Part shown: positions 1 to 64,000 of the stretch, one piece after another
How the letters are laid out: the number at the start of each line of letters is the position of its first letter
Position numbering within the stretch: position 1 is the stretch's first letter
DNA from: Elusimicrobiota bacterium
GTDB lineage: Bacteria > Elusimicrobiota > Elusimicrobia > F11
Assembly (NCBI GenBank): GCA_022072025.1
Contig: JAJVIP010000002.1
Span: 411,356 to 475,355, forward strand
DNA length: 64,000 nt
Direction of reading: 5' to 3'
Notes under the pieces: model-generated
The model's database searches: none
Told to the model about the DNA's origin: nothing
What the model saw: only the letters and a program-made list of their open reading frames with translations
Translations under genes and position numbers: made by a program

Positions 1-2
1 CT

Positions 3-785
3 GAAATTAGAAATCTTTTGAGAGGACAATCCATCAGCCAAATTGGCATTGGTGTGGCGGGGGATATTAATTTTAAAGAAGGTATAGTGAGAGTGTCTCC
101 CAATTTGGGATGGAAAAATGTTCCCTTAAAAAAAATGTTCAGAAAATATTTTCGATGTCCCATCGTTGTCGAAAATGATGCCAATGCGGCGGCCTGGGGT
201 ATCTATAAATTGCACGTTTCCAAAAATGTGAAAAATGTGGTGGTCATGACATTGGGGACAGGGGTGGGAGGCGGCATTATCCTTGAGGGAAAACTTTTTC
301 GAGGCTTCACAGGGAGTGCCGGCGAAATCGGACATATGAATATTGATGAAAAGGGCCCTTTGTGCAATTGTGGGAATCGTGGATGTTTAGAGACCTATGT
401 TGGGGGACCACATCTCATTAAAAAAGCCAACAGGGATTTGGCCATGGGACAACGCAGTTCACTTCAGAAACTTTTCAAACAGGATCCTCGGCAAATTACA
501 CCCTATCGCCTGGCACAAGCGGCGAAAAAGGGGGACGCCTATGCCTTGTCCATTTGGAAAGGGGTGGGGCACGCCTTGGGAGTGGCGGTGGGAGATCTGG
601 TGTATTTATTGAATCCGGAAATGATTTATTTTACAGGCGGATTGGCTCAAGCGGGAACCCTCTTTCTGAAACCCCTCCATCACACGTTGAACAAACGGGC
701 TTTTAAAACGCCGGTGCGGGCGGTCCAAATTAAATGCGCGAAGGAAGCGTCTCATATCGGTGTTGTTGGAGCCGCGCTTCTATAA
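3..785 (+). CDS. ROK-family sugar kinase (glucokinase-like), 5' end outside window
   Basis: This is a ROK-family kinase, probably phosphorylating glucose or a related hexose or amino sugar in the cytoplasm. The frame is open to the left edge, so the N-terminal ATP-binding DxGGT motif lies outside the window and the gene is partial here only because of the window cut. Counting residues from the TTG at 18, the visible family motifs are VENDAN (about 51-56, with the catalytic Asp), the phosphate-binding LGTGVGGG (79-86), GEIGHM (102-107) with a zinc-ligand His, and the zinc-knuckle CNCGNRGC (116-123), which defines ROK proteins. The stop at 783-785 directly abuts the lptD start, so the two genes are probably co-transcribed. 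Family membership is clear; the sugar substrate is not. Confidence 0.9.
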   Translation, partial: EIRNLLRGQSISQIGIGVAGDINFKEGIVRVSPNLGWKNVPLKKMFRKYFRCPIVVENDANAAAWGIYKLHVSKNVKNVVVMTLGTGVGGGIILEGKLFRGFTGSAGEIGHMNIDEKGPLCNCGNRGCLETYVGGPHLIKKANRDLAMGQRSSLQKLFKQDPRQITPYRLAQAAKKGDAYALSIWKGVGHALGVAVGDLVYLLNPEMIYFTGGLAQAGTLFLKPLHHTLNKRAFKTPVRAVQIKCAKEASHIGVVGAALL

Positions 786-3035
786 ATGAGCAAAAGTCCC
801 CCTCTTAACTCTCTGACGGAACAGTGCGGGGGGGAGTTTAGGCTTTTCAAAAAGCGGCCATGGCTTTTTCTTTTGTTCTTGTCCCTGGTTCTGCTTTCCT
901 CCCGGCCCGCTCAGGCGGCCGTTGAAATATCAACCGCAACAGGACAATTGATCACGTTCGATAATGCCACTGGGATTGCCGTTGTTGAAGGAGATGCTGT
1001 GGTCAATGATGCCACCGCCACTCTTAAAGCCGACAAAATTCGTGTCAACACCAAAACGCGGGATGGCGAAGCCGAAGGTCACATTCGCCTTGAAAATGCG
1101 TCCGGTCTCTTACTGGGAGAAAGGGCCATTTACGATTGGGAAACATCGACCGGGGTCATTTACGGTGCCAGAGGGTTGAATGAACCTTGGCGGATTTCAG
1201 CCAGTGAGATGACTCAACTCGATCCTGAATATTTTTATTTAAAAGATGGGAGCATCACGAGTTGTGATGAAGACCCTCCTCATTACAGGATTCGATCAAG
1301 GACCGGGTTGTTGAGGCGAGGAAAGCGGATCAAGTTGTACCGTGCGCGTTTGGTGCCGGATGATACACCCATTTTTTTTACACCTTTTTACACCAAATCC
1401 CTCATTCCCAAAAAATATCGCCTTCGTATCGAACCAGGTCAATCCAGCCGGGATGGATTCACCGCAAAAACAGTGTTGGGGTATCCGTTGACTCCCAACA
1501 CATGGACCAATATCCGTTGGGATTATTTGCAATACACCGGAAACGGAGGAGGACTCGAACATCGATATAACACCAACCAAATGCGTGGTGTTTTTGACTC
1601 CTATTACATTCGAGATAGTAATCCCGATCAGGAGGTTCCACGCAGCAAACGTTACACCATCTTGTGGAATCATTATCAACGAATAACGCAACAGCTGACC
1701 CTTAACTCAAAAATTGATTTAAAAAGTGATCAAGTGTTTGGGAATTCATACCGAAACGTCGGCAATCAAGTGTCTGTAGAAAATCAAACAAGAGGACTTT
1801 TATCGGAAGCGGGATTCAATTATCAATTCCCTGTCGCGGCCATCCAGGCCCTATTTGATCGGAAAGATAGTTTTGACTCATCTGTTTCCTCTAAACAATT
1901 TATTAGTCACCTGACGATACCCCGATTAATCATAAATACGGCTCCGCTTAAGGCTAAATTTTTCCCTATATACACGAGTCTCAATGGAACCTACACCAAT
2001 GACACGGAGGTACGCACGGATCCCAAAAATCAACTTCGCTATAAGAAAAACGCGACGGCGGGGGTTGAACTTAAAAGAGACTTCAAGATAAGAAAGAAAT
2101 TAACTCTGACCCCGATGGCTTTTTACAACCAATCATGGGACAACCGTGTTCTTTCTTCAACCTATGTGGTCACGGAAAAAGATCAATATGTGGGACGGTA
2201 CACATTGGGGGGTGATATTCGGAGAAGATTTTATAAACGGTTGGACACCAGGATTGGTTATCGATATGGGATTCGCAATCGCCTGAATCAAACCAATCAA
2301 GACTTTGAAGCCAATGACTATGGGGTCGAATCCAATCAGCTTGCCGCAACTTTGGAATCTAGAATTGGCCGTTCGACACGCCTGACTCTTTCTAGTGGTT
2401 ATGATTACCGGGAGGCTCCAAGGAACGATCCCATGAAATATAAACATTCCAGTGAGAGAATCACTCCACCCTCATTGGATATTTCCATGGAGGTTCGAAA
2501 AAATGTGAGTTTGTTTTTTCGGGAAACCTATTCGGTGTTTGATTCGCGAACAAAAACCCCGATCAACACACCCGCGAATACATCGGGAGAAATTCAAGTC
2601 GGCAGTCTGAACAACGCCACCTATTTTTCCCAGGGTTTCAGTTATTCAAAAAAAGGATTCGGAAATCCATCGGAATTGTTTTTAACGAACAAAATGAAAT
2701 TTTATTTAACACAAAAGTGGTATGTCGACGTGTTCCTTAGTTTTCGAGCGGTCGGAGAAAAGAAATTGAATTATCGGAAGCTATTCCCCATCGAGCGGGG
2801 GCTTCGGGTGGCTCGCGATATGCATTGCTGGCTTTTCCGCGCTGAATTTTCCAGCCGGCCGGACCGACATGAAGCGTCTTTTTACATCGACCTGAAAACC
2901 AGCGTGAACAAGGATCAGAACGTTTTTAACCAGGGCCAACCATCGGTATATTCCACGCGCAACGAGGGGCCTGATTACGGTGAGATTTTTCCCGCGCCGG
3001 CAGATGCGACCCCGTCGAAGGAAGAGCCCAAGTAA
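786..3035 (+). CDS. lptD: LPS-assembly outer membrane protein LptD
   Basis: This is the outer-membrane beta-barrel that inserts lipopolysaccharide into the outer leaflet. The 749-aa product is close to the usual LptD length. A hydrophobic signal segment lies at about residues 24-45 and ends in an Ala-Gln-Ala-Ala-type cleavage region. An OstA/LptA-like beta-jellyroll follows at about 50-150, with typical repeats such as VVEGDAVV, LKADKI and GEAEGHI. The rest is aromatic-rich alternating beta-strand sequence typical of the barrel. The region after the jellyroll has a Cys (SCDEDPPHY), but I cannot verify the full disulfide set. The start ATG directly follows the ROK stop. The gene shows that the host makes LPS and fits the surface-glycan context. 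Confidence 0.88.
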   Translation: MSKSPPLNSLTEQCGGEFRLFKKRPWLFLLFLSLVLLSSRPAQAAVEISTATGQLITFDNATGIAVVEGDAVVNDATATLKADKIRVNTKTRDGEAEGHIRLENASGLLLGERAIYDWETSTGVIYGARGLNEPWRISASEMTQLDPEYFYLKDGSITSCDEDPPHYRIRSRTGLLRRGKRIKLYRARLVPDDTPIFFTPFYTKSLIPKKYRLRIEPGQSSRDGFTAKTVLGYPLTPNTWTNIRWDYLQYTGNGGGLEHRYNTNQMRGVFDSYYIRDSNPDQEVPRSKRYTILWNHYQRITQQLTLNSKIDLKSDQVFGNSYRNVGNQVSVENQTRGLLSEAGFNYQFPVAAIQALFDRKDSFDSSVSSKQFISHLTIPRLIINTAPLKAKFFPIYTSLNGTYTNDTEVRTDPKNQLRYKKNATAGVELKRDFKIRKKLTLTPMAFYNQSWDNRVLSSTYVVTEKDQYVGRYTLGGDIRRRFYKRLDTRIGYRYGIRNRLNQTNQDFEANDYGVESNQLAATLESRIGRSTRLTLSSGYDYREAPRNDPMKYKHSSERITPPSLDISMEVRKNVSLFFRETYSVFDSRTKTPINTPANTSGEIQVGSLNNATYFSQGFSYSKKGFGNPSELFLTNKMKFYLTQKWYVDVFLSFRAVGEKKLNYRKLFPIERGLRVARDMHCWLFRAEFSSRPDRHEASFYIDLKTSVNKDQNVFNQGQPSVYSTRNEGPDYGEIFPAPADATPSKEEPK

Positions 3036-3078
3036 TTTGTTACACTCGCGCCGATTTTAGAGTTATGAGGGAGGATTT

Positions 3079-4389
3079 GTGAAAAATATATGCATGATTG
3101 GAACCGGTTATGTGGGACTCGTGACCGGAACTTGTTTTGCAGAAGTCGGACATCGGGTTATTTGTGTCGATAAAGATAAAAATAAAATTGACATATTGAA
3201 CGCTGGGAATGTCCCGATCTATGAGCCAGGGCTTAAAGAACTGGTCAAAAAAAACAAGAAATTAAAACGAATTCGATTTTCGACAAGCATCAAAGAAGGG
3301 GTAGAAGCTTCTGATGTCATTTTTATCGCGGTCAACACTCCACCGCTTGCTGATGGAGGGGCCGATTTGAGTTTCGTTGAGATGTGCACGAGAGAAGTGG
3401 CGTCTTATGCGAACGGTTATAAACTGCTGATTGAAAAATCAACGGTCCCGGTTCAGACCGGTGAACGCATCAAAAAGACGCTGGCCGCATTGGGACATTC
3501 AGCCGATAATATCGAAGTCGCATCGAACCCTGAATTTTTAAGGGAGGGGTCGGCCATTAAAGATTTTCTTAAACCCGACAGAATTGTTGTGGGAGTTCAA
3601 TCCAAAAAAGCGGAAAAGATTTTCCGCGAACTTTATTCAAAAATCAAAGCTCCTCTTGTGGTGACCGACATTAACAGCGCTGAGCTGATTAAACACGCTT
3701 CAAATTCCTTCCTGGCTTTAAAAATTTCATACATCAATGCCATATCTAGAATTTGTGAAAAGGTCGGGGCCGATGTCACTCGTGTGGCGGAAGGAATGGG
3801 GCTTGATGGACGGATTGGGAAATCGTTTCTCAGCGCGGGTATCGGTTATGGCGGATCCTGTTTCCCAAAAGATGTCTCCGCTTTCATAAAGATCGCTGAA
3901 CAGAATGGTTATGATTTCGCCTTGCTTAAAAAAGCAGAAGAGATCAATGCTCAACAAAGGCTTCTGGTGGTAAAAAAGCTTGAACAAGCCCTTTGGACGC
4001 TTAAAGGAAAAGTCATTGCCGTTTGGGGATTGGCTTTTAAACCCGATACGGATGATTTGCGTAATGCTCCAGCCATTGACATCATTCAGGAATTGTTGGC
4101 TCTGGGCGCGTCCGTACGCGCCTATGATCCGGTCGCCGCGGAAAAAACAAAGGTTCATTTTCCTGATATTCAATACAGCGCTTCCTCACTGGAGGCCGTT
4201 AAAGGGGCTCATGGCCTCATCGTCGTAACGGAATGGTCTGAATTTAAAAATATCAATCTCACAAAAATAAAATCAGCCATGGCCATGCCTGTCGTGGTCG
4301 ATGGCCGGAATATTTTTAACCCTTTGACCATGGCTCAAAAGGGTTTTGTTTACCATTCGATTGGAAGGCCCGCTGCGGCCTCCCTCTAA
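3079..4389 (+). CDS. UDP-glucose 6-dehydrogenase
   Basis: This cytoplasmic enzyme oxidises UDP-glucose to UDP-glucuronate with two NAD+, supplying uronic acids. The 436-aa length is typical. The Rossmann motif GTGYVGL is at residues 8-14, the substrate-binding Lys region AELIKHASN is near 201-209, and the catalytic Cys261 sits in GGSCFPKDV. The C-terminal UDP-binding domain includes GLAFKPDTDDLRNAP. The start is GTG with a good Shine-Dalgarno GGGAGG at 3069-3074. The spacing from lptD is only 43 bp. A second, divergent member of the nucleotide-sugar dehydrogenase superfamily lies at 38899-40230, so the locus likely makes two different uronates. Confidence 0.92.
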   Translation: MKNICMIGTGYVGLVTGTCFAEVGHRVICVDKDKNKIDILNAGNVPIYEPGLKELVKKNKKLKRIRFSTSIKEGVEASDVIFIAVNTPPLADGGADLSFVEMCTREVASYANGYKLLIEKSTVPVQTGERIKKTLAALGHSADNIEVASNPEFLREGSAIKDFLKPDRIVVGVQSKKAEKIFRELYSKIKAPLVVTDINSAELIKHASNSFLALKISYINAISRICEKVGADVTRVAEGMGLDGRIGKSFLSAGIGYGGSCFPKDVSAFIKIAEQNGYDFALLKKAEEINAQQRLLVVKKLEQALWTLKGKVIAVWGLAFKPDTDDLRNAPAIDIIQELLALGASVRAYDPVAAEKTKVHFPDIQYSASSLEAVKGAHGLIVVTEWSEFKNINLTKIKSAMAMPVVVDGRNIFNPLTMAQKGFVYHSIGRPAAASL

Positions 4390-4391
4390 TT

Positions 4392-5111
4392 TTGTCTGAT
4401 TTTTCTCGCCAACCTATCAGTCTCATTGTCCCTTGTTGTGATGAAGAGGCCAATTTAAAAAGATTCCCGGAAGAGGTTTTTGATGCTTTGTCTGAAATCT
4501 TGACGGAGATGGAAGTGGTTTTTATTGATGATGGGTCGACGGATCAGACCTATGGGACAATGCTTGAACTTCAAAAGAAATATCCCCGAGTCAAAGTGAT
4601 AAGGAATTCCGGGAATCTTGGTTTGGGGTCTTCTTTGCGGGAGGGTTTTAAATCGGCCACTCACTCAAATCTCGTGACTTTTGACGCCGATCTCACATTT
4701 CCTCCTCATGAAATCCCGCTTTTGCTCAAAGGCGCCGCACCCGGCGTTGATTGCGTTATGGGATCTCCTTTTAAAGGGACCATGGATCAGGTCAATGTGG
4801 TTCGAAAATTCTTAAGTTGGTCCGTTAATAAAATTTACGCGATCCTTATTGGGAAAAATATTTCATCGGTTAGTTCTATCTTTCGTCTTTACCGAAAGGA
4901 GAAAATTGATTCGTTGGACTTGTCTTGTACTTCGTTTGATATCAATGCTGAAATTCTCTTTAAAATTCTTCACGCCGGGGGACATGTGGTTGAGGTTCCT
5001 GTGACTCTGGGCCGGCGATCTTATGGCGTATCAAAAATCAATGTGCCACGGGAAATCATTAATCATTTGAAAATGTTTGTGAAAATTGTGGGTTGGAAAA
5101 TTGGTCGCTGA
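4392..5111 (+). CDS. Family 2 glycosyltransferase (polyprenol-phosphate sugar transferase-like)
   Basis: This is a GT-A-fold inverting transferase of 239 aa, without the C-terminal membrane helices of DPM/ArnC fusions. The nucleotide-binding motif DDGSTD is at residues 46-51 and the metal-binding DAD at about 98-100. The overall pattern resembles dolichol/undecaprenyl-phosphate mannosyl- or glucosyltransferases. The start is a TTG two bases after the UDP-glucose dehydrogenase stop. The stop overlaps the next gene, so expression is coupled. It could make a polyprenol-phosphate sugar donor for the GT-C membrane proteins elsewhere in the window, but a direct chain-extending role is equally possible. 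Donor and acceptor cannot be read from the sequence. Confidence 0.8.
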   Translation: MSDFSRQPISLIVPCCDEEANLKRFPEEVFDALSEILTEMEVVFIDDGSTDQTYGTMLELQKKYPRVKVIRNSGNLGLGSSLREGFKSATHSNLVTFDADLTFPPHEIPLLLKGAAPGVDCVMGSPFKGTMDQVNVVRKFLSWSVNKIYAILIGKNISSVSSIFRLYRKEKIDSLDLSCTSFDINAEILFKILHAGGHVVEVPVTLGRRSYGVSKINVPREIINHLKMFVKIVGWKIGR

Positions 5112-6222
5112 AAAACCCAGAAAAATCCTTTTTATCATCACCGACTCTGGAATTGGGGGGACTGAAAGGGTTCTCCATTCTTTGATCAAAGGGTTGGATC
5201 CCGCCCTTTTTTCTCCCTGCGCCATTTTGGTTTTAAAAACAAAAAAAGAAATGGCGGTTGAATGGGAACGGGAAGGAATTCGCGTGATTTCATTTGGAAT
5301 GAAACGTTGGCCCTCTTTGGCGCTCCTGTGGCGTGTGGCTCGAATCATTTCCAGGGAAAAACCGGACATCGTACATGCCTTTCTCTTTCATTCCATTCAA
5401 GTGGCTCGAATGGTTCATCTTTTTAATTCAACATTCCATTTGGTGACGTCACCTCGGGTTAACTATAAATTCGCGCCCCCCGCCGCTTTAAAATTGGACG
5501 CTCTACTTAAAAATCAAGACTCTCTCACATTGAGTGAAAGTGAAGCTGGAAAAAAATCGCTTGTTTCTATTCAAGATTATGATCCTTCCAAAATACTCGT
5601 GGCATGGACCCATGTTGATCCGAATAAATTTTCCTTAAATCTCGAACTTCGAGAAAAGATTCGTCGGGAGTGGGGAGTTCAACCACATGAACTGCTGATC
5701 GGATCGGTGGGAAGGCTCCATGTTCAAAAGGGTTATGACCTTTTGGTGAAGGCCTTTAATTCCTTGGAAGGTTTGGGAACGTCCTATAAGGCGGTGGTGG
5801 TGGGGGATGGACCTGAAAGAAAAGCGTTGGAGGATTTGGCCTTTACCCTCTCGGTGCCGATCCGTTTTGTGGGGGCCAGGACCGATATCCCCGCCGTCCT
5901 TTCAGCTTTTGACATTTATGTTCAAAGCTCTCGTTATGAGGGCCTCTCAAACGCGCTTTTAGAAGCGATGAGCGTGGGTTGCGCTTGTATTGCCACGTCT
6001 GTGGATGGAACCATGGATTTTGCGAAAGATGGTCAAAATTTGGTTCTGGCCAGACCTGATGATTCAGACTCCTTGGCTTTGGCCTTGGCGACTTTGATTG
6101 AAAAACCTTCGCTGCGAGAGCATTTGTCAGCGCATGCTAAAATGACCGCCGCGGATTTTTCGCTCGAAAGAATGATTAAAAATTTTCAAAAGGCCTATCA
6201 ATATGTCTGTTCCATTTCTTGA
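5101..6222 (+). CDS. Family 4 glycosyltransferase
   Basis: This is a GT-B-fold retaining glycosyltransferase of 373-378 aa. The N-terminal half opens with a glycine-rich loop (SGIGGTERV) and the C-terminal half has GSVGRLHVQKGYDLL followed by the EX7E motif in SSRYEGLSNALLEAM. Two TTG starts are possible, at 5086 and 5101. The later one leaves an 11-bp overlap with the preceding gene and begins immediately before the conserved KILFIITD strand, so I prefer it. No ATG is available. The stop overlaps the start of the aminotransferase by 20 bp. It most likely adds one sugar to the lipid-linked repeat unit at the inner membrane. The specificity is unknown. Confidence 0.85.
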   Translation: MVAEKPRKILFIITDSGIGGTERVLHSLIKGLDPALFSPCAILVLKTKKEMAVEWEREGIRVISFGMKRWPSLALLWRVARIISREKPDIVHAFLFHSIQVARMVHLFNSTFHLVTSPRVNYKFAPPAALKLDALLKNQDSLTLSESEAGKKSLVSIQDYDPSKILVAWTHVDPNKFSLNLELREKIRREWGVQPHELLIGSVGRLHVQKGYDLLVKAFNSLEGLGTSYKAVVVGDGPERKALEDLAFTLSVPIRFVGARTDIPAVLSAFDIYVQSSRYEGLSNALLEAMSVGCACIATSVDGTMDFAKDGQNLVLARPDDSDSLALALATLIEKPSLREHLSAHAKMTAADFSLERMIKNFQKAYQYVCSIS

Positions 6223-7318
6223 TGTTCGTGTCACTGATCCCGCCACGCGGGCTCAAATCGATCGGGTAATCGGAGATTTGATCTCCACCGCCTCTTACAT
6301 TGGCGGAAAAGAAGTTCAGACCTTCGCTGAAGAATTTGGGGCGTATTGTGGAGGCGGAAAATGCGTGACGTTGGCGAATGGAACTGATGCGCTTATTCTG
6401 GCTCTCAAAGCATTGGGGATCGGGGCGGGGGATGAAGTCATAACGGTCCCGTTTACTTTTATCGCAACCACCGAAGCCATTACTCATGTTGGGGCCACCA
6501 TTCGTTTTGTGGATATTCACCCCAAAACCTACACGATGGATGTTGAACAGTTAAAAAGAGCCATTACCCCCAAAACAAAAGCCATTTTACCGGTTCATCT
6601 TTTTGGCCAACCAGCCGATATGGATTCGATTTTGGAAATTGCGAACCAACATCGACTTTTTGTGGTTGAAGACGCCGCGCAGGCGCATGGAGCTGAATAC
6701 AAAGGGAAACGTGTGGGGACCTTGGGGAATATCGCCTGTTTTAGTTTTTATCCCACCAAAAATTTGGGGGCGATGGGCGATGGCGGCGCGGTTGTTTCAA
6801 ACAACACGGAACTTCTGGCCAAAGTGGCCCGTTTGGCGGATCACGGTCGGGCTGATCGCTACTATCACACAGTGGAAGGGTTCAACAGTCGGTTGGATAC
6901 TTTTCAAGCGGCCATTCTTCGAATCAAATTGGCCACCCTTGACCAATCCAACGAACGTCGGCGGAAAATCGCGGAGGCGTATAACAATGCGCTTCGTCAA
7001 CAATCTTTCATTAAACCTCCTTTTGTTGCATCGACCTCCAAACACGTGTTCCATTTGTATTGCGTTGAAAGCTCTCATCGAGACGCGCTCCTGCAATATC
7101 TTCAAGACCGCCAAATTGGGTGTGGAGTTTATTATCCGATTCCCCTTCATCTTCAACCCGCTTACGCCCGGCTGGGACTTAAAAGGGGGGATTTCCCCGT
7201 TAGTGAAACGCTTTCGGAAAGAATTTTGGCGCTTCCCATGTATCCAGACCTATCCGATCACGATCTTCAAACCGTCTGCGAAGCACTTAAAGCCTTCTCC
7301 CCCGCCGTTCTCCATTAA
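6203..7318 (+). CDS. DegT/DnrJ/EryC1 PLP-dependent sugar aminotransferase
   Basis: This enzyme transaminates a keto-sugar nucleotide to an amino sugar. The 371-aa length is standard. The family motif VEDAAQAHG spans residues 155-163, and the PLP-binding lysine is K186 in FYPTKNLGA. The C-terminal substrate loop has GVYYPIPLH. The start ATG lies inside the preceding glycosyltransferase gene, a 20-bp overlap. Its keto-sugar substrate would come from one of the SDR dehydratases in the island or from a 3-keto sugar made by a dehydrogenase. A second, quite different family member is at 28803-30059. A weak 6-bp hairpin follows the stop, but it has no T-tract and is not a convincing terminator. Confidence 0.9.
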   Translation: MSVPFLDVRVTDPATRAQIDRVIGDLISTASYIGGKEVQTFAEEFGAYCGGGKCVTLANGTDALILALKALGIGAGDEVITVPFTFIATTEAITHVGATIRFVDIHPKTYTMDVEQLKRAITPKTKAILPVHLFGQPADMDSILEIANQHRLFVVEDAAQAHGAEYKGKRVGTLGNIACFSFYPTKNLGAMGDGGAVVSNNTELLAKVARLADHGRADRYYHTVEGFNSRLDTFQAAILRIKLATLDQSNERRRKIAEAYNNALRQQSFIKPPFVASTSKHVFHLYCVESSHRDALLQYLQDRQIGCGVYYPIPLHLQPAYARLGLKRGDFPVSETLSERILALPMYPDLSDHDLQTVCEALKAFSPAVLH

Positions 7319-7335
7319 TCTCCTCAAATAACCCC

Positions 7336-7364
7336 TTGACGGGCTGGGGTTTCGCGTATAAGTT
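7336..7364 (+). promoter_or_regulatory. Candidate sigma70-type promoter for the regulator operon
   Basis: A TTGACG hexamer lies at 7336-7341. A TATAAG hexamer is at 7357-7362 (15-bp spacer), and an overlapping TAAGTT is at 7359-7364 (17-bp spacer). The site lies in the only real gap of the first 27 kb (7319-7394) and directly precedes the palindromic operator. Transcription would start within or beside that palindrome. The -35 hexamer is also the start of the loop of a small AACCCC/GGGGTT hairpin (7330-7351). The assignment rests on consensus matching only. Confidence 0.5.
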
Positions 7365-7386
7365 ACGTTTAGAACGTTCTAAACGT
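7365..7386. promoter_or_regulatory. Perfect 22-bp palindrome, probable operator of the GbsR/MarR-type regulator
   Basis: The bases from 7365 to 7386 are exactly self-complementary. The left half-site is ACGTTTAGAAC and the right half-site is its exact inverse. The site ends 8 bases before the regulator's ATG and begins at or just after the candidate -10 element. This is the classic position for an autorepressor site. Winged-helix dimers of this superfamily bind such inverted repeats. No Shine-Dalgarno is visible between the palindrome and the ATG. Confidence 0.7.
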
Positions 7387-7394
7387 TAAAAACC

Positions 7395-7877
7395 ATGAAA
7401 CACTTGTCCACGCAAGAAATAGAGTTTGCTCGCTTCGCCGGGGAATTGGCAGAGTCGTTAAGTTTCAACAAGTCGGTCGGACAGATCTTCGGCCTGCTTT
7501 ATCTCTCTTCCACTCCTCTTTCTCTTGATGAAATATCGACCCAACTCTCCATGAGCAAAGGCAATGCCAGCATCAATTTGAGATATTTGGAATCGTGGGG
7601 CGCGGTTCGATCTGTAGCGATGAGCGGCACAAGGCGGGATCATTATGAAGCGAATAAGAACCTCAAGGAAATTGTTCTTAGACGCGTGGAGGAAGGAATT
7701 GTGCGCCGTTTGGACCTCGCGGAAGAGCGCATGGTTTCTATTTTGTCATTGATGGCCGGGGTGGGAACTCAACTATCCTCCAAAAAGAAAATTCAGGAGT
7801 TTCAGAAGCTTATTCATGCCAGTCGGCAAGCCTTAAAGTTACTTCCCATGGTCTTTAAATTCTTTCCGAAGTCATGA
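7395..7877 (+). CDS. GbsR/MarR-type winged-helix transcriptional regulator
   Basis: This is a 160-aa DNA-binding protein. The winged helix-turn-helix spans about residues 28-95: a GQIFGLLYLS helix, LSLDEISTQLSMSKGNAS as the HTH, then the wing around TRRDHYEA. A C-terminal helical dimerisation segment follows. The architecture fits the GbsR branch of the MarR superfamily. The ATG sits 8 bp after a perfect 22-bp palindrome, which points to autoregulation. The gene overlaps the following GT4 by ATGA, so it probably heads and controls the long operon downstream. The ligand is unknown. No convincing Shine-Dalgarno precedes the start, so translation may be weak or leader-dependent. Confidence 0.85.
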   Translation: MKHLSTQEIEFARFAGELAESLSFNKSVGQIFGLLYLSSTPLSLDEISTQLSMSKGNASINLRYLESWGAVRSVAMSGTRRDHYEANKNLKEIVLRRVEEGIVRRLDLAEERMVSILSLMAGVGTQLSSKKKIQEFQKLIHASRQALKLLPMVFKFFPKS

Positions 7878-9028
7878 AATCGCCACGAATCTTTATGATC
7901 ATCCAGAATTTTTACCCTTCTATTGGGGGGGCCGAACAACAGGCTCTTGAGGTGGCTTCAGGTCTGGTGGCTCAAGGTTTTTATATTGTGGTTTTGACCC
8001 GATCCCAAAGAATATTGATGTCCCGAGAAAGGGTCCGAGGCGTTTATGTGAGACGTCTGTTTTCACCCGGTTGGGGGGGGCTGCGCAATATATCTTTTGC
8101 CATATCTTCAGGGGTTTACTTGTTGTGGCGGTGGTGGGAATGTGATGTGATTCATATTCATTTGGCCTCGTCTCATTCACTTTTCCCGGCTCTATTGGGA
8201 AGGCTTTTTCATAAACGGGTGATTATTAAACTCAGCGGCGGCATCGATATCGGGGAATTGGCCTTGTCCCGAAAAAATATTTTTGGCCGGATAAAATTGT
8301 GGTTGCTTCATTGGGCCCGGCCCGCCTTTATTATTGTAAATGAAGGCCAACGTCAGGAGCTTATCAACAGCGGTCTTGCGGATTGTCCCGTTCAATTCAT
8401 TCCCAATGGCTTACGGCTGGATTGGTTTCTTCCGTTGGGAGTGAAAGAAAGGTTTGCTGTTAGACAAAAATTAGATTGGACGGGATTGGTCTTTTTGTTT
8501 GTCGGCCGGTTTGCGCAGGATAAGTTGCGACCTGATATCTTTCGAAATTTAATGGAAGCGTGGAAAAGATTCTCGAATGAAACAAAGGAGGTTTCTTTCT
8601 ATTTGGTGGGAGAAGGCCCTTTGCGTTCGACGTTTCAGGCCCTGATTGAAGAGCTGGGGGTGGCTCAAACTGTGAAAATTCTAAATCCTCAGGCCGATGT
8701 TCGAGGTTTCTATCAAGCCGCAGATGTTTTCGTGTTGCCCTCCATAACCGAGGGTTTGTCGAATGCGATGTTAGAGGCGATGGCCTGTGGATTGCCCCTG
8801 CTGGGATCGCGTGTTTCCGGAATTGTGGATGTTGTCAGTGATGAGAAAGAGGGGGTGTTGTTCGACCCTTTAAATACCAATGACATTTATTCATCGTTGA
8901 CCAAGATCAGTCAAAACAAAACGTATAGGGAGGATATGGGGAAAAAAGCCCGGGAAAGGGCTTCAAACTTTTCTCTTGAGAAAACCATCCAAAAAACCAT
9001 CCAGCTTTATGAAAATGGAATCCTTTAG
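7874..9028 (+). CDS. Family 4 glycosyltransferase
   Basis: This is a GT-B retaining glycosyltransferase of 384 aa, acting at the cytoplasmic face on a lipid-linked acceptor. The N-terminal glycine loop is seen in SIGGAEQQALEV. The C-terminal domain has FVGRFAQDK followed by the EX7E motif in PSITEGLSNAMLEAM. The ATG overlaps the regulator's TGA (ATGA), so translation is coupled. The stop is two bases before the asnB start. The specificity is not readable. The regulator, this enzyme and the amidotransferase form the front of the palindrome-controlled operon. Confidence 0.87.
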   Translation: MKSPRIFMIIQNFYPSIGGAEQQALEVASGLVAQGFYIVVLTRSQRILMSRERVRGVYVRRLFSPGWGGLRNISFAISSGVYLLWRWWECDVIHIHLASSHSLFPALLGRLFHKRVIIKLSGGIDIGELALSRKNIFGRIKLWLLHWARPAFIIVNEGQRQELINSGLADCPVQFIPNGLRLDWFLPLGVKERFAVRQKLDWTGLVFLFVGRFAQDKLRPDIFRNLMEAWKRFSNETKEVSFYLVGEGPLRSTFQALIEELGVAQTVKILNPQADVRGFYQAADVFVLPSITEGLSNAMLEAMACGLPLLGSRVSGIVDVVSDEKEGVLFDPLNTNDIYSSLTKISQNKTYREDMGKKARERASNFSLEKTIQKTIQLYENGIL

Positions 9029-9030
9029 CT

Positions 9031-10914
9031 ATGTGCGGAATCGCGGGAATTTATAATTATGGAAAGAAGGAAAAGGTTGAACCCCTTTTGCTCAAACGAA
9101 TGAATGATTTGTTGGAGCACCGAGGGCCCGATGATGAAGGTTTTTATATCAAGGAGAATGTGGGCTTGTCGATGCGCCGTTTGGCGATTATCGATTTGTC
9201 GACGGGTCATCAACCGATGGGAAGTGAGGACGGCCGCGTGCAACTCGTGTTTAATGGCGAGATATACAACTATCGCGAGTTGCGACAAGAATTGATTTCT
9301 CAAGGGGTTCGTTTTAAAACAAATTCAGATACTGAAGTGATCCTTCGTCTTTATGAAAAAGTCGGTGTTGAATGTGTCAAACGTTTGCGTGGGATGTTCG
9401 CTTTCTCTATTTGGGATGAAACCCATCAAAGATTGATGTTGGCGAGAGATCGGGTCGGGAAAAAACCGTTGGTTTACACCCACGATTCTGGGCGGATTGT
9501 TTGGGCCTCGGAAATTCGAGCGCTTTTGGAGGTCCCGGGACTTTCAAAAGAAATTGACCCACAGGCGGTGGATCTTTATTTGGGACTTCAATATATTCCC
9601 AGTCCCTGGACGATTTATAAGGCCATTCGAAAATTGCCCCCGGCGCACTGTTTGATCCTGGAAAAAGGGCAAACTCGTATGGAACGGTACTGGCATTTGC
9701 CAACCCAGGAGCCTTCTTTTTCGGGAACATTTGAGGAAGCCAAAAGAGAGATCCGGTTAAAGTTTGAGGAGTCCACGCGCCTGAGAATGATTTCCGACGT
9801 GCCTCTTGGCGCCTTTTTATCAGGCGGTGTGGATTCGACTCTTGTCGTGGGAACCATGAGCCGCCTGTCCTCCCGGCCAGTCAAAACATTCGCCATTGGA
9901 TTTCAAGAAGAAAAATTTTCTGAGTTGGCTTATGCGAAGGAAGTTGCGCAATATTTTAAAACCGATCACACCGAGTTCGTCGTGAAGCCCCACATGGCGG
10001 ATGTCCTCCCCAAATTGGCTTGGCATTATGGGGAGCCCTATGGAGACAGCTCAGCATTGCCCAGTTTTTATTTGGCTCGGGAAACACGTAAACATGTCAC
10101 GGTTGCGTTAACGGGGGATGGCGGCGACGAAAATTTTGCCGGTTATCGGCGTTACGTCGCCATGAAGATGATGAGATTTCTGGATTGGATGCCGCAGAAT
10201 TTTCGTCGTTCACTTTCGCCGGTGGGGAATATCCTCCCGCGAAAAGGACGCCGGTTTGTTCGGGATATATGGGGGGCCTCCGCTTCTAACAGATATTTCA
10301 ATACGATTGGTATATTCGGTGAAAATGAAAAAAAATCAATGTACACATCTGACTTTTTCGCCCAAGTGGGGCCAGGGGATCGATCGGTCCAATATTTAAA
10401 TGATGTTTTGGGGAAGTTTTCTCATTTGGATGGGACCAATCAATTGTTGGCGACCGATTTTGAAACTTATTTGCCGGAGTGTTTGATGGTCAAGATGGAC
10501 ATCGCCACGATGGCGAATTCACTTGAGGCGCGATCCCCCTTCTTGGATCATGAATTGATTGATCTCGCGTTCCGATTTCCAGTCGAGTGGAAGTTGAAGG
10601 GGTTGCGGGGCGCGAAATGGATATTGAAACAAGCGTTTTCAGACCTGCTTCCAGCGTCGATTGCCCAGCGTTCGAAAATGGGATTTGGTATACCACTTGC
10701 CGCTTGGTTTCGAGGCGAGTTGAGAAATTTGTGGCGTGACCAGGTTTTGTCCTCCGCGGCGCTTGCGAGAGGATATTTTCAAAGGTCTTGGCTTGAAAAA
10801 ATGTTTGATGAACATGTTTCCGGCAAACGTGACCATGGCTACCGTATGTGGGTTTTGTTGATGTTGGAAATGTGGCACCAAACAAATCTTCCAGGAGGAC
10901 GTGTCGCATCATGA
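9031..10914 (+). CDS. asnB: Asparagine synthase-type glutamine amidotransferase (copy 1)
   Basis: This class II glutamine amidotransferase is fused to an ATP-pyrophosphatase synthetase domain, 627 aa. The nucleophile Cys2 follows the initiator Met (MCGIAGIY). The glutaminase domain includes RGPDDEG and FNGEIYN. The PP-loop FLSGGVDST is at residues 262-270. Family members make asparagine, but homologues inside polysaccharide loci amidate uronic acids (WbpS-type). The neighbouring nucleotide-sugar dehydrogenase makes that attractive here, though it remains an inference. The stop overlaps the next ATG (ATGA). A second, divergent copy is at 42613-44544. Confidence 0.88.
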   Translation: MCGIAGIYNYGKKEKVEPLLLKRMNDLLEHRGPDDEGFYIKENVGLSMRRLAIIDLSTGHQPMGSEDGRVQLVFNGEIYNYRELRQELISQGVRFKTNSDTEVILRLYEKVGVECVKRLRGMFAFSIWDETHQRLMLARDRVGKKPLVYTHDSGRIVWASEIRALLEVPGLSKEIDPQAVDLYLGLQYIPSPWTIYKAIRKLPPAHCLILEKGQTRMERYWHLPTQEPSFSGTFEEAKREIRLKFEESTRLRMISDVPLGAFLSGGVDSTLVVGTMSRLSSRPVKTFAIGFQEEKFSELAYAKEVAQYFKTDHTEFVVKPHMADVLPKLAWHYGEPYGDSSALPSFYLARETRKHVTVALTGDGGDENFAGYRRYVAMKMMRFLDWMPQNFRRSLSPVGNILPRKGRRFVRDIWGASASNRYFNTIGIFGENEKKSMYTSDFFAQVGPGDRSVQYLNDVLGKFSHLDGTNQLLATDFETYLPECLMVKMDIATMANSLEARSPFLDHELIDLAFRFPVEWKLKGLRGAKWILKQAFSDLLPASIAQRSKMGFGIPLAAWFRGELRNLWRDQVLSSAALARGYFQRSWLEKMFDEHVSGKRDHGYRMWVLLMLEMWHQTNLPGGRVAS

Positions 10915-11906
10915 AACGCGCGTTGGTCACAGGCGGATGGGGTTTTATCGGGAGTCATTTGACGGAACGGCTCTTGTCGGAGGGAATTGAAGTTTATGTG
11001 GTGGACAATGGCGCCACCGGTCGACAAGAAAACCTGAAGAATTCAATTTCAAATCCGAAGCTTAAAATTTTCAATATCGATATTGTTTCAAGCGATCTTA
11101 ACCCCGCTTTTCGAGGCGTGGACGCCGTTTTTCACTTGGCTGGTTTGGCGGATATTGTTCCTTCCATTCAAAAACCCTTGGATTATTGCCATGCGAACAT
11201 CATGGGAACTTTGCGGGTGTTGGAGGCGGCCCGAAATGCGAAAGTGGGCCGTCTGATCTATGCCGCCTCTTCTTCTTGTTATGGAATTCCTGACCGCACC
11301 CCCACGAAAGAGACGGATGCCATTCGTCCTGAATATCCCTATGCCTTGTCCAAGCGTTTGGGGGAAGAGGCCGTTCTCCATTGGGGAAAGGTCTATGGCT
11401 TGGAAGTTGTTTCCTTGAGACTCTTCAATGTGTACGGCCCTAGATCACGCACATCGGGAACCTATGGCGCTGTCTTTGGGGTGTTTCTGGCGCAAAAGTT
11501 GGCCAACAAACCGCTCACCATTGTGGGAGATGGAACCCAAACCCGAGATTTTATTTATGTGGCTGATGTCGCAGAAGCCTTCTATCAAGCCGCGCGGAGT
11601 TCCGTTCGAAATGAAGTTTTTAATGTGGGGGCTGGGTGTCCCGTGTCTGTCAATCGATTGGCCGAATTAATTGGAGGGCCCAGCACTCATATTCCCAAAC
11701 GCCCGGGGGAGCCCGATGTGACCCATGCGGACATCACAAAAATTCAGACCCAAATCGGATGGCGTCCAACGGTTTCATTTGAAGAGGGAGTCAAGAAGGT
11801 GATGAGTCACATTGAAGATTGGCGGCAAGCGCCGGTTTGGACACCCGACAGCATTGCGAAAGCGAATAAAGATTGGTTTGAATACCTTGGAAAGGAGGCG
11901 TTGTGA
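10911..11906 (+). CDS. NAD-dependent sugar epimerase/dehydratase (extended SDR)
   Basis: This is a 331-aa extended SDR acting on a nucleotide sugar. The NAD-binding motif TGGWGFIGSH is at residues 7-16, and the catalytic pair is Y144/K148 in YPYALSK. The Ser/Thr element is in YAASSSCYG. The DNA stays open upstream of the ATG, but the ATG at 10911 overlaps the asnB stop (ATGA), has AGGAGG at 10893-10898 and starts exactly at the first beta-strand, so it is the real start. It resembles UDP-glucose 4-epimerase-like enzymes. It is the first gene of the sugar-building block with the nucleotidyltransferase-kinase and split transketolase. Confidence 0.88.
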   Translation: MKRALVTGGWGFIGSHLTERLLSEGIEVYVVDNGATGRQENLKNSISNPKLKIFNIDIVSSDLNPAFRGVDAVFHLAGLADIVPSIQKPLDYCHANIMGTLRVLEAARNAKVGRLIYAASSSCYGIPDRTPTKETDAIRPEYPYALSKRLGEEAVLHWGKVYGLEVVSLRLFNVYGPRSRTSGTYGAVFGVFLAQKLANKPLTIVGDGTQTRDFIYVADVAEAFYQAARSSVRNEVFNVGAGCPVSVNRLAELIGGPSTHIPKRPGEPDVTHADITKIQTQIGWRPTVSFEEGVKKVMSHIEDWRQAPVWTPDSIAKANKDWFEYLGKEAL

Positions 11907-13432
11907 AACCCAACCCCAAGATTGTTGACTTGAACGAATTGGCTGAACGGGTTCAGGATTTCAAAAAGAAAGGGAAAAAAGTGGTCCTTTGCCATGGTGT
12001 TTTTGATTTGTTGCATGTGGGACACATTCGTCACTTTTCTGAAGCCCGGCAAATGGGGGACGTCTTGGTGGTGACGCTCACACCCGATGAGTTCGTCAAT
12101 AAGGGACCTCATCGGCCCGCTTTCACCCATCATTTGCGAGCGGAGGTGATCGCGGCGCTCGATGCGGTTGATCTGGTTGCTGTCAACAAAGGTCCCTCCG
12201 CTGTGGAGCTTCTTTTGGCTGTTAAACCGAATATTTATGCGAAAGGGCCGGATTATAAAGACGCGTCCAAGGATGTGACGGGAGGGATTAAAAAAGAAGA
12301 GGCCGCTATTCGACAGGTCGGAGGAGAGATTCGCTTCACCGAAGACATCACTTTCAGCTCCTCTACTTTGGTCAATCAGCACATGTCTTTACTTCCTCCT
12401 GCGGTCAAAGAATTCCTTGAATCGTTTCGCAGTCGCTTTTCTGTGTCGGATATCCAAAAAAACATTGAATCCCTGAAAAACCTAAAGGTCTGCGTGGTGG
12501 GCGAAACCATTTTGGACGATTACATTTATTGCGATGCGATGGGAAAGTCCTCAAAAGAACCAATTCTGGCCATGCGCCAGCTTTCCTATGAGATGTTCGG
12601 CGGGGGCGTCATCGCCATTGCCAATCACTTGTCGGAATTTTGCGCGGAAGTCAATGTGGTGACCTATTTGGGAAGTAAAAATTCCTATGAAGACTTTGTC
12701 AGGTCTCGGCTGAAACCAGGTGTTCAACTTCATTACGTGACCAAATCGGAATCTCCCACGATTATCAAAAGACGATACGTTGAAAATTATTCGCTTTCAA
12801 AATTGTTTGAAGTTTATTTGATGAACGATGAGTTGTTGGAGGGGGACGAAGAAAAGGAGCTTTGCCGGCTCTTGGACGCCCAGTGTGGGAACGCGGATGT
12901 GGTTATTGTCGCTGACTATGGACACGGGATGATGACTCCTCAAGCCATCAAAACCGTGAGCGATAAATCCAAATATTTGGCGGTCAACACTCAAATTAAC
13001 GCGGCCAATGTGGGGTTCCATACCATTTCAAAATATCCGCGGGCTGATTACGTGTGCATTCACGAAGGGGAAATTCGTTTGGAACACCGCAGCCGCAAGG
13101 GCGACCTGAAAACCATGGTGGAGGGTTTGGGAAACAAAGTGGCCGCTGATAAAGTGATGGTCACCCGTGGAAAAACGGGAACCCTGTTCTATGACAGAAA
13201 AAAGAAACTTTTTTCGGAGTGTCCGGCTCTGGCGGTCAAAGTGGTCGATCGTATTGGGGCGGGAGACGCCGTGCTGGCGGTGACGTCTTTACTTTCTTCA
13301 AAAGGCGCGGAAGCTGAAATGATCGCCTTGTTGGGGAATTTGGTTGGGGCGCAGGCGGTGATGATTGTGGGAAATCGCGCGTCGATAGACCGTGTGCAGT
13401 TACTTAAATCAGTGGAGTCGATGCTCAAATGA
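11903..13432 (+). CDS. Bifunctional nucleotidyltransferase-PfkB sugar kinase, reversed HldE-like order
   Basis: This two-domain enzyme of 509 aa likely phosphorylates a sugar and activates it with a nucleotide. The N-terminal half (about 1-155) is a cytidylyltransferase-fold domain with HVGH at 38-41 in GVFDLLHVGHIRHF and a later SSSTLVN motif. The C-terminal half (about 165-505) is a PfkB/ribokinase domain with a GGG substrate motif (EMFGGGVIAIAN) and the catalytic DRIGAGDA (D455). E. coli HldE has the same two domains in the opposite order, kinase first. The GTG start overlaps the previous stop (GTGA). Its neighbours (split transketolase, HAD, SDRs) suggest a heptose or other unusual sugar or polyol phosphate as substrate. 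Confidence 0.85.
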   Translation: MKPNPKIVDLNELAERVQDFKKKGKKVVLCHGVFDLLHVGHIRHFSEARQMGDVLVVTLTPDEFVNKGPHRPAFTHHLRAEVIAALDAVDLVAVNKGPSAVELLLAVKPNIYAKGPDYKDASKDVTGGIKKEEAAIRQVGGEIRFTEDITFSSSTLVNQHMSLLPPAVKEFLESFRSRFSVSDIQKNIESLKNLKVCVVGETILDDYIYCDAMGKSSKEPILAMRQLSYEMFGGGVIAIANHLSEFCAEVNVVTYLGSKNSYEDFVRSRLKPGVQLHYVTKSESPTIIKRRYVENYSLSKLFEVYLMNDELLEGDEEKELCRLLDAQCGNADVVIVADYGHGMMTPQAIKTVSDKSKYLAVNTQINAANVGFHTISKYPRADYVCIHEGEIRLEHRSRKGDLKTMVEGLGNKVAADKVMVTRGKTGTLFYDRKKKLFSECPALAVKVVDRIGAGDAVLAVTSLLSSKGAEAEMIALLGNLVGAQAVMIVGNRASIDRVQLLKSVESMLK

Positions 13433-14430
13433 ACAATAAATTCAAGAAAGTTTTTTTAACGGGAGGCGCCGGTTATGTCGGTGCGGTTCTGGTCCCAAAA
13501 TTGTTGGCCAAGGGGTATGCCGTCAAGGTATTGGATCTCTATCTCTATGGAGATGATGTTCTGGGGCAAGTCAAAGACAATCCGAACCTGGAACAAATAA
13601 AGGGGGACATGCGTGACACCGCCTTGCTTGAGAAAGTTATTCCCGGGTGCGACGCGGTGATTCATTTGGCTTGTATTTCAAATGATCCCAGTTTTGAACT
13701 GAATCCTTCTTTGGGAAAAACCATTAATTTCGATGCGTTTACGCCGCTTGTAAAAATTTCCAAGAAGTCCGGCGTTAAGAGATTCGTTTATGCTTCAAGC
13801 TCCAGTGTCTATGGGGTGAAGGCCACTCAAAATGTCACAGAAGATTTACCTCTTGAGCCCCTCACCGATTACTCAAAATACAAGGCGATGTGTGAGGACA
13901 TCTTGCTCAAAGAGCGCGCTAAAGGATTCACGATGCTTATTTTGCGCCCTGCCACCGTGTGTGGCTATTCGCCACGGCTTCGTTTGGACTTGACGGTTAA
14001 TATTCTGACCAATCATGCCATCAACAATCGGAAAATTATCGTTTTTGGCGGGCAACAAATGAGGCCCAATATCCATATCGATGACGTGTGCGATCTGTAT
14101 CTTCAGTCTCTTGAATGGCCTGATGAAAAAATTGACGGAAAAATATTCAACGCTGGTTATGATAATCACAAGGTTCTCGATATCGCTAACATGGTCAAGC
14201 AGGTGGTGGGAGGAGATTTGAGCATTGAAGTCAAACCCACGGATGATAATCGTTCTTATCACATTTCATCTGAAAAAATTCGTCGTGAATTGGGTTTTGT
14301 ACCGAAGAAAACCATTAAAGACGCCATCCAAGATTTGGTGAATGCGTTCAAAGCAGGAAAAATTCCCAATTCCATGACGGACAAGAGGTATTACAACATT
14401 AAAACCATGCAAGCGTTGGACCTGAAATAA
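13429..14430 (+). CDS. NAD-dependent sugar epimerase/dehydratase (extended SDR)
   Basis: This is a 333-aa extended SDR of nucleotide-sugar metabolism. The glycine motif TGGAGYVG is at residues 11-18, the Ser element in YASSSSVYG near 121-129, and the catalytic pair is Y148/K152 in DYSKYK. The ATG overlaps the preceding stop (ATGA). The C-terminus (DKRYYNIKTMQ) resembles SDRs that precede carbohydrate-chain enzymes in O-antigen loci. It probably epimerises or reduces the product of the neighbouring enzymes. The exact reaction cannot be assigned. Confidence 0.87.
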   Translation: MNNKFKKVFLTGGAGYVGAVLVPKLLAKGYAVKVLDLYLYGDDVLGQVKDNPNLEQIKGDMRDTALLEKVIPGCDAVIHLACISNDPSFELNPSLGKTINFDAFTPLVKISKKSGVKRFVYASSSSVYGVKATQNVTEDLPLEPLTDYSKYKAMCEDILLKERAKGFTMLILRPATVCGYSPRLRLDLTVNILTNHAINNRKIIVFGGQQMRPNIHIDDVCDLYLQSLEWPDEKIDGKIFNAGYDNHKVLDIANMVKQVVGGDLSIEVKPTDDNRSYHISSEKIRRELGFVPKKTIKDAIQDLVNAFKAGKIPNSMTDKRYYNIKTMQALDLK

Positions 14431-14441
14431 TCGGAGATCGC

Positions 14442-15263
14442 GTGTCCCTAAATTTCGGAGAACTCGAAAAAATAAGTCGACGGCTTCGGGGCCAGGTGAT
14501 TGAGTTGTCTCATCAAGCCGGGACTCCTCACTTGGGGTCGGCGTTGTCTTGTATCGATATCCTGGTCTCAGCGTATTGGACGGCACTCAACATTGACCCC
14601 AAAAATCCGAATGATCCAGATCGCGACCGTTTTATATTGAGTAAGGGACATGCCGCTACGGCACTTTATTCCGTTTTGGCGGAACGGGGTTTTTTCTCAA
14701 AAGAAATTTTGAAAACTTTCGCCAAAGCGGGCAGCCCCTTGCCGGAACAGCCCGCTCCCCACTCCATGCCAGGGGTTGAACTGGCGACCGGCTCTCTCGG
14801 GCATGGACTTCCTGTTGGATTGGGAATGGCTTTGGCGGCTCACATCAACAAAAAGAATTATCAGGTTTTTGTCACGGTGAGTGACGGTGAATGCAACGAA
14901 GGTTCGGTTTGGGAGGCCGCCCTCTTGGCGCCGGTTCTTAAGTTGGACAACCTCACCGTCATTGTTGATTACAACAAGTGGCAAGCCACCGGGCGCAGCA
15001 ATGAAACCATGGGTTTGGATCCTTTTAAAAGTAAATGGGAGGCTTTCGGTTGGGACGCTTACGAATGTGATGGACATGATCTCTCCGCCTTAATCACCCT
15101 GATGAAAAAAAGACCAGCTGGCGAGAACCGCCCCCGCGCCATTGTGGCTCACACCGTGAAAGGCAAAGGTGTTTCATTCATGGAAAATGACAACAATTGG
15201 CATTACCGCAGTCCGAATGCCGAAGAATTGGAAAAGGCCAAAAAAGAGTTGGGGCTTGCATGA
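14442..15263 (+). CDS. Transketolase N-terminal (ThDP-binding) subunit
   Basis: This is the N-terminal half of a split transketolase, 273 aa. It provides the ThDP-pyrophosphate and metal-binding domain. Visible motifs are the conserved HLGSALSCIDIL region (30-41), the substrate-binding RFILSKGHAA (63-72) and the ThDP motif SDGECNEG (147-154), where the usual first Gly is Ser. The pyrimidine domain is encoded separately by the next gene, which overlaps by ATGA, so the two polypeptides are made in step. The GTG start has a weak purine-rich site (CGGAGA) just upstream. The context argues for transfer of a two-carbon ketol unit in making an unusual sugar rather than for pentose-phosphate housekeeping. 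Confidence 0.9.
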   Translation: MSLNFGELEKISRRLRGQVIELSHQAGTPHLGSALSCIDILVSAYWTALNIDPKNPNDPDRDRFILSKGHAATALYSVLAERGFFSKEILKTFAKAGSPLPEQPAPHSMPGVELATGSLGHGLPVGLGMALAAHINKKNYQVFVTVSDGECNEGSVWEAALLAPVLKLDNLTVIVDYNKWQATGRSNETMGLDPFKSKWEAFGWDAYECDGHDLSALITLMKKRPAGENRPRAIVAHTVKGKGVSFMENDNNWHYRSPNAEELEKAKKELGLA

Positions 15264-16192
15264 GAGACGCCTTCGCGAACGAAATCACTCTGTTGGGAAA
15301 AGATCCCCGGGTCGTGTTGCTCTCCGGCGACATCGGAAACCGCATGTTCGATAAATACAAGGCTCAGTTTCCCGACCGTTTTTATAATTGTGGCGTGGCA
15401 GAAGCCAACATGATTGGTTTGGGGGCGGGGTTGGCCATGAGTGGGCTTCGTCCGGTGGCTTACACCATCAATTCATTTATTACCGCGCGGTGTTATGAAC
15501 AGATTCGTGTGGATCTTTGCTATCACAAAGTTCCCATGGTTTTGGTGGGGGTGGGGGCGGGACTTTGTTACGCTTCGCTGGGCGCGACTCACCATTCCTG
15601 TGAAGACATCGCCATGATGCGGGTGTTGCCTGAAATGACTGTTTTGGCTCCAGGGGATGCCTGGGAAGTTCGCGGCGCCATTCGGGCCGCGCTTAAGCAC
15701 AACGGACCTGTATTTATCCGAATAGGGAAGAAGGGTGAACCTGTGGTTCATACGGCTGTGCCTGATTTCGTGATTGGAAAAGCTATCCGGGTTCGAACTG
15801 GATCGGATGTTTGTATTTTAAGCACCGGCAATGTGTTGCCCTTGGCCATGGACGTATCTGATGCGTTGGGGAAAGAGTCCATTTCCACTCAGGTGGTCAG
15901 TTTCCACACCATCAAGCCGCTTGACCAATCCTGTCTGTCAGAGGTGTTTAAATCCTTCAAGCTTGTTGTAACGCTTGAGGAACACAGTGTCCTGGGGGGG
16001 GTGGGAGGAGCGGTGGCGGAATGGATTTCCGATCAACCCCGTTTTCAAGCTAAATTTCACCGGTTTGGGACAAGTGATGTATTCCTCCATGAAGCCGGTG
16101 AACAGGAGCATGCCCGAGAGGTTTTTGGTCTCACGGTTCTGGGTCTCAAAAATCAAATGGTGGGAATCCTGACAGGCAAAGGGAATACGTGA
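15260..16192 (+). CDS. Transketolase C-terminal (pyrimidine-binding) subunit
   Basis: This is the partner half of the split transketolase, 310 aa from the ATG that overlaps the previous TGA. An upstream extension of the frame lies inside the first subunit gene and is not credible. The essential glutamate that activates ThDP is E48 in GVAEANM. The loop YASLGATHHS and the GPVFIRIGK strand are typical of the pyrimidine domain, and the C-terminal TK domain contains VTLEEHSVLGG. The heterotetramer would transfer glycolaldehyde between a ketose phosphate and an aldose. The next gene starts at GTGA on this stop. Confidence 0.9.
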   Translation: MRDAFANEITLLGKDPRVVLLSGDIGNRMFDKYKAQFPDRFYNCGVAEANMIGLGAGLAMSGLRPVAYTINSFITARCYEQIRVDLCYHKVPMVLVGVGAGLCYASLGATHHSCEDIAMMRVLPEMTVLAPGDAWEVRGAIRAALKHNGPVFIRIGKKGEPVVHTAVPDFVIGKAIRVRTGSDVCILSTGNVLPLAMDVSDALGKESISTQVVSFHTIKPLDQSCLSEVFKSFKLVVTLEEHSVLGGVGGAVAEWISDQPRFQAKFHRFGTSDVFLHEAGEQEHAREVFGLTVLGLKNQMVGILTGKGNT

Positions 16193-17220
16193 AAACTGCT
16201 GCCGCCATTTTGGTGGAAACCGGAAAACCGCTTGAAATTGGTGAATTGGAGATTCCGGTATTAAAACCAGGTCAATTGTTGGTCGAGATCAAAGTCAGCG
16301 GAGTTTGTCACACTCAGTTGTTAGAGGCCGGTGGATTACGAGGAGAAGATAAATTTCTGCCCCATTGTCTGGGTCATGAAGGAGTGGGTGTTGTTCAAGA
16401 CATTGGGCCGAACGTATCCAAGGTGAAACCCGGCGAACGTGTGATCCTTTCTTGGATCAAAGGCAGTGGCGCGGATGTTCCTGGCAGCATCTATCAATGG
16501 GGCAACCGAAAAGTGAATGCGGGGGCCATCACCACCTTTGGTCGATTTTCTGTCGTGAGTGAAAACCGCGTGACGGGTTTGAATCAAAAAATCCCTCCCC
16601 TTCAAGCGGCGCTTCTTGGTTGCGCAGTTCCCACAGGGATGGGGGCGGTTATGAACGCCGCTCAACTTAAGGCCGGAGAAAGTTGCCTTGTGTTTGGTCT
16701 GGGGGGGGTTGGCCTCTGCGCGGTGGCAGCGGCCGCGAATATGGGATGTAATCCCATCATTGCCGTGGACCGAATCGCCTCCAAAAAAGATCCGGCCCTT
16801 AAAATGGGGGCCACTCATTTTTTTGATGCCAATCAAGTGAATATCCCTCAGGAAATATTGAAAATCTTGCCGAAGGGGGCCGACGCCGCCATTGAAGCCA
16901 CGGGTCAAGTGTTGGTCATGCGAACGGCTTTGCAAATGGTGCGGTCCCAAGGGGGGCGAACGGTCGTGGTGGGGAATGCTCCGTTTGGAAGTGTGCTTGA
17001 AATTGATCCGCAACAACTCAACATGGGGAAGAAGTTGTTGGGGACTTGGGGAGGCGACTCTCAACCCGATGTCGATTTCCCGAAATTTTCTTATTTGATG
17101 GCGACTGGCAGAATCAAACTTGAACTCTTAACAGAACAGGTTTATCCGCTGGAAAAAATCAATGAGGCCCTGAAGGATCTCAAGTCCGGTCGGGCTCTGC
17201 GCCCGCTCATTCAAATGTGA
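16189..17220 (+). CDS. Zinc-type alcohol dehydrogenase-like MDR oxidoreductase
   Basis: This is a 343-aa MDR-superfamily dehydrogenase with a GroES-like N-terminal domain and a Rossmann domain (FGLGGVGLCAVAAA). Catalytic-zinc ligands are present: C40 in GVCHTQ and H63/E64 in LGHEGVG. The cysteine lobe that binds structural zinc in classical ADHs is replaced by a Cys-free stretch, GSGADVPGSIYQWG. The GTG overlaps the transketolase stop, so it belongs to the same coupled block. It could reduce a ketose phosphate made by the transketolase (a TarJ-like idea) or oxidise a sugar alcohol. Substrate assignment is inference only. Confidence 0.85.
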   Translation: MKTAAAILVETGKPLEIGELEIPVLKPGQLLVEIKVSGVCHTQLLEAGGLRGEDKFLPHCLGHEGVGVVQDIGPNVSKVKPGERVILSWIKGSGADVPGSIYQWGNRKVNAGAITTFGRFSVVSENRVTGLNQKIPPLQAALLGCAVPTGMGAVMNAAQLKAGESCLVFGLGGVGLCAVAAAANMGCNPIIAVDRIASKKDPALKMGATHFFDANQVNIPQEILKILPKGADAAIEATGQVLVMRTALQMVRSQGGRTVVVGNAPFGSVLEIDPQQLNMGKKLLGTWGGDSQPDVDFPKFSYLMATGRIKLELLTEQVYPLEKINEALKDLKSGRALRPLIQM

Positions 17221-18800
17221 ACATGAGAATCGGCGTTGACTTTGATAACACCATCGTTTGCTTTGATACCCTTTTTCACCGAGCCGCTCGAGAGAAAAAA
17301 TTGATACCGGAGTCGGTGGGTTCGTCTAAAGGCGAAGTGCGGGACTACCTACGGGCGGTGGGACGGGAACAGGATTGGACGGCGCTTCAGGGCGATGTAT
17401 ACGGTGAACTTATACGCGATGCGCAACCTTTTCCAGGCGTCGTGGAATTCTTATCTTCCTGTGTTCACCAGGATATTGCCGTCAACATCATCAGTCATAA
17501 AACCAAACAACCCTTTTTGGGTTCTTCCCACGATTTACACAAGGCCGCCATGAATTGGCTGGAATCACAAGGTTTCTTTTCCGACGTGGGACTTAAAAAG
17601 GAGGATGTGTACCTTGAGTTGACCAAAGAAAAGAAAATGGAGCGAATCGCTTCCCTTCGGTGCACGCATTTCGTGGATGATTTGCCGGAGTTTTTGTCGG
17701 ATCCTCATTTTCCAAAAGGGGTTCGTCGTTTTCTTTTTGATCCACGGTCAAAGGATAAAACAAACGCCACGTACCTCTCTTTTTCCTCATGGTTTGAGAT
17801 TCAGTCCCTGGTGGAAATGGAACAGGCGTCCCATTTATCATTAACGCCGCTCAAAGGGGGCGCCAACAATCAAACATTCAAAGTGGAGAACGCAGAATGT
17901 CCACGGGTTCTAAAAGCCTATTTTCAACATCCCCGCGATTCTCGGGACCGACTCAAAAGTGAATTTGAATTTGTTTCTTTTGCCCACCACAATGGCCTGA
18001 AGAGTGTTCCGGTTCCTCTCTCATTCGATGAAAAAAAGAAATGGGGGTTTTATGAGTATGTGTCGGGCGCACCGGTGACGGGCCCAAACTTGAACCCTGA
18101 GATGGTTGATCAGGCGATCGCTTTTTTTGAAGATCTCAACCGTTATAAAAATGACCCGGCGGCCTCTCAGTTGCCCTTGGCATCAGAAGCCTGTTTTTCA
18201 TTGGAGGCGCATCTTGATTTGGTGGGGGGGCGCGTTTCACGCCTGGAATCAATCATCGGCCCATCAAACATCGACCAGAGGGCGCGTTCATTGGTCCAAG
18301 ATGAATTAAAACCACTTTGGAATCAGGTTTGTTCTCAGGCTTTCCAACAAGCGTTCAATTTCGGTTTGGATCCGTCTCGCGGGTTAACTTATTCAGAACG
18401 TGTTCTCTCTCCATCTGATTTTGGATTTCACAATGCACTGATGGAACCCAATGGGGCTTTGCGCTTCATTGATTTTGAATATGCGGGATGGGACGATCCA
18501 GCCAAAACAATTGTTGATTTTTTCTGCCAGCCCAAAGTGCCGGTGCCTATGTCATATTATTCAGATTTTTCAAAACGAATCGCCGCCTGCGCGGATTTGG
18601 CGGGTGAAACACTTCAAAGAGCTGAAATCTTGCTTCCTGTTTACCGAGTTAAATGGGCCTGTATATTGTTAAACGAATTTTTACCTGTGGGACATGATCG
18701 GCGACGGTTCGCTCAAACTCTTCGAGAGATTGATGTTCGAAAAATGAACCAATTGGAAAAAGTGGAGTCAATTATAAGTTTGGAGAGGGGGAAAAATTGA
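17217..18800 (+). CDS. Fusion of HAD-type hydrolase and APH/choline-kinase-like phosphotransferase
   Basis: This is a 527-aa fusion. Residues 1-190 are a HAD hydrolase with the nucleophile motif DFDNT (D6, D8), a later Ser-His-Lys segment (IISHKTKQ) and the acidic motif VDDLPEF. Residues 205-520 are an aminoglycoside/choline-kinase-type domain with the GGANNQTFKV nucleotide loop, the ATP-binding Lys in VLKAY (K231), a catalytic loop SPSDFGFHN (D399) and the metal motif IDFEYAGWD (D417). A frame-preserving fusion of a phosphatase to a kinase-type phosphotransferase suggests sequential handling of one sugar. The 5' end overlaps the MDR stop, and the 3' end overlaps the next TTG. Confidence 0.8.
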   Translation: MNMRIGVDFDNTIVCFDTLFHRAAREKKLIPESVGSSKGEVRDYLRAVGREQDWTALQGDVYGELIRDAQPFPGVVEFLSSCVHQDIAVNIISHKTKQPFLGSSHDLHKAAMNWLESQGFFSDVGLKKEDVYLELTKEKKMERIASLRCTHFVDDLPEFLSDPHFPKGVRRFLFDPRSKDKTNATYLSFSSWFEIQSLVEMEQASHLSLTPLKGGANNQTFKVENAECPRVLKAYFQHPRDSRDRLKSEFEFVSFAHHNGLKSVPVPLSFDEKKKWGFYEYVSGAPVTGPNLNPEMVDQAIAFFEDLNRYKNDPAASQLPLASEACFSLEAHLDLVGGRVSRLESIIGPSNIDQRARSLVQDELKPLWNQVCSQAFQQAFNFGLDPSRGLTYSERVLSPSDFGFHNALMEPNGALRFIDFEYAGWDDPAKTIVDFFCQPKVPVPMSYYSDFSKRIAACADLAGETLQRAEILLPVYRVKWACILLNEFLPVGHDRRRFAQTLREIDVRKMNQLEKVESIISLERGKN

Positions 18801-19786
18801 AGATCGTCGTTTTAGGGGCCAATTCGTTTTCAGGTCAGGATTTTGTCGATTTGTTGTTGGAGGATAAGGACAATGAGGTCATTGGAATCAGTCGCTCTCA
18901 AGAACGAGGGCCGTTGTTCCTTCGATACAAACTACGTAAAGATTTATCTCGATATCGATATTTCCAATGGGACATGAACAAGGATATGCCCCATATCCTT
19001 GAACTATTAGATCGTGAAAAACCAACCCATATCGTAAATTTTGCCGCGCAAAGTGAAGTGGCCCCCAGCTGGGATCATCCAGACCATTGGTTTCAAACCA
19101 ATACAGTCGCGTTGGCTCAACTGGTAAATCACCTGCGCGGCGTCAGTTACTTGAAACGATATTTGCATGTTTCATCTCCGGAGGCCTATGGAAGTTGTGT
19201 CGGAAATGTGACTGAAGACGCTCCGTTAAATCCAAGCACCCCCTATGCGGCTTCTAAAGCCGCAGCTGATATGTTGCTCAAAACATTTCACAAGCAATTT
19301 GGATTTCCTTTGGTCACGGTGCGCGGTACAAATGTGTACGGGGCGCGTCAACAACTATTTAAGATTATTCCTCGGTCCGTTATTTATTTGAAATTGGGGA
19401 AAAAAATCGAATTGCACGGGGGAGGGGTCGCGGTCAAGTCTTACATTCATGTCCGCGATATTTCACAAGGAGAATGGGCCATTTTGACAAAGGGTACATT
19501 GGGCCAAATTTACAACCTTTCTCCTGATCAGGGTGTTTCGGTTCGGGAGGTGGTTGAAACGATCACGCGGCGAATGGGAAAAAAATTTGATGAAGCGGTA
19601 ACCAGTGTGGCGGAACGCCCCGGTCAAGACGCCGCTTATGTGATCGACTCCTCTCGCGCCCGTCAACAATTGGGGTGGAAACCCACCATTTCATTGGAAC
19701 AAGGACTTTCTGACGTTGTGGAATGGGTAGAAAAATATTGGCCGGAAATTTCAAATCAAACACTCACGTATCAACACAAAGCGTAA
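18797..19786 (+). CDS. NDP-sugar 4,6-dehydratase/epimerase-like SDR
   Basis: This is a 329-aa extended SDR resembling GDP-mannose or dTDP-glucose 4,6-dehydratases. The cofactor loop is GANSFSG (7-13), followed by the FAAQSEV motif, a HVSSPEAYG Ser/Glu element and the catalytic pair Y150/K154 in TPYAASK. The Pro-Glu in SSPEAYG resembles the Asp/Glu dyad used for dehydration. The TTG start overlaps the preceding stop (TTGA). It probably creates a 4-keto-6-deoxy intermediate, which would feed the aminotransferase, C-methyltransferase or WbuC-like steps nearby. Confidence 0.87.
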   Translation: MKIVVLGANSFSGQDFVDLLLEDKDNEVIGISRSQERGPLFLRYKLRKDLSRYRYFQWDMNKDMPHILELLDREKPTHIVNFAAQSEVAPSWDHPDHWFQTNTVALAQLVNHLRGVSYLKRYLHVSSPEAYGSCVGNVTEDAPLNPSTPYAASKAAADMLLKTFHKQFGFPLVTVRGTNVYGARQQLFKIIPRSVIYLKLGKKIELHGGGVAVKSYIHVRDISQGEWAILTKGTLGQIYNLSPDQGVSVREVVETITRRMGKKFDEAVTSVAERPGQDAAYVIDSSRARQQLGWKPTISLEQGLSDVVEWVEKYWPEISNQTLTYQHKA

Positions 19787-19795
19787 GGGGAATAT

Positions 19796-20458
19796 ATGGC
19801 TTATATCGATTTCATTACTAAAGTTCATACCTCCACCAAACGCGACTATGTAAAACGTGTAACCGAACATGATAAGTCGGTTTGCGCTGAACTGGCCCTC
19901 AAATGGGGAAAAGAATATTGGGACGGGGAAAGGCATACTGGGTATGGGGGGTACAAATATGATGGCCGTTGGCGTTCGGTGGCGGAAGCCATGGCCAAGC
20001 ATTACAAACTCAAGGCGGGCCAGCGTCTACTGGATGTGGGTTGTGGAAAAGGTTTTTTACTTTACGAATTTACCCAGGTGGTCCCGGGAGTGGAGGTGGT
20101 CGGGATCGATATATCTCGTTACGCGATAGAAAACGCCAAACCCGAAGTACAACCCCATTTACAGGTGGCTTCCGCTTCAAAACTACCTTTTCCAGATAAC
20201 AGTTTCGATTTCGTTGTCAGTATCAACACTTTGCACAACCTTTATAACTATGAATTGTTTGACGCGCTCAAAGAAATCGAGCGGGTCGGCAGGGGACCCA
20301 AACATATCACGATTGAGTCTTATCGCAATGAGCGGGAAAAAATGAATTTGCTTTATTGGCAATTGACCTGTCGAGCTTTCCTCACTCCGCGAGAATGGGA
20401 ATGGTTGTTTAAACAAGCCGGGTACACAGGTGATTATGGGGTTATTGTTTTCGAATGA
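19796..20458 (+). CDS. Class I SAM-dependent methyltransferase
   Basis: This is a 220-aa Rossmann-type methyltransferase. The SAM-binding motif LLDVGCGKGFLL is at residues 78-89, with the acidic motif II at VVGIDIS and motif IV in FDFVVSINTLHNL. It is a methyltransferase_11-like fold. AAGGGG lies a few bases before the ATG. The stop overlaps the next ATG (ATGA). It likely O- or N-methylates a sugar of the repeat unit. metK and ahcY at the right end of the window would supply SAM and remove SAH. Confidence 0.85.
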   Translation: MAYIDFITKVHTSTKRDYVKRVTEHDKSVCAELALKWGKEYWDGERHTGYGGYKYDGRWRSVAEAMAKHYKLKAGQRLLDVGCGKGFLLYEFTQVVPGVEVVGIDISRYAIENAKPEVQPHLQVASASKLPFPDNSFDFVVSINTLHNLYNYELFDALKEIERVGRGPKHITIESYRNEREKMNLLYWQLTCRAFLTPREWEWLFKQAGYTGDYGVIVFE

Positions 20459-21951
20459 TAATTGATTCATATATGAATAAGGTCAAACTCTTTGGCTTGG
20501 GAGGGCTGGTTCTTGGCCTATCAACGATAGCTCTCATTTTCATCGCGGAGATATGTCTGGGGGCGGCTCATTTAATTTTTAAGTCCTCTCGTTTGGAAGT
20601 GGTGGATAAAAAAATCATTTATCCGAAAAATCCGGAGCTTTTTTTAAAAATCGCGGTGTTTGGAGAATCCACGGCCTGGGGCTATGGGGCCGGGCGGTCT
20701 TTTTCAGACATTATTGAATATGAATTACTCAAACATTCCCATCGGGAGGTGTACCTGCGTAATTTTTCACAGCCGGGAGCTACTTTCAGTATGAATCAAG
20801 CCGAAATAGTGAAAACCATGATTCCTTTCTTTGATGTTTTTATCGTGTGCGCGGGCCACAATGAAATATGGGTTCCCACCTCTGATCATTCCAGGCTTGA
20901 AGTGTACGATTATCCCGTGGATCCCATTGATCTGAATTATGTGTCAGGTCTACGGTCTCGTTTTGAAAACCAAGTGAAAAGAATTTATTCCTGGCGGGAT
21001 TATTTAGAAGGGAAATCCCGTCTTTTCTCATTGGGAAAACAGTTCAAAGCTTGGTTGAAGCGGTCCAGTCCCAGGTCGCAAAGCTCTCTTAAACCTAAAA
21101 AACCACCTGTGACGGCGGAGATGAAGGTGATCCCAGAAGAAGAGATTCGAAAAATTCCAGAAAGGTATTCAAAGGATATTAGTGAAATTAAGGAATTGGT
21201 GACGCGAGCCAACAAACGACTCTTGATTTGCACCATGCCTTCTCATCTTTTGTGGCCACCGTTGTTCTCAATGCAGAACGATCAATTGACAATTGATCAA
21301 CGAAAGAATTTTTCTAATTTTCTCGCATCAGCGGTTCAATTGATAAAAAATAATGAAAAAGAGGCGGCCTATAAAAAATTGCAATCCGCTAAAATACTCG
21401 CACCCTTTCATGCTCAGGTGAACTATTTGTCTGGCTTGCTTGAATTTCACAAGGGCGATTACCAAAAGGCCTGGACTTCGTTAATAAAAGCCAAAGACGA
21501 GGATGGGTGGCCCATCCGGGTCCTTAGCGGCGTTAATCAAGCCATTCGATTAATAAACGACCCCGCGGTTACCGTTGTGGATTTGGAAACTGTTTTCTGC
21601 CGTTGGGCCGAGCAACAAAAATCCATGGATGATTTGTTTATTGATTTACAACACCCCAGTTTCCGTGGGCATGTTCTGATGGCCCGAATGTTGGTGAATT
21701 TTTTTCCGCTGGGGGACTCTGCCAGTCTGATTTCTGAGGAACTTGAATCGATCTTAGAAGGTCAGGAAGGACAAATTGCTCAATTCCGATCACAATTGGG
21801 GATAGACCAAAAAAGAACGGTTGAAGATGCTCAAATGAATCTCAAATGGTTGCTCAATTTAAAACAGTTTTCACATGACGAAGAAAAATTTATGGACTAT
21901 GCGAAGAAGGCATCGGATACAATAGGAGAGAAAGTTTTCTTAACCCAATGA
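20455..21951 (+). CDS. Membrane-anchored SGNH/GDSL hydrolase-like protein
   Basis: This is a 498-aa protein with one N-terminal membrane segment (about residues 11-38) and an SGNH-like catalytic domain. Block I is the variant GES (70-72) in FGESTAWG, block III is GHNE (134-137), and block V is an Asp...His pair in DLQHPSFRGH late in the protein. A helical, possibly TPR-like insert lies before block V, with AYKKLQSAK and QVNYLSGLLEFHKGDYQKAW. Such proteins act as esterases or O-acyl transferases on glycans. The anchor would place the domain on the periplasmic side. The ATG overlaps the methyltransferase stop; a second in-frame ATG at 20473 is also possible. Confidence 0.72.
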   Translation: MIIDSYMNKVKLFGLGGLVLGLSTIALIFIAEICLGAAHLIFKSSRLEVVDKKIIYPKNPELFLKIAVFGESTAWGYGAGRSFSDIIEYELLKHSHREVYLRNFSQPGATFSMNQAEIVKTMIPFFDVFIVCAGHNEIWVPTSDHSRLEVYDYPVDPIDLNYVSGLRSRFENQVKRIYSWRDYLEGKSRLFSLGKQFKAWLKRSSPRSQSSLKPKKPPVTAEMKVIPEEEIRKIPERYSKDISEIKELVTRANKRLLICTMPSHLLWPPLFSMQNDQLTIDQRKNFSNFLASAVQLIKNNEKEAAYKKLQSAKILAPFHAQVNYLSGLLEFHKGDYQKAWTSLIKAKDEDGWPIRVLSGVNQAIRLINDPAVTVVDLETVFCRWAEQQKSMDDLFIDLQHPSFRGHVLMARMLVNFFPLGDSASLISEELESILEGQEGQIAQFRSQLGIDQKRTVEDAQMNLKWLLNLKQFSHDEEKFMDYAKKASDTIGEKVFLTQ

Positions 21952-22487
21952 ATCGCAAATATAAAAAATCATCTCCTGGCGTTTATTATTTTCTCTCAAA
22001 AATGGCTTTAATTGCCGAACAGGATATTGAGTTCCTAAAAAAGGAAGCGAAAAGGAGCCCCTTGGGGCGAGCCCGATTGTGTGCGCATAAAAGTCCTTCA
22101 GATTCAGTCCATGAAATGATCATCGCGCTAGATAAAAACACTTACATTCGTCCTCATTCTCATAGGAACAAATCGGAGTCTTATCATGTGATTCAAGGAA
22201 AGTTCGATGTTGTTTTCTTTCGGGGAAAAGGCCATATATCGAACGTGATTCCCATGGGACCCAAGGGGTCGGGCCTTAATTTCTTTTTGAGAGTTGAAGA
22301 AGGCATGGTCCATACCCTGGTTTTGCGTTCAAAATCGGTTGTTTTTCATGAGACAACCGAAGGCCCCTACGATCCCCATCAATCCTCTCTTTATGCATCT
22401 TGGGCGCCTGAAAACAACCAGAAAGTCGATATCGACCTTTTCAGAAGAAAATTATCCAATGCTCTAAAAAATATAAGGGAAAAATGA
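21948..22487 (+). CDS. WbuC-like cupin metalloprotein
   Basis: This is a 179-aa cupin-fold protein like WbuC, found in many O-antigen loci. The metal-binding signature appears as RPHSHRNKSESYHV followed by GKFDVV, and the second cupin motif as EEGMVHTLV. An N-terminal helical segment (EQDIEFLKKEA) and the C-terminal HETTEGPYDP match the family. The biochemical role of WbuC is not established, though it often sits beside sugar-modifying enzymes. The ATG overlaps the SGNH stop (ATGA). Confidence 0.8.
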   Translation: MNRKYKKSSPGVYYFLSKMALIAEQDIEFLKKEAKRSPLGRARLCAHKSPSDSVHEMIIALDKNTYIRPHSHRNKSESYHVIQGKFDVVFFRGKGHISNVIPMGPKGSGLNFFLRVEEGMVHTLVLRSKSVVFHETTEGPYDPHQSSLYASWAPENNQKVDIDLFRRKLSNALKNIREK

Positions 22488-22488
22488 A

Positions 22489-23247
22489 ATGAAACATGAA
22501 CGGCATATTTTACTTGTGGGCGCAACGAGCGGCATGGGAAAGTCAATGGCGGAAGAATTATTCAAAAACCAAAAGTGCCGTGTGTCTATTTTGGGCCGAA
22601 AAATTCCCTCTGGACATATCAATCGCCCCAACAATATTCATTATTACCCTGTTGATTTGTCAGACATAAGTTCAATTCGAAACATATTTCCGCTTTTATT
22701 TAAGGACCAAGGTGAAGTCGATGGTTGTGTTTTCTTTCAACGGTACAGAGATGGACGTGAACCCTGGAAAGGAGAAATTGACGTCAGCCTCACAGCCACT
22801 AAAGAAATCATCGAAAACATAAAACCATTTTTTAATAAAAAATCTGGAGGCTCGATTGTTATGGTGGGGTCGATGGCCGACCAACTGGTTGTGACTGATT
22901 GCTCCATCGGATATCACTTGGCCAAGGCAGGGCTTCGGCAGATGGCTCGATATTATGCGGTGATGTTGGCTCCCCTGAAAATCCGGGTCAATTGCGTGAC
23001 GCCCGGTATGGTTTTAAAGAAGGAAGCGGAGAAATTTTATTTTAAAAATAAAAAATTATTAAAAGCATTTTCTGCTTTCACTCCACTGGGGAAAATGGTT
23101 TCTCCGTTCGAAGTGGTTGACGCGATCAGTTTTTTCTTGAGTCCAAAATCTTCTTTTATCACAGGGCAAAATCTTGTTGTTGATGGTGGCCTGTCTTTGG
23201 TTTTCCAAGGAAGTTTGGCGAAAAAATGGGCCGAGGGTGGATTTTAA
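22489..23247 (+). CDS. Classical short-chain dehydrogenase/reductase
   Basis: This is a 252-aa classical SDR. The NAD(P)-binding loop is GATSGMGKS, the catalytic Ser is in MVGSMAD, and the active-site pair is Y-x3-K in GYHLAK. The usual NNAG motif is replaced by a stretch around FFQRYRD, so the fold's central region is atypical. The C-terminus has GQNLVVDGGL as in FabG-like enzymes. It probably reduces or oxidises a sugar intermediate. It lies between the WbuC-like gene and the sugar C-methyltransferase gene, with one base or less of space on either side. Confidence 0.83.
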   Translation: MKHERHILLVGATSGMGKSMAEELFKNQKCRVSILGRKIPSGHINRPNNIHYYPVDLSDISSIRNIFPLLFKDQGEVDGCVFFQRYRDGREPWKGEIDVSLTATKEIIENIKPFFNKKSGGSIVMVGSMADQLVVTDCSIGYHLAKAGLRQMARYYAVMLAPLKIRVNCVTPGMVLKKEAEKFYFKNKKLLKAFSAFTPLGKMVSPFEVVDAISFFLSPKSSFITGQNLVVDGGLSLVFQGSLAKKWAEGGF

Positions 23248-23248
23248 C

Positions 23249-24493
23249 GTGCCCCCGCAATTTTATCACCGTGATAATTGCCGTTTGTGTCGATCCAAAA
23301 ATGTGGTGCTGGCTTTAAAATTAAAACCGACGGCCATCGCAGACGCGTATATTCCGAAGGAAAAAACCACCGTTCCACAACCCCTTTATCCTTTGGATTT
23401 GTATTTGTGCGCAGATTGCGGACACGCTCAATTGTTGGATGTGATTCCGCCTCATATTTTGTTTGAGGATTACATCTATGTTTCAGCGAGTTCGTTGAAT
23501 CTTGATCAGCACTTTAAACAATACGCGGACGATGTCATGAAATGGGCGCAATTAAAACCCGGAAATCGCGTGTTGGATATCGGAAGTAATGATGGAACTC
23601 TTTTGCGGTTTTTTAAAGAAAAAGGGTTGCGCGTTTTGGGGGCAGATCCCGCCCGGGATATCGCTCGAAAGGCCACGGATTCAGGTGTCCGTACCATTCC
23701 GGAATTTTTTTCATCGCAATTGTCCGAAAAAATTCGTTCCTCTGAAGGATCTTTCGACTTGATCACAGCGAACAATGTCTATGCCCACTCGGATCAATTG
23801 GGGGATATGACCGACGGAATTAAAAATTTGTTGTCACCGGAGGGTGTGTTCGTATTTGAAGTTTCCTATCTGATGGACCTTATGGAAGGCATGGTGTTTG
23901 ATTACATCTATCATGAGCATCTCTGTCACCATTCCGTTAAACCCTTAAAAAAGTTTTTGGCAGCCCATGGCCTGGAACTCATTGATGTCGTTCGCGTGCC
24001 AACCAAGGGGGGCTCCCTGCGATGTATGGCTCAACTGAAGGGGGGGGGAAAGAATATTTCTCCCATCGTCGAAACATTAATCAAAGCGGAGGATTCTTAC
24101 GGTTTGGATAAAATTTCAGCCTATCAGGCTTTTAATAAGAAAATTGATCACGCCAAAATTCAATTATTGGATTATCTAGATGAACGAATTAAATCCGGGA
24201 AGAAAATCGCTGGTTTTGGAGCTTCTGCCACTTCCACCACATTGATTTATCATTTTGATCTGGGAGATAAATTGTCCTGTATCTATGACGATAATATTCA
24301 ACGACACAATTTATACAGTCCTGGGTTTCATATCCCAGTGGTCTCTCCTTCGGAAATTGAACGGAGAAAAACCGATGATATCCTTCTTTTGGCATGGAGG
24401 TATGAAAAGCCCATTCTCGCCAAGCATCGGGATTTCTTGAAAAAGGGAGGGCGTTTTATTCTTCCCTTGCCATCTTTTAAAGTAGTGACGTGA
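23249..24493 (+). CDS. NDP-sugar C-methyltransferase (zinc-finger class I MTase)
   Basis: This enzyme resembles NovU/TylC3-type C-methyltransferases that build methyl-branched sugars, 414 aa. An N-terminal zinc-binding unit uses C11, C14, C54 and C57 (CRLC and CADC). The SAM motif VLDIGSNDGTLL is at 108-119, the family active-site stretch YIYHEHLCHH near 213-222, and the C-terminal Rossmann-like domain includes KIAGFGASATST. The GTG at 23249 directly after the SDR stop is preferred, because it begins just before the zinc unit; a longer upstream reading lies inside the SDR gene. Its substrate would be a 4-keto or 3-keto NDP-sugar. Confidence 0.87.
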   Translation: MPPQFYHRDNCRLCRSKNVVLALKLKPTAIADAYIPKEKTTVPQPLYPLDLYLCADCGHAQLLDVIPPHILFEDYIYVSASSLNLDQHFKQYADDVMKWAQLKPGNRVLDIGSNDGTLLRFFKEKGLRVLGADPARDIARKATDSGVRTIPEFFSSQLSEKIRSSEGSFDLITANNVYAHSDQLGDMTDGIKNLLSPEGVFVFEVSYLMDLMEGMVFDYIYHEHLCHHSVKPLKKFLAAHGLELIDVVRVPTKGGSLRCMAQLKGGGKNISPIVETLIKAEDSYGLDKISAYQAFNKKIDHAKIQLLDYLDERIKSGKKIAGFGASATSTTLIYHFDLGDKLSCIYDDNIQRHNLYSPGFHIPVVSPSEIERRKTDDILLLAWRYEKPILAKHRDFLKKGGRFILPLPSFKVVT

Positions 24494-24504
24494 ATTAAAA
24501 CCGC

Positions 24505-25854
24505 ATGATTAAAAATTTTCAGCCTTGGCTGAAATTTCTTGGAGTAAATGAAGCTGTTTTTTATTCCCTGATGGCCAAAATATGGGGTCTCGCCTCTGTT
24601 CCCGTTTCACTGGTTTTTATCACAGTTTTCCTCTCAGCTGAGGTGCAGGGGTATTACTACACCTTCTTGAGTTTGTTGGCCCTCCAAACATTTCTCGAAC
24701 TTTCTTTCTCAAGTATATTGATTAATTTTTCGAGTCATGAATGGAGTCACTTGCATTTGGACGAGTCAGGTCGGATTGTTGGGAAGGAAGACGCCATGGC
24801 GCGATTGTCACACTTGGTTCGGTTTGGGACCCGTTGGTATTTGACCATTGCCATGCTGTTTTCTCTCCTGGTTGGTATCGGCGGTTATATTTTCCTGGCA
24901 CAAAAATCCGATCCCCATATTTTCTGGAAAGGGCCTTGGTGTTTGGTTGTGGTTCTGGCGGGGGTGCAGTTGTTTTTATTGCCTTTTCAATCGGTCCTGG
25001 AAGGGTGCAATCAAATTGCTTCCATGGCCCAAATCCGGATGAGGGCCTCAATGATCGGGGCCCTTGGTTTTTGGGCAGGGCTTATTTCCGGTTTTCATTT
25101 GTGGTCTGTGAGTATTATGTTTGCCCTTAATTGTTTAACTCAAATATTTTTATTGCGCCGGAAATACTCTCCCTTTTTCAGGGATTTGTTTGAAATGAGA
25201 TCGACCATTCAAGTTCATTACTGGGAGGAAATTTTTCCTGTCCAATGGCGGTTGGCTTTGGGAGGGGTGGTTAACTATTTTTCGACGGCCATCTTCACTC
25301 CGATTATGTTTTGGTATCACGGCGCCAAGGTGGCCGGTCAAATGGGCATGGGATGGCAAATTATGGGAGCGGCCCAAACCATCGCTCTCACCTGGATCCA
25401 AACCTCGATTCCCGCTTTCGGAGAAAAAATTGCGCAGAAGAAATATGAGGAGTTGGACCGGTTGTTTTTTCGAATTACATTTATTTCGTTTTTTATTTTG
25501 ATTTTCTTATGCCTCGCAGCTTGGGGAATTGTGAAGGCTTTTCAATCTTGGGGAGGGACATTGTCTGAGCGGTTTATGGCGCCATTGCCACTTTCACTTT
25601 TTCTTTTAACAGCCCTTTTTTATCATTTCCCTCAATGTCAATCGGTTTATTTAAGAGCCCATAGGAAAGAACCTTTGCTGATGATCAGTCTGATTTCTTC
25701 CCTTGCTATTGGATTTGCCGTTTGGTTTTTTGGTCGGGCCTATGGAATGGTGGGGGCTGGTGGCGCCTACTTGGGAGTTGTGGCGCTTTTTATTTTTCCT
25801 TCTGTATTTTATGTTTGGGAAAATAGTCGAAAAAAATGGCACCAGGAAATTTGA
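24505..25854 (+). CDS. Wzx-type polysaccharide flippase (copy 1)
   Basis: This is a 449-aa polytopic inner-membrane protein of the MATE/polysaccharide-transporter (MOP) superfamily. It has about 12 hydrophobic segments, starting around residue 20 and ending near residue 440. It would flip undecaprenyl-linked repeat units to the periplasm. The ATG is 11 bp after the C-methyltransferase stop. A second, unrelated-looking flippase lies at 50567-51835, so two different repeat units may be exported. Confidence 0.85.
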   Translation: MIKNFQPWLKFLGVNEAVFYSLMAKIWGLASVPVSLVFITVFLSAEVQGYYYTFLSLLALQTFLELSFSSILINFSSHEWSHLHLDESGRIVGKEDAMARLSHLVRFGTRWYLTIAMLFSLLVGIGGYIFLAQKSDPHIFWKGPWCLVVVLAGVQLFLLPFQSVLEGCNQIASMAQIRMRASMIGALGFWAGLISGFHLWSVSIMFALNCLTQIFLLRRKYSPFFRDLFEMRSTIQVHYWEEIFPVQWRLALGGVVNYFSTAIFTPIMFWYHGAKVAGQMGMGWQIMGAAQTIALTWIQTSIPAFGEKIAQKKYEELDRLFFRITFISFFILIFLCLAAWGIVKAFQSWGGTLSERFMAPLPLSLFLLTALFYHFPQCQSVYLRAHRKEPLLMISLISSLAIGFAVWFFGRAYGMVGAGGAYLGVVALFIFPSVFYVWENSRKKWHQEI

Positions 25855-25856
25855 GC

Positions 25857-26864
25857 ATGCTGTCGGTGGTCATGCCCAATTATAATCACTCCAAGTTTTT
25901 ACCAAAAGCGCTAGATGCTATTTTTAGCCAAAGTCTTTTGCCGGATGAAGTGATTGTGGTCGACGACGCTTCGACAGACCGTAGCATAGACGTGATCACG
26001 GAATACTCTAAAAAATATTCAAAAATCCGATTGCTGAAAAACGAAAAAAATATGGGAGTTGTCGCTTCTTTGAATAAAGGTTTGAAAGAGGTGAAAGGAG
26101 AGTTCGTTCACTGTGCTGGAGCCGACGACAAGGTTCTTCCCGGGCTATATGAAAAATCGATCGCGTTGTTGTCCCAATGTCCAGCGGCTGGTTATTGTTC
26201 ATCTTTATCGGGATTAATAGATGAAGATGGAAATGACTTGGGGCTGTTTTCATCAATTATAGTCAAGTCTAAACCGTCTTGCATCAGCCCAAAGGAATCT
26301 CTTGTCAAACTGTGGCGTTATGGCTCCTGGATAATGGGAAATTCAGCGATTTATCGAACCTCAATTTTGAAAGGAATTGGATACTTTCCTCTCCATTTGG
26401 AATCTTACAATGACGCTTTTTGCGGAGATCTTCTGGCTCTTAAACATGGAGCCTGTTTCATTCCTGAGCGATTGGTGGATTGGCGTCGACTTGAAAAGGG
26501 CTACTCCAGTCAAACTTCCAATCAAATCCCCAAAATGATTCACCTCATTAATCGCATATGTGAATTGATGAAAAATGAATACGCCGCCTATTTTTCCTCA
26601 GAATATATTCGGTTGTGGAAACGGAGGGAGCTGTTGGGGATGGTGCGCCAAGGCACCATCCTACGGTTGTCATCACATGAGTTGGAAATGTTTGTGCGTG
26701 AGTTTCCTTCGTTAAAACTGCTGGATGTCTTATATTTTAAATTGATAGGGATAAGTAAGGTTTGGGGGCGTCTTTTAAGTCGGTCCTACATTATGCTGCA
26801 AGGAAATATATTCCAGAGTATGAATGCTCTTCGTCGATTTTATGTGAAAACTCATGGGAGCTAA
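25857..26864 (+). CDS. Family 2 glycosyltransferase
   Basis: This is a GT-A inverting glycosyltransferase of 335 aa. It starts with the conserved strand LSVVMPNYNHSKFL, then VVDDASTD near residue 35 and a metal-site variant CAGADDK. The ATG at 25857 has AGGA at 25844-25847, nine bases upstream, and follows the flippase stop. An earlier in-frame ATG at 25836 would overlap the flippase. The C-terminal third is basic and may touch the membrane. Donor and acceptor are unknown. Confidence 0.85.
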   Translation: MLSVVMPNYNHSKFLPKALDAIFSQSLLPDEVIVVDDASTDRSIDVITEYSKKYSKIRLLKNEKNMGVVASLNKGLKEVKGEFVHCAGADDKVLPGLYEKSIALLSQCPAAGYCSSLSGLIDEDGNDLGLFSSIIVKSKPSCISPKESLVKLWRYGSWIMGNSAIYRTSILKGIGYFPLHLESYNDAFCGDLLALKHGACFIPERLVDWRRLEKGYSSQTSNQIPKMIHLINRICELMKNEYAAYFSSEYIRLWKRRELLGMVRQGTILRLSSHELEMFVREFPSLKLLDVLYFKLIGISKVWGRLLSRSYIMLQGNIFQSMNALRRFYVKTHGS

Positions 26865-26865
26865 A

Positions 26866-27480
26866 ATGACCAATGTTGTAAGTCTAAACCACTTTCCCTC
26901 TGATATTTATTTTTCAAAAATCGTTCATTCGCATATTGAGGCCCTGCCGGATTCCAGTTTGAGTTTAATGGGGAAGAAAATGGTGGAGATATACTACCGC
27001 TCTGTTCTTGCCTCACCATATGAAACGTTATTTGTGGCTGGTGAACAATCGCTTGATGGAGTGGCTGTGTTATCTCTTCAACCCCATAACTTAATGAAAC
27101 GTCTGGTGGTTGATAATCTGGTTAATTTCAATTTTTATTCGTCAGCCCTTTCCTCCATTACTCCCCTTTTAAAAATTATTTCCAGTGCCCTGCATGAAAC
27201 GAAAGAACTTCCTGCGATTCATGACCTGCCGGAGGTGGTCCAGTTGTTCACCTTGAAGGAAAAGCAGGGCACAGGGGTTGGGACGAGTTTGCTCAATCAT
27301 GTCGAGGATTTCTTGAAGGAAAAGGGGATAGGTGGATATTTTGTGAAGACACTGACGGATCCAGCCAATCCGGCATTGACTTTCTATCGTAATCGCGGAT
27401 TTATTGTTGTTGGAAATTGTGTGATGAATGGGCAGAATTTTTCTTTTTGTACCAAGAGGCTGATGCCGCAAAAGCGATAA
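26866..27480 (+). CDS. GNAT-family N-acetyltransferase
   Basis: This is a roughly 204-aa protein with the GNAT acetyl-CoA signature in its C-terminal third (KQGTGVGTSLL, equivalent to Q/RxxGxG/A) and the last strand TFYRNRGFIVVG. The N-terminal part is less conserved. It may acetylate an amino sugar, perhaps a product of one of the two DegT aminotransferases. Two ATGs are possible, 26854 and 26866. The latter follows the GT2 stop and has GGGAG five bases upstream. The 3' end overlaps the opposing membrane-protein gene by 80 bp. Confidence 0.72.
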   Translation: MTNVVSLNHFPSDIYFSKIVHSHIEALPDSSLSLMGKKMVEIYYRSVLASPYETLFVAGEQSLDGVAVLSLQPHNLMKRLVVDNLVNFNFYSSALSSITPLLKIISSALHETKELPAIHDLPEVVQLFTLKEKQGTGVGTSLLNHVEDFLKEKGIGGYFVKTLTDPANPALTFYRNRGFIVVGNCVMNGQNFSFCTKRLMPQKR

Positions 27481-28723
27481 AGGGAATTAAAGGGATTCTG
27501 AATCTATAATAGCCTTGATGACTGGCGATGGCCAGAAGGATGCCAACTGAAAAAAACGCGATGAGCGCAAACCTTTTCATCCCCTCCAAAAATAGTCGAA
27601 TCACTCCTTTGATAAAGAAAAAATAAGAGGCGAGAAGAAAAAACATATACCCAACCTGAAAAGGAATGAGCAAAGGGAAATTTTTCAGTAGTTGAAAAGT
27701 CCCTTGGCCTGATAGTTTTTCATCCGCTTTTTGATTTTTGGAATCGGAGGGATCCCATCCAAAAAGTTCCAGGATCATTTCAACTCCCGTTCCGCCAAGA
27801 ATTCGCGCCGCTCCGGCCAAACAATACCGCATCGTAAAGATTGGATATTGGCGCATAATCTCTTTGGCTTCCTTTTCGTAGGCTTTCCCTTCTTGCAGGG
27901 AACCTTTAATTAAATTGGGGTTTTTCTCCTTTATTTGATCCGTTAATATTTGTGTGGCTGTTTTAATGTCAATTTTATGAGACATGGCGTAAGCATTGGC
28001 CGCTGGATAGAGGAGCAACGCATACCCGCCTTGTGTGGTGTAGACTGCCTGCCCCACATGACTTGAGTTGCGAATGGCCCAGGAAAGAGGAAGGGACATG
28101 GAAAACAGCAGAAAGAAGAGAGATTGTTTAATGTTCGATAGGTTGAAGATGAAAATAACAATCGGAATAAATAGTGCGATCGGTTTGGTCAAACCCGCTA
28201 GCGCCCAAAATACACCCGCTAGAATGAGGGCAAGCCGGGATTTATTGGCCATCCAAACGGATGTAGAAACAATACCAGCTGTCAGCAATAATTGAAGCCA
28301 TAATTCAGACAAAATAACAGGGGAGTGGAGAAGCGTGGTGAGATCCCAGACAAGAATGATGGCGCCAAGGGTGGCTCCTTTTTTTCCGCCGATTTTTTGC
28401 ATCAGAGGCCACCCAAGGAAAAGCAATATAACACCGATCAAACCTTGTACCGCAATGGCCTTCTGAAATTGGACGGGTTCTGTTGAATTGATCAACATCA
28501 GGAAAATTGGGTACCCCGGGAGTCTGAAGAGTTCGGGAGTGAAGGGGGGATTTTCATCGCTGGAAAAAACATGGTGGTTTTTCATGTTATTGGCCAAAGA
28601 AAAATATCCGTTTGAATCAGATCGGATTGAATAGGAGGGGTTGGAGGCCGCCCAAAAACCAATGGTTCCATAAAGCAGAACCGTGAGCGATATCAGCCAA
28701 AAAGGGGGAAGTTTATTTTTCAC
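27401..28723 (-). CDS. GT-C-type membrane glycosyltransferase (ArnT/GT39-like)
   Basis: This is a 440-aa polytopic membrane protein on the opposite strand. The first helix is at about residues 8-25. It is followed by a periplasmic loop with an Asp in RSDSNGY (D36), as in GT-C enzymes that use polyprenol-phosphate sugars, and by RLPGYPIF. About ten further hydrophobic segments follow, and a C-terminal YRFRIPLIPF motif resembles PMT/ArnT relatives. It probably transfers a sugar in the periplasm. It could alternatively be a Wzy-like polymerase, although the loop motifs argue against that. Its 3' end overlaps the acetyltransferase gene tail to tail. Confidence 0.7.
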   Translation of the reverse strand: MKNKLPPFWLISLTVLLYGTIGFWAASNPSYSIRSDSNGYFSLANNMKNHHVFSSDENPPFTPELFRLPGYPIFLMLINSTEPVQFQKAIAVQGLIGVILLFLGWPLMQKIGGKKGATLGAIILVWDLTTLLHSPVILSELWLQLLLTAGIVSTSVWMANKSRLALILAGVFWALAGLTKPIALFIPIVIFIFNLSNIKQSLFFLLFSMSLPLSWAIRNSSHVGQAVYTTQGGYALLLYPAANAYAMSHKIDIKTATQILTDQIKEKNPNLIKGSLQEGKAYEKEAKEIMRQYPIFTMRYCLAGAARILGGTGVEMILELFGWDPSDSKNQKADEKLSGQGTFQLLKNFPLLIPFQVGYMFFLLASYFFFIKGVIRLFLEGMKRFALIAFFSVGILLAIASHQGYYRFRIPLIPFIAFAASASWYKKKNSAHSSHNFQQQ

Positions 28724-28802
28724 AAACCATTGAAAATGATCGAAAAATCAGTTTAATTTTAATCGTTGGTACCTCAAATTCAAGTATGCTATTAAAGGAA
28801 TA

Positions 28803-30059
28803 ATGTTCGGAGCTCCACAACCTCGTTTTCGAATCTATACAAAGTTTTCAACTTATTTACGGCTCTTATTAGACGTAGGCCTATTGCGGTTTCACCGCGG
28901 CAATGCCATTGAGCGGTTGGAGTCGACGCTCTCACAAATCCTGAAAGTTAAACATGTGATTGTGACTCCCACTGCGCGAACAGGAATTTATCTTAGTTTA
29001 TCCTCCCTGATTAAACCAGGCCAGAAAGTGATCCTCTCTCCCATCACCATTGTGGATGTCATCAATATGGTGATCTGTGCTGGTGGTGTCCCCGTTTTTG
29101 CCGATGTCGAACCCAACACCTGCAATATTGACGCAAAAGAAATTGAGAAATTGATTGATTCACATACGGGCGCTGTATTCGTCACGCATTTGCATGGGCT
29201 GGCGTGTGATATTAAAAAGATTAGAGATATTTGCCGGGATCGCAATGTTCCTTTGGTTGAAGACGCCGCTCAGGCTTTCTCGACCACTGTGGAAGGTCAG
29301 TGGGTGGGGACTTTTGGCAAAGTAGGAATATTCAGTTTTGGAATGTATAAAGTGGTTAACGCTTTTTTGGGGGGAATGGTCGTCACAGATGATGATCAAT
29401 TGGGACGGGAAATCCGGGAAAAAATTAAATCCTTTCCTCCGCTACCACTCAAAATCTATTTAAAGAAAGTGTTGCACGCTGTCGTGACAGATATATCAAC
29501 AGCGGCTCCATTTTTTCCGATTTTTACTTATTGGTTGTTTCGATATGGCTTTTTGCACAATATTGATACGTTGAATGGATTCGTGACGGTGGATCGGGTT
29601 CCTGTAAGGAAAAACACGATTCCTCTGGAATATTTGGTGCGTATGTCTCAGACGCAAGCCCGTCTGATTCTTTCCCAATTGAAAGATGTGGAAAGGTACA
29701 ATCGTTCTCGGATAAAAAAGGCTTCTGCCTATCATGAAGGGCTTTCAAAAATCCCATCTTTAACCATTCCACCCAAACGAGTTGACGGCAGTCATATATA
29801 CACGTACTACGCCTTTAGGGCCCCTGATCGACACGCGCTCATGCGATATTTGTTGCAACACAACAGGGATTTGGTTCTCAGCCATTACCACAACACAGCT
29901 TCTCTTGAAATTTTTAAGGAATTTAAACGCTCCTGTCCCCACGCTGACTCAACCGCAAGAGAACTTCTCTACCTGCCCACCTATCCCCGGTACACAGAAA
30001 CCGAAGTCCAAGAAAATATTAAGAAAATCCAAGAGTATTTTTCTAATCACCAGATATGA
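28803..30059 (+). CDS. DegT/DnrJ/EryC1 aminotransferase, second type
   Basis: This is a 418-aa PLP-dependent enzyme, longer than the usual 370-390 aa. The VEDAAQAFS motif is at residues 152-160. The predicted PLP lysine is K183 in FSFGMYKVVNAFLGG, in the position of the normal SxxKN loop but with altered surroundings. The N-terminus lacks the usual PxxDL start and has a basic, partly hydrophobic lead-in. It is the first plus-strand gene after the opposing membrane protein. AAGGAA lies just before its ATG. It overlaps the GMC gene by ATGA and may share its substrate. Confidence 0.82.
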   Translation: MFGAPQPRFRIYTKFSTYLRLLLDVGLLRFHRGNAIERLESTLSQILKVKHVIVTPTARTGIYLSLSSLIKPGQKVILSPITIVDVINMVICAGGVPVFADVEPNTCNIDAKEIEKLIDSHTGAVFVTHLHGLACDIKKIRDICRDRNVPLVEDAAQAFSTTVEGQWVGTFGKVGIFSFGMYKVVNAFLGGMVVTDDDQLGREIREKIKSFPPLPLKIYLKKVLHAVVTDISTAAPFFPIFTYWLFRYGFLHNIDTLNGFVTVDRVPVRKNTIPLEYLVRMSQTQARLILSQLKDVERYNRSRIKKASAYHEGLSKIPSLTIPPKRVDGSHIYTYYAFRAPDRHALMRYLLQHNRDLVLSHYHNTASLEIFKEFKRSCPHADSTARELLYLPTYPRYTETEVQENIKKIQEYFSNHQI

Positions 30060-31627
30060 ACTTCGTTATTGGGTCTGGCCCGTCCGGTGTTTCTGCCGCG
30101 GCTGCATTGCTTAAACGTAACCTTCCTGTCACCATGATCGATGCCGGTTATGATTTGGAACCTGAGAAAAAAGAGAAGATCCGCCAAATGACGCATCGTC
30201 CCACAGAAGATTGGGACGAAGGTTTCATCTCTGATATGAAGAGTAAAAATAAGCCCGATGCTTCTGGGGTGCCCATAAAATTTGTCTTCGGCTCCGATTT
30301 TCATATCCGAGGAATCGATCGCCATATTTTGGTTTCATCGGAGGGCCCACGAAATTATTCTTCTTTGGCCAAGGGCGGGTTGAGTAATGTTTGGGGAGGG
30401 GCCATTCTTCCTTATTCCGATTCAGATTTATTGGAATGGCCATTAACCGCCCAAGAATTGGAGCCCTATTACAAAGAGGTTCAAAAGTTGATTCCTGTAG
30501 CGGGGTGTCATGATGATCTTGAAACTTTTTTTCCGCTTCATGATCAGGGGCTTCAGAATATCCCGCTCTCCAAGCAGGCAGAAACCTTTTTAGATGATTT
30601 AATGAAGAGCAGGGAGTATTTGAGAAAGACCCATCTGTATTTTGGAAAGGCACGATTGGCGGTTCAATTCAATAAAAGTGAAACAAAGAATGGTTGTGTA
30701 AAGTGTGGCCTTTGTCTTTATGGATGTCCCTATTCTCTCATTTACAATTCCACTGATACGGTAGATGAACTTAAAAAAAACGGAAATTTCACTTACCTCT
30801 CTGGGGTGATTGTTGAAAAGGTGTCAGAACGAGAAGGAAAAATTCTGATATCAGCTAGAGAATTGGATGGTCCGGGAGTGAAGGAATTTCATGGAGATAA
30901 GGTGTTTTTGGCCTGTGGTGTGTTGAACACGGCGAAAATTATTTTAACTTCTATAGGTGATTACGAGAGGGAATTCCTTGTCAAAACAAGTCAGCACTTT
31001 GTGTTGCCTTTCTTAAGATTCAAAGGAGTCCCCGAAATATTAAAAGAAAAACTGTTTACGCTTTCCCAGGTTTTTCTGGAACTTTTGGATCAAAATTCGC
31101 CTCGGGGGAATTGCCATCTTCAAATTTATTCATTCAACGACATGTTTTTAAAATTTTTAAGGGAGAAATTCGGTTTATTTTTCAAGTTGACCGAAAAATT
31201 CTTTGTGGATAAATTGCTTTCCAGATTGTTGATTTCCCAAGGTTATTTAAGTTCATACTATTCACCCGTATTGAGAGTCCGATTGGATCCCTCCACCGGG
31301 AAGATCTCTGTACATTCTTTAAAAAATCCCAAAACTTTAAAAAAACTTGGAGTTATCGTTTTCCGCATTTTAAAAAACACATGGGCAATGAAATCAATCC
31401 CCGTGATTCCCATGTTGCGGATTTCTCATGGAGGCATTGGCGCCCATATCGGTGGAATTTTTCCAATGAAGACTCATCCTGGAGAATACGAAACTGATTT
31501 GTTGGGCCGTTTGCCAAGATATAAATCGGTTCATATTGTGGACGCCAGCGTGTTTACTGATATTCCTCCTTCTACGGTGACATTGACGGCCATGGCCAAT
31601 GCTTATCGAATTGCCTCTGAGTCCTAA
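30056..31627 (+). CDS. GMC-family FAD oxidoreductase with a ferredoxin-like Cys motif
   Basis: This is a 523-aa flavoprotein. The dinucleotide-binding motif GSGPSG is at residues 6-11, the GMC flavin region SNVWGGA near 110-116, and the C-terminal GMC signature is ASVFTDIPPSTVTLTAMA. An insertion carries C214, C217, C220 and C224 followed by Pro, i.e. CxxCxxCxxxCP, the pattern of a [4Fe-4S] ferredoxin site. It probably oxidises a sugar alcohol or hydroxyl and may pass electrons through the cluster. The ATG overlaps the aminotransferase stop (ATGA). No signal peptide is seen. Confidence 0.82.
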   Translation: MNFVIGSGPSGVSAAAALLKRNLPVTMIDAGYDLEPEKKEKIRQMTHRPTEDWDEGFISDMKSKNKPDASGVPIKFVFGSDFHIRGIDRHILVSSEGPRNYSSLAKGGLSNVWGGAILPYSDSDLLEWPLTAQELEPYYKEVQKLIPVAGCHDDLETFFPLHDQGLQNIPLSKQAETFLDDLMKSREYLRKTHLYFGKARLAVQFNKSETKNGCVKCGLCLYGCPYSLIYNSTDTVDELKKNGNFTYLSGVIVEKVSEREGKILISARELDGPGVKEFHGDKVFLACGVLNTAKIILTSIGDYEREFLVKTSQHFVLPFLRFKGVPEILKEKLFTLSQVFLELLDQNSPRGNCHLQIYSFNDMFLKFLREKFGLFFKLTEKFFVDKLLSRLLISQGYLSSYYSPVLRVRLDPSTGKISVHSLKNPKTLKKLGVIVFRILKNTWAMKSIPVIPMLRISHGGIGAHIGGIFPMKTHPGEYETDLLGRLPRYKSVHIVDASVFTDIPPSTVTLTAMANAYRIASES

Positions 31628-31639
31628 AAGGATAATTCG

Positions 31640-32320
31640 TTGACTGTTTTGGCCATCGCCTTCGATTTGGATGATACCTTGGTTCATTCAGGCCTTGCCT
31701 ATCAAGTGGCGTTAAAAAGGATCGGATTAAAAGAGACAGATGCCGTGTATGTTCAGGCCAGAAACAACGTCAAGAAAAAATTGGGCGCGCGGCATGTGTG
31801 CGCTAGAAACCGGTTGCTTTACTTTAAAGAAATCCTCGATATAAGAAATCATTACACCCCTGATAGATTGCTGAAAATGATGGAGCATTATGAAAAGGCT
31901 CTTTCCATGGAAATTAAACGGCAATGGCTGGCCCTTAGGCGGGATGCGTTGATGAAAAGACTTTCACGTCGTATTCCGCTGGTGGTTTTATCCAATGAAA
32001 ACACGCGCACCCAGCTTATAAAAATGAAAGCGATCGACCCGCAGGCGTCCTATTTCAAAACGCTGATTACCTCCGAGAGTGTCGGCCATGAAAAACCCCA
32101 TGTGGCCATGTTTCAAAAGGCCAGCGAGGTGTTAAAAATTCCGTTCCAGCATATTCTCATGGTCGGGGATAATATGAAGGATGATATTCTCCCCGCACTC
32201 CGATTAAAAATGAAAGCGGTTTTGACCCGTGAGTTCTCCCAAGATTATTTATCTCATCACATGAAAAATAAAATTTCAATCCTTTCAAACTTAGACGATT
32301 TAGAGAGTTTTCTTAAATGA
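31640..32320 (+). CDS. HAD-superfamily hydrolase
   Basis: This is a 226-aa HAD phosphatase-type protein. The nucleophile motif is FDLDDT (D9, D11), motif II is VVLSNEN, motif III's Lys is in GHEKPHV, and motif IV is VGDNMKDD. A helical cap lies between motifs I and II. The start is TTG, 12 bp after the GMC stop. The stop overlaps the aldolase ATG (ATGA). It may dephosphorylate a sugar or polyol phosphate made in the same module. Confidence 0.85.
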   Translation: MTVLAIAFDLDDTLVHSGLAYQVALKRIGLKETDAVYVQARNNVKKKLGARHVCARNRLLYFKEILDIRNHYTPDRLLKMMEHYEKALSMEIKRQWLALRRDALMKRLSRRIPLVVLSNENTRTQLIKMKAIDPQASYFKTLITSESVGHEKPHVAMFQKASEVLKIPFQHILMVGDNMKDDILPALRLKMKAVLTREFSQDYLSHHMKNKISILSNLDDLESFLK

Positions 32321-33255
32321 AAGCCCTGGAAAATCTGGTCCATGTCACGCAGAGAATTGGCGGTCGCTCTCCGGGTTGGGTCCAAGGGGCTGGAGGTAAT
32401 TCTTCATTTAAATCAGGAAATGGAGTTTTGATCATTAAACCATCGGGGGCCCGCATGAGCGATATGCAGGATCTGGCCCATTTCGCAGAGGTGGATATTG
32501 AAAAATTCCTTGACCGATTGGGGCAGGCCAAAAAAAACATGGATGAAAGTTTATACGCCCATGCCCTTCAATCTTCGAATCTTTCTCATCAAAGGAATAT
32601 TCGTCCCTCCATGGAGACCGGCTTTCACGCCGTTTTGCCAAAACAATGGGTGCTTCATTTTCATTCTTTGGTTGCAATATTGATGGGATGGGAGCACTCG
32701 AAAAACCCTAAAAAAGTTGAACAGTGGCTCACCCGACATTGGGAGGAAGCCCATCAAATAATTGGACTCTGCTCACCGGGTCTTGAACTTACGTTTGAAG
32801 TCCAAAAACATAATTCCGCCACTTTATTTGTTCTGAAAAATCACGGAGTGATATTGCAGGGGAACGACGAGTCTTGTCTCGACCGATGGGAATCAATTGA
32901 AGATCGGTTTTGTGTTGATTGGAAATACGACAAGTTGAGTGAGGGGATGAAAAATATTAATTCCGAAGTCTTGTGGCGCGAAAAATGGGCGCTGAAAGCC
33001 ATTCCGATGAAATATTATTTTCCTGATATGGCCGTTTTCGCTCAAAAAATTGAGCCATTGCTTGAAAAACAAAAGGATCAGGAATTTCTTTTGAAAAAAG
33101 ACGCTTGGGTTACGAACCCTGGCCTTGGGGAAATTTGGCTGGCCACTCAAATTCTTTACTCAATCAATTCTCAACTTTCAGAATTGCCGGGTGATATGAT
33201 CAGTAAAATTCAGGGACTTCCCACCGAAAAACACCGGGTTTCAACACAGAAATGA
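32317..33255 (+). CDS. Class II aldolase/epimerase-like protein
   Basis: This is a 312-aa protein of the class II aldolase/adducin family, longer than FucA/RhaD owing to a C-terminal extension of about 90 residues. The phosphate-binding GAGGNSSF and KPSGARMSDM are at 25-50. Zinc ligands are H114 and H116 in LHFHS plus H176 in LKNHGVI. It likely performs retro-aldol or aldol chemistry on a phosphorylated sugar, or an epimerisation. The ATG overlaps the HAD stop and the TGA overlaps the nucleotidyltransferase ATG, so three enzymes are translationally linked. Confidence 0.83.
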   Translation: MKALENLVHVTQRIGGRSPGWVQGAGGNSSFKSGNGVLIIKPSGARMSDMQDLAHFAEVDIEKFLDRLGQAKKNMDESLYAHALQSSNLSHQRNIRPSMETGFHAVLPKQWVLHFHSLVAILMGWEHSKNPKKVEQWLTRHWEEAHQIIGLCSPGLELTFEVQKHNSATLFVLKNHGVILQGNDESCLDRWESIEDRFCVDWKYDKLSEGMKNINSEVLWREKWALKAIPMKYYFPDMAVFAQKIEPLLEKQKDQEFLLKKDAWVTNPGLGEIWLATQILYSINSQLSELPGDMISKIQGLPTEKHRVSTQK

Positions 33256-34808
33256 AGAAGGATGGCATCCATTTAATTATTCCCATGTCCGGCCAAGGTG
33301 TTCGATTTGTTCAGGGGGGATATTCCATGACAAAACCCTTGGTCCCTATTTCAGGACACCCCATGATTAAACGGGTCTTGAGTCAATTCCCCACAGAATG
33401 GCCGGCTGTTTTTGTTCTTTCCACAGAGCAAAAAAAATCAACGCTTCCAAAACTCCTTAAAGAATTGCGGCCTCAGGGGAAAATATTGTTTGTGCCACCT
33501 CATAAAAAGGGGCCAGGTTTCGCTTTGAAGAAAGGATTGGAGGCGGTGCCCCCTCATGCCCCGGTGCTGGTGAGCTATTGCGACTATGGAATGGTTTGGG
33601 ATTCCCAACAATTTCAGCGTTTCGTGTTTAACTCTCAATGCGATGGCTGTGTGCTTTCGTACCGCGGGTTTCATGCGCATCTGTTGAACCCAGCGGCCTA
33701 TGCCACTTCCCGAATGGTGGGAGAACAAGTCGTTCAAATCAAAGAAAAAGGATCATTCACGGACAACCGAGAAAATGAATACACGTCATGCGGAGCGTAT
33801 TATTTTAAATCGGCTGCAGATCTTAAGCGGTCGTTGAGGTATCAAATAAAGAAAGACCTCCTGTTGGGTGGCGAGTCCTATACCAGTTTGACGATGGAAG
33901 CTCTTCTACAGTGGAAAAAAAATGCGGATGTCCGGATATTTGAAATTGAAGCCTTTTTCCAGTGGGGAACTCCGGAAGATGTTTGGGATTTTGAATATTG
34001 GGAAAAAACATTTAAAAATTGGGTCAAGAATCAAATTGCTAAAAATCACGTGGCCCAAGTATTGATGCCGATGGCAGGTTTGGGGGCTCGGTTTTCCGCC
34101 GTCACTCATACGCCCAAACCTTTCATCCCACTCAACGGTAAACCTCTTTATGAGAATGCGCTGGATTCCCTTCCGGATGCGCTCGATTGTGTGGTGGTTA
34201 CCACCAATGAAATGAAAGAATTCATGACGTCCACGGCCTGTCGGGTTGTCTCTCTCCAAAAAACTCCTGCTGGCCAAGCTTTGACTGTCCAGGAGGGGGC
34301 GAACGCGCTGGATCCTTCTAAAGAAGTTGTTGTTTCCGCCTGTGATCACGCCATTGTTCTTTCTCCCAAGGTTTGGAAAACATTTCATGGAAATCCCCAA
34401 TGTGACGCCGCGATTTTTACGGTACAAGGATATCCTGGAACCCGCAGAACCCCTCACTCCTATTCTTATGTGGCGATTGAGAGTTCAAAAGAAAAATTCC
34501 CTCGTTTGAAATATGTGTCGCTTAAAAAACCAGTGTCGGACGCGCCAACGCGGGATCATTTGTTGTTGGGGACATTTTGGTTTAAAAGCGTCGATTTCAT
34601 GCGCGCCTCGATTCGCAGATTGATTGAGAAGGGACAACCTTTTAATGGTGAGTATTATCTCGATGCGGTGTTTGACCTCATCGAGCAAAGCGGTGGTCGC
34701 GTGAGAATTGTTCCTGTTGATGGGTTCATCTGTTGGGGGGACCCGCAAGCCATGAAGGAAGCGCGTTATTGGCAAGAAATATATTCCGGACACCATCTGC
34801 ATGATTGA
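33252..34808 (+). CDS. Tandem double NTP-transferase (two sugar-phosphate nucleotidyltransferase domains)
   Basis: This 518-aa protein contains two consecutive NTP-transferase domains of about 255 residues each. Domain 1 has GQGVRF (14-19), TKP with K28, and a metal Asp in YCDYGMVW (D111). Domain 2 has GLGARF (276-281), TPKP and a metal Asp in ACDHAIVL (D365). Both keep the GxGxRF...KP signature, so both could be active. A normal enzyme has one domain. The two halves may activate two different phosphates or form an internal pseudodimer. The ATG overlaps the aldolase stop and the 3' end overlaps GT2, which is the likely consumer of the product. Confidence 0.85.
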   Translation: MKKDGIHLIIPMSGQGVRFVQGGYSMTKPLVPISGHPMIKRVLSQFPTEWPAVFVLSTEQKKSTLPKLLKELRPQGKILFVPPHKKGPGFALKKGLEAVPPHAPVLVSYCDYGMVWDSQQFQRFVFNSQCDGCVLSYRGFHAHLLNPAAYATSRMVGEQVVQIKEKGSFTDNRENEYTSCGAYYFKSAADLKRSLRYQIKKDLLLGGESYTSLTMEALLQWKKNADVRIFEIEAFFQWGTPEDVWDFEYWEKTFKNWVKNQIAKNHVAQVLMPMAGLGARFSAVTHTPKPFIPLNGKPLYENALDSLPDALDCVVVTTNEMKEFMTSTACRVVSLQKTPAGQALTVQEGANALDPSKEVVVSACDHAIVLSPKVWKTFHGNPQCDAAIFTVQGYPGTRRTPHSYSYVAIESSKEKFPRLKYVSLKKPVSDAPTRDHLLLGTFWFKSVDFMRASIRRLIEKGQPFNGEYYLDAVFDLIEQSGGRVRIVPVDGFICWGDPQAMKEARYWQEIYSGHHLHD

Positions 34809-35529
34809 ATTTGAATTGGTTTTGCCGGCCTATAATGAGGCGCTTTCTCTTGAAAGAGTCATTCGTCGAACAGTCGCCGCTGCTCAAAGTTTTTCATTTT
34901 CACCTGACCGGTTTAAGCTGATCCTGGTTGACAATGGGAGTACCGATAATTCTCAGGAGGTTCTTGCCAAACTTCAAGAGTCCAATGTGGGGGAATGGTT
35001 TCGTGTGGTCACAGTGCAAAGGAATCAAGGTTACGGACATGGGCTGATGAGAGGGCTCGAGGCCACATGCGCTCCCCTTGTGGGGTGGTCGCATGCCGAT
35101 GAACAGTGCGATCCCAAGGACGCTTTTAATGCCTATGATTTCTTAACCAAAGCAGCCGATAATAAACTGTTAATAAAAGGCGAGCGGTTGGGGCGAGATA
35201 GAAAAGATGTATGGGTGAGCCGCGCCTTTGAATTTTTGGGGTATTTGATTTTGGGGCTCAAGACGAAAGAAGTGAACGCGCAACCCAAGGTTTTTCATCG
35301 GGAATTATTGAATTCATTAAAAAATCCTCCCCAGACCTTCGCTTTTGATTTGTATGTTCTGTTTCAGGCCCAAAAAAATGGTTTTTCTTATAAATCCATC
35401 CCTGTTCAATTTCCAAAGAGAAAGCATGGGCTTTCTCATTGGTCATCCACCTTTTTGGGTCGATATAAAACGATGATCGGCATGGTTCAATTTATGTTCA
35501 GATTGGCCCTTCAGGAGGGACGATTGTGA
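34801..35529 (+). CDS. Family 2 glycosyltransferase
   Basis: This is a 242-aa GT-A protein like polyprenol-phosphate mannosyl/glucosyltransferases. VLPAYNEA at the N-terminus is followed by VDNGSTDN (43-50) and a metal-site variant GWSHADEQ. It overlaps the double nucleotidyltransferase by 8 bp. It probably transfers the group activated by that enzyme to a polyprenol phosphate or glycan. A GT-C membrane enzyme two steps downstream could then use a polyprenol-linked donor. An inverted-repeat element follows the stop. Confidence 0.82.
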   Translation: MIEFELVLPAYNEALSLERVIRRTVAAAQSFSFSPDRFKLILVDNGSTDNSQEVLAKLQESNVGEWFRVVTVQRNQGYGHGLMRGLEATCAPLVGWSHADEQCDPKDAFNAYDFLTKAADNKLLIKGERLGRDRKDVWVSRAFEFLGYLILGLKTKEVNAQPKVFHRELLNSLKNPPQTFAFDLYVLFQAQKNGFSYKSIPVQFPKRKHGLSHWSSTFLGRYKTMIGMVQFMFRLALQEGRL

Positions 35530-35577
35530 AATGGAATCGTGGGATCTTGTTTTTTTACGAAGAAATGTTTGAAGTAC

Positions 35578-35752
35578 GCCGTCGCCCCGGCCCAGCATTT
35601 AAGTGGGGTGATTGTTGGCAAGTGTATAAGCCGGGGTCCAGTTGTTCCGGCAGAAGGTGTGATGTACACACCTCCTCCTCGGGAGAGGCTGGGTCCCGGC
35701 TTATGCTCTTCTTGGCGAACCCATCCTTTAAAAAATGGGCCGGGACGACGGC
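35578..35752. repeat. Nested inverted-repeat element (copy A)
   Basis: This is a 175-bp intergenic element. The outer arms (35578-35602 and 35728-35752) are near-perfect inverted complements beginning GCCGTCGCCCCGGCCCA on the left and GCCGTCGTCCCGGCCCA on the complement of the right. The inner arms (about 35626-35641 and 35688-35704) pair as ATAAGCCGGG..CCAG with two mismatches. The single strand could fold into a long cruciform or double hairpin. Open frames across it are by-products of the repeat. It shares the CGTCGCCCCGGC core and design with the element at 40322-40437. The whole gap 35530-35791 contains nothing else I can identify. Confidence 0.82.
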
Positions 35753-35791
35753 CATGCTTGATTCCTTGTTGGGTAGTGGCGGAACCGGGCT

Positions 35792-37810
35792 ATGAAAGAA
35801 ATTTTTAAATCTCGCGTGTTTTGGTTTGGTTTAACCTTGAAGGTGATTTGCATGCCCTTTTGGGGATCTGAATATATGCGGGAATTGTTTATCCCTTTCA
35901 TTGACAATGCTTTGATTCATCCTTTTTCAAATCCGTGGGCGCGATCCCTGCCACACTATTTTCCGTATGGATCGGCTGCCTTTATCGTTTTATTCATTCC
36001 AAAATTTATTGGTTACAAACTGCTTGGATCTTTGGCTATTGGGCAAAGTTCGCTAAGTCTCTTTCTCATGAAGTTTCCTTTGTTGATCGCTGATATCGTT
36101 TTTCTCCAAGCCTTGGTCAGGTTCAGCCCGAAAAGTATTCGTCTGCTTCTCTTATTTTATTGGCTAAATCCTGTTCTCTTTTTCATTAATTACATCCATG
36201 GTCAGTTGGACATCCTGTCCATCCTGTTTTGTTTTATGTCTGTTCAATTGCTCATTGAAAACAGGCACGTTTTTTCGGCAATCATGATGGCCCTGGCGAC
36301 GCTCAGCAAATTTCATGTGGTGATTGTTATTCCTTTGATGATGGCCTATGTATGGAACAATGAGTTTCTCAAACAAGCAATTCAGAAAATGGGAGGGTGG
36401 TTGATCGTTTGGTTGGGAATTTCCGTGTTGGGTTTTTTGCCGGTCCTTTTGGCGAAAACGGTGGGGTATGTGACGGTTGGATCCCCTCAGGCGATGCAAT
36501 TTTTTAGTTTAAGAACACCTGTTGGTGAAACAAACGTATTTTATTTTGGCGTGGCCTTGGTGGCGCTGACTCTCGGTCGTTTGGCGCTGAGCACCAAAAT
36601 ATCGGGGAGAGGACTTGTCTATTCGGTGGGATTGGTGTTTGGATTGTTGTTGTTTGTGGTTGATCCCGCGCCGGGTTGGTATTTTTGGGTTGTTCCGTTT
36701 TTGGCTTTGTACTATTCCACTTACTTTACAAACCAACCGATTTTGTTCGGGACTCTCCTGGGTCTGTATTTCCTGTATTTTTGCGTGATCAGCTCCTATG
36801 GATTGGGATTGTTCCCAACATTTTGGGGCGTTGGACTGACTCTTCTTCAAACAGCTCTTTTGGGGACCCTGGTTGATTTGTGGTCTGTCGTTCTTCGAAA
36901 CGAAATGCCTGTTTTGGGGCGCATGAAACCCATTCTCATTGGAGTATCGGGGGACTCCGGCGCCGGAAAGAACACTTTCAGTCTCCAGTTGGAAAAATTG
37001 TTTGGACCTTCCAATACCGTTCTCTTGGAGGGGGATGATTATCATCGATGGGTTCGCGGAACCGAAAAATGGAATTTCTATACTCATTTGAACCCCAAAG
37101 CCAATCAGTTGCCGGTTTTGGCTCACCACATGAAAGAATTAATTCGAGGGCGGTTTATTTTTCATCCCAAGTATGACCACCAAACGGGCGAATTTACATC
37201 TCCCCGTGAAATTCGCCCCAATAAAACCGTTATCATTCAAGGTCTTCATACCCTTTATTTGAAAAATATGCGGGAAAGTTTCGATTTAAAAGTTTTTATG
37301 TTTCCTGATGAATCCCTGCGTATGTATTGGAAAATCCAAAGAGATGTGAAAGAAAGGGGGCATACTCTGGAGTCTGTTCTTGAGGCGGAGAGGAAAAGGA
37401 AAGAGGACGCTAAAAACCATATTGATCCTCAGAAACAACACGCCGATTGGATCGTTGAAGTGTATCCACTTGAAGATTTATCGAAATTAGATCCAATGAC
37501 CCAGAAACCCGTTCCTCTGGGGGTTCGTCACACGTTATGGAACCACTCTCCTATCTTCGAGTTAAGTCAAGCCCTCAAGAATACGGGTTCTTGTACGGTA
37601 TCGATTGTTAATCAACCGGAGGATATTGATCGGTTGATTTTGGATGTTCAAGGAACCCTTTCTAGCGCCGAAATTGAACGGGTCGCGCGGCATCTTTTTC
37701 CCAATCTTCGCCAACTTACGCGGGGACGACGGGAACCGACATGGTTGGAAGGAATTCAGGGCATTAATCAATTGATCACACTTACTTTGTTGCAGAGTAT
37801 GCATCAATGA
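35792..37810 (+). CDS. Fusion of GT-C-like membrane domain and uridine-kinase-like domain
   Basis: This is a 672-aa fusion. Residues 1-370 are polytopic (about 9-10 hydrophobic segments) with YWLNPVLFFINYIHGQLD, a WxNPxxx...GQxD pattern seen in GT-C mannosyl/glucosyltransferases (ALG6/GPI-type). Residues 378-600 are a P-loop kinase of the uridine kinase/phosphoribulokinase family. Its Walker A is GDSGAGKNT (387-395), a GKNT variant with the Thr one place later, as in the GKGT of adenylate kinases. EGDDYHRW and QGLHTLYL follow. The membrane topology would keep the kinase cytosolic only if the helix number allows it. Substrates are unknown. The stop overlaps the next ATG (ATGA). Confidence 0.78.
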   Translation: MKEIFKSRVFWFGLTLKVICMPFWGSEYMRELFIPFIDNALIHPFSNPWARSLPHYFPYGSAAFIVLFIPKFIGYKLLGSLAIGQSSLSLFLMKFPLLIADIVFLQALVRFSPKSIRLLLLFYWLNPVLFFINYIHGQLDILSILFCFMSVQLLIENRHVFSAIMMALATLSKFHVVIVIPLMMAYVWNNEFLKQAIQKMGGWLIVWLGISVLGFLPVLLAKTVGYVTVGSPQAMQFFSLRTPVGETNVFYFGVALVALTLGRLALSTKISGRGLVYSVGLVFGLLLFVVDPAPGWYFWVVPFLALYYSTYFTNQPILFGTLLGLYFLYFCVISSYGLGLFPTFWGVGLTLLQTALLGTLVDLWSVVLRNEMPVLGRMKPILIGVSGDSGAGKNTFSLQLEKLFGPSNTVLLEGDDYHRWVRGTEKWNFYTHLNPKANQLPVLAHHMKELIRGRFIFHPKYDHQTGEFTSPREIRPNKTVIIQGLHTLYLKNMRESFDLKVFMFPDESLRMYWKIQRDVKERGHTLESVLEAERKRKEDAKNHIDPQKQHADWIVEVYPLEDLSKLDPMTQKPVPLGVRHTLWNHSPIFELSQALKNTGSCTVSIVNQPEDIDRLILDVQGTLSSAEIERVARHLFPNLRQLTRGRREPTWLEGIQGINQLITLTLLQSMHQ

Positions 37811-38409
37811 ACACGCTCATTAAACATCGCGTGAACACGCTTCGCGAATTGAAAATGGTGGATTCCAGATGGGGAGTTGAAATCGATTTAAGATCGGATG
37901 TGAAGAGAAAAGAACGGATTCATCTCAGCCACGACCCTTGGCGCCGCGGAGTTGATTTTGAAGTGTGGTTGAAGTCCTTCAAAAAAAAAGGAATTTCAGG
38001 ACCCCTGTTTCTCAACACAAAGGAAGATGGGTTGGAGACCAAAGTTGTTGCACTGATGAAAAAATATGGAATTGGTAACTATGTGTTTTTGGACACCCAG
38101 CTTCCGACACTTGTTAGATGGGCCATTAAAAAAAGAAATAAACATTTTGCCATTCGTTTGTCTCGGTATGAGGCGATTGAATCTTTGCGCCCATTTGTGG
38201 GGAAGGTTGCGTGGGTTTGGGTGGATTGTTTCGATGGCCAGCCGCTCTCCGCGCGTCTTGTGAAAAAAATCAGGAATAAGTTTAAGATTTGCCTGGTTTC
38301 ACCTGAACTTCAAATGAAATCAATTGTGTTGATTAAAAAATTTAGATCATTAAAACGATTGGCTCACGCCGTATGCACCAAATATCCCCGTCAGTGGGAG
38401 GATCTCTGA
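37807..38409 (+). CDS. GDPD-like protein of unknown function
   Basis: This is a 200-aa soluble, basic protein. The N-terminus shows a residue pattern of glycerophosphodiester phosphodiesterases: H7-R8, E25-x-D27 and H42-D43 (HR...ExD...HD). The rest is weakly similar and shorter than a full GDPD barrel of about 240 aa or more. It has no signal peptide. The ATG overlaps the kinase-fusion stop, and its own stop overlaps the start of the broken methyltransferase. A role in a phosphodiester-containing intermediate would suit the nucleotidyltransferase and kinase neighbours, but this is inference. Confidence 0.55.
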   Translation: MNTLIKHRVNTLRELKMVDSRWGVEIDLRSDVKRKERIHLSHDPWRRGVDFEVWLKSFKKKGISGPLFLNTKEDGLETKVVALMKKYGIGNYVFLDTQLPTLVRWAIKKRNKHFAIRLSRYEAIESLRPFVGKVAWVWVDCFDGQPLSARLVKKIRNKFKICLVSPELQMKSIVLIKKFRSLKRLAHAVCTKYPRQWEDL

Positions 38410-38865
38410 TGTTTAAAGCGCTTTCACAGGCATTTTTCCTGCAAAATATCTTGGCCAAGTTTATCGCGTGGTTTCCGGGGGTGGCTGACCACAACATCGG
38501 AAAATATTTTGCTCTTAAAGCGGACTTTTTTTCTGACTTCGTTGGAGGGATTGGAGGGAGATTATATGGAGTTCGGTGTTTTTAATGGAATATTCAATTG
38601 AGAAATCCGCTGTTGTGTTCGTTGATTGTGCTACCTTTTCAGCGGCGGAATTGGTGTTTGAGTTTGTAGAGAAGACTCTGCAAGAAGAGACAATTTTAAT
38701 TGTTGACGATTTTTTCGGTACAAAGGGTCCCCGCAACTTGGGACTTATGGGGCCTTTCTAAAAATGGAGCAGAGATGCCATGGGTTCAAATTTCGCCGAG
38801 TGATGGATACTGGGTGTGGAGGAGTTGTTTATATGGCGGTTGGCCAGTTCCCCTCTCTTTGCTAG
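38409..38865 (+). pseudogene. Decayed class I SAM methyltransferase gene
   Basis: No intact gene fills this stretch, but methyltransferase pieces lie in order in shifting frames. An ATG overlapping the previous stop opens a 58-codon N-terminal piece (MFKALSQAF..., ending GGIGG). In the next frame at 38566 comes MEFGVFNG, a SAM-binding EFGVxxG motif that ends at a TGA. In the third frame come VVFVDCATFSAAELVFEFV and ILIVDDFF, matching the VDxDLY...DDxF motifs of TylF-like enzymes. From 38758 the frame changes again: CHGFKFRRVMDTGCGGVVY, ending with TAG at 38863-38865. About 90 residues between the first and second motif blocks appear deleted. This is homology by eye. Confidence 0.7.
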
Positions 38866-38898
38866 ATTTGGGCTCATGATGAACATGGCAGGCACACT

Positions 38899-40230
38899 TT
38901 GAACTCCGCTGGAACCCCCGTTAAAAATATTTGCGTGATCGGATTGGGATATATTGGTCTTCCCACCGCGTCCATGTTTGCCTCGCAAGGCATGAAAGTT
39001 CATGGGGTGGATATCAATCCGCATGTTATTGAGACCTTAAAGCAAGGGCGCATTCATATTGAAGAGCCTGGCTTGGCCACCGTGGTCAATGCGGCGATAC
39101 AGTCTGGAAATCTTTCCGTTCACTTAAAACCTGCCGAGTCAGATGTATTTATCATTGCTGTTCCGACCCCTTATCATCACAAAGAAAACGATATTCCAAC
39201 CGCGGATATGTCGTATGTTCAACAGGCCACCGAATCAATCCTTCCTTTCCTTAGAAAAGGAAACCTGATCATTCTGGAATCCACCTCTCCCGCTGGAACC
39301 ACACGGGATTTGATCGTTCCCCTTATCGAAAAATGTGGTTTCAAACCTGGCAGAGACATCGGTGTTGCCTATTGTCCCGAGCGTGTTATTCCTGGCCACG
39401 CCTTACAAGAATTAATTGGAAATGACCGAGTGATTGGCGCCATTGATCAAACATGGGGAGAATTCACCAAAAGGCTTTATAAAACATTTGTTTCCGGGGA
39501 AATTTTCCTGACTGAACCCACGGTTGCGGAGATGGTTAAACTTCTTGAAAACACTTTTCGTGACGTGAATATTGCCTTGGCCAATGAGGTGGCGCTTATT
39601 TGCGAGAAACTGGGGATTAATGTCTGGGAGGTTATTCGGATTGCCAACCGACATCCGCGTGTCAATGTTCACAAGCCCGGTCCCGGCGTGGGAGGTCATT
39701 GCATCAGTGTTGATCCTTGGTTTCTTGTTGAGAAATTCCCGAATGATGCCAATTTGATCCATCTGTCTCGAACGATCAATGACAAGATGCCCCATTACGT
39801 TGCTGGATTGGTTAAGGATATCCTGAAGGGGAAAACCAATCCAAAAATTGCCATCCTGGGATTGGCCTATAAAGGAAATGTCGATGACGATCGGGAATCA
39901 CCCGCGGTGACCGTGGTTCGTTTGCTTAAAAAACAAATCCCTCAAGCCACGCTTGCGATTTATGAACCACATGTCAAATCAAAAGAGTTCAAAACCGATG
40001 GCATTCAAGAGGTATTTAAGGATTCGGATTTGGCTCTTCTCTTGACGCCCCATGAAGAGTATCGCTTCTTAGATCCCCAGGAAATTGGGGGGCTAATGGC
40101 AACTCGCGTGATTTTGGATACTCATAATTTTCTCAAGAGTGAACGTTGGCTTCCGGCCGGATTTGATTTTCATGTCTTGGGATCTGGTCGTCATTCTCGA
40201 GCTTCATTGTCTGAAATCCACGACCGATAG
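38899..40230 (+). CDS. wecC: UDP-N-acetyl-D-mannosamine dehydrogenase-like (WecC family)
   Basis: This is a 443-aa nucleotide-sugar dehydrogenase that makes a UDP-HexNAc uronate. GLGYIGLPTA (15-24) is the NAD loop. The catalytic Cys is in GVGGHCISVDP, as in WecC/WbpA rather than the GGSCFPKD of Ugd. The C-terminal domain contains GLAYKGNVDDDRESPA. The start is TTG, because no in-frame ATG exists after the upstream TAG; a GTG at 38935 would cut into the Rossmann motif. It follows the broken methyltransferase and precedes an inverted-repeat element. It likely supplies the uronate for the amidotransferase at 42613. Confidence 0.87.
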   Translation: MNSAGTPVKNICVIGLGYIGLPTASMFASQGMKVHGVDINPHVIETLKQGRIHIEEPGLATVVNAAIQSGNLSVHLKPAESDVFIIAVPTPYHHKENDIPTADMSYVQQATESILPFLRKGNLIILESTSPAGTTRDLIVPLIEKCGFKPGRDIGVAYCPERVIPGHALQELIGNDRVIGAIDQTWGEFTKRLYKTFVSGEIFLTEPTVAEMVKLLENTFRDVNIALANEVALICEKLGINVWEVIRIANRHPRVNVHKPGPGVGGHCISVDPWFLVEKFPNDANLIHLSRTINDKMPHYVAGLVKDILKGKTNPKIAILGLAYKGNVDDDRESPAVTVVRLLKKQIPQATLAIYEPHVKSKEFKTDGIQEVFKDSDLALLLTPHEEYRFLDPQEIGGLMATRVILDTHNFLKSERWLPAGFDFHVLGSGRHSRASLSEIHDR

Positions 40231-40290
40231 AATGAAAACCTCACCAACGACCCCATTGGTCATTTCCCTATATGATGAATTCGCAATTTC

Positions 40291-40318
40291 TTGTTAATTT
40301 GCAAAGAAAACATATGAC
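40291..40318 (+). promoter_or_regulatory. Possible promoter before the bi-domain oxidoreductase operon
   Basis: TTGTTA at 40291-40296 and TATGAC at 40313-40318 are separated by 16 bases in an A/T-rich stretch. The pair sits in a 235-bp gap just upstream of the inverted repeat and the 40466 gene. Transcripts would begin in or just before the repeat. The match is modest. Confidence 0.3.
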
Positions 40319-40321
40319 CTT

Positions 40322-40437
40322 CGTCGCCCCGGCATGTGGTTTGGCCGGGGCCCAGGTGTTGTATCTTCAGAATTTATTCCATTATGGTTTAAAAAAACAA
40401 AACCTGGGCCCCGGCCAAGAAGCGTGCCGGGGCGACG
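40322..40437. repeat. Nested inverted-repeat element (copy B)
   Basis: This is a 116-bp intergenic element with two nested arm pairs. The outer arms are CGTCGCCCCGGCATG (40322-40336) and its near complement (40423-40437). The inner arms are TTGGCCGGGGCCCAGGT (40341-40357) and its inverse (40401-40418), around an A/T-rich centre. It shares the outer core and layout with the element at 35578-35752. The right arm ends 28 bp before the following gene's ATG, so the folded RNA would lie in the leader. It also makes an artificial upstream extension of that gene's frame. Confidence 0.82.
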
Positions 40438-40465
40438 TTCAATTTGGTTGCCGAGAATCCGCGCT

Positions 40466-42628
40466 ATGAAACAACTGCTGCTTCGAAAAGGGCGTGTGGC
40501 CGTCCAGGATGTTCCTGCCCCGGCTTTGAGTTCTCACAATTTGCTCATTGAAGTGTCCCATTCCCTGATCAGCACGGGAACCGAAATGGCCAGCGTTCAC
40601 CTTTCTGGAGCCTCCTTGTTGACAAAAGCCAAGGAACGCCCCCAAGAAGTGTCGAAGGTGCTGAACTCCATTCGGGTGAGAGGTCTTAAAAAAACATTGG
40701 CGTTGGTCAATCACAAACTGGACGAATGGAAAGCGTTGGGGTATTCCTGTTCAGGACGAGTTTTGGCCATGGGCTCCCAGGTTCAGGGGTTTCAGGTGGG
40801 GGATCGGGTGGCTTGCGCTGGGGCGGGGTTGGCCAACCATGCGGAAGTGGTTTCAGTCCCTTCCACCTTGGTGGTAAAAATTCCTGGAAGCGTGTCGGAC
40901 GCGCATGCGTCATTTGTGACCATTGGCGCCATTGCGCTTCAAGGGGTTCGCCGGGCGGACGTGCGATTGGGAGAAACGGTTTGTGTGGTGGGGCTTGGGC
41001 TCATTGGGCAGATCACGGTGCAACTCTTAACCGCTGCCGGATGCCGTGTGGTGGGGTACGATTTGGATAAATCTCGCGTGGGTCTCGCCATGAAAAACGG
41101 ACTTTTGGCGGGAGCATCGGATCCAGAGCAACTCAAAACCAGTATTGATCATATAACGGAGGGGCTGGGGGTGGACGCCACTCTCATCACCGCCTCGACA
41201 TCGAGTAGCGACCCCACTCGGCTTTCATTCGACATCACCCGCAAGAAGGGAAAAGTGGTTGTGGTGGGGGCTGTGGGCATGGATCTGCAGCGATCTCCTT
41301 TTTACGAAAAGGAACAAGACTTTCTCATTTCCTGTTCCTATGGGCCCGGACGATATGATCCTGAATATGAACTGAACGCGCATGATTATCCTTACGCCTA
41401 TGTTCGTTGGACTGAAAACAGAAACATGCAGGCGTTTTTGGAGTTGTTGGGCGCCGGGAAATTAAAGATGGAACCTTTGTTGGATAAAGTTTTTTCGATT
41501 GATGAAGCTCCCCAGGCCTATCAAACCCTCAATCAAGATGGACCGAAGCCGCTGGCCGTTGTTCTTGCCTATCCAAATCGGATAACGGGTTCTGAAAAAA
41601 CAATGTCCTCAGTGAATTTGGGAGGGTCCCCCAAGCAATCATGGCCCGTTCGCTTGGGTCTCATCGGCGTTGGAAATTTTATGCAAACAACTCATATCCC
41701 GAATTTGAAGCGGATGAGTTCCATGGCAAAAATTTCGGGGATTTGCGCCGCCAACAGTTCAACATCTTTCTCGATGGCCAAACAAACGGGAGCTAACATT
41801 GTTACCACCCAATATAAAGATTTACTTCAAAATCCGGAAATAGATGCGGTCCTTATCGGGACTCGCCATGACAAGCATGCGCTGATCGCTGAAGAAGCGC
41901 TCCGTGCCGGAAAACATGTTTTTCTGGAAAAACCATTGGCGTTGACAATGGAGGAAATAGATCGTCTTGACCAAACCGTGCAAGGCCTCAACAAACTTCC
42001 CGTGTTTATGGTGGGATTTAACAGGCGATGGGCCCCCATGGCAGTTGCTTTAAAAAAGGAATTACTGAACCGCCAAACACCTCTGACCTGTCTTTTTCGT
42101 GTGAATGCGGGGTCGTTGCCAGTGAACCATTGGATCAATGGACCTGAAGGAGGAGGGCGCCTGCGCGGAGAAGCCTGTCATATGGTTGATTTCTTTCAAT
42201 TCCTGGTGGGATCCCCTTTAGAAAACATTTCAATTGCCGGTCTTGCCGGCAAGGAAAACAAAAGGATCCGTCCGGATGAGAATTTTTCCGCGCAATATGT
42301 TTATGAGGATGGTTCCCTCTGTACCTTGATGTACACGGCCCAAGGTCATTCTCAATTTCCAAAAGAATGGGTGGAAGCGCATTGGATGAGTCGGTCTGCG
42401 TTGATAGATGATTTTAAAAGGATCACTTTTTATGGGGGGAGCGGCCGGTCTTATACCGCGGCTCAAGACAAAGGTCACAGGTCAACGCTCGAAAAATTTT
42501 TCCAAGCCATTCAAGCGGGTGCCACTTTCCCGACACCCTGGCGTGATCTCGTTGAAACCTCACGAGCCGTTATTGAGCTGGACCTTGATGTGTGGGGTAA
42601 AAACGCAGAGACATGTGCGGAATCTTAG
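40466..42628 (+). CDS. Bi-domain oxidoreductase: MDR alcohol dehydrogenase plus Gfo/Idh/MocA
   Basis: This is a 720-aa fused dehydrogenase. Residues 1-365 are an MDR/threonine-dehydrogenase-like domain with VVGLGLIG, and residues about 390-720 are a Gfo/Idh/MocA domain with LIGVGNFM and the EKPLALT motif (near 488). The frame continues upstream through the inverted repeat, but the ATG at 40466 starts the first strand MKQLLLRKG, so the longer reading is false. This fused type is widespread in polysaccharide loci next to heparinase II/III-like and AsnB genes, exactly as here. It probably oxidises or dehydrates an NDP-sugar or its polymer-linked form. The 3' end overlaps AsnB by 16 bp. Confidence 0.88.
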   Translation: MKQLLLRKGRVAVQDVPAPALSSHNLLIEVSHSLISTGTEMASVHLSGASLLTKAKERPQEVSKVLNSIRVRGLKKTLALVNHKLDEWKALGYSCSGRVLAMGSQVQGFQVGDRVACAGAGLANHAEVVSVPSTLVVKIPGSVSDAHASFVTIGAIALQGVRRADVRLGETVCVVGLGLIGQITVQLLTAAGCRVVGYDLDKSRVGLAMKNGLLAGASDPEQLKTSIDHITEGLGVDATLITASTSSSDPTRLSFDITRKKGKVVVVGAVGMDLQRSPFYEKEQDFLISCSYGPGRYDPEYELNAHDYPYAYVRWTENRNMQAFLELLGAGKLKMEPLLDKVFSIDEAPQAYQTLNQDGPKPLAVVLAYPNRITGSEKTMSSVNLGGSPKQSWPVRLGLIGVGNFMQTTHIPNLKRMSSMAKISGICAANSSTSFSMAKQTGANIVTTQYKDLLQNPEIDAVLIGTRHDKHALIAEEALRAGKHVFLEKPLALTMEEIDRLDQTVQGLNKLPVFMVGFNRRWAPMAVALKKELLNRQTPLTCLFRVNAGSLPVNHWINGPEGGGRLRGEACHMVDFFQFLVGSPLENISIAGLAGKENKRIRPDENFSAQYVYEDGSLCTLMYTAQGHSQFPKEWVEAHWMSRSALIDDFKRITFYGGSGRSYTAAQDKGHRSTLEKFFQAIQAGATFPTPWRDLVETSRAVIELDLDVWGKNAETCAES

Positions 42629-44544
42629 GGGTTTTTAGAACACAAGATTCGTCCTTGCCCATCACCATCGAGTTGATCGAGAAGATGCGTGACATGATGT
42701 CTCATCGAGGGCCCGATGATGCGGCCGCCTATGTTTCGGCTCAACAAGAAGTGGGACTGGCCCACCGTCGTCTTTCCATCATTGATCTCTCCTCCAATGC
42801 CGTTCAGCCCATGTCCAATGAAGATGAATCTGTTTGGATTGTTTTTAATGGGGAAATTTATAACCACGCTGAAATTAGGCCCCTTTTAGAAAAAGCGGGT
42901 CGAAAATTTAAAACGGACCACTCTGACACTGAAGTTATTCTGAAAGGTTATGAAGAATGGGGGGAACAGGTCCTCGATCGCCTCCGAGGAATGTTTGCAT
43001 TTGCCATTTGGGACAGGAAAAAAGGCCGACTCTGGTTGGCACGCGATCGGATGGGGGTCAAGCCTCTTTATTACACTTTCCACAAGGGTCTCTTCATTTT
43101 TGCATCTGAGATCAAAGCCATTTTGGCCTACCCGGGAATGAAAAGGAAAATGAATGAAGAAGCCTTCTATGATTTTTTGACTTTTCTCGTTTCTCCCGCT
43201 CCTCAAACATTATTTGAAGGAATTTTTAAATTGCCAGCCGCTCACACGCTCACCATTGAAACCAATGGGAAAACAAAAGAGCATCGATATTGGAATCCTT
43301 TTCATTCCGTTAAGAAAATTGAAGACCGTTCAGAAAAAGAATGGACGGATAGAATTTTGAGTTCTTTACGCGAATCCATTCGATATCGAATGGTGAGTGA
43401 TGTGAAATTTGGGGTGTTTTTGTCTGGAGGCATTGACTCCTCCACCAATACGGCTCTCATGGCAGAGCAGATGAATCGACCAGTTGAAACTTTTTCCATC
43501 GGTTTTGAAAATGCGGGAGCCTTTAATGAACTTCATTACGCCCGAAAAATTGTCGATCGCTATAAAACGAATCACCATGAAATTATTATCAAACCGAAAG
43601 ATTTGGTGGATTTTCTGCCCAAACTCGTTTTTCACCAAGATGAGCCGATTGTCGACCCAGTTTGTGTTCCCGTTTATTACGTGTCAAAACTGGCCAAAGA
43701 CAATGGGACCACCGTCTGTCAAGTGGGCGAAGGAGCCGATGAATTGTTTTGCGGTTATCCCTTGTGGGGCCTGTGTTTGAATGCTCAACCTTGGGTCAAC
43801 ATGTACCAGAAAATTCCGCGACCCTTGCGGATGTTGGCCTATGGGTCAATTAATGCGATGCAGCGGAAACCCACCCGTTCCATGCGAGCGCTTGATGTGA
43901 TGCGGCGCGCCAGCTCGGGAGAATCTATTTTTTGGGGAGGAGCAGAAGCCTATCAGGAGACCACCAAACGTCGATTTTTAAGTCGATCTTTTTTGAGGAA
44001 AATGGAGGGCCATACCTCCTATGTTCCCATCCGAAAAATTCACGAGGATTTCCTGAAAGATGCGCCTCCAGGAGCCGACATGTTGCATTGGATGTCTTAT
44101 TTGGATTTGCGCCTGAGGCTTCCTGAGCTGTTGCTCATGAGGGTCGACAAAATGACTATGGCCACCGCCGTCGAAGCGCGGGTTCCCTTTTTGGATCAAG
44201 AGTTCGTGCAATTGGCGATGAGTATTCCTCAATCAATGAAGTACAAGAATCGCACGCTTAAATATTTGTTGAAAAAGTCAGTGGAGCCATTGTTGCCCAG
44301 AGAAATAATTCATCGACGAAAACAAGGGTTCGCCGTTCCGGTGGAGGCTTGGTTCCAAAAGGAATTAAAAGGCTGGTCGGACAAGAAAATATTGGATTTC
44401 GTTCATCGAACCGATTATTTCAATGAAGACGTTATGCGCACCTATCTAAAACATTGTGGGACCAAGATGTCGTGGTTTTTGCTCAATTTTGTTCTCTGGT
44501 ATGAAACCTGGATAGAAGAAAAACAAGTGTTCCTGCCGGTTTAA
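42613..44544 (+). CDS. asnB: Asparagine synthase-type glutamine amidotransferase (copy 2)
   Basis: This is a 643-aa glutamine amidotransferase/synthetase. The Cys2 nucleophile is in MCGILGVF, the glutaminase includes FNGEIYN (78-84), and the PP-loop FLSGGIDSS is at 269-277. It differs clearly from the copy at 9031-10914 along its whole length. It overlaps the bi-domain oxidoreductase gene and is followed at once by the heparinase-like gene. WecC upstream would make a uronate that this enzyme could amidate. A plain asparagine-forming role cannot be excluded. Confidence 0.88.
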   Translation: MCGILGVFRTQDSSLPITIELIEKMRDMMSHRGPDDAAAYVSAQQEVGLAHRRLSIIDLSSNAVQPMSNEDESVWIVFNGEIYNHAEIRPLLEKAGRKFKTDHSDTEVILKGYEEWGEQVLDRLRGMFAFAIWDRKKGRLWLARDRMGVKPLYYTFHKGLFIFASEIKAILAYPGMKRKMNEEAFYDFLTFLVSPAPQTLFEGIFKLPAAHTLTIETNGKTKEHRYWNPFHSVKKIEDRSEKEWTDRILSSLRESIRYRMVSDVKFGVFLSGGIDSSTNTALMAEQMNRPVETFSIGFENAGAFNELHYARKIVDRYKTNHHEIIIKPKDLVDFLPKLVFHQDEPIVDPVCVPVYYVSKLAKDNGTTVCQVGEGADELFCGYPLWGLCLNAQPWVNMYQKIPRPLRMLAYGSINAMQRKPTRSMRALDVMRRASSGESIFWGGAEAYQETTKRRFLSRSFLRKMEGHTSYVPIRKIHEDFLKDAPPGADMLHWMSYLDLRLRLPELLLMRVDKMTMATAVEARVPFLDQEFVQLAMSIPQSMKYKNRTLKYLLKKSVEPLLPREIIHRRKQGFAVPVEAWFQKELKGWSDKKILDFVHRTDYFNEDVMRTYLKHCGTKMSWFLLNFVLWYETWIEEKQVFLPV

Positions 44545-44545
44545 C

Positions 44546-46522
44546 GTGAACTGGTCCCATCTTCTCCATCGATTGAATCACGTATCCAAGTCCGAATGGC
44601 CGCGTTTGTTGATGACGAAAACCGCTCATTGCTTAGATGCATGGATGGAACGAGCGCTTTATTCACCCAAGGGGCCGTATTTTCCCCATCAACCCGCAGA
44701 CTTGAAGCCCATTGGTCTTTACTCTTCCCATCTTCGAGATGATGCGCCTCGCCCGTTATTTCGATCCTCTTTTCCCAATGACGAAACCATTCGCTTGGCT
44801 GATCGAGCCTCAGAAGGTATTTTTGATTTGCTTGGATCGGGGCCGGTTGATTTAAAAAAATATGGAGATCAGATGTGGCATGTGGATTTTAAATCAGGGA
44901 CCTCCTGGCCTCCGCATGTTTTTTTCACGGGTGTTTCTCATTTGACTTTGATTCCAGGGGCCGACATAAAGGTCCCTTGGGAATTGTCTCGGTGCCAGCA
45001 TTTCGCGTGGTTGGCGCAGGCCCAGTGGCTTTCTCAGAATGATAGGTACGCCCGGGTGTTTGTGGACCAAGTCAATTCTTGGATTGAATCAAACCCACCC
45101 AAATATGGGGTGAATTGGCGAAGTTCCATGGAGGTCGCTCTTCGTGCGTGCAATTGGCTTTTGGCCTGGGATATTTTTCAAGACAACAAAATCATCGATG
45201 CTGAATTCCGCAAACGTTTTTCCGCCTCGCTCTGGGAACATGGCAACCATATCTATCGACATTTGGAATGGGGCGGAAATGTTTCAACCAATCATTATCT
45301 CTCTAACTTGTTGGGATTGGCCTATTTGGGGGTAGCGCTGGATCAGAAAAAATGGAAGATCTGCGCTCAAAATGAATTGGCACGAGAACTCTTTCGACAA
45401 ACGTATGACGACGGATTTGATTACGAAGGTTCAACCGCCTATCATCGTTTGGTTCTTGAAATATTTTTTTACTATTCATTGCTCGTCAAACGAAATCCCA
45501 TGGCCCTTGAACCGTTGGGGGCTGTCTTTTTGGAACGACTGGGGTTGATGTTTGAGGCCATGCTCCAACTAACCGCTCCTGATGGCACCATGCCCCTCCT
45601 GGGTGACAATGACAGTGGCCATGTTCACTGTCTTGTTAAACGTGAGGACGCGGATGTGTCTTATCTGACGGCATTGGGGGCCGCCTTGTTGGATCAAACT
45701 CCGCTGAAAGTAAAAGACTGGGAAGCCCCCGCTGAAATTTTTTGGCTCTTCGGCGAAAGTGGTTTGAAAAATATGAGGGCTGTTAAAACCGTTGCGGCCA
45801 AACAAATCCGCTCGAAAGGGCCCTCTTCTTCTGGACTCTTGACGATACGAGACCAAAATAGTTTGTTGGTTTTTTCAGCGGCTCCAAACGGGACAAGGGG
45901 AGTGGGGGGGCATACCCACAATGACAAGTTGAGTTTTTGTTTGTGGATTCAAGGCGAATGGTTTCTTTGGGATCCAGGAACAGGGGTCTATTCAGCCGAT
46001 CCTGATTTACGCAATCGCCTGAGGTCCACAGCGTCTCATAACACAGTGCAGATCAACGATGAAGAACAAAACCGCATCCTTCCCGCCTCTCTTTTTTCTC
46101 TCAAAGATGATGCCAAAACGAGTGTCCTCGCATGGGATCCGGAATGTGTCGAGGTTTCCCATGATGGATACAAACGATTACAACCTCCTGTGATTCATCA
46201 AAGACGCATCGAACATCGTCAGGGAAGTTTTCTCTGGAAGGTGGAGGACGTTCTTAACGGTGAGGGAGAGGTGGAAGCTCGTTGGTTTTTTCATTCTTCT
46301 CACCTGGATATTCAACCCATCGAACCTTTCAAGTATTATCTCAATGGCAAACATGGAAGACTTGAGATTCAATGCAATGCCATCTCCACCCCTGGCGAAA
46401 TAAAACAGGTCCCGATGTCTCCCGGCTATGGCGTCATTCAACGGGCTTGGGCTTTGGCCTTTCGTCAAAGGGTAACGCTGCCTTTTAAATGTAATTTTGT
46501 GATGACCTATGTCCCCCAATAG
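44546..46522 (+). CDS. Heparinase II/III-like polysaccharide lyase-family protein
   Basis: This is a 658-aa protein of the heparinase II/III/alginate-lyase family. The N-terminal alpha-toroid contains GGNVSTNHYLSNL and YEGSTAYHRLVLE. The C-terminal beta-sandwich has GVGGHTHNDKLS, GVYSADPDLRNRLR and TASHNTVQ, all family hallmarks. The start is GTG just after AsnB. There is no obvious signal peptide, which is common for biosynthetic-locus homologues. It may cleave the uronic-acid-containing polymer or act as an epimerase-type modifier. The 3' end overlaps the aroE start by 14 bp. Confidence 0.82.
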   Translation: MNWSHLLHRLNHVSKSEWPRLLMTKTAHCLDAWMERALYSPKGPYFPHQPADLKPIGLYSSHLRDDAPRPLFRSSFPNDETIRLADRASEGIFDLLGSGPVDLKKYGDQMWHVDFKSGTSWPPHVFFTGVSHLTLIPGADIKVPWELSRCQHFAWLAQAQWLSQNDRYARVFVDQVNSWIESNPPKYGVNWRSSMEVALRACNWLLAWDIFQDNKIIDAEFRKRFSASLWEHGNHIYRHLEWGGNVSTNHYLSNLLGLAYLGVALDQKKWKICAQNELARELFRQTYDDGFDYEGSTAYHRLVLEIFFYYSLLVKRNPMALEPLGAVFLERLGLMFEAMLQLTAPDGTMPLLGDNDSGHVHCLVKREDADVSYLTALGAALLDQTPLKVKDWEAPAEIFWLFGESGLKNMRAVKTVAAKQIRSKGPSSSGLLTIRDQNSLLVFSAAPNGTRGVGGHTHNDKLSFCLWIQGEWFLWDPGTGVYSADPDLRNRLRSTASHNTVQINDEEQNRILPASLFSLKDDAKTSVLAWDPECVEVSHDGYKRLQPPVIHQRRIEHRQGSFLWKVEDVLNGEGEVEARWFFHSSHLDIQPIEPFKYYLNGKHGRLEIQCNAISTPGEIKQVPMSPGYGVIQRAWALAFRQRVTLPFKCNFVMTYVPQ

Positions 46523-47402
46523 AATGCTAACAGGAATTATTGGCGCGAACCCCAGCCAGTATTCGAAAAGTCCTGTTATGTGGAATGCGGCCTTTCAGTT
46601 TTTTGATCTCGATGCCACCTATCAAGCCTTTGACGTATCAGAACACGATTTGCCATCGCTGATACAAACTTTCCGAAAGGATGAATCTTTGCGTGGTTTT
46701 AACGTGACCATTCCCTACAAAATAAAAATCATGGGTTATTTAGATGCGGTCGCACCCCTGGCTCAACAGGCGGGTGCCGTGAACACCGTTGTTCGAGATA
46801 CCAAGGGGCACCTAAGAGGATTCAATACGGACATCACTGGCGTGCTCGAAACGTTATGTGGCACATGGCAAGGCCAACCCCCTTTGTTTAAAAGTTTGGG
46901 AGGGCTTCGGGTCTTACTTTTAGGAGCAGGAGGGGCTTCTCGGGCGGTGATCGCTGCTTTGGGCAACGAATTAGGTGAAAAAGGCGAAATCCTGATTGTT
47001 AACCGTGATGTTGAAAAAGCCAAATCAGTGGCACTCGCTTTTCACGAATCCAAAACCCGCATTCGATGGGGCACCTTGTCCGAATTGGAAAATCAAATCC
47101 AAGGATTTGATTTGATTGTTAATGCCACGAGCGTTGGACAATTTGGTTTGGAATCCCCTTTGGGAGAAAGATCAATTCGGTTGGTGAATGCGAGCCAAGC
47201 CAATGCGGTATTTTTTGATTTGATCTATTCACCCTCAGAAACCTTGCTGCTCTCTCAAGCGAAATCGGCTGGTCGGAAAATAGTGAATGGCCAACCTATG
47301 ATTGTTGCTCAAGCGGTGGAAGCCTTTCGCTTAATGTTTGGGGATTTTCCTAAAAATGATCTCACCAAAATCATGGCGGAAGCTTTCGAGAAAAACATTT
47401 GA
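46509..47402 (+). CDS. aroE: Shikimate 5-dehydrogenase
   Basis: This NADPH-dependent reductase converts 3-dehydroshikimate to shikimate, 297 aa. The substrate motif is IGANPSQYSKSPVM (S19, S21), the catalytic Lys is K71 in VTIPYK, the Asp partner is D108 in FNTDITG, and the NADP-binding loop is LLGAGGASRA. The fit to AroE is good. It starts inside the heparinase gene (an alternative ATG is at 46524) and overlaps the next GT4. No other shikimate-pathway gene is in the window. It may be a housekeeping gene trapped in the operon, or recruited for an unusual carbasugar-like compound. Confidence 0.85.
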   Translation: MSPNRMLTGIIGANPSQYSKSPVMWNAAFQFFDLDATYQAFDVSEHDLPSLIQTFRKDESLRGFNVTIPYKIKIMGYLDAVAPLAQQAGAVNTVVRDTKGHLRGFNTDITGVLETLCGTWQGQPPLFKSLGGLRVLLLGAGGASRAVIAALGNELGEKGEILIVNRDVEKAKSVALAFHESKTRIRWGTLSELENQIQGFDLIVNATSVGQFGLESPLGERSIRLVNASQANAVFFDLIYSPSETLLLSQAKSAGRKIVNGQPMIVAQAVEAFRLMFGDFPKNDLTKIMAEAFEKNI

Positions 47403-48517
47403 AACCACGCAAAATCCTCTTTGTGGTTCCGCTGCCGCCCCCCTGGGCGGGTGTCGAACAAATGAGCCAGGTGCTCTTGGAATCATCCCTTGTAAAGCAA
47501 TATCAAGTTCAGGTGATTCGAGGAAACATTCGCGACTCCAATGCGGCCAAGGGGAAATGGGACTTGTCCGGAACATCTCGAGTTTTGAGCCTCTGTTTTC
47601 GTTTGACGATTAAATTGACCGTTTTCCGTCCTCACATTTTGTACATAACCCTTTCTCAAAACACCTCCGGGTTGGCCAGGGATTTTGCGTATATTCTTTT
47701 ATCATCATTGTTTGGGGTTCCGGTGGTGGCTCATCTCCATGGGTCCAAATTGAGAGAATTCATCGAGCTTCAGTCACCCGTTCCAAAGAAAATCGTTCTA
47801 TCGATGCTCAACCGGATCAAGTTGCTGGTTGTTTGCGCGAATTCTATAGGGGCTGACTTAAAAGAGGTTTTTCCACAATTGGAAATAGAGACTGTTTATA
47901 ACGCCATCCCCAAGATGAGGGAGGGGCCCTCAAAATTACCACGGTCGAAGGCTCGAAATGTAAGTTTTATGGGCCATTTCTCTGTCGCGAAAGGTTTTTA
48001 TGATGTCATTCGCGCCATTCCTCTTGTCTTATCGAAATTTCCCGATGTTCATTTTCATTTTGCCGGAGAACGATTGGACAATGAACGTAATATTCGTCTT
48101 TCTCAAAAAGGACGGTGGGAAGAGGTGGAGAAAACGATCAAAAGATTTCCTCAAAATATCCATTTTTGGGGAGTGGTGGAGGGGCCAGATAAAGAAAAAT
48201 TTTTTGAACAGGCCGATATTTTTATTTTGCCTTCTTATGCCGAGGCCTTTCCGGTGGCGGTGCTTGAAGCTTTGGGCGCTGGCCTTCCTGTGATCGCCAC
48301 GCCTGTGGGAGCTTTGCCAGAAGTATTAAAAGATGGGGATGATGTTCTTTTTGTGCAGCCGGGAAAACCGTCGGAAGTGGCCCATCGAATTATGGATTTG
48401 ATTGAGGACTCTAAACTCAGAGAACGTTTGTCACAAAATGCGTTGGCATTATCCCAGAAATTCTATCCCGATGTCTTTGCGCAATCCATGGCTCGGGTAT
48501 TTGAAAAAAGTCTGTAA
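47399..48517 (+). CDS. Family 4 glycosyltransferase
   Basis: This is a 372-aa GT-B retaining glycosyltransferase. VVPLPPPWAGVEQMS gives the N-terminal glycine/acceptor loop, and the second domain has GHFSVAKGFYDVI and the EX7E motif in PSYAEAFPVAVLEAL. The start is TTG overlapping the aroE stop (TTGA). It is followed by a 56-bp gap and then the KdsD-like gene. The donor is not identifiable. Confidence 0.85.
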   Translation: MKPRKILFVVPLPPPWAGVEQMSQVLLESSLVKQYQVQVIRGNIRDSNAAKGKWDLSGTSRVLSLCFRLTIKLTVFRPHILYITLSQNTSGLARDFAYILLSSLFGVPVVAHLHGSKLREFIELQSPVPKKIVLSMLNRIKLLVVCANSIGADLKEVFPQLEIETVYNAIPKMREGPSKLPRSKARNVSFMGHFSVAKGFYDVIRAIPLVLSKFPDVHFHFAGERLDNERNIRLSQKGRWEEVEKTIKRFPQNIHFWGVVEGPDKEKFFEQADIFILPSYAEAFPVAVLEALGAGLPVIATPVGALPEVLKDGDDVLFVQPGKPSEVAHRIMDLIEDSKLRERLSQNALALSQKFYPDVFAQSMARVFEKSL

Positions 48518-48573
48518 AAAGAAAGTGGCCCATCATCGGTGGAATTCTTACAATCAAACATCCAATCAAAGTT

Positions 48574-49563
48574 ATGAACATTGAAAACGAAATTAAATCA
48601 GTGATATCAACCCAGGCCAAAAGTCTCGCTGAATCCAAGCGGGCTATTGGCGGGGCCTTTAAAGAGGCTGTGAACATTCTTTACCGTTGTAAAGGAAAAG
48701 TGATCGTAACGGGTATCGGGAAATCGGGTTTGATCGCTCAAAAAATGGCTTCTACTCTTTCTTCCACTGGGACTCCCGCTATTTTTATGCATCCCGTGGA
48801 AGGCATGCATGGGAATTTGGGATTGGTACAGAAAAGCGATGTAATTTTTGCGATTGGGAAATCGGGAGAAAGCGAAGAATTGATCAACATCCTTCCGGCG
48901 CTTCATAAGATTGGAGCCAAGGTGATCTGTTTAACAGCTGAAAAAAACTCCACCTTGGCCAGGCGCTCCTCAGTTGCATTGTACGTTCCGGTTAAAAGGG
49001 AGGCCTGTCCCTTGAATTTGGCGCCGACGACCAGTTCAACTGTGGCGTTGGTGGTGGGGGACGCCATCGCTATCACGCTGATGAAGATGCGGGGGTTCAA
49101 TGAGCAAAACTTTGCTCTTTATCATCCAGGGGGACTTCTGGGGCGCCGGCTTCTCTTGAAAATGGAAGACGTAATGCGCGGAGGGGAACTCAACCCCGTT
49201 GTGAAGGTGAGTGATTCTATGACGAACTTGCTCATCGAGATGTCGAGAAAGTGGACGGGAGCGGTTTCAGTTGTGAATGCCAAGAAAAAACTTGTGGGAC
49301 TGGTGACCGATTTCGATGTTCGCCGGGCCTTTGCTCAAGGAAAAGCTATTCGGCAAGTAAAGATAGAACAAATTATGAATCCCCATCCCATTTTCATTTA
49401 TTCCGATGAAATGGCTGTGCGGGCGCTTGAAATTATGGAATCTCGGAAAAAGCCTTTGACAGTTCTCCCAGTGGTCGATCGCAAACGAAGATCGGTGGGC
49501 ATGGTCCATTTGCATGACCTGGTGCGCAAAGGACTTGTTTCGGGAAAAGCGCCTCACCTCTAA
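48574..49563 (+). CDS. kdsD: Arabinose-5-phosphate isomerase (KpsF/GutQ/KdsD family)
   Basis: This enzyme converts ribulose 5-phosphate to arabinose 5-phosphate, the first precursor of KDO, 329 aa. The SIS domain shows GIGKSGLIAQKMAST, AIGKSGESEEL, ALVVGDAI and FALYHPGGLLGRRL, the hallmark of the family. Two CBS domains follow (about residues 205-325), with MEDVMRGG at the first. Their nucleotide-sensing role is typical. KdsA, KdsB and WaaA are not in the window. It is 14 bp upstream of pdxA. Confidence 0.9.
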   Translation: MNIENEIKSVISTQAKSLAESKRAIGGAFKEAVNILYRCKGKVIVTGIGKSGLIAQKMASTLSSTGTPAIFMHPVEGMHGNLGLVQKSDVIFAIGKSGESEELINILPALHKIGAKVICLTAEKNSTLARRSSVALYVPVKREACPLNLAPTTSSTVALVVGDAIAITLMKMRGFNEQNFALYHPGGLLGRRLLLKMEDVMRGGELNPVVKVSDSMTNLLIEMSRKWTGAVSVVNAKKKLVGLVTDFDVRRAFAQGKAIRQVKIEQIMNPHPIFIYSDEMAVRALEIMESRKKPLTVLPVVDRKRRSVGMVHLHDLVRKGLVSGKAPHL

Positions 49564-49577
49564 AGATAAATCCGCTT

Positions 49578-50570
49578 GTGAAACCGATTATTGGATTGAC
49601 CTTGGGCGATCCGTCAGGTATTGGACCCGAAATTGTTCTTAAGGTTCTTCACCTCTCCAAATTTAAAAACCGTTGTGGATTTCGAATTTACGGGGATCAG
49701 GCTGTCTTATCGTGGGTAAATAAACATGTTTTTAAGCGGGCTCATTTGCCCCGCGCCGCCTTCGAATCTTTTAATTCCCTAACGGTACCTATCCGGTTTG
49801 GAACGGTCCAAGCGGCTTGTGGTTATGCGAGTGGAAGATATGTTGAGGCCGCGATTCGTGATGCTTTAAACCATAAAATTGACGCGATGGTCACTGGTCC
49901 CATTAACAAGGAATCTTTTCGGATGGGCGGATGGGGAAAACGTTATACCGGTCACACGGAAATGTTGGCTGGGTTAACCAAAACAGAAAAAGTGGCCTTG
50001 ATGTTGGTTTATGGATCTTTGCGTGCCATTCACGTGACGAGTCATATCCCTCTAAGAAATGTGCCGTCGAATTTAAATCAACAACGAGTTCTCGATACCA
50101 TCCTCCTGGCTCATCAGGGGCTCAAACAATTGGGGAAATCGACTCCGCGGGTGGCGGTTTGCGGATTAAATCCTCACGCGGGAGAGAACGGGTTACTGGG
50201 GACTGAAGAACAACAAATCATTTTTCCTGCCATTCGCAAAGCCAACCGAAAACGAATTCATGTCCAAGGCCCCTTATCCGCCGATACGGTGTGGCCCATG
50301 GTTCGTGACGGAATTTATGATGTGGGAGTGGCCATGTACCATGACCAAGGCCAAATTCCTATAAAACTTCTTTCCTTTTCGACTGGCCGAAAGGCGACCA
50401 ATGTTGAAGGGGTGAATGTCACGGTGGGCCTGCCCATCATTCGCACCTCGGTGGCCCATGGAACGGCCTTTGAAATTGCCGGCAAGGGAATCGCCTCTGA
50501 AAAAAGTTTGATTCAAGCCATTGAACTTGCATTGGTGATGGTTCAACATCGCGCCCGAAAAAACCGATGA
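49578..50570 (+). CDS. pdxA: 4-hydroxythreonine-4-phosphate dehydrogenase family (PdxA)
   Basis: This is a 330-aa dehydrogenase/decarboxylase of the PdxA family, normally forming the PLP-ring precursor. Motifs are GDPSGIGPE (10-18), metal-ligand histidines in GHTEML, VTSHIPL and YHDQGQIP, and GPLSADT. The start is GTG, 14 bp after kdsD, and its stop overlaps the flippase ATG. PdxA-like enzymes can also act on tetronate phosphates, so a role in an unusual four-carbon or sugar-acid intermediate is possible. PLP is needed by the two DegT aminotransferases. Confidence 0.87.
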   Translation: MKPIIGLTLGDPSGIGPEIVLKVLHLSKFKNRCGFRIYGDQAVLSWVNKHVFKRAHLPRAAFESFNSLTVPIRFGTVQAACGYASGRYVEAAIRDALNHKIDAMVTGPINKESFRMGGWGKRYTGHTEMLAGLTKTEKVALMLVYGSLRAIHVTSHIPLRNVPSNLNQQRVLDTILLAHQGLKQLGKSTPRVAVCGLNPHAGENGLLGTEEQQIIFPAIRKANRKRIHVQGPLSADTVWPMVRDGIYDVGVAMYHDQGQIPIKLLSFSTGRKATNVEGVNVTVGLPIIRTSVAHGTAFEIAGKGIASEKSLIQAIELALVMVQHRARKNR

Positions 50571-51835
50571 GCACATCCAAAACCTTTTTTGAAACCATCG
50601 CCTGGCGGGTAGGATTGGATGTTTTTTCTCGCGGTCTCTTCTTTTTGGTGAACATATTGATCGCGCGGACTTTGGCCGTGGGGGATTTTGGCTTGTTCGT
50701 TTACGCCGTTTCAATCGCTCAAATTTTTTACGTTTTTACTGATTTGGGAACCTTGCTTCAAATGTCCAAAGAAATGGGGCATCATCGCCACAAAAGTGTT
50801 ACTGAACGATCGGAATTGTTAAAGAATTATTTCGATTTGAAGATGGGCCTTTTGTTTTTTTCCTTTATCACATTCTCTTTTTGTTCAGTGGTTTTGTGGA
50901 AAGAGGAGCAGCCTTGGGTGGGGTTCTTGGCTCTTATTTGGATGATGTCCAATTCGATGCTTGATTTTCATCAATTTGTTTGTAACGGCTTAGGCCGAAT
51001 CGATTTGGCGCGAAAAGTGATGTTTTATCAGCGTTTCTTTATGCTCACCGGTGTCGTGACCTCTCTTGTTTTGAAAAATTCGTTGACCGGAATTTTATTG
51101 GGATTGTCACTGGGGGGAGTTGTGGGAACTTGGGTATCCAACCATATTTTCTTTTCACATGTTGGCGCTCAGTACACCTGGACTCCTAATTTCTCTCAGT
51201 GGGTCAGAATTTTAAAAGCTTCCATTCCATTGGCGATTGGGGGGGCGTTTGGTTCCTGGTATTTGCGCTTGGGAGCGGTATTTTTGGCCTGGACGGCGGG
51301 AAGCTCCATTGTGGGGGAATATGGCGCCGCTTTCAGAGTTTTTGAAATCACCTATATTATTCCCTCCGCGATCATGGGCATCGGTTTGCCTCATTTAACA
51401 TCGCTGATTGGAAAAGGAAGAGATTCTTTTCGTAATGAAGTTTGGCGCGTTGGAGGGCTCATGGCCGGGATGGGAGTTCTCTGGGCTGTGGTTTTAGCGG
51501 GGGGAGCGCCCTGGTTTATTCACATCCTCTTTGGCACTCGGTTTGAGGGTGGAATTTTGCCCTTAAAAATATTGGGGATAACCGGGGGATTAGTTTTTCT
51601 GAATTATTTTGTTACACATTTGATGGTGGCTCTCAACTTTCAAAAACGTCACGCGATGAATCAAATATTGGCCTTTTCCGTTTGCGCCTTGTTGAGCGCT
51701 GTTCTTATTCCAGACAGAGGGTCTTTGGGCGCTGCTCTCAGCCTTCTGGCTACTGAAGTTTTCCTTTTTGTGATAACGACAGCCTATTTACTTAATGGTA
51801 CGATCCGCCCCCATGAGCAACATGAAAATTCTTGA
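50567..51835 (+). CDS. Wzx-type polysaccharide flippase (copy 2)
   Basis: This is a 422-aa polytopic membrane protein of the MOP superfamily, with about 12 hydrophobic segments from residue 18 to 415. The N-terminal pattern RVGLDVFSRGLFFLVNILIA and the LGDFGLFVYAVSIAQIF-like stretch match polysaccharide flippases. The ATG overlaps the pdxA stop. It presumably exports the repeat unit built by the downstream GT4/GT9 set. It is distinct from the 24505 flippase. Confidence 0.85.
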   Translation: MSTSKTFFETIAWRVGLDVFSRGLFFLVNILIARTLAVGDFGLFVYAVSIAQIFYVFTDLGTLLQMSKEMGHHRHKSVTERSELLKNYFDLKMGLLFFSFITFSFCSVVLWKEEQPWVGFLALIWMMSNSMLDFHQFVCNGLGRIDLARKVMFYQRFFMLTGVVTSLVLKNSLTGILLGLSLGGVVGTWVSNHIFFSHVGAQYTWTPNFSQWVRILKASIPLAIGGAFGSWYLRLGAVFLAWTAGSSIVGEYGAAFRVFEITYIIPSAIMGIGLPHLTSLIGKGRDSFRNEVWRVGGLMAGMGVLWAVVLAGGAPWFIHILFGTRFEGGILPLKILGITGGLVFLNYFVTHLMVALNFQKRHAMNQILAFSVCALLSAVLIPDRGSLGAALSLLATEVFLFVITTAYLLNGTIRPHEQHENS

Positions 51836-52361
51836 TTTGGGCTGTGGAGCGAGAAAAACAGAAGGGGCCATCGGTCTGGACCAGATTCCCTTGCCAGGGG
51901 TGGACGTCGTTCACAATTTGGATGTGTACCCTTATCCCTTGGAGTCCCATCAATTTGATCGTATTGTTATTCGTCATGTGGCGGAACACGTCGAGGATGT
52001 GGTTAAACTGATGGAAGAGGTTCATCGTCTTGGCAAATCAGGGGCCACCATCGAAATACATGTGCCCCACTACACCTCAGCGAACGCCTATATTGATCCA
52101 ACCCACAAGCACCATTTTTCTCTTTTGGCATTTGATTTCTTTTGTGGAGGAACTCAACACGGGTATATATTAAAAACAAAATTTAAAATGCTTCGGCGTC
52201 ACCTTGAGTTCTGGTCTCTCCACGACAAAATCTCTTTGGTTCCAGCCCATTTTTTGGGGGTTCGGTGTTTCGCTACAAAACATCCGGTTTTTTTTGAACG
52301 TTTCCTCGCTTTCTTTTTTCCTTTAAGAGAGTTTCAGGTTTTCCTCGAAGTCGAAAAATAA
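51813..52361 (+). CDS. SAM-dependent methyltransferase-like protein
   Basis: This is a roughly 182-aa class I methyltransferase-like protein. The SAM motif is MKILDLGCGARKTEG at the very N-terminus, followed by VVHNLDVYPYP and RHVAEHVEDVV. The last is the methyltransferase_11 hallmark. The ATG choice is uncertain: 51795, 51813 and 51822 are all in frame and all overlap the flippase, with no clear Shine-Dalgarno. A compact C-terminal domain includes HVPHYTSANAYIDPTHKHHFS. It may methylate a sugar in the chain made by the adjacent GT4 enzymes. Confidence 0.78.
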   Translation: MSNMKILDLGCGARKTEGAIGLDQIPLPGVDVVHNLDVYPYPLESHQFDRIVIRHVAEHVEDVVKLMEEVHRLGKSGATIEIHVPHYTSANAYIDPTHKHHFSLLAFDFFCGGTQHGYILKTKFKMLRRHLEFWSLHDKISLVPAHFLGVRCFATKHPVFFERFLAFFFPLREFQVFLEVEK

Positions 52362-52373
52362 TTAACGTTCCTT

Positions 52374-53489
52374 ATGCGCATTGGCGTTGACACAAGACCC
52401 TTACGTGAAAAACAAACCAGCGGCATTCCCATGTATGTGCGAAGCCTTCTCGAGTCTTTGGCCTCCATAGACTCTAAAAATGAGTACATCCTTTATTGTC
52501 ACAAAGATTTTAATACGCCTCTTCCCGGTCCCAATTTTAGAAAGCGCTCAGGTGCGTTGACGCGTTTTGGGAATATATGGATGCAAACCGAATTGCCCTT
52601 TTGGTTAAAACAGGATCGGGTCGATGTGTTTTGGGGCACTCAGCATGTTCTCCCCGTTTTTATGGAGAAACATATCAAAGGTGTTCTCACCGTTCACGAC
52701 CTGGTTCAATATGCCTTCCCCGACACGATGAAAATGAAAAATTTGTGGATCAATAAAATTATTATTCCTCCCTCAGTCCATCGTGCTGATGTGATAGTCG
52801 CCGAATCAAATTGGACCATTGCCGATGTGAAAAAATTTATAAACCCTAAAAATAAAATCATGAAAACAGTGTATTTGGGCGTGGGGCCCACATTTTTCTC
52901 AAGGGACAAGGAAACCTCTCGAAAAAAAATAAAAGAACAGTATGGGATCGACGCTCCTTTTTTATTGACCGTGGGAACATTCGAACCAAGAAAAAATATA
53001 GCGGGCCTCTTCCGAGCCTTTTCATTGATCGCAGACAAAATACCACACCATCTGGCGGTGGTTGGTCAAAAGGGATGGAAAAATAAAAAAATAACAGAAG
53101 AAATATCTGGCAGCCGCATCAAAAATAGAATTCATTTGCTGGGATTTGTTCCCGATGACATTCTTCCGGAGGCATACTCCGCCTCCGACCTTTTTGTTTT
53201 CCCATCTTTGTATGAGGGTTTTGGTTTCCCACCTTTGGAGGCCATGGCTTGCGCGGTGCCTGTGGTGGCTTCAAACGTTTCTTCGATTCCCGAGGTGGTG
53301 GGTGATGCCGCGATGTTGGTGAACCCTCATGACGCGCGGAGTATCAGTGAAGGAATTCTCAAAGTGGTGAGCACCCCCACTTTACAGAAAGATTTGGTGG
53401 AGCGCGGATTAAAACAGGCCTCCTTGTTTACATGGAAGAAAACCGCAGATGAAATGCTGAAAATTTTTGAACAAGTGGGAAATTCCTAG
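52374..53489 (+). CDS. Family 4 glycosyltransferase
   Basis: This is a 371-aa GT4 mannosyltransferase-like enzyme. The N-terminus [20 protein letters not shown] resembles WbpY/WbaZ-type enzymes. The C-terminal domain has [10 protein letters not shown] and EX7E in [16 protein letters not shown]. It is clearly homologous to the GT4 at 54583-55665 (same [17 protein letters not shown] core), and a GT9 gene follows each of them. It starts 12 bp after the methyltransferase stop. It probably adds a mannose- or rhamnose-type residue. Confidence 0.88.
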
Positions 53490-53494
53490 CGCTC

Positions 53495-54586
53495 ATGGCC
53501 CTCGGAAACTACGCTTTCAAGAAAAAAAAATGGATTCTCTTAGCGTGGTTAATCGATGTGGTTGGCTACCTTTTTAAGCAACCAGATTCCCAGCGGTTTT
53601 TGTCGCCCCAACGAGTCCTGGCGGTTCGTTGCGACCAATTGGGAGATATGGTGCAGACACTCCCGTTTATTGATGGATTGTTGGGCTCTTTTCCCGGCGT
53701 TCGAATTGATTTTCTTACCTCACGCTTGGGGGCAGAATTCTTAAAAATAGCCCGTCCTGAGGTTCATCCCCTTGTTGTGGACAGCCCTTCTCGGTCGTCC
53801 CTCAAGTCGCAACTTAAAAATGAAAATTATGATATCGCTTTTGATTTGAGAGGGGACATTCGTCTCATTTTTTATTTGCGGTCCATTGTTCCAAGAAATC
53901 TTGTCGGATATGGAGCCACAGGCGGAGGGTTCCTTTTGGATATTGAACCCTCATGGGACCGAAATCTTCCTGCCATTGAAAAAAATATAGCGCTATTAAA
54001 AGCGGTGGGGGGACAGGCGAGTGATTTGACCCCAAAAATTGAGTTTAAAAGTAAGGGGGAACAGACGGCCCGGAAAATTTTAACCGTGGTGATTCATCCC
54101 GATGCTGGAACGCCCGCTAAAAAATGGCCCTTGTCATATTTCGCGAACGTGATCGACTCGCTGGCGGAAGGTTTCTCCTGCCGGTTTATTTTGGTGGGGC
54201 TTGATCGATCGATTGGGGAGGAAATTGTTAGGCTAACCAAAACGACTGTTGAGAATGAAATGGGCAAAACAAATTTACAGGGACTTCTGGAGTTCTTGTC
54301 ACAATCCGATATTGTCATAAGCAATGATTCGGGGCCCGCTCATTTGGCCGCTGCTCTTGGAAAACCGGTTTGGGTGATATGGAGCGGGACGGCTGAATCA
54401 AAAATTTGGGCTCCGAGAGGTGATACGGTCACTGTCTTGCAGCATAGGGTGGAGTGTTCCCCTTGTTCACTGAGGAATTGTCCTTTATCCGGACATCCCT
54501 GTTTGGAAGATCTATCGCCCAAAGAAGTAACAGAATCCCTGCTTTCTTATTTCCCTCGATTTCCCGGAAAACAAAAACCTGTATGA
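53495..54586 (+). CDS. Family 9 glycosyltransferase (heptosyltransferase-like)
   Basis: This is a 363-aa GT-B inverting enzyme of family 9. The N-terminal strand is VLAVRCDQLGDMVQTLPFI, and the C-terminal signature SNDSGPAHLAAALGKPV is followed by WSGTAES. A CSPCSLRNCPLSGHPC cysteine cluster lies near the C-terminus, typical of the family. Family 9 normally adds heptoses to LPS, and a heptose product would fit the HldE-like fusion at 11903. The next ATG overlaps the stop (ATGA). Confidence 0.85.
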   Translation: MALGNYAFKKKKWILLAWLIDVVGYLFKQPDSQRFLSPQRVLAVRCDQLGDMVQTLPFIDGLLGSFPGVRIDFLTSRLGAEFLKIARPEVHPLVVDSPSRSSLKSQLKNENYDIAFDLRGDIRLIFYLRSIVPRNLVGYGATGGGFLLDIEPSWDRNLPAIEKNIALLKAVGGQASDLTPKIEFKSKGEQTARKILTVVIHPDAGTPAKKWPLSYFANVIDSLAEGFSCRFILVGLDRSIGEEIVRLTKTTVENEMGKTNLQGLLEFLSQSDIVISNDSGPAHLAAALGKPVWVIWSGTAESKIWAPRGDTVTVLQHRVECSPCSLRNCPLSGHPCLEDLSPKEVTESLLSYFPRFPGKQKPV

Positions 54587-55665
54587 GAATTGGCCTGGAT
54601 GTTCGATGGATTGATAGTTCTGGTATTGGGACCACCATACGAGGGTTGTTGGATTATCTCACGTCTGCCCAATTGGGCCAAATGGTGCTTTACGGCGTTC
54701 CGGGATGGAAAAACCCCTATCCCTGCGAATTCAGGGAAGTCCCAGAAGCTGTGTATGGAATAAGGCAACACATGTCTTACGCTTCCCGTTTAAATAAAGA
54801 TGTTATGGATTTGTTCCATGTGCCGCATTTTGATGTCCCCTATTTTTATAAAGGCCCATTTATTTCGACAGTTCATGATTTGATTCACTTTAAATTTCCA
54901 GAATATTCCACCAAACCTTTGACCAAACTTTATTCCGGTTTAATGCTGCGTCATGTGTCGAAATGCGCTCAAAGGATTATTGTCGTGTCTCAACAAACAA
55001 AAAGAGACCTGATTCAGTTTTTCCCTGAAGCAGAGTTAAAAATTACGGTTTTAAATCCCGCTGTTGATAAAAGCTTTTCTCCTGTCGCGCAAAACGAATT
55101 GGAAAAAATTATAAATCGTTATTCGCTGAAAAAGGGGTATGCCCTCTATGTCGGTAATTTGAGAGCGAGTAAAAATACACCGTTTTTAATTCGTGCGTAT
55201 TCCCATCTCTTAAAAAATAACCCTTTGTTGCCTCCCTTGGTATTGGCGGGGAAAAACAGTCTGCCTCCTCAAGAAATTCCGCATCTCCCTCAAAATGTCC
55301 GGTTATTGGGCTCAGTGCCACAGGGGGATTTGCCGGCCCTGTATTCGGGAGCGTCTGTTTTTGTTTTTCCATCTCTTTATGAAGGATTTGGAATCCCTCC
55401 TCTGGAAGCGATGGCGTGTGGAACACCCGTGATCGCCTCACGGGTGGCCTCTATTCCGGAGGTTTGCGGTGAAGCCGCTCTCTATTTCGATCCCCACTCA
55501 GAAAAAGGACTCGAAGATGTCCTCTTGGAATTAATAGGAAATGAATCGCTTAAAATTAGCCTTCGTCAAAAAGGATTTGATCAGGTAAAACGTTTTTCCT
55601 GGGCTGTGTGGGCCCGAGAAACTTGGAAAATTTATGAAGAAGTCGTTGAGGCGGGGCGATCTTGA
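54583..55665 (+). CDS. Family 4 glycosyltransferase
   Basis: This is a 360-aa GT4 enzyme starting [19 protein letters not shown] longer upstream reading overlaps the GT9 gene by 130 bp, whereas the ATG at 54583 makes an ATGA overlap and begins at the conserved first strand. The C-terminal domain has [13 protein letters not shown] and [16 protein letters not shown]. It is homologous to the enzyme at 52374-53489. It precedes the second GT9 gene by a TTGA overlap. Confidence 0.88.
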
Positions 55666-56759
55666 ATTTGAATCGATTTTTCGATTATTGGATTGGCATT
55701 CCATTGGCGTGGTTGGTGTCATTATTTTTACCAAATGGAAAACTACCAACAATCCCTCGAAAACTATTGGTCATCAAACTGGCCGCGGTGGGCGATACCT
55801 TGCTTGTGGGACGGGTTCTTCAGATTTTTAAAGAAGCCCATCCGACAACGGAGCTGCATTGGTTGGTGTCCAATATAAACAAGTCTGTGGCCGTTGAATT
55901 TCCCGAGGTCGATAATTTTTTGGTTTGGGATAGGAAGATTTTAAGTTTGCCGGCTCTCTTAAAGAAAATCAGGCGAGAATGTTTCGATGTGGTGGTTGAT
56001 TTGGAACAGTGGTCGCGCGGCACTGCGATTTTATGCGGCTTGTCCGGTGTTGCTTGCCGTTTGGGTTTCGATACGCCAGGCCAACATCGCGCTTTTGTTT
56101 TTAGTCAAACAAAGAAGAAAACATTCGATCATCATGAGATTGATGATTTTTTTGGAATTTTATCTCTCATCGCCCCTTTAAAAATTTCACGCGAGCTTTC
56201 TATTAAGCCCAGTCAGACGGGATTCTCCGAGATTAATGTCCTGGCTCCCTTCATTAAAGAAAAAAAAATGAAAGTGCTGATTCATCCCGGATGTGGAGAA
56301 GATGGTCTTCCGCGAGAATGGCCCATAAGTCAATATGCCCTTTTGGCGCATTGGCTTATTAAAAAATTTAATGCGGAAATAATTCTTACTTCCGGACCTG
56401 AAGAAACACATAAGACCTATCAGCTGAATCAACTCATTAATGGATTGGGGAAGAATCTGGGGGGGAAATTGTCGTGGCCAGGCCTGATAGCCTTGGTTGG
56501 TCAAGTTGACTTGGTGATTTCAGGAAACACGGGAGTCATGCATATCGCCGCAGCCTTAAAGAAAAAACAGGTGGCGCTTCATGGCCCCACCGACCCCAAA
56601 ATTTGGGGTCCCTTGAATTCCCAGGCCGTTGTTATTCAAAGCAATTGCCCCGACTGTCCCAGTCTAAAATTGGGATATGAATATCACTCTCTGGATCAAA
56701 GTTGTATGGAAAGAATTACTCTCGAACAGGTAAAGGCTGCGATTTCAGGCCTGGGATAG
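55662..56759 (+). CDS. Family 9 glycosyltransferase (heptosyltransferase-like)
   Basis: This is a 365-aa family 9 enzyme with a hydrophobic N-terminal stretch (about 8-25) before VIKLAAVGDTLLVG. The C-terminal signature is SGNTGVMHIAAALKKKQVALHGPT, and a CPDC pair sits near the end. It starts with TTG overlapping the GT4 stop. The last 44 bp overlap the minus-strand epimerase gene tail to tail. The acceptor could be a heptose or another core sugar. Confidence 0.82.
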   Translation: MNLNRFFDYWIGIPLAWLVSLFLPNGKLPTIPRKLLVIKLAAVGDTLLVGRVLQIFKEAHPTTELHWLVSNINKSVAVEFPEVDNFLVWDRKILSLPALLKKIRRECFDVVVDLEQWSRGTAILCGLSGVACRLGFDTPGQHRAFVFSQTKKKTFDHHEIDDFFGILSLIAPLKISRELSIKPSQTGFSEINVLAPFIKEKKMKVLIHPGCGEDGLPREWPISQYALLAHWLIKKFNAEIILTSGPEETHKTYQLNQLINGLGKNLGGKLSWPGLIALVGQVDLVISGNTGVMHIAAALKKKQVALHGPTDPKIWGPLNSQAVVIQSNCPDCPSLKLGYEYHSLDQSCMERITLEQVKAAISGLG

Positions 56760-57675
56760 CGTCTCGGATGGTTTGTTCAAGCGGAGTGATACGAGGAGGC
56801 CTTCCCAAAGCTTTGCTCAATCGACTTGGATTGCCCACCATAAAATCCACATCATCGGGTCTTGCGGGACCTGGTGTGATGAGCGATTGATAGGTTTCCG
56901 AGGCCATATCAAGTTCCCGAAGAACCAATAAAAATAATTCTTTTATAGAGATTCCAATCCCTGAACACATATTCAATTCAACCCAGGAGTTTAAGGGGGG
57001 TTGCGACCAATCCAAAACGCAAAGAGAGGACAAATGTTTCGCGATATCGCGGGTGTCTAAATAATCACGCACGCAATGAAGACCTTGCACATGGGAAAAG
57101 TTTTTTTCTGTGGCGCGTTTAATCAAGCCAGGTAAGACAGAGGTGGGCAGTTGTTGGGGGCCCACCACTCCAAATTGTCGCATGATGAGAAGTGGGCAAG
57201 ATTCTTTTTTACTGACTTCTTTGAGCTGATTCTCTGCCTCCAACTTTGTTTTGGCATATACCGAACGAGGCCCCAGGGGATCATTCTCTTGAATCAATTG
57301 AGAAGATGACTTTGGCCGATACACATGACCTGTGCTCATGAATAGAATGCGTGGTTTGAGTTGATTTGCTTTGGTCCAATGAAGAAATTGTTTTGCAAGA
57401 GATACCGTGTTGGTTACATTGGTTTCATACGCTTTGGAAGGGTTTTTTTCACAAAAGGCGATGGGCGCAATAGCGGCCAAGGGAATTAATGTCACTTCGC
57501 TTCCTGCCGGAACAGAGAGGGCTTGAAGTTCATTTTCCAACGCTTGATGTGCTTCTAAGCGTGACTCAAGCGCGTGATGCGGCAGATTTTTTGAATGCAG
57601 AACCGGCGACAAAAACCGTCCAATGGTGCCCGTTTGACCGTTAAAAATTACGTGTTTCATTTGAATGGATCGCAT
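56716..57675 (-). CDS. NAD-dependent epimerase/dehydratase-like SDR
   Basis: This is a 319-aa extended SDR on the minus strand. The N-terminal glycine loop is degenerate (FNGQTGTIGRFL), but LIPLAAIAPIAF, a FMSTGHVYRP Ser motif and YAKTKLEAE (Y-x3-K) keep the family pattern. The ATG at 57675 is 8 bp from the divergent ATG of the phosphoglycosyltransferase; a start at 57660 (MKHVIF) is also possible. A C-terminal segment GNPSRLSKALGRPP is SDR-typical. Its role in sugar modification is not specified. Confidence 0.72.
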   Translation of the reverse strand: MRSIQMKHVIFNGQTGTIGRFLSPVLHSKNLPHHALESRLEAHQALENELQALSVPAGSEVTLIPLAAIAPIAFCEKNPSKAYETNVTNTVSLAKQFLHWTKANQLKPRILFMSTGHVYRPKSSSQLIQENDPLGPRSVYAKTKLEAENQLKEVSKKESCPLLIMRQFGVVGPQQLPTSVLPGLIKRATEKNFSHVQGLHCVRDYLDTRDIAKHLSSLCVLDWSQPPLNSWVELNMCSGIGISIKELFLLVLRELDMASETYQSLITPGPARPDDVDFMVGNPSRLSKALGRPPRITPLEQTIRDAIPGLKSQPLPVRE

Positions 57676-57683
57676 TGTAATAC

Positions 57684-59174
57684 ATGTTGAATCGACAACA
57701 ATGGGACGATTTGATAGAAGCCCGACGAATGATTGAGCTCATGGAAAAACCAAAAGTTGAAAAACAGTCCGTATCTTATGATGTTGGTATCGCCAATTGG
57801 AAAGACAGTCAATGGCTTTTATTTCGTCTGTTAATCGTGTTGGGCGATGTGGTGGCGGTTGCGCTGGCGTACTCTTTGGCGTATGGCATCCGTTTTTCAT
57901 ACGCGCCTTTTATTCATTCCTTCCCAATTACAAAAGGTATCCCAGATCCGTCAGATTATCTCAAGGCATCGCCGGTGATATTGTTTATGTGGGTCCTTTC
58001 AATTTCATGGCAAGGCTGTTACCGTCGGATTCATATGCCGGCACTGGACGATGGAATTCGTCTCTTTCGAGCTTCTATTACCGGCATGCTTTTGGCCATG
58101 TCTTCCATGTTTCTTTATCGAGATGCTTCATTCTCACGTATCGTTTTTGTGTTGGGTGGGGGATTGGGTTTCGGGTTGACCTATCTCTATCGGCAGATTG
58201 TAAAAATTGGCTATTTGACCTGGATCAAACGAAACAAAAAACCCAAACGTGTTTTGGTGCTTGGAGAAGGTTATTTGGCCAACTCGTTAAAGAAAATTCT
58301 GGATCGACAAGGAGATCGCGCCGTCCTCACCCAAAAGGAAATGGATTTAGACGCCGTTCGCCATACCATTGTTCGTTCACGCATCAATGAGGTGTTACTG
58401 GCGCAGTCCAAAATGAATCACAAATCAACTGTGGCCTTGGCGAGTTTCTGTGAGGAACACCATGTCGTTTTTAGATTGATTCCTGATATTCTTGAGATTC
58501 GCATGGGAGAGGTTTTGATCGATGAATCTCTTGGCCTCCCTACCTTTCAAATAAAACCGATATCACTTCAAGGCACAGCTTTTCTTACCAAACGGATCAT
58601 GGATGTGTGTTTGGCCAGCTTGGTTTTGGGGTTGTTTTTTGTCCCTTTGGTGGTTATTGCGATTGTTATAAAAATGACCTCTTCTGGAAGCATTTTTTAC
58701 AAACATGAACGGGTGGGTTTTCGCCAACGGCCTTTCCAATTTATGAAGTTTCGAACCATGGTCACTGACGCGGATGCGCAACTTCAAAAACTCAAGGAGA
58801 AAAGCGACCGCAAGGGGCCTGTTTTTAAAATGAAAAACGATCCGCGCGTAACTCCCATTGGCCGATTTTTAAGACGGTATAGCTTGGACGAAATTCCACA
58901 ACTCTTAAATGTTTTGAAAGGGGAGATGAGTTTGGTTGGACCTCGCCCTCAGGTGCTTTGGGAAGCCAAACATTACGATGAATGGGCCAAAAAACGCCTG
59001 AATGTATTGCCAGGTATTACAGGGCTCTGGCAGGTCAGTGGCCGCGCGGAGCTGACCTATGAGGAAATGATTGAACTGGATATTTTTTACATCGAACATT
59101 GGTCTCCCGGAATGGATATCAAAATTCTTTTGAGGACAATTCCAGCGGTGTTGTTCGCGAAAGGGGCTTATTAA
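57684..59174 (+). CDS. Initiating phosphoglycosyltransferase (WbaP/WcaJ-like)
   Basis: This 496-aa inner-membrane enzyme transfers a sugar-1-phosphate from an NDP-sugar to undecaprenyl phosphate, the first step of repeat-unit assembly. About four N-terminal helices (from residue 47) are followed by a CoA-binding-like Rossmann region ([12 protein letters not shown]). The catalytic C-terminal bacterial sugar transferase domain follows, with [31 protein letters not shown] and [13 protein letters not shown]. Likely donors are UDP-glucose or UDP-galactose. The gene is divergent from the 56716 SDR and abuts the epimerase gene directly. Confidence 0.9.
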
Positions 59175-60089
59175 ATGAAAATCCTTGTGACGGGGGGCGC
59201 GGGGTTTATTGGATCTCACGTTGTGGACGCTTATGTTGAGGCGGGTCACAAGGTTTGGGTGTTGGACAATGAATCATCGGGAAAACGCACTCAAGTGAAC
59301 CGCAAAGCGCGCTATTTCAAAATCGATATCAGAGACACCGGAAAATTGAAAAGCATATTTCAACAAAACAGATTTGACGTGGTGAATCACCACGCTGCGC
59401 AAATTGATGTTCGACGTTCGGTCGAAAACCCCCTATTTGACGCTCAAGTGAATATATTGGGAATTTTGAATATTTTGAATCTTTGTGTTCAATATCAGGT
59501 TAAAAAGATCATTTTTTCTTCATCAGGGGGCACGGTTTATGGCGAATGTTCTCGGCCCGCGGCGGAAGACTTTCCAGAAGTTCCCCTTTCACCCTATGGC
59601 GTTGCCAAACTGGCCAGTGAAAAATACATTCAAGCATTCGCGAGCCTTCATGGGCTTGCCTTCACCATTTTTCGCTATGCCAATGTTTATGGCCCCAGAC
59701 AAGACCCTCATGGAGAAGCTGGCGTGGTGGCCATTTTTTCTCAACGCCTGTTAAAAAGTAAGCCCACAGCTATCTATGGCAATGGACGTCAAACAAGAGA
59801 TTTTGTGTATGTAAAGGATGTGGCTCGCGCCAATTTGTTGGCCCTTAAGCGGGGGAATAATCAGATTCTAAATATCGGCACAGGAAAAGAAACATCCGTA
59901 AAGAGCTTGTACTTTCTTATGGCTAAAATTTTGAAAATCCCTTTAAAGGCCGCTTATAAACCAGCTCGGAAAGGTGAGTTGTTTCGCAGTGTCTTGAAAG
60001 CCTCAAAAGCCCAAAAAGTGTTGGGATGGCAACCCCGCACCTCTTTGCCGCAGGGGCTCAATGAAACCATTCGATATTTCAATCAATGA
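59175..60089 (+). CDS. UDP-glucose 4-epimerase-like SDR
   Basis: This is a 304-aa extended SDR of the GalE/UDP-sugar epimerase type. GGAGFIGSHV is at residues 7-16, the AAQIDVRRSVENP stretch marks the family, FSSSGGTVYG holds the Ser, and Y141/K145 in YGVAK are catalytic. The ATG directly follows the transferase stop and its TGA overlaps the nucleotidyltransferase ATG. It likely interconverts the hexose that WbaP loads. Confidence 0.9.
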   Translation: MKILVTGGAGFIGSHVVDAYVEAGHKVWVLDNESSGKRTQVNRKARYFKIDIRDTGKLKSIFQQNRFDVVNHHAAQIDVRRSVENPLFDAQVNILGILNILNLCVQYQVKKIIFSSSGGTVYGECSRPAAEDFPEVPLSPYGVAKLASEKYIQAFASLHGLAFTIFRYANVYGPRQDPHGEAGVVAIFSQRLLKSKPTAIYGNGRQTRDFVYVKDVARANLLALKRGNNQILNIGTGKETSVKSLYFLMAKILKIPLKAAYKPARKGELFRSVLKASKAQKVLGWQPRTSLPQGLNETIRYFNQ

Positions 60090-61138
60090 AAGCAATTGTC
60101 CTCATCGGTGGATTTGGGACCCGACTTCGCCCTTTAACATTGTTTAAACCGAAGGCGGTCCTTCCGGTCCTCAATCGCCCCTTCTTGTCTTACCAGTTTG
60201 ACTTACTGCACCAAGCGCGTATAACAGATGTGATGTTGGCCTGCGGACAAAAAACCAAACCTTGGAAAAATATATTAAAGGGCCTTGCTCCCAAAGGTTT
60301 GAATATCCATTTTGCTTTCGAAGAAAAACCATTGGGGACCGCCGGCGCCATTCGGTACGCCTTTGAAGAGTTTCGAAAGTCAACAAAGGGTGACAGATCT
60401 CCCACGCTGGTATTTAATGGAGATGTTTTTTTTGATCTTTCAGTGAATGATTTTCTTCAGACCCATCTAAAGAAAAAAGCGAACGTCACCATCGCTTTAA
60501 CGCGAGTGGAAGATCCTTCTCGATTTGGACTGATAGAAATGGATAAACGCGGGAGGATTCTTCGGTTTTTGGAGAAATCGAATCCTCCCTTTAAAACCAA
60601 TTTCATCAATGCGGGAGCGTATATCTTCGACCGGGAATCGATTGAATCAATTCCAGAGAATCAAACCGTTTCAGTTGAGAGGGAAACCTTCCCCTTGTTG
60701 ATCAAACAAAAAAAAGTGTTGGCGGGGTACCTGCTTCAAGGGTACTGGAACGATATCGGAACCCATGAAAGTTTCCTTAACGCCCATCGAGACTTGTTGT
60801 TGAGTAAGAATCGCTGGACACAAGTTTTGTTTTTGCGTAAAAGGGGCCGCCTCGATTCCACACCGATAATTCGCGGTCAATTCCACTATGGTTATCGATT
60901 ACGACTTGGAAAAGGCGTGTCCATTGAAGGTTTTGCGTCTTTCGGTAACAAAGTAAACGTGGGGGATGGATCTCGAATCACCAATTCCGTCATTATGGAT
61001 AATTGTCATATCAAAGAAGGTGTGGTGATGAACGGGGCAATTTTAGGAAAAGGATGTCATATCGGAGCACACAGTGTTTTGGGAGAAGGAACTGTTTTGG
61101 CGGATAAGACGGTGATTCATCCCTACACACGTTGTTAA
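60086..61138 (+). CDS. Sugar-1-phosphate nucleotidyltransferase (GMP-type)
   Basis: This is a 350-aa NDP-sugar pyrophosphorylase. The N-terminal catalytic domain has GGFGTRLRPLTLFKPKAVLP (8-27) and a VFNGDVFFD metal motif. The C-terminal left-handed beta-helix repeats (GDGSRITNSVIM, GAILGKGCHIG) match mannose-1-phosphate guanylyltransferase-like enzymes. It may equally make UDP- or dTDP-glucose. The phosphohexomutase that supplies sugar-1-phosphates is next. Expression is coupled to the epimerase by ATGA. Confidence 0.88.
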   Translation: MKAIVLIGGFGTRLRPLTLFKPKAVLPVLNRPFLSYQFDLLHQARITDVMLACGQKTKPWKNILKGLAPKGLNIHFAFEEKPLGTAGAIRYAFEEFRKSTKGDRSPTLVFNGDVFFDLSVNDFLQTHLKKKANVTIALTRVEDPSRFGLIEMDKRGRILRFLEKSNPPFKTNFINAGAYIFDRESIESIPENQTVSVERETFPLLIKQKKVLAGYLLQGYWNDIGTHESFLNAHRDLLLSKNRWTQVLFLRKRGRLDSTPIIRGQFHYGYRLRLGKGVSIEGFASFGNKVNVGDGSRITNSVIMDNCHIKEGVVMNGAILGKGCHIGAHSVLGEGTVLADKTVIHPYTRC

Positions 61139-61140
61139 TT

Positions 61141-62598
61141 ATGAAAGAAATTAAATTTGGAACGGACGGCTGGAGAGACGTTATCAGCGACGGTTTTACT
61201 TTTAGAAATGTAAAACGAGCGGCACAAGCCACCTGTGAAGTGGCCAGAAAAAATTCAAAAAGCCGGATGATTCTAGTTGGTTATGATAATCGTTTTTTCT
61301 CCTATGAATTCGCGCAAACGGCTGCCAAGGTGGCTGTTGGAAATGGGTTCAAAGTCGAATTTGCTTCTCATCCTGTAAGCTCCCCTGTCCTTTCGAGTCA
61401 AGTTCGTCAACGTAAGGCCGCCATCGGCATCATGATAACAGCCAGTCACAACCCTTACTATTTCAATGGATATAAATTGAAGGGAGGTCATGGGGGATCC
61501 GTGACGGATGACATCCCCAAGGCAATTGAGGACCGGCTTGATGTGCATCCCATCCAAGAAGAAGGGAAAGGGATAAAATTCGTTGATTTTTCCACTCCCT
61601 ACCTCGCCATGCTTAAAAAAATGGTTCGTTTTCCCAATCTCAACGCGTTGAAAGGGCCGGTAATATTTGACGCGCTTCATGGTCCAGGCGGTTTATTGTT
61701 TGAACGATTGGCTGGCGGCAATAAAAAAATTCATTTCATACGAAAGGAGAGGGATCCTCTTTTTGGAGGAGTCAATCCAGAACCCATTGAAACCAATCTA
61801 GAATTATTGAAAGAAACTATTCGGAATCAAAAAGCGTCCATTGGAATTGCGGTTGACGGGGACGCGGATAGAATTGGCGTGATTGACGAAAATAGCCGTT
61901 ACTTGCCCCCGCAAACTGTGATGCCATTACTTCTATTGCATTTGATCGAAAATAAAAAAATGAAAGGCAAAGTCGTTCAAACCGTTTCTATGGGATATTT
62001 GCCGGAGCGAATCGCGAAATATTACAAGTTGCCATTTGAAGTGGTGCCGGTGGGGTTTAAGTATGTGGCGCAAAAAATGGGGGAAGAAAAAGTCCTATTT
62101 GGAGGGGAAGAATCGGGGGGATATGGCGTGGGCCTGTGGTCTCCCGAGCGAGATGGGTTGCTGTGCGCTCTTCTTTTGCTTGAAATGTTATCGATGAAAA
62201 AGAAGACGCTATCAGCTCTCGTCGATGAAATGTACGTCCGGTTTGGGAAATCCTTTTTCAAAAGAGTCGATTTTCGTCAATATGCTTCATTCGATCAATC
62301 TGCTTGGGTTGAACACATCAAAACAATTTTGGGGCAAAGTATCGCCGACGCTCCCATTAAATCGGTTTTGACTATGGATGGTCTTAAAATAATAACAGGC
62401 GATGATTCATGGTTTCTCATGCGGCCCAGCGGAACAGAACCGTTGCTGCGCACCTATGCTGAAGCGTCAACTCCACAATTTTTGGATTCTTTGATCACTG
62501 AAGCAGGAAGGTTGGCCTTAACCCAACCTCCCAGCGCAAAAAAACTTGCGGAAGAAGCCAGAAGACTCAAAAAGAAAAATTTAAAAAAGAAAAAATAG
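61141..62598 (+). CDS. Phosphoglucomutase/phosphomannomutase
   Basis: This is a 485-aa alpha-D-phosphohexomutase interconverting hexose-6- and hexose-1-phosphates. The phosphoserine S102 is in MITASHNP, the Mg-binding DGDADRIG is near 237-244, GGEESGGYG is the substrate loop, and RPSGTEPLLR binds phosphate. An upstream in-frame TTG at 61132 would overlap the previous gene, so the ATG at 61141 is preferred. It feeds the adjacent nucleotidyltransferase. It is slightly longer at the C-terminus, ending in a poly-lysine tail. Confidence 0.92.
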   Translation: MKEIKFGTDGWRDVISDGFTFRNVKRAAQATCEVARKNSKSRMILVGYDNRFFSYEFAQTAAKVAVGNGFKVEFASHPVSSPVLSSQVRQRKAAIGIMITASHNPYYFNGYKLKGGHGGSVTDDIPKAIEDRLDVHPIQEEGKGIKFVDFSTPYLAMLKKMVRFPNLNALKGPVIFDALHGPGGLLFERLAGGNKKIHFIRKERDPLFGGVNPEPIETNLELLKETIRNQKASIGIAVDGDADRIGVIDENSRYLPPQTVMPLLLLHLIENKKMKGKVVQTVSMGYLPERIAKYYKLPFEVVPVGFKYVAQKMGEEKVLFGGEESGGYGVGLWSPERDGLLCALLLLEMLSMKKKTLSALVDEMYVRFGKSFFKRVDFRQYASFDQSAWVEHIKTILGQSIADAPIKSVLTMDGLKIITGDDSWFLMRPSGTEPLLRTYAEASTPQFLDSLITEAGRLALTQPPSAKKLAEEARRLKKKNLKKKK

Positions 62599-62616
62599 AA
62601 ATATCAGGAGGGTTTT

Positions 62617-63783
62617 GTGAGAAAAGATCGTTTTGTTTTTACGTCTGAATCTGTGACGGAAGGACACCCGGACAAATTGTGTGATCAGGTGTCGGATGCG
62701 GTTCTTGATGCGGTGCTTAAGTCCGATCCCAAGGGACGGGTGGCTTGTGAATCCTTTGTTACGGTGGGGCTCATTATCGTCGGTGGTGAAATTACCACCA
62801 AAAGTTATGTCGACATCGGTGAATTGGTTCGCAATGTGGTTAAAGACATCGGATACACAGACGCCAAGTATGGTTTTAATTATGAAACTTGTGCCATTGT
62901 AAATGCGATCCATCAGCAGTCACCAGATATTTCACAAGGAGTGGACCGAGGCGGAGCGGGTGATCAGGGGTTGATGGTGGGGTATGCCTGCGACGAAACA
63001 CCTGAATACATGCCAATGCCTATTCAATTGGCCCATGCTCTTACGCGCAGACTCGCCGAAGTACGGAAAAAGGGAATTCTCCCTTACTTGGGGCCTGACG
63101 GTAAATCCCAAGTCACCGTTGAATACCGCGATGGAAAACCCTTTCGTATAGATACGGTGGTCTTGTCTTCTCAACATACCACTGAAATTCTCGACAAATC
63201 AGGACACCAAATTACCAATGCTGCTCGACAAGAAATAATTAATAAAGTTGCGTTGGCGGTTTTGCCCAAAAATCTTTTGGACAAAAAAACCATATTCCAC
63301 ATCAATCCGACAGGAAAATTTGTGGTTGGTGGGCCTCAATCCGACACCGGAATGACGGGGCGAAAAATTATCGTTGATACCTATGGCGGATGGTGCCCCC
63401 ATGGCGGTGGGGCTTTTTCTGGTAAAGATCCAACAAAAGTCGACCGTTCGGCGGCTTACATGGCTCGTTATGTCGCCAAAAACGTCGTTGCCGCCAGATT
63501 GGCCAAGGAATGTACGGTTCAATTGGCCTATGCGATTGGCGTGGCCAAGCCAGTTTCTGTTCTAATTGATACACAAGGGACCGGAGTGGTTCCTGACGCT
63601 ACCATCAGTCGGGCCGTTGAAAAATCATTTGATTTGACACCCCATGGAATCATTAACACGCTCAAATTAAGACGGCCCATCTTCCAAAAAACTGCGTCAT
63701 ACGGACATTTTGGACGAAACGAAGCTTCCTTCCTCTGGGAAAAAACCGATAAAACAAAAGAACTTCAAAAACTCTGCAGTTAA
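62617..63783 (+). CDS. metK: S-adenosylmethionine synthetase
   Basis: This enzyme makes SAM from methionine and ATP, 388 aa. The N-terminal [17 protein letters not shown] motif, GAGDQGLM and the loop [19 protein letters not shown] are diagnostic. The start is GTG with AGGAGG at 62607-62612. It follows the phosphohexomutase by 18 bp and precedes ahcY by 21 bp, leaving no room for a riboswitch between these genes. It supplies the methyltransferases encoded in the island, though it is also an essential housekeeping gene. Confidence 0.95.

Positions 63784-64000
<217 letters not shown>

Follow-up and report, generated by a model that had tools for sequence, protein, structure and literature searches.

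Operons of the gtr type (gtrA-gtrB-gtrC) modify O-antigens by means of a GT2 enzyme that forms an undecaprenyl-phosphate sugar, a GtrA flippase and a polytopic periplasmic transferase, and they behave as mobile, stand-alone cassettes with a variable, acceptor-specific membrane protein. In the non-carboxylating pentose bisphosphate pathway of the haloarchaea, a HAD phosphatase and an adjacent class II aldolase act after ribulose 1,5-bisphosphate (RuBP), and the RuBP 5-phosphatase lies in an operon with a ribulose 1-phosphate (Ru1P) aldolase (PMC9700705). The bisphosphate-type NDP-heptose pathway relies on a kinase, a HAD phosphatase and a nucleotidyltransferase to phosphorylate, remove the other phosphate and activate. 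Mini-clusters of the NTase-GDPD-HAD(-cupin) type, found in surface-glycan loci and cyanophages, combine one or two nucleotidyltransferases with a GDPD and a HAD.

The locus described here, which lies in the window (the whole 64,000-nucleotide stretch of Elusimicrobiota DNA that was analysed), resembles each of these systems in part. It has the general plan of a gtr operon, but it appears to carry a sugar-nucleotide pathway of its own, its GT-C glycosyltransferase is fused to a kinase of the phosphoribulokinase (PRK) type, and the window copy lacks GtrA. Its HAD and aldolase are related to the haloarchaeal pair, but its RuBP would come from the PRK-type kinase instead of from an R15P isomerase, and the cassette is presumably biosynthetic, unlike the haloarchaeal pathway, because it is tied to nucleotidyltransferases and glycosyltransferases. 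Compared with the NDP-heptose pathway, it uses another kinase family, an extra aldolase and phosphodiesterase, and two nucleotidyltransferases. The mini-clusters have related nucleotidyltransferases and a related GDPD, but they lack PRK and the RhaD-like aldolase, contain a different HAD, and form a separate nucleotidyltransferase clade. No description of the gene set was found in the literature searched. There is roughly an even chance that 31640-38409 holds a self-contained set of genes for making and transferring an unusual sugar, which is most probably a pentulose, a ketose with five carbons.

Extent of the cassette

All eight open reading frames listed by the initial annotation are present in the window. 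The features of the region are as follows.

28803-30059, + strand: DegT aminotransferase, adjoining the cassette but not a member; absent from homologous cassettes
30056-31627, + strand: GMC-like FAD enzyme with a ferredoxin-type Cys motif, adjoining the cassette but not a member
31640..32320, + strand: HAD-IA phosphatase, 226 aa, TTG start (PF00702/PF13419)
32317..33255, + strand: class II aldolase, RhaD-like N-terminal domain, 312 aa (PF00596)
33252..34808, + strand: double nucleotidyltransferase, 518 aa (PF12804/PF01128)
34801..35529, + strand: GT2, 242 aa (PF00535; ArnC model NF007986, 2.7e-12)
35560..35780, no strand: dispersed repeat of ~220 bp, partly self-complementary, with ~24 long copies (87-95%) and partial copies in the genome
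35792..37810, + strand: predicted GT-C membrane glycosyltransferase (about 1-370) fused to a PRK-type kinase (about 380-640), 672 aa (PF00485)
37807..38409, + strand: GDPD/PI-PLC-like phosphodiesterase, 200 aa (family alignment; PF03009 in homologues; profile match to 3no3)

The cassette proper consists of six genes, encoding the HAD, the class II aldolase, the double nucleotidyltransferase, the GT2, the GT-C/kinase fusion and the GDPD-like protein. Scores above the Pfam cut-offs were obtained for DegT, HAD, the class II aldolase, both MobA/IspD-like nucleotidyltransferase halves, GT2 and PRK. The earlier description of genes joined mostly by ATGA overlaps holds at four junctions, where the overlap is 4 bp (DegT/GMC, HAD/aldolase, aldolase/nucleotidyltransferase and GT-C-PRK/GDPD), but the nucleotidyltransferase/GT2 junction is an 8-bp overlap, the GMC and HAD genes are separated by 12 bp, and the GT2 and GT-C fusion genes by 262 bp. 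This last gap is occupied by the dispersed repeat, which has no part in the pathway; a GtrA gene hidden in the gap was also considered and rejected, since there is no such open reading frame there.

The DegT and GMC-like enzymes, which had been counted as members of the module, are mere neighbours that are missing from homologous cassettes. A GMC homologue was found near none of the 84 related loci and a DegT near eight, all of them distant DegTs, and the nearest relative (locus L063) lacks both. The GMC assignment is itself weak (19.7 bits, under the Pfam cut-off), although the protein has the motif C-x2-C-x2-C-x3-C-P; its homologues in the same class sit elsewhere, without the cassette, and several adjoin an SDR. 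Because neither enzyme is a member, an amino sugar is unsupported. A phosphonate route, which had already been judged unlikely, was rejected because there is no PEP mutase within the gene cluster; a PF13714 match is on another contig.

Enzyme families of the cassette

The kinase domain of the fusion is, by sequence, of the phosphoribulokinase type. It aligns with the PRK of S. elongatus and with other true PRKs over the catalytic region, and PRKs are its top matches both in sequence and in Foldseek, so that a plain uridine kinase was rejected; the fusion reported by the initial annotation is thus present, but its kinase half is not uridine-kinase-like, and the substrate prediction changes for this reason. 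Residues D415, H418, R422, R517, D518 and R522 are conserved, with PRK-type residues retained across 72 proteins; we take their roles to be those of Ru5P-binding or catalytic residues, as in the R. sphaeroides PRK. The genome has no RuBisCO (PF00016), so a Calvin-cycle role for the kinase was rejected. For its GT-C half the window protein itself gives no Pfam match, but matches of its homologues to ALG3 and GT87, together with a helical N-terminal region in the structure model, make it a likely member of the polytopic periplasmic glycosyltransferases.

Ribulose-1,5-bisphosphate 5-phosphatase, an assignment by archaeal homology, is the best-scoring named family for the HAD (NF053830; 8e-20 for the window protein and 4e-56 for a homologue). 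The window protein scores under the equivalog cut-off (71.4 bits against 330 bits), and its specificity may differ from that of its relative. The aldolase is in a similar position: all 33 aldolases match the RhaD/PRK08324 models and 13 match the ribulose-1-phosphate aldolase model NF053831, but the score is under the equivalog cut-off (25.7 bits against 567.75 for RhaD-ADH, a bifunctional model), so that it is RhaD-like with a specificity that may differ. Residues E100, H114, H116 and H176, the Zn-type His ligands and a Glu, are invariant in the 33 proteins; the Glu is presumably of the aldolase type, as in FucA/RhaD.

The double nucleotidyltransferase stands as the fusion that it was initially taken for, since both halves have Pfam support and keep the G-x-G-x-R-F, K-P and C-D motifs. 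Its structure model has a pLDDT of 92, and Foldseek matches it to NDP-sugar pyrophosphorylases. In a tree the halves form separate supported clades, each with active-site motifs, and an origin of the pair in a duplication shared with the mini-clusters was rejected because the tree places the two sets apart. The GDPD-like protein of the window has no Pfam match (the PF03009 cut-off is not reached), but its identification is upheld by homologues in two loci (L009 and L010) that do match PF03009, and by a family profile that finds the solved GDPD 3no3 (E 3.5e-7). The HR/E-x-D/H/K active-site set (H7 R8, E25, D27, H42, K72) is invariant in eight proteins. The GT2 is likely to be an undecaprenyl-phosphate glycosyl (pentulose) synthase of the GtrB/DPM1 type. 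Most cassettes include a GtrA gene, which lies between the nucleotidyltransferase and GT2 genes in 42 relative loci and also occurs on three annotated plasmids, but GtrA (PF04138) is found nowhere in the genome of the window.

Proposed pathway and rival explanations

In the pathway that we infer, ribulose 5-phosphate (Ru5P) would be converted through RuBP, Ru1P, a pentulose phosphate, an NDP-pentulose and undecaprenyl-phosphate pentulose to a side branch of a glycan. The PRK-type kinase would phosphorylate a pentulose 5-phosphate (Ru5P to RuBP), the HAD would take off the 5-phosphate of RuBP to leave Ru1P, and the RhaD-like aldolase would remake or epimerise the ketose 1-phosphate, L-xylulose 1-phosphate being one possible product. 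The two nucleotidyltransferases and the phosphodiesterase may then shift the phosphate from C1 to C2, the anomeric carbon. For this a new route to an NDP-ketofuranose is suggested, tentatively and as rather unlikely in its details: one nucleotidyltransferase half would produce NDP-1-pentulose, the GDPD/PI-PLC-like enzyme would cleave this by attack of the C2 hydroxyl, forming a 1,2-cyclic phosphate and opening it to the 2-phosphate, and the other half would convert the anomeric 2-phosphate to the NDP-ketofuranose. The GT2 would load the pentulose onto undecaprenyl phosphate, a GtrA-type flippase (in relatives) would turn the lipid-linked sugar over, and its transfer to a periplasmic glycan would fall to the GT-C domain, by analogy with gtr modification of O-antigens.

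Given altered specificities in the kinase, phosphatase and aldolase, the cassette could instead act on hexulose or heptulose bisphosphates, or on an aldose such as ribofuranose, with the double nucleotidyltransferase activating a conventional anomeric phosphate. This is possible, if somewhat unlikely. It would fit the low equivalog scores, the promiscuity of class II aldolases toward aldehydes (PMC9700705) and the grouping by Foldseek of the nucleotidyltransferase with sugar-1-phosphate enzymes, but the conservation of PRK-type residues and the match to RuBP phosphatase suggest pentulose phosphates, and a different sugar alone leaves two nucleotidyltransferases and a phosphodiesterase unexplained. 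The initial annotation had raised the possibility of a phosphodiester-linked final unit, which in a CDP-alditol-like form would have the GDPD-like protein make or trim the phosphodiester; GDPD and nucleotidyltransferase are indeed a recurrent pair, and CDP-polyols are among the possible products of nucleotidyltransferases with the IspD/IPCT fold. This reading is improbable, because GT2, GtrA and GT-C are glycosyl-transfer parts that indicate an undecaprenyl-phosphate glycosyl donor, and the cassette has no alditol dehydrogenase or phosphotransferase. The more general proposal of a nucleotide-activated unit that is not a common hexose is supported.

It is very improbable that the kinase, HAD and aldolase are a salvage trio, converting Ru5P to DHAP and glycolaldehyde while hitch-hiking with glycan genes. 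In haloarchaea this pair of HAD and aldolase does serve RuBP salvage (PMC9700705), but in the cassette the PRK forms a fusion with a glycosyltransferase, and the three enzymes keep a fixed place beside nucleotidyltransferases and GT2 across phyla and accompany nucleotidyltransferases in a phage as well. Slighter still is the probability of an eight-gene amino-sugar pathway, which has in its favour the adjacency of DegT and GMC-like genes and their 4-bp overlap, and against it the distribution of both genes among the related loci, including the nearest relative, and the existence of GMC homologues without the cassette.

If the pentulose reading is correct, the phosphoribulokinase fold has a non-Calvin use, NDP-ketoses can be formed by a new route that is open to testing, and the cassette supplies genes for ketopentose residues in O-antigens such as that of Yersinia enterocolitica O:10, which has L-xylulofuranose side branches and an O-antigen cluster that lists no xylulose-activating gene (PMC11380512). 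Migration of the phosphate to the anomeric carbon, if it takes place, would cost one NTP, and it would make the cassette a candidate origin of side branches of the xylulofuranose type; no assigned biosynthetic genes for these were found in the literature searched. Xylulose is connected with the cassette by analogy alone.

Conservation and spread

A scan of GTDB species genomes yielded 170 relatives of the double nucleotidyltransferase. The suggestion that the genes serve one process was tied to their co-occurrence elsewhere, and it is supported for the six genes, which are found together in 68 of 85 inspected loci, the two fusions among them; the HAD is present in 75 of the 85. Of the loci with all six genes, 47 share one arrangement and 15 a second, permuted one. 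An additional, variable polytopic membrane protein is encoded near 60 of 67 cassettes. The cassette is common to more than 100 very different bacteria and some phages, its carriers including Proteobacteria, Acidobacteria, Nitrospira, Prochlorococcus and plasmids. That the enzyme set stays fixed in several phyla, on plasmids and in phages leads us to predict an activated sugar, as yet uncharacterised, that is transferred to surface glycans, and it explains the joint annotation of phosphoribulokinase, aldolase and phosphodiesterase in glycan loci.

No chromosomal carriers, which would be possible bearers of xylulose O-antigens, were found in E. coli at blastn sensitivity; the cassette occurs in 2 of 5,426 genomes, in both cases on a plasmid. 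In Yersinia proxima it forms a stand-alone island.

The cassette also splits into modules. Two genomes of the class lack the cassette kinase and aldolase yet carry either nucleotidyltransferase, GT2 and GDPD together or just the nucleotidyltransferase, so that these three components are separable from the cassette. Among viral contigs, the window double nucleotidyltransferase had no match as a single query, and matches were obtained with an alignment as the query; one phage (L150) encodes GDPD, aldolase, two separate nucleotidyltransferases, PRK and HAD, all unfused and without glycosyltransferases.

Membership and distribution of the cassette

The eight open reading frames of the initial annotation were re-found in the window at the same positions, and Pfam confirmed the DegT, HAD, class II aldolase, double nucleotidyltransferase (two MobA/IspD-like domains), GT2 and phosphoribulokinase (PRK) assignments but matched GMC weakly; the GDPD-like protein that ends the cluster had no Pfam match. 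The ATGA joining attributed to these genes holds at four junctions, but the others are an 8-bp overlap, a 12-bp gap between the GMC-like and HAD genes, and a 262-bp gap that precedes the GT-C fusion gene and is occupied by the following element, which resembles a MITE or a REP-like element and is present in the genome as about 24 long copies (87-95%) plus additional partial ones:

35560-35780, dispersed repeat of about 220 bp, partly self-complementary

Just upstream of the DegT gene, on the opposite strand, lies a GT-C-like-looking protein of 440 aa (27401-28723, -) which has no trusted Pfam match and could be a variable acceptor-specific transferase. The same surface-glycan region also contains shikimate-dehydrogenase-like, GT4, KdsD-like SIS-CBS and PdxA-like genes (46509-50570).

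The two fusions occur together elsewhere, since the 518-aa double nucleotidyltransferase and the 672-aa GT-C/kinase, used as tblastn queries against plasmids, hit an identical set of three records, namely an IncR plasmid from E. coli, Azospirillum brasilense p5 and Hirschia baltica pHbal01. Each carries a class II aldolase, double nucleotidyltransferase, GtrA, GT2, GDPD/PI-PLC-like protein, GT-C/kinase and HAD; DegT and GMC are missing from all three. Searching GTDB species genomes with a nucleotidyltransferase alignment yielded 170 relatives. The 80 best of these were retrieved, and profile HMMs of the six families were run over 85 loci, window included. The proposal of a single process is upheld for six genes, which occur together in 68 of the 85 loci, 47 of the complete loci having one gene order in common and 15 a second, permuted order. 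Of the 17 incomplete loci, several are truncated at contig ends, and others are without a GT2 or GDPD homologue. The proposal does not extend to the other two genes, because the related loci inspected contained no GMC-like homologue and only eight distant DegTs. GMC homologues in the Elusimicrobia sit at other loci, several adjoining SDR genes. Closest within the class is the L063 cassette, in which the HAD, aldolase, nucleotidyltransferase and GT-C/kinase genes are ordered as in the window.

The commonest additional neighbour is GtrA (42 loci), and in 60 of the 67 complete cassettes a further large polytopic membrane protein, of varying sequence, is encoded nearby; one of ten such proteins scanned was a GT87.

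Two of 5,426 E. coli genomes carry the cassette, both on plasmids, which suggests a mobile surface-glycan modification. The whole cassette lies on a small plasmid typed IncR (NZ_CP145712.1, locus L060, 6022-14984) and on a second small plasmid (NZ_JCAPUP010000005.1). Stand-alone islands are found in Yersinia proxima beside apparent hut genes (L089, 10001-18948) and in Pseudomonas quercus adjoining a ribosomal protein S1-like gene (L103, 10250-18913); in both cases a large membrane protein lacking a Pfam family comes after the island.

Conserved residues and a candidate ketose pathway

The kinase domain aligns with phosphoribulokinases across its catalytic part, and PRKs rank first in a Foldseek search with the model of the kinase protein (pLDDT 85). 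Its D415, H418, R422, R517, D518 and R522, which we take to be catalytic or ribulose 5-phosphate (Ru5P)-binding positions of PRK, are kept in 72 homologues. No RuBisCO was found in the window's genome. Among four HAD members the top NCBIfam model is ribulose-1,5-bisphosphate 5-phosphatase (best E 4e-56); the window HAD matches this model with E 8e-20 and a score below the cut-off. All 33 aldolases match RhaD-type models, 13 of them also the ribulose-1-phosphate aldolase model, and one Glu and three His are invariant. In the double nucleotidyltransferase the active-site motifs are kept in both halves, which form distinct supported clades in the tree, and the predicted structure (pLDDT 92) is similar to NDP-sugar pyrophosphorylases and to inositol-1-phosphate CTP transferase. 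The GDPD-like protein retains the H-R, E-x-D, H and K set, and its profile retrieves a solved GDPD structure; GT-C homologues gave ALG3 and GT87 matches.

The enzyme families fit a candidate route from Ru5P through ribulose 1,5-bisphosphate (RuBP) and ribulose 1-phosphate (Ru1P) to another pentulose 1-phosphate, the last conversion being an aldol reaction or epimerisation by the RhaD-like aldolase. With glycolaldehyde, the stereochemistry of RhaD leads to L-xylulose 1-phosphate. Because C1 of a ketose is not the anomeric carbon, a glycosyl donor needs its phosphate at C2, and the superfamily of the GDPD-like phosphodiesterase acts via cyclic phosphates. The two nucleotidyltransferases and the phosphodiesterase might therefore shift the phosphate to C2, from an NDP-1-ketose through a putative 1,2-cyclic phosphate and a 2-phosphate to an NDP-2-ketofuranose, after which GT2, GtrA and GT-C would transfer the sugar in the manner of gtr O-antigen modification. 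The gene set and its conserved residues are observed directly; the substrate and the order of steps, like the cyclic intermediate, are predicted, and we regard this phosphate-migration reading of the cassette as rather unlikely.

Known relatives and novelty

The supply enzymes are related to an archaeal salvage route: in haloarchaea, a RuBP phosphatase of the HAD family and a Ru1P aldolase of the FucA type are encoded in one operon and convert RuBP to Ru1P and then to DHAP and glycolaldehyde (PMC9700705). The transfer part (GT2, GtrA, GT-C) is of the known gtr kind. What appears to be new is the gene combination, together with the GT-C/PRK fusion and the product predicted from it, and no description of the gene set was found in the openly accessible literature, to which the search was limited. 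L-xylulofuranose occurs as side branches in Y. enterocolitica O:10, whose O-antigen cluster, as published, names no xylulose-activating gene (PMC11380512); together with the Yersinia proxima island, this is no more than suggestive of a link between cassette and xylulose.

Separable parts and related clusters

The viral contig L150 encodes GDPD, aldolase, two separate nucleotidyltransferases, an unfused PRK and HAD, with no GT2, GtrA or GT-C alongside, which argues that the precursor is the product of these six enzymes and that GT2, GtrA and GT-C transfer it. In two genomes of the Elusimicrobia the cassette kinase and aldolase are absent; one (G105) has the nucleotidyltransferase, GT2 and GDPD, and the other (G069) the nucleotidyltransferase. 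Four genomes of the class, plasmids of Rhizobium and P. aeruginosa, and one cyanophage have mini-clusters in which one or two nucleotidyltransferases related to that of the cassette accompany GDPD and a different HAD, and often a cupin as well. Loci with such a mini-cluster are:

L009, 6027-9249, mini-cluster
L010, 9239-12586, mini-cluster
L011, 7666-10020, mini-cluster
L012, 8847-10957, mini-cluster
L157, 4998-8148, mini-cluster

Their nucleotidyltransferases form a clade apart from those of the cassettes in the tree, and the mini-clusters possibly represent a related route to another ketose. WavE-type glycosyltransferases frequently accompany them. Two cyanophages also encode double nucleotidyltransferases that share about 40% identity with the one in the E. 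coli plasmid cassette, and small class II aldolase genes lie nearby:

L153, 7001-10306, double nucleotidyltransferase locus of Synechococcus phage S-SM2
L156, 6001-9303, double nucleotidyltransferase locus of phage Bellamy
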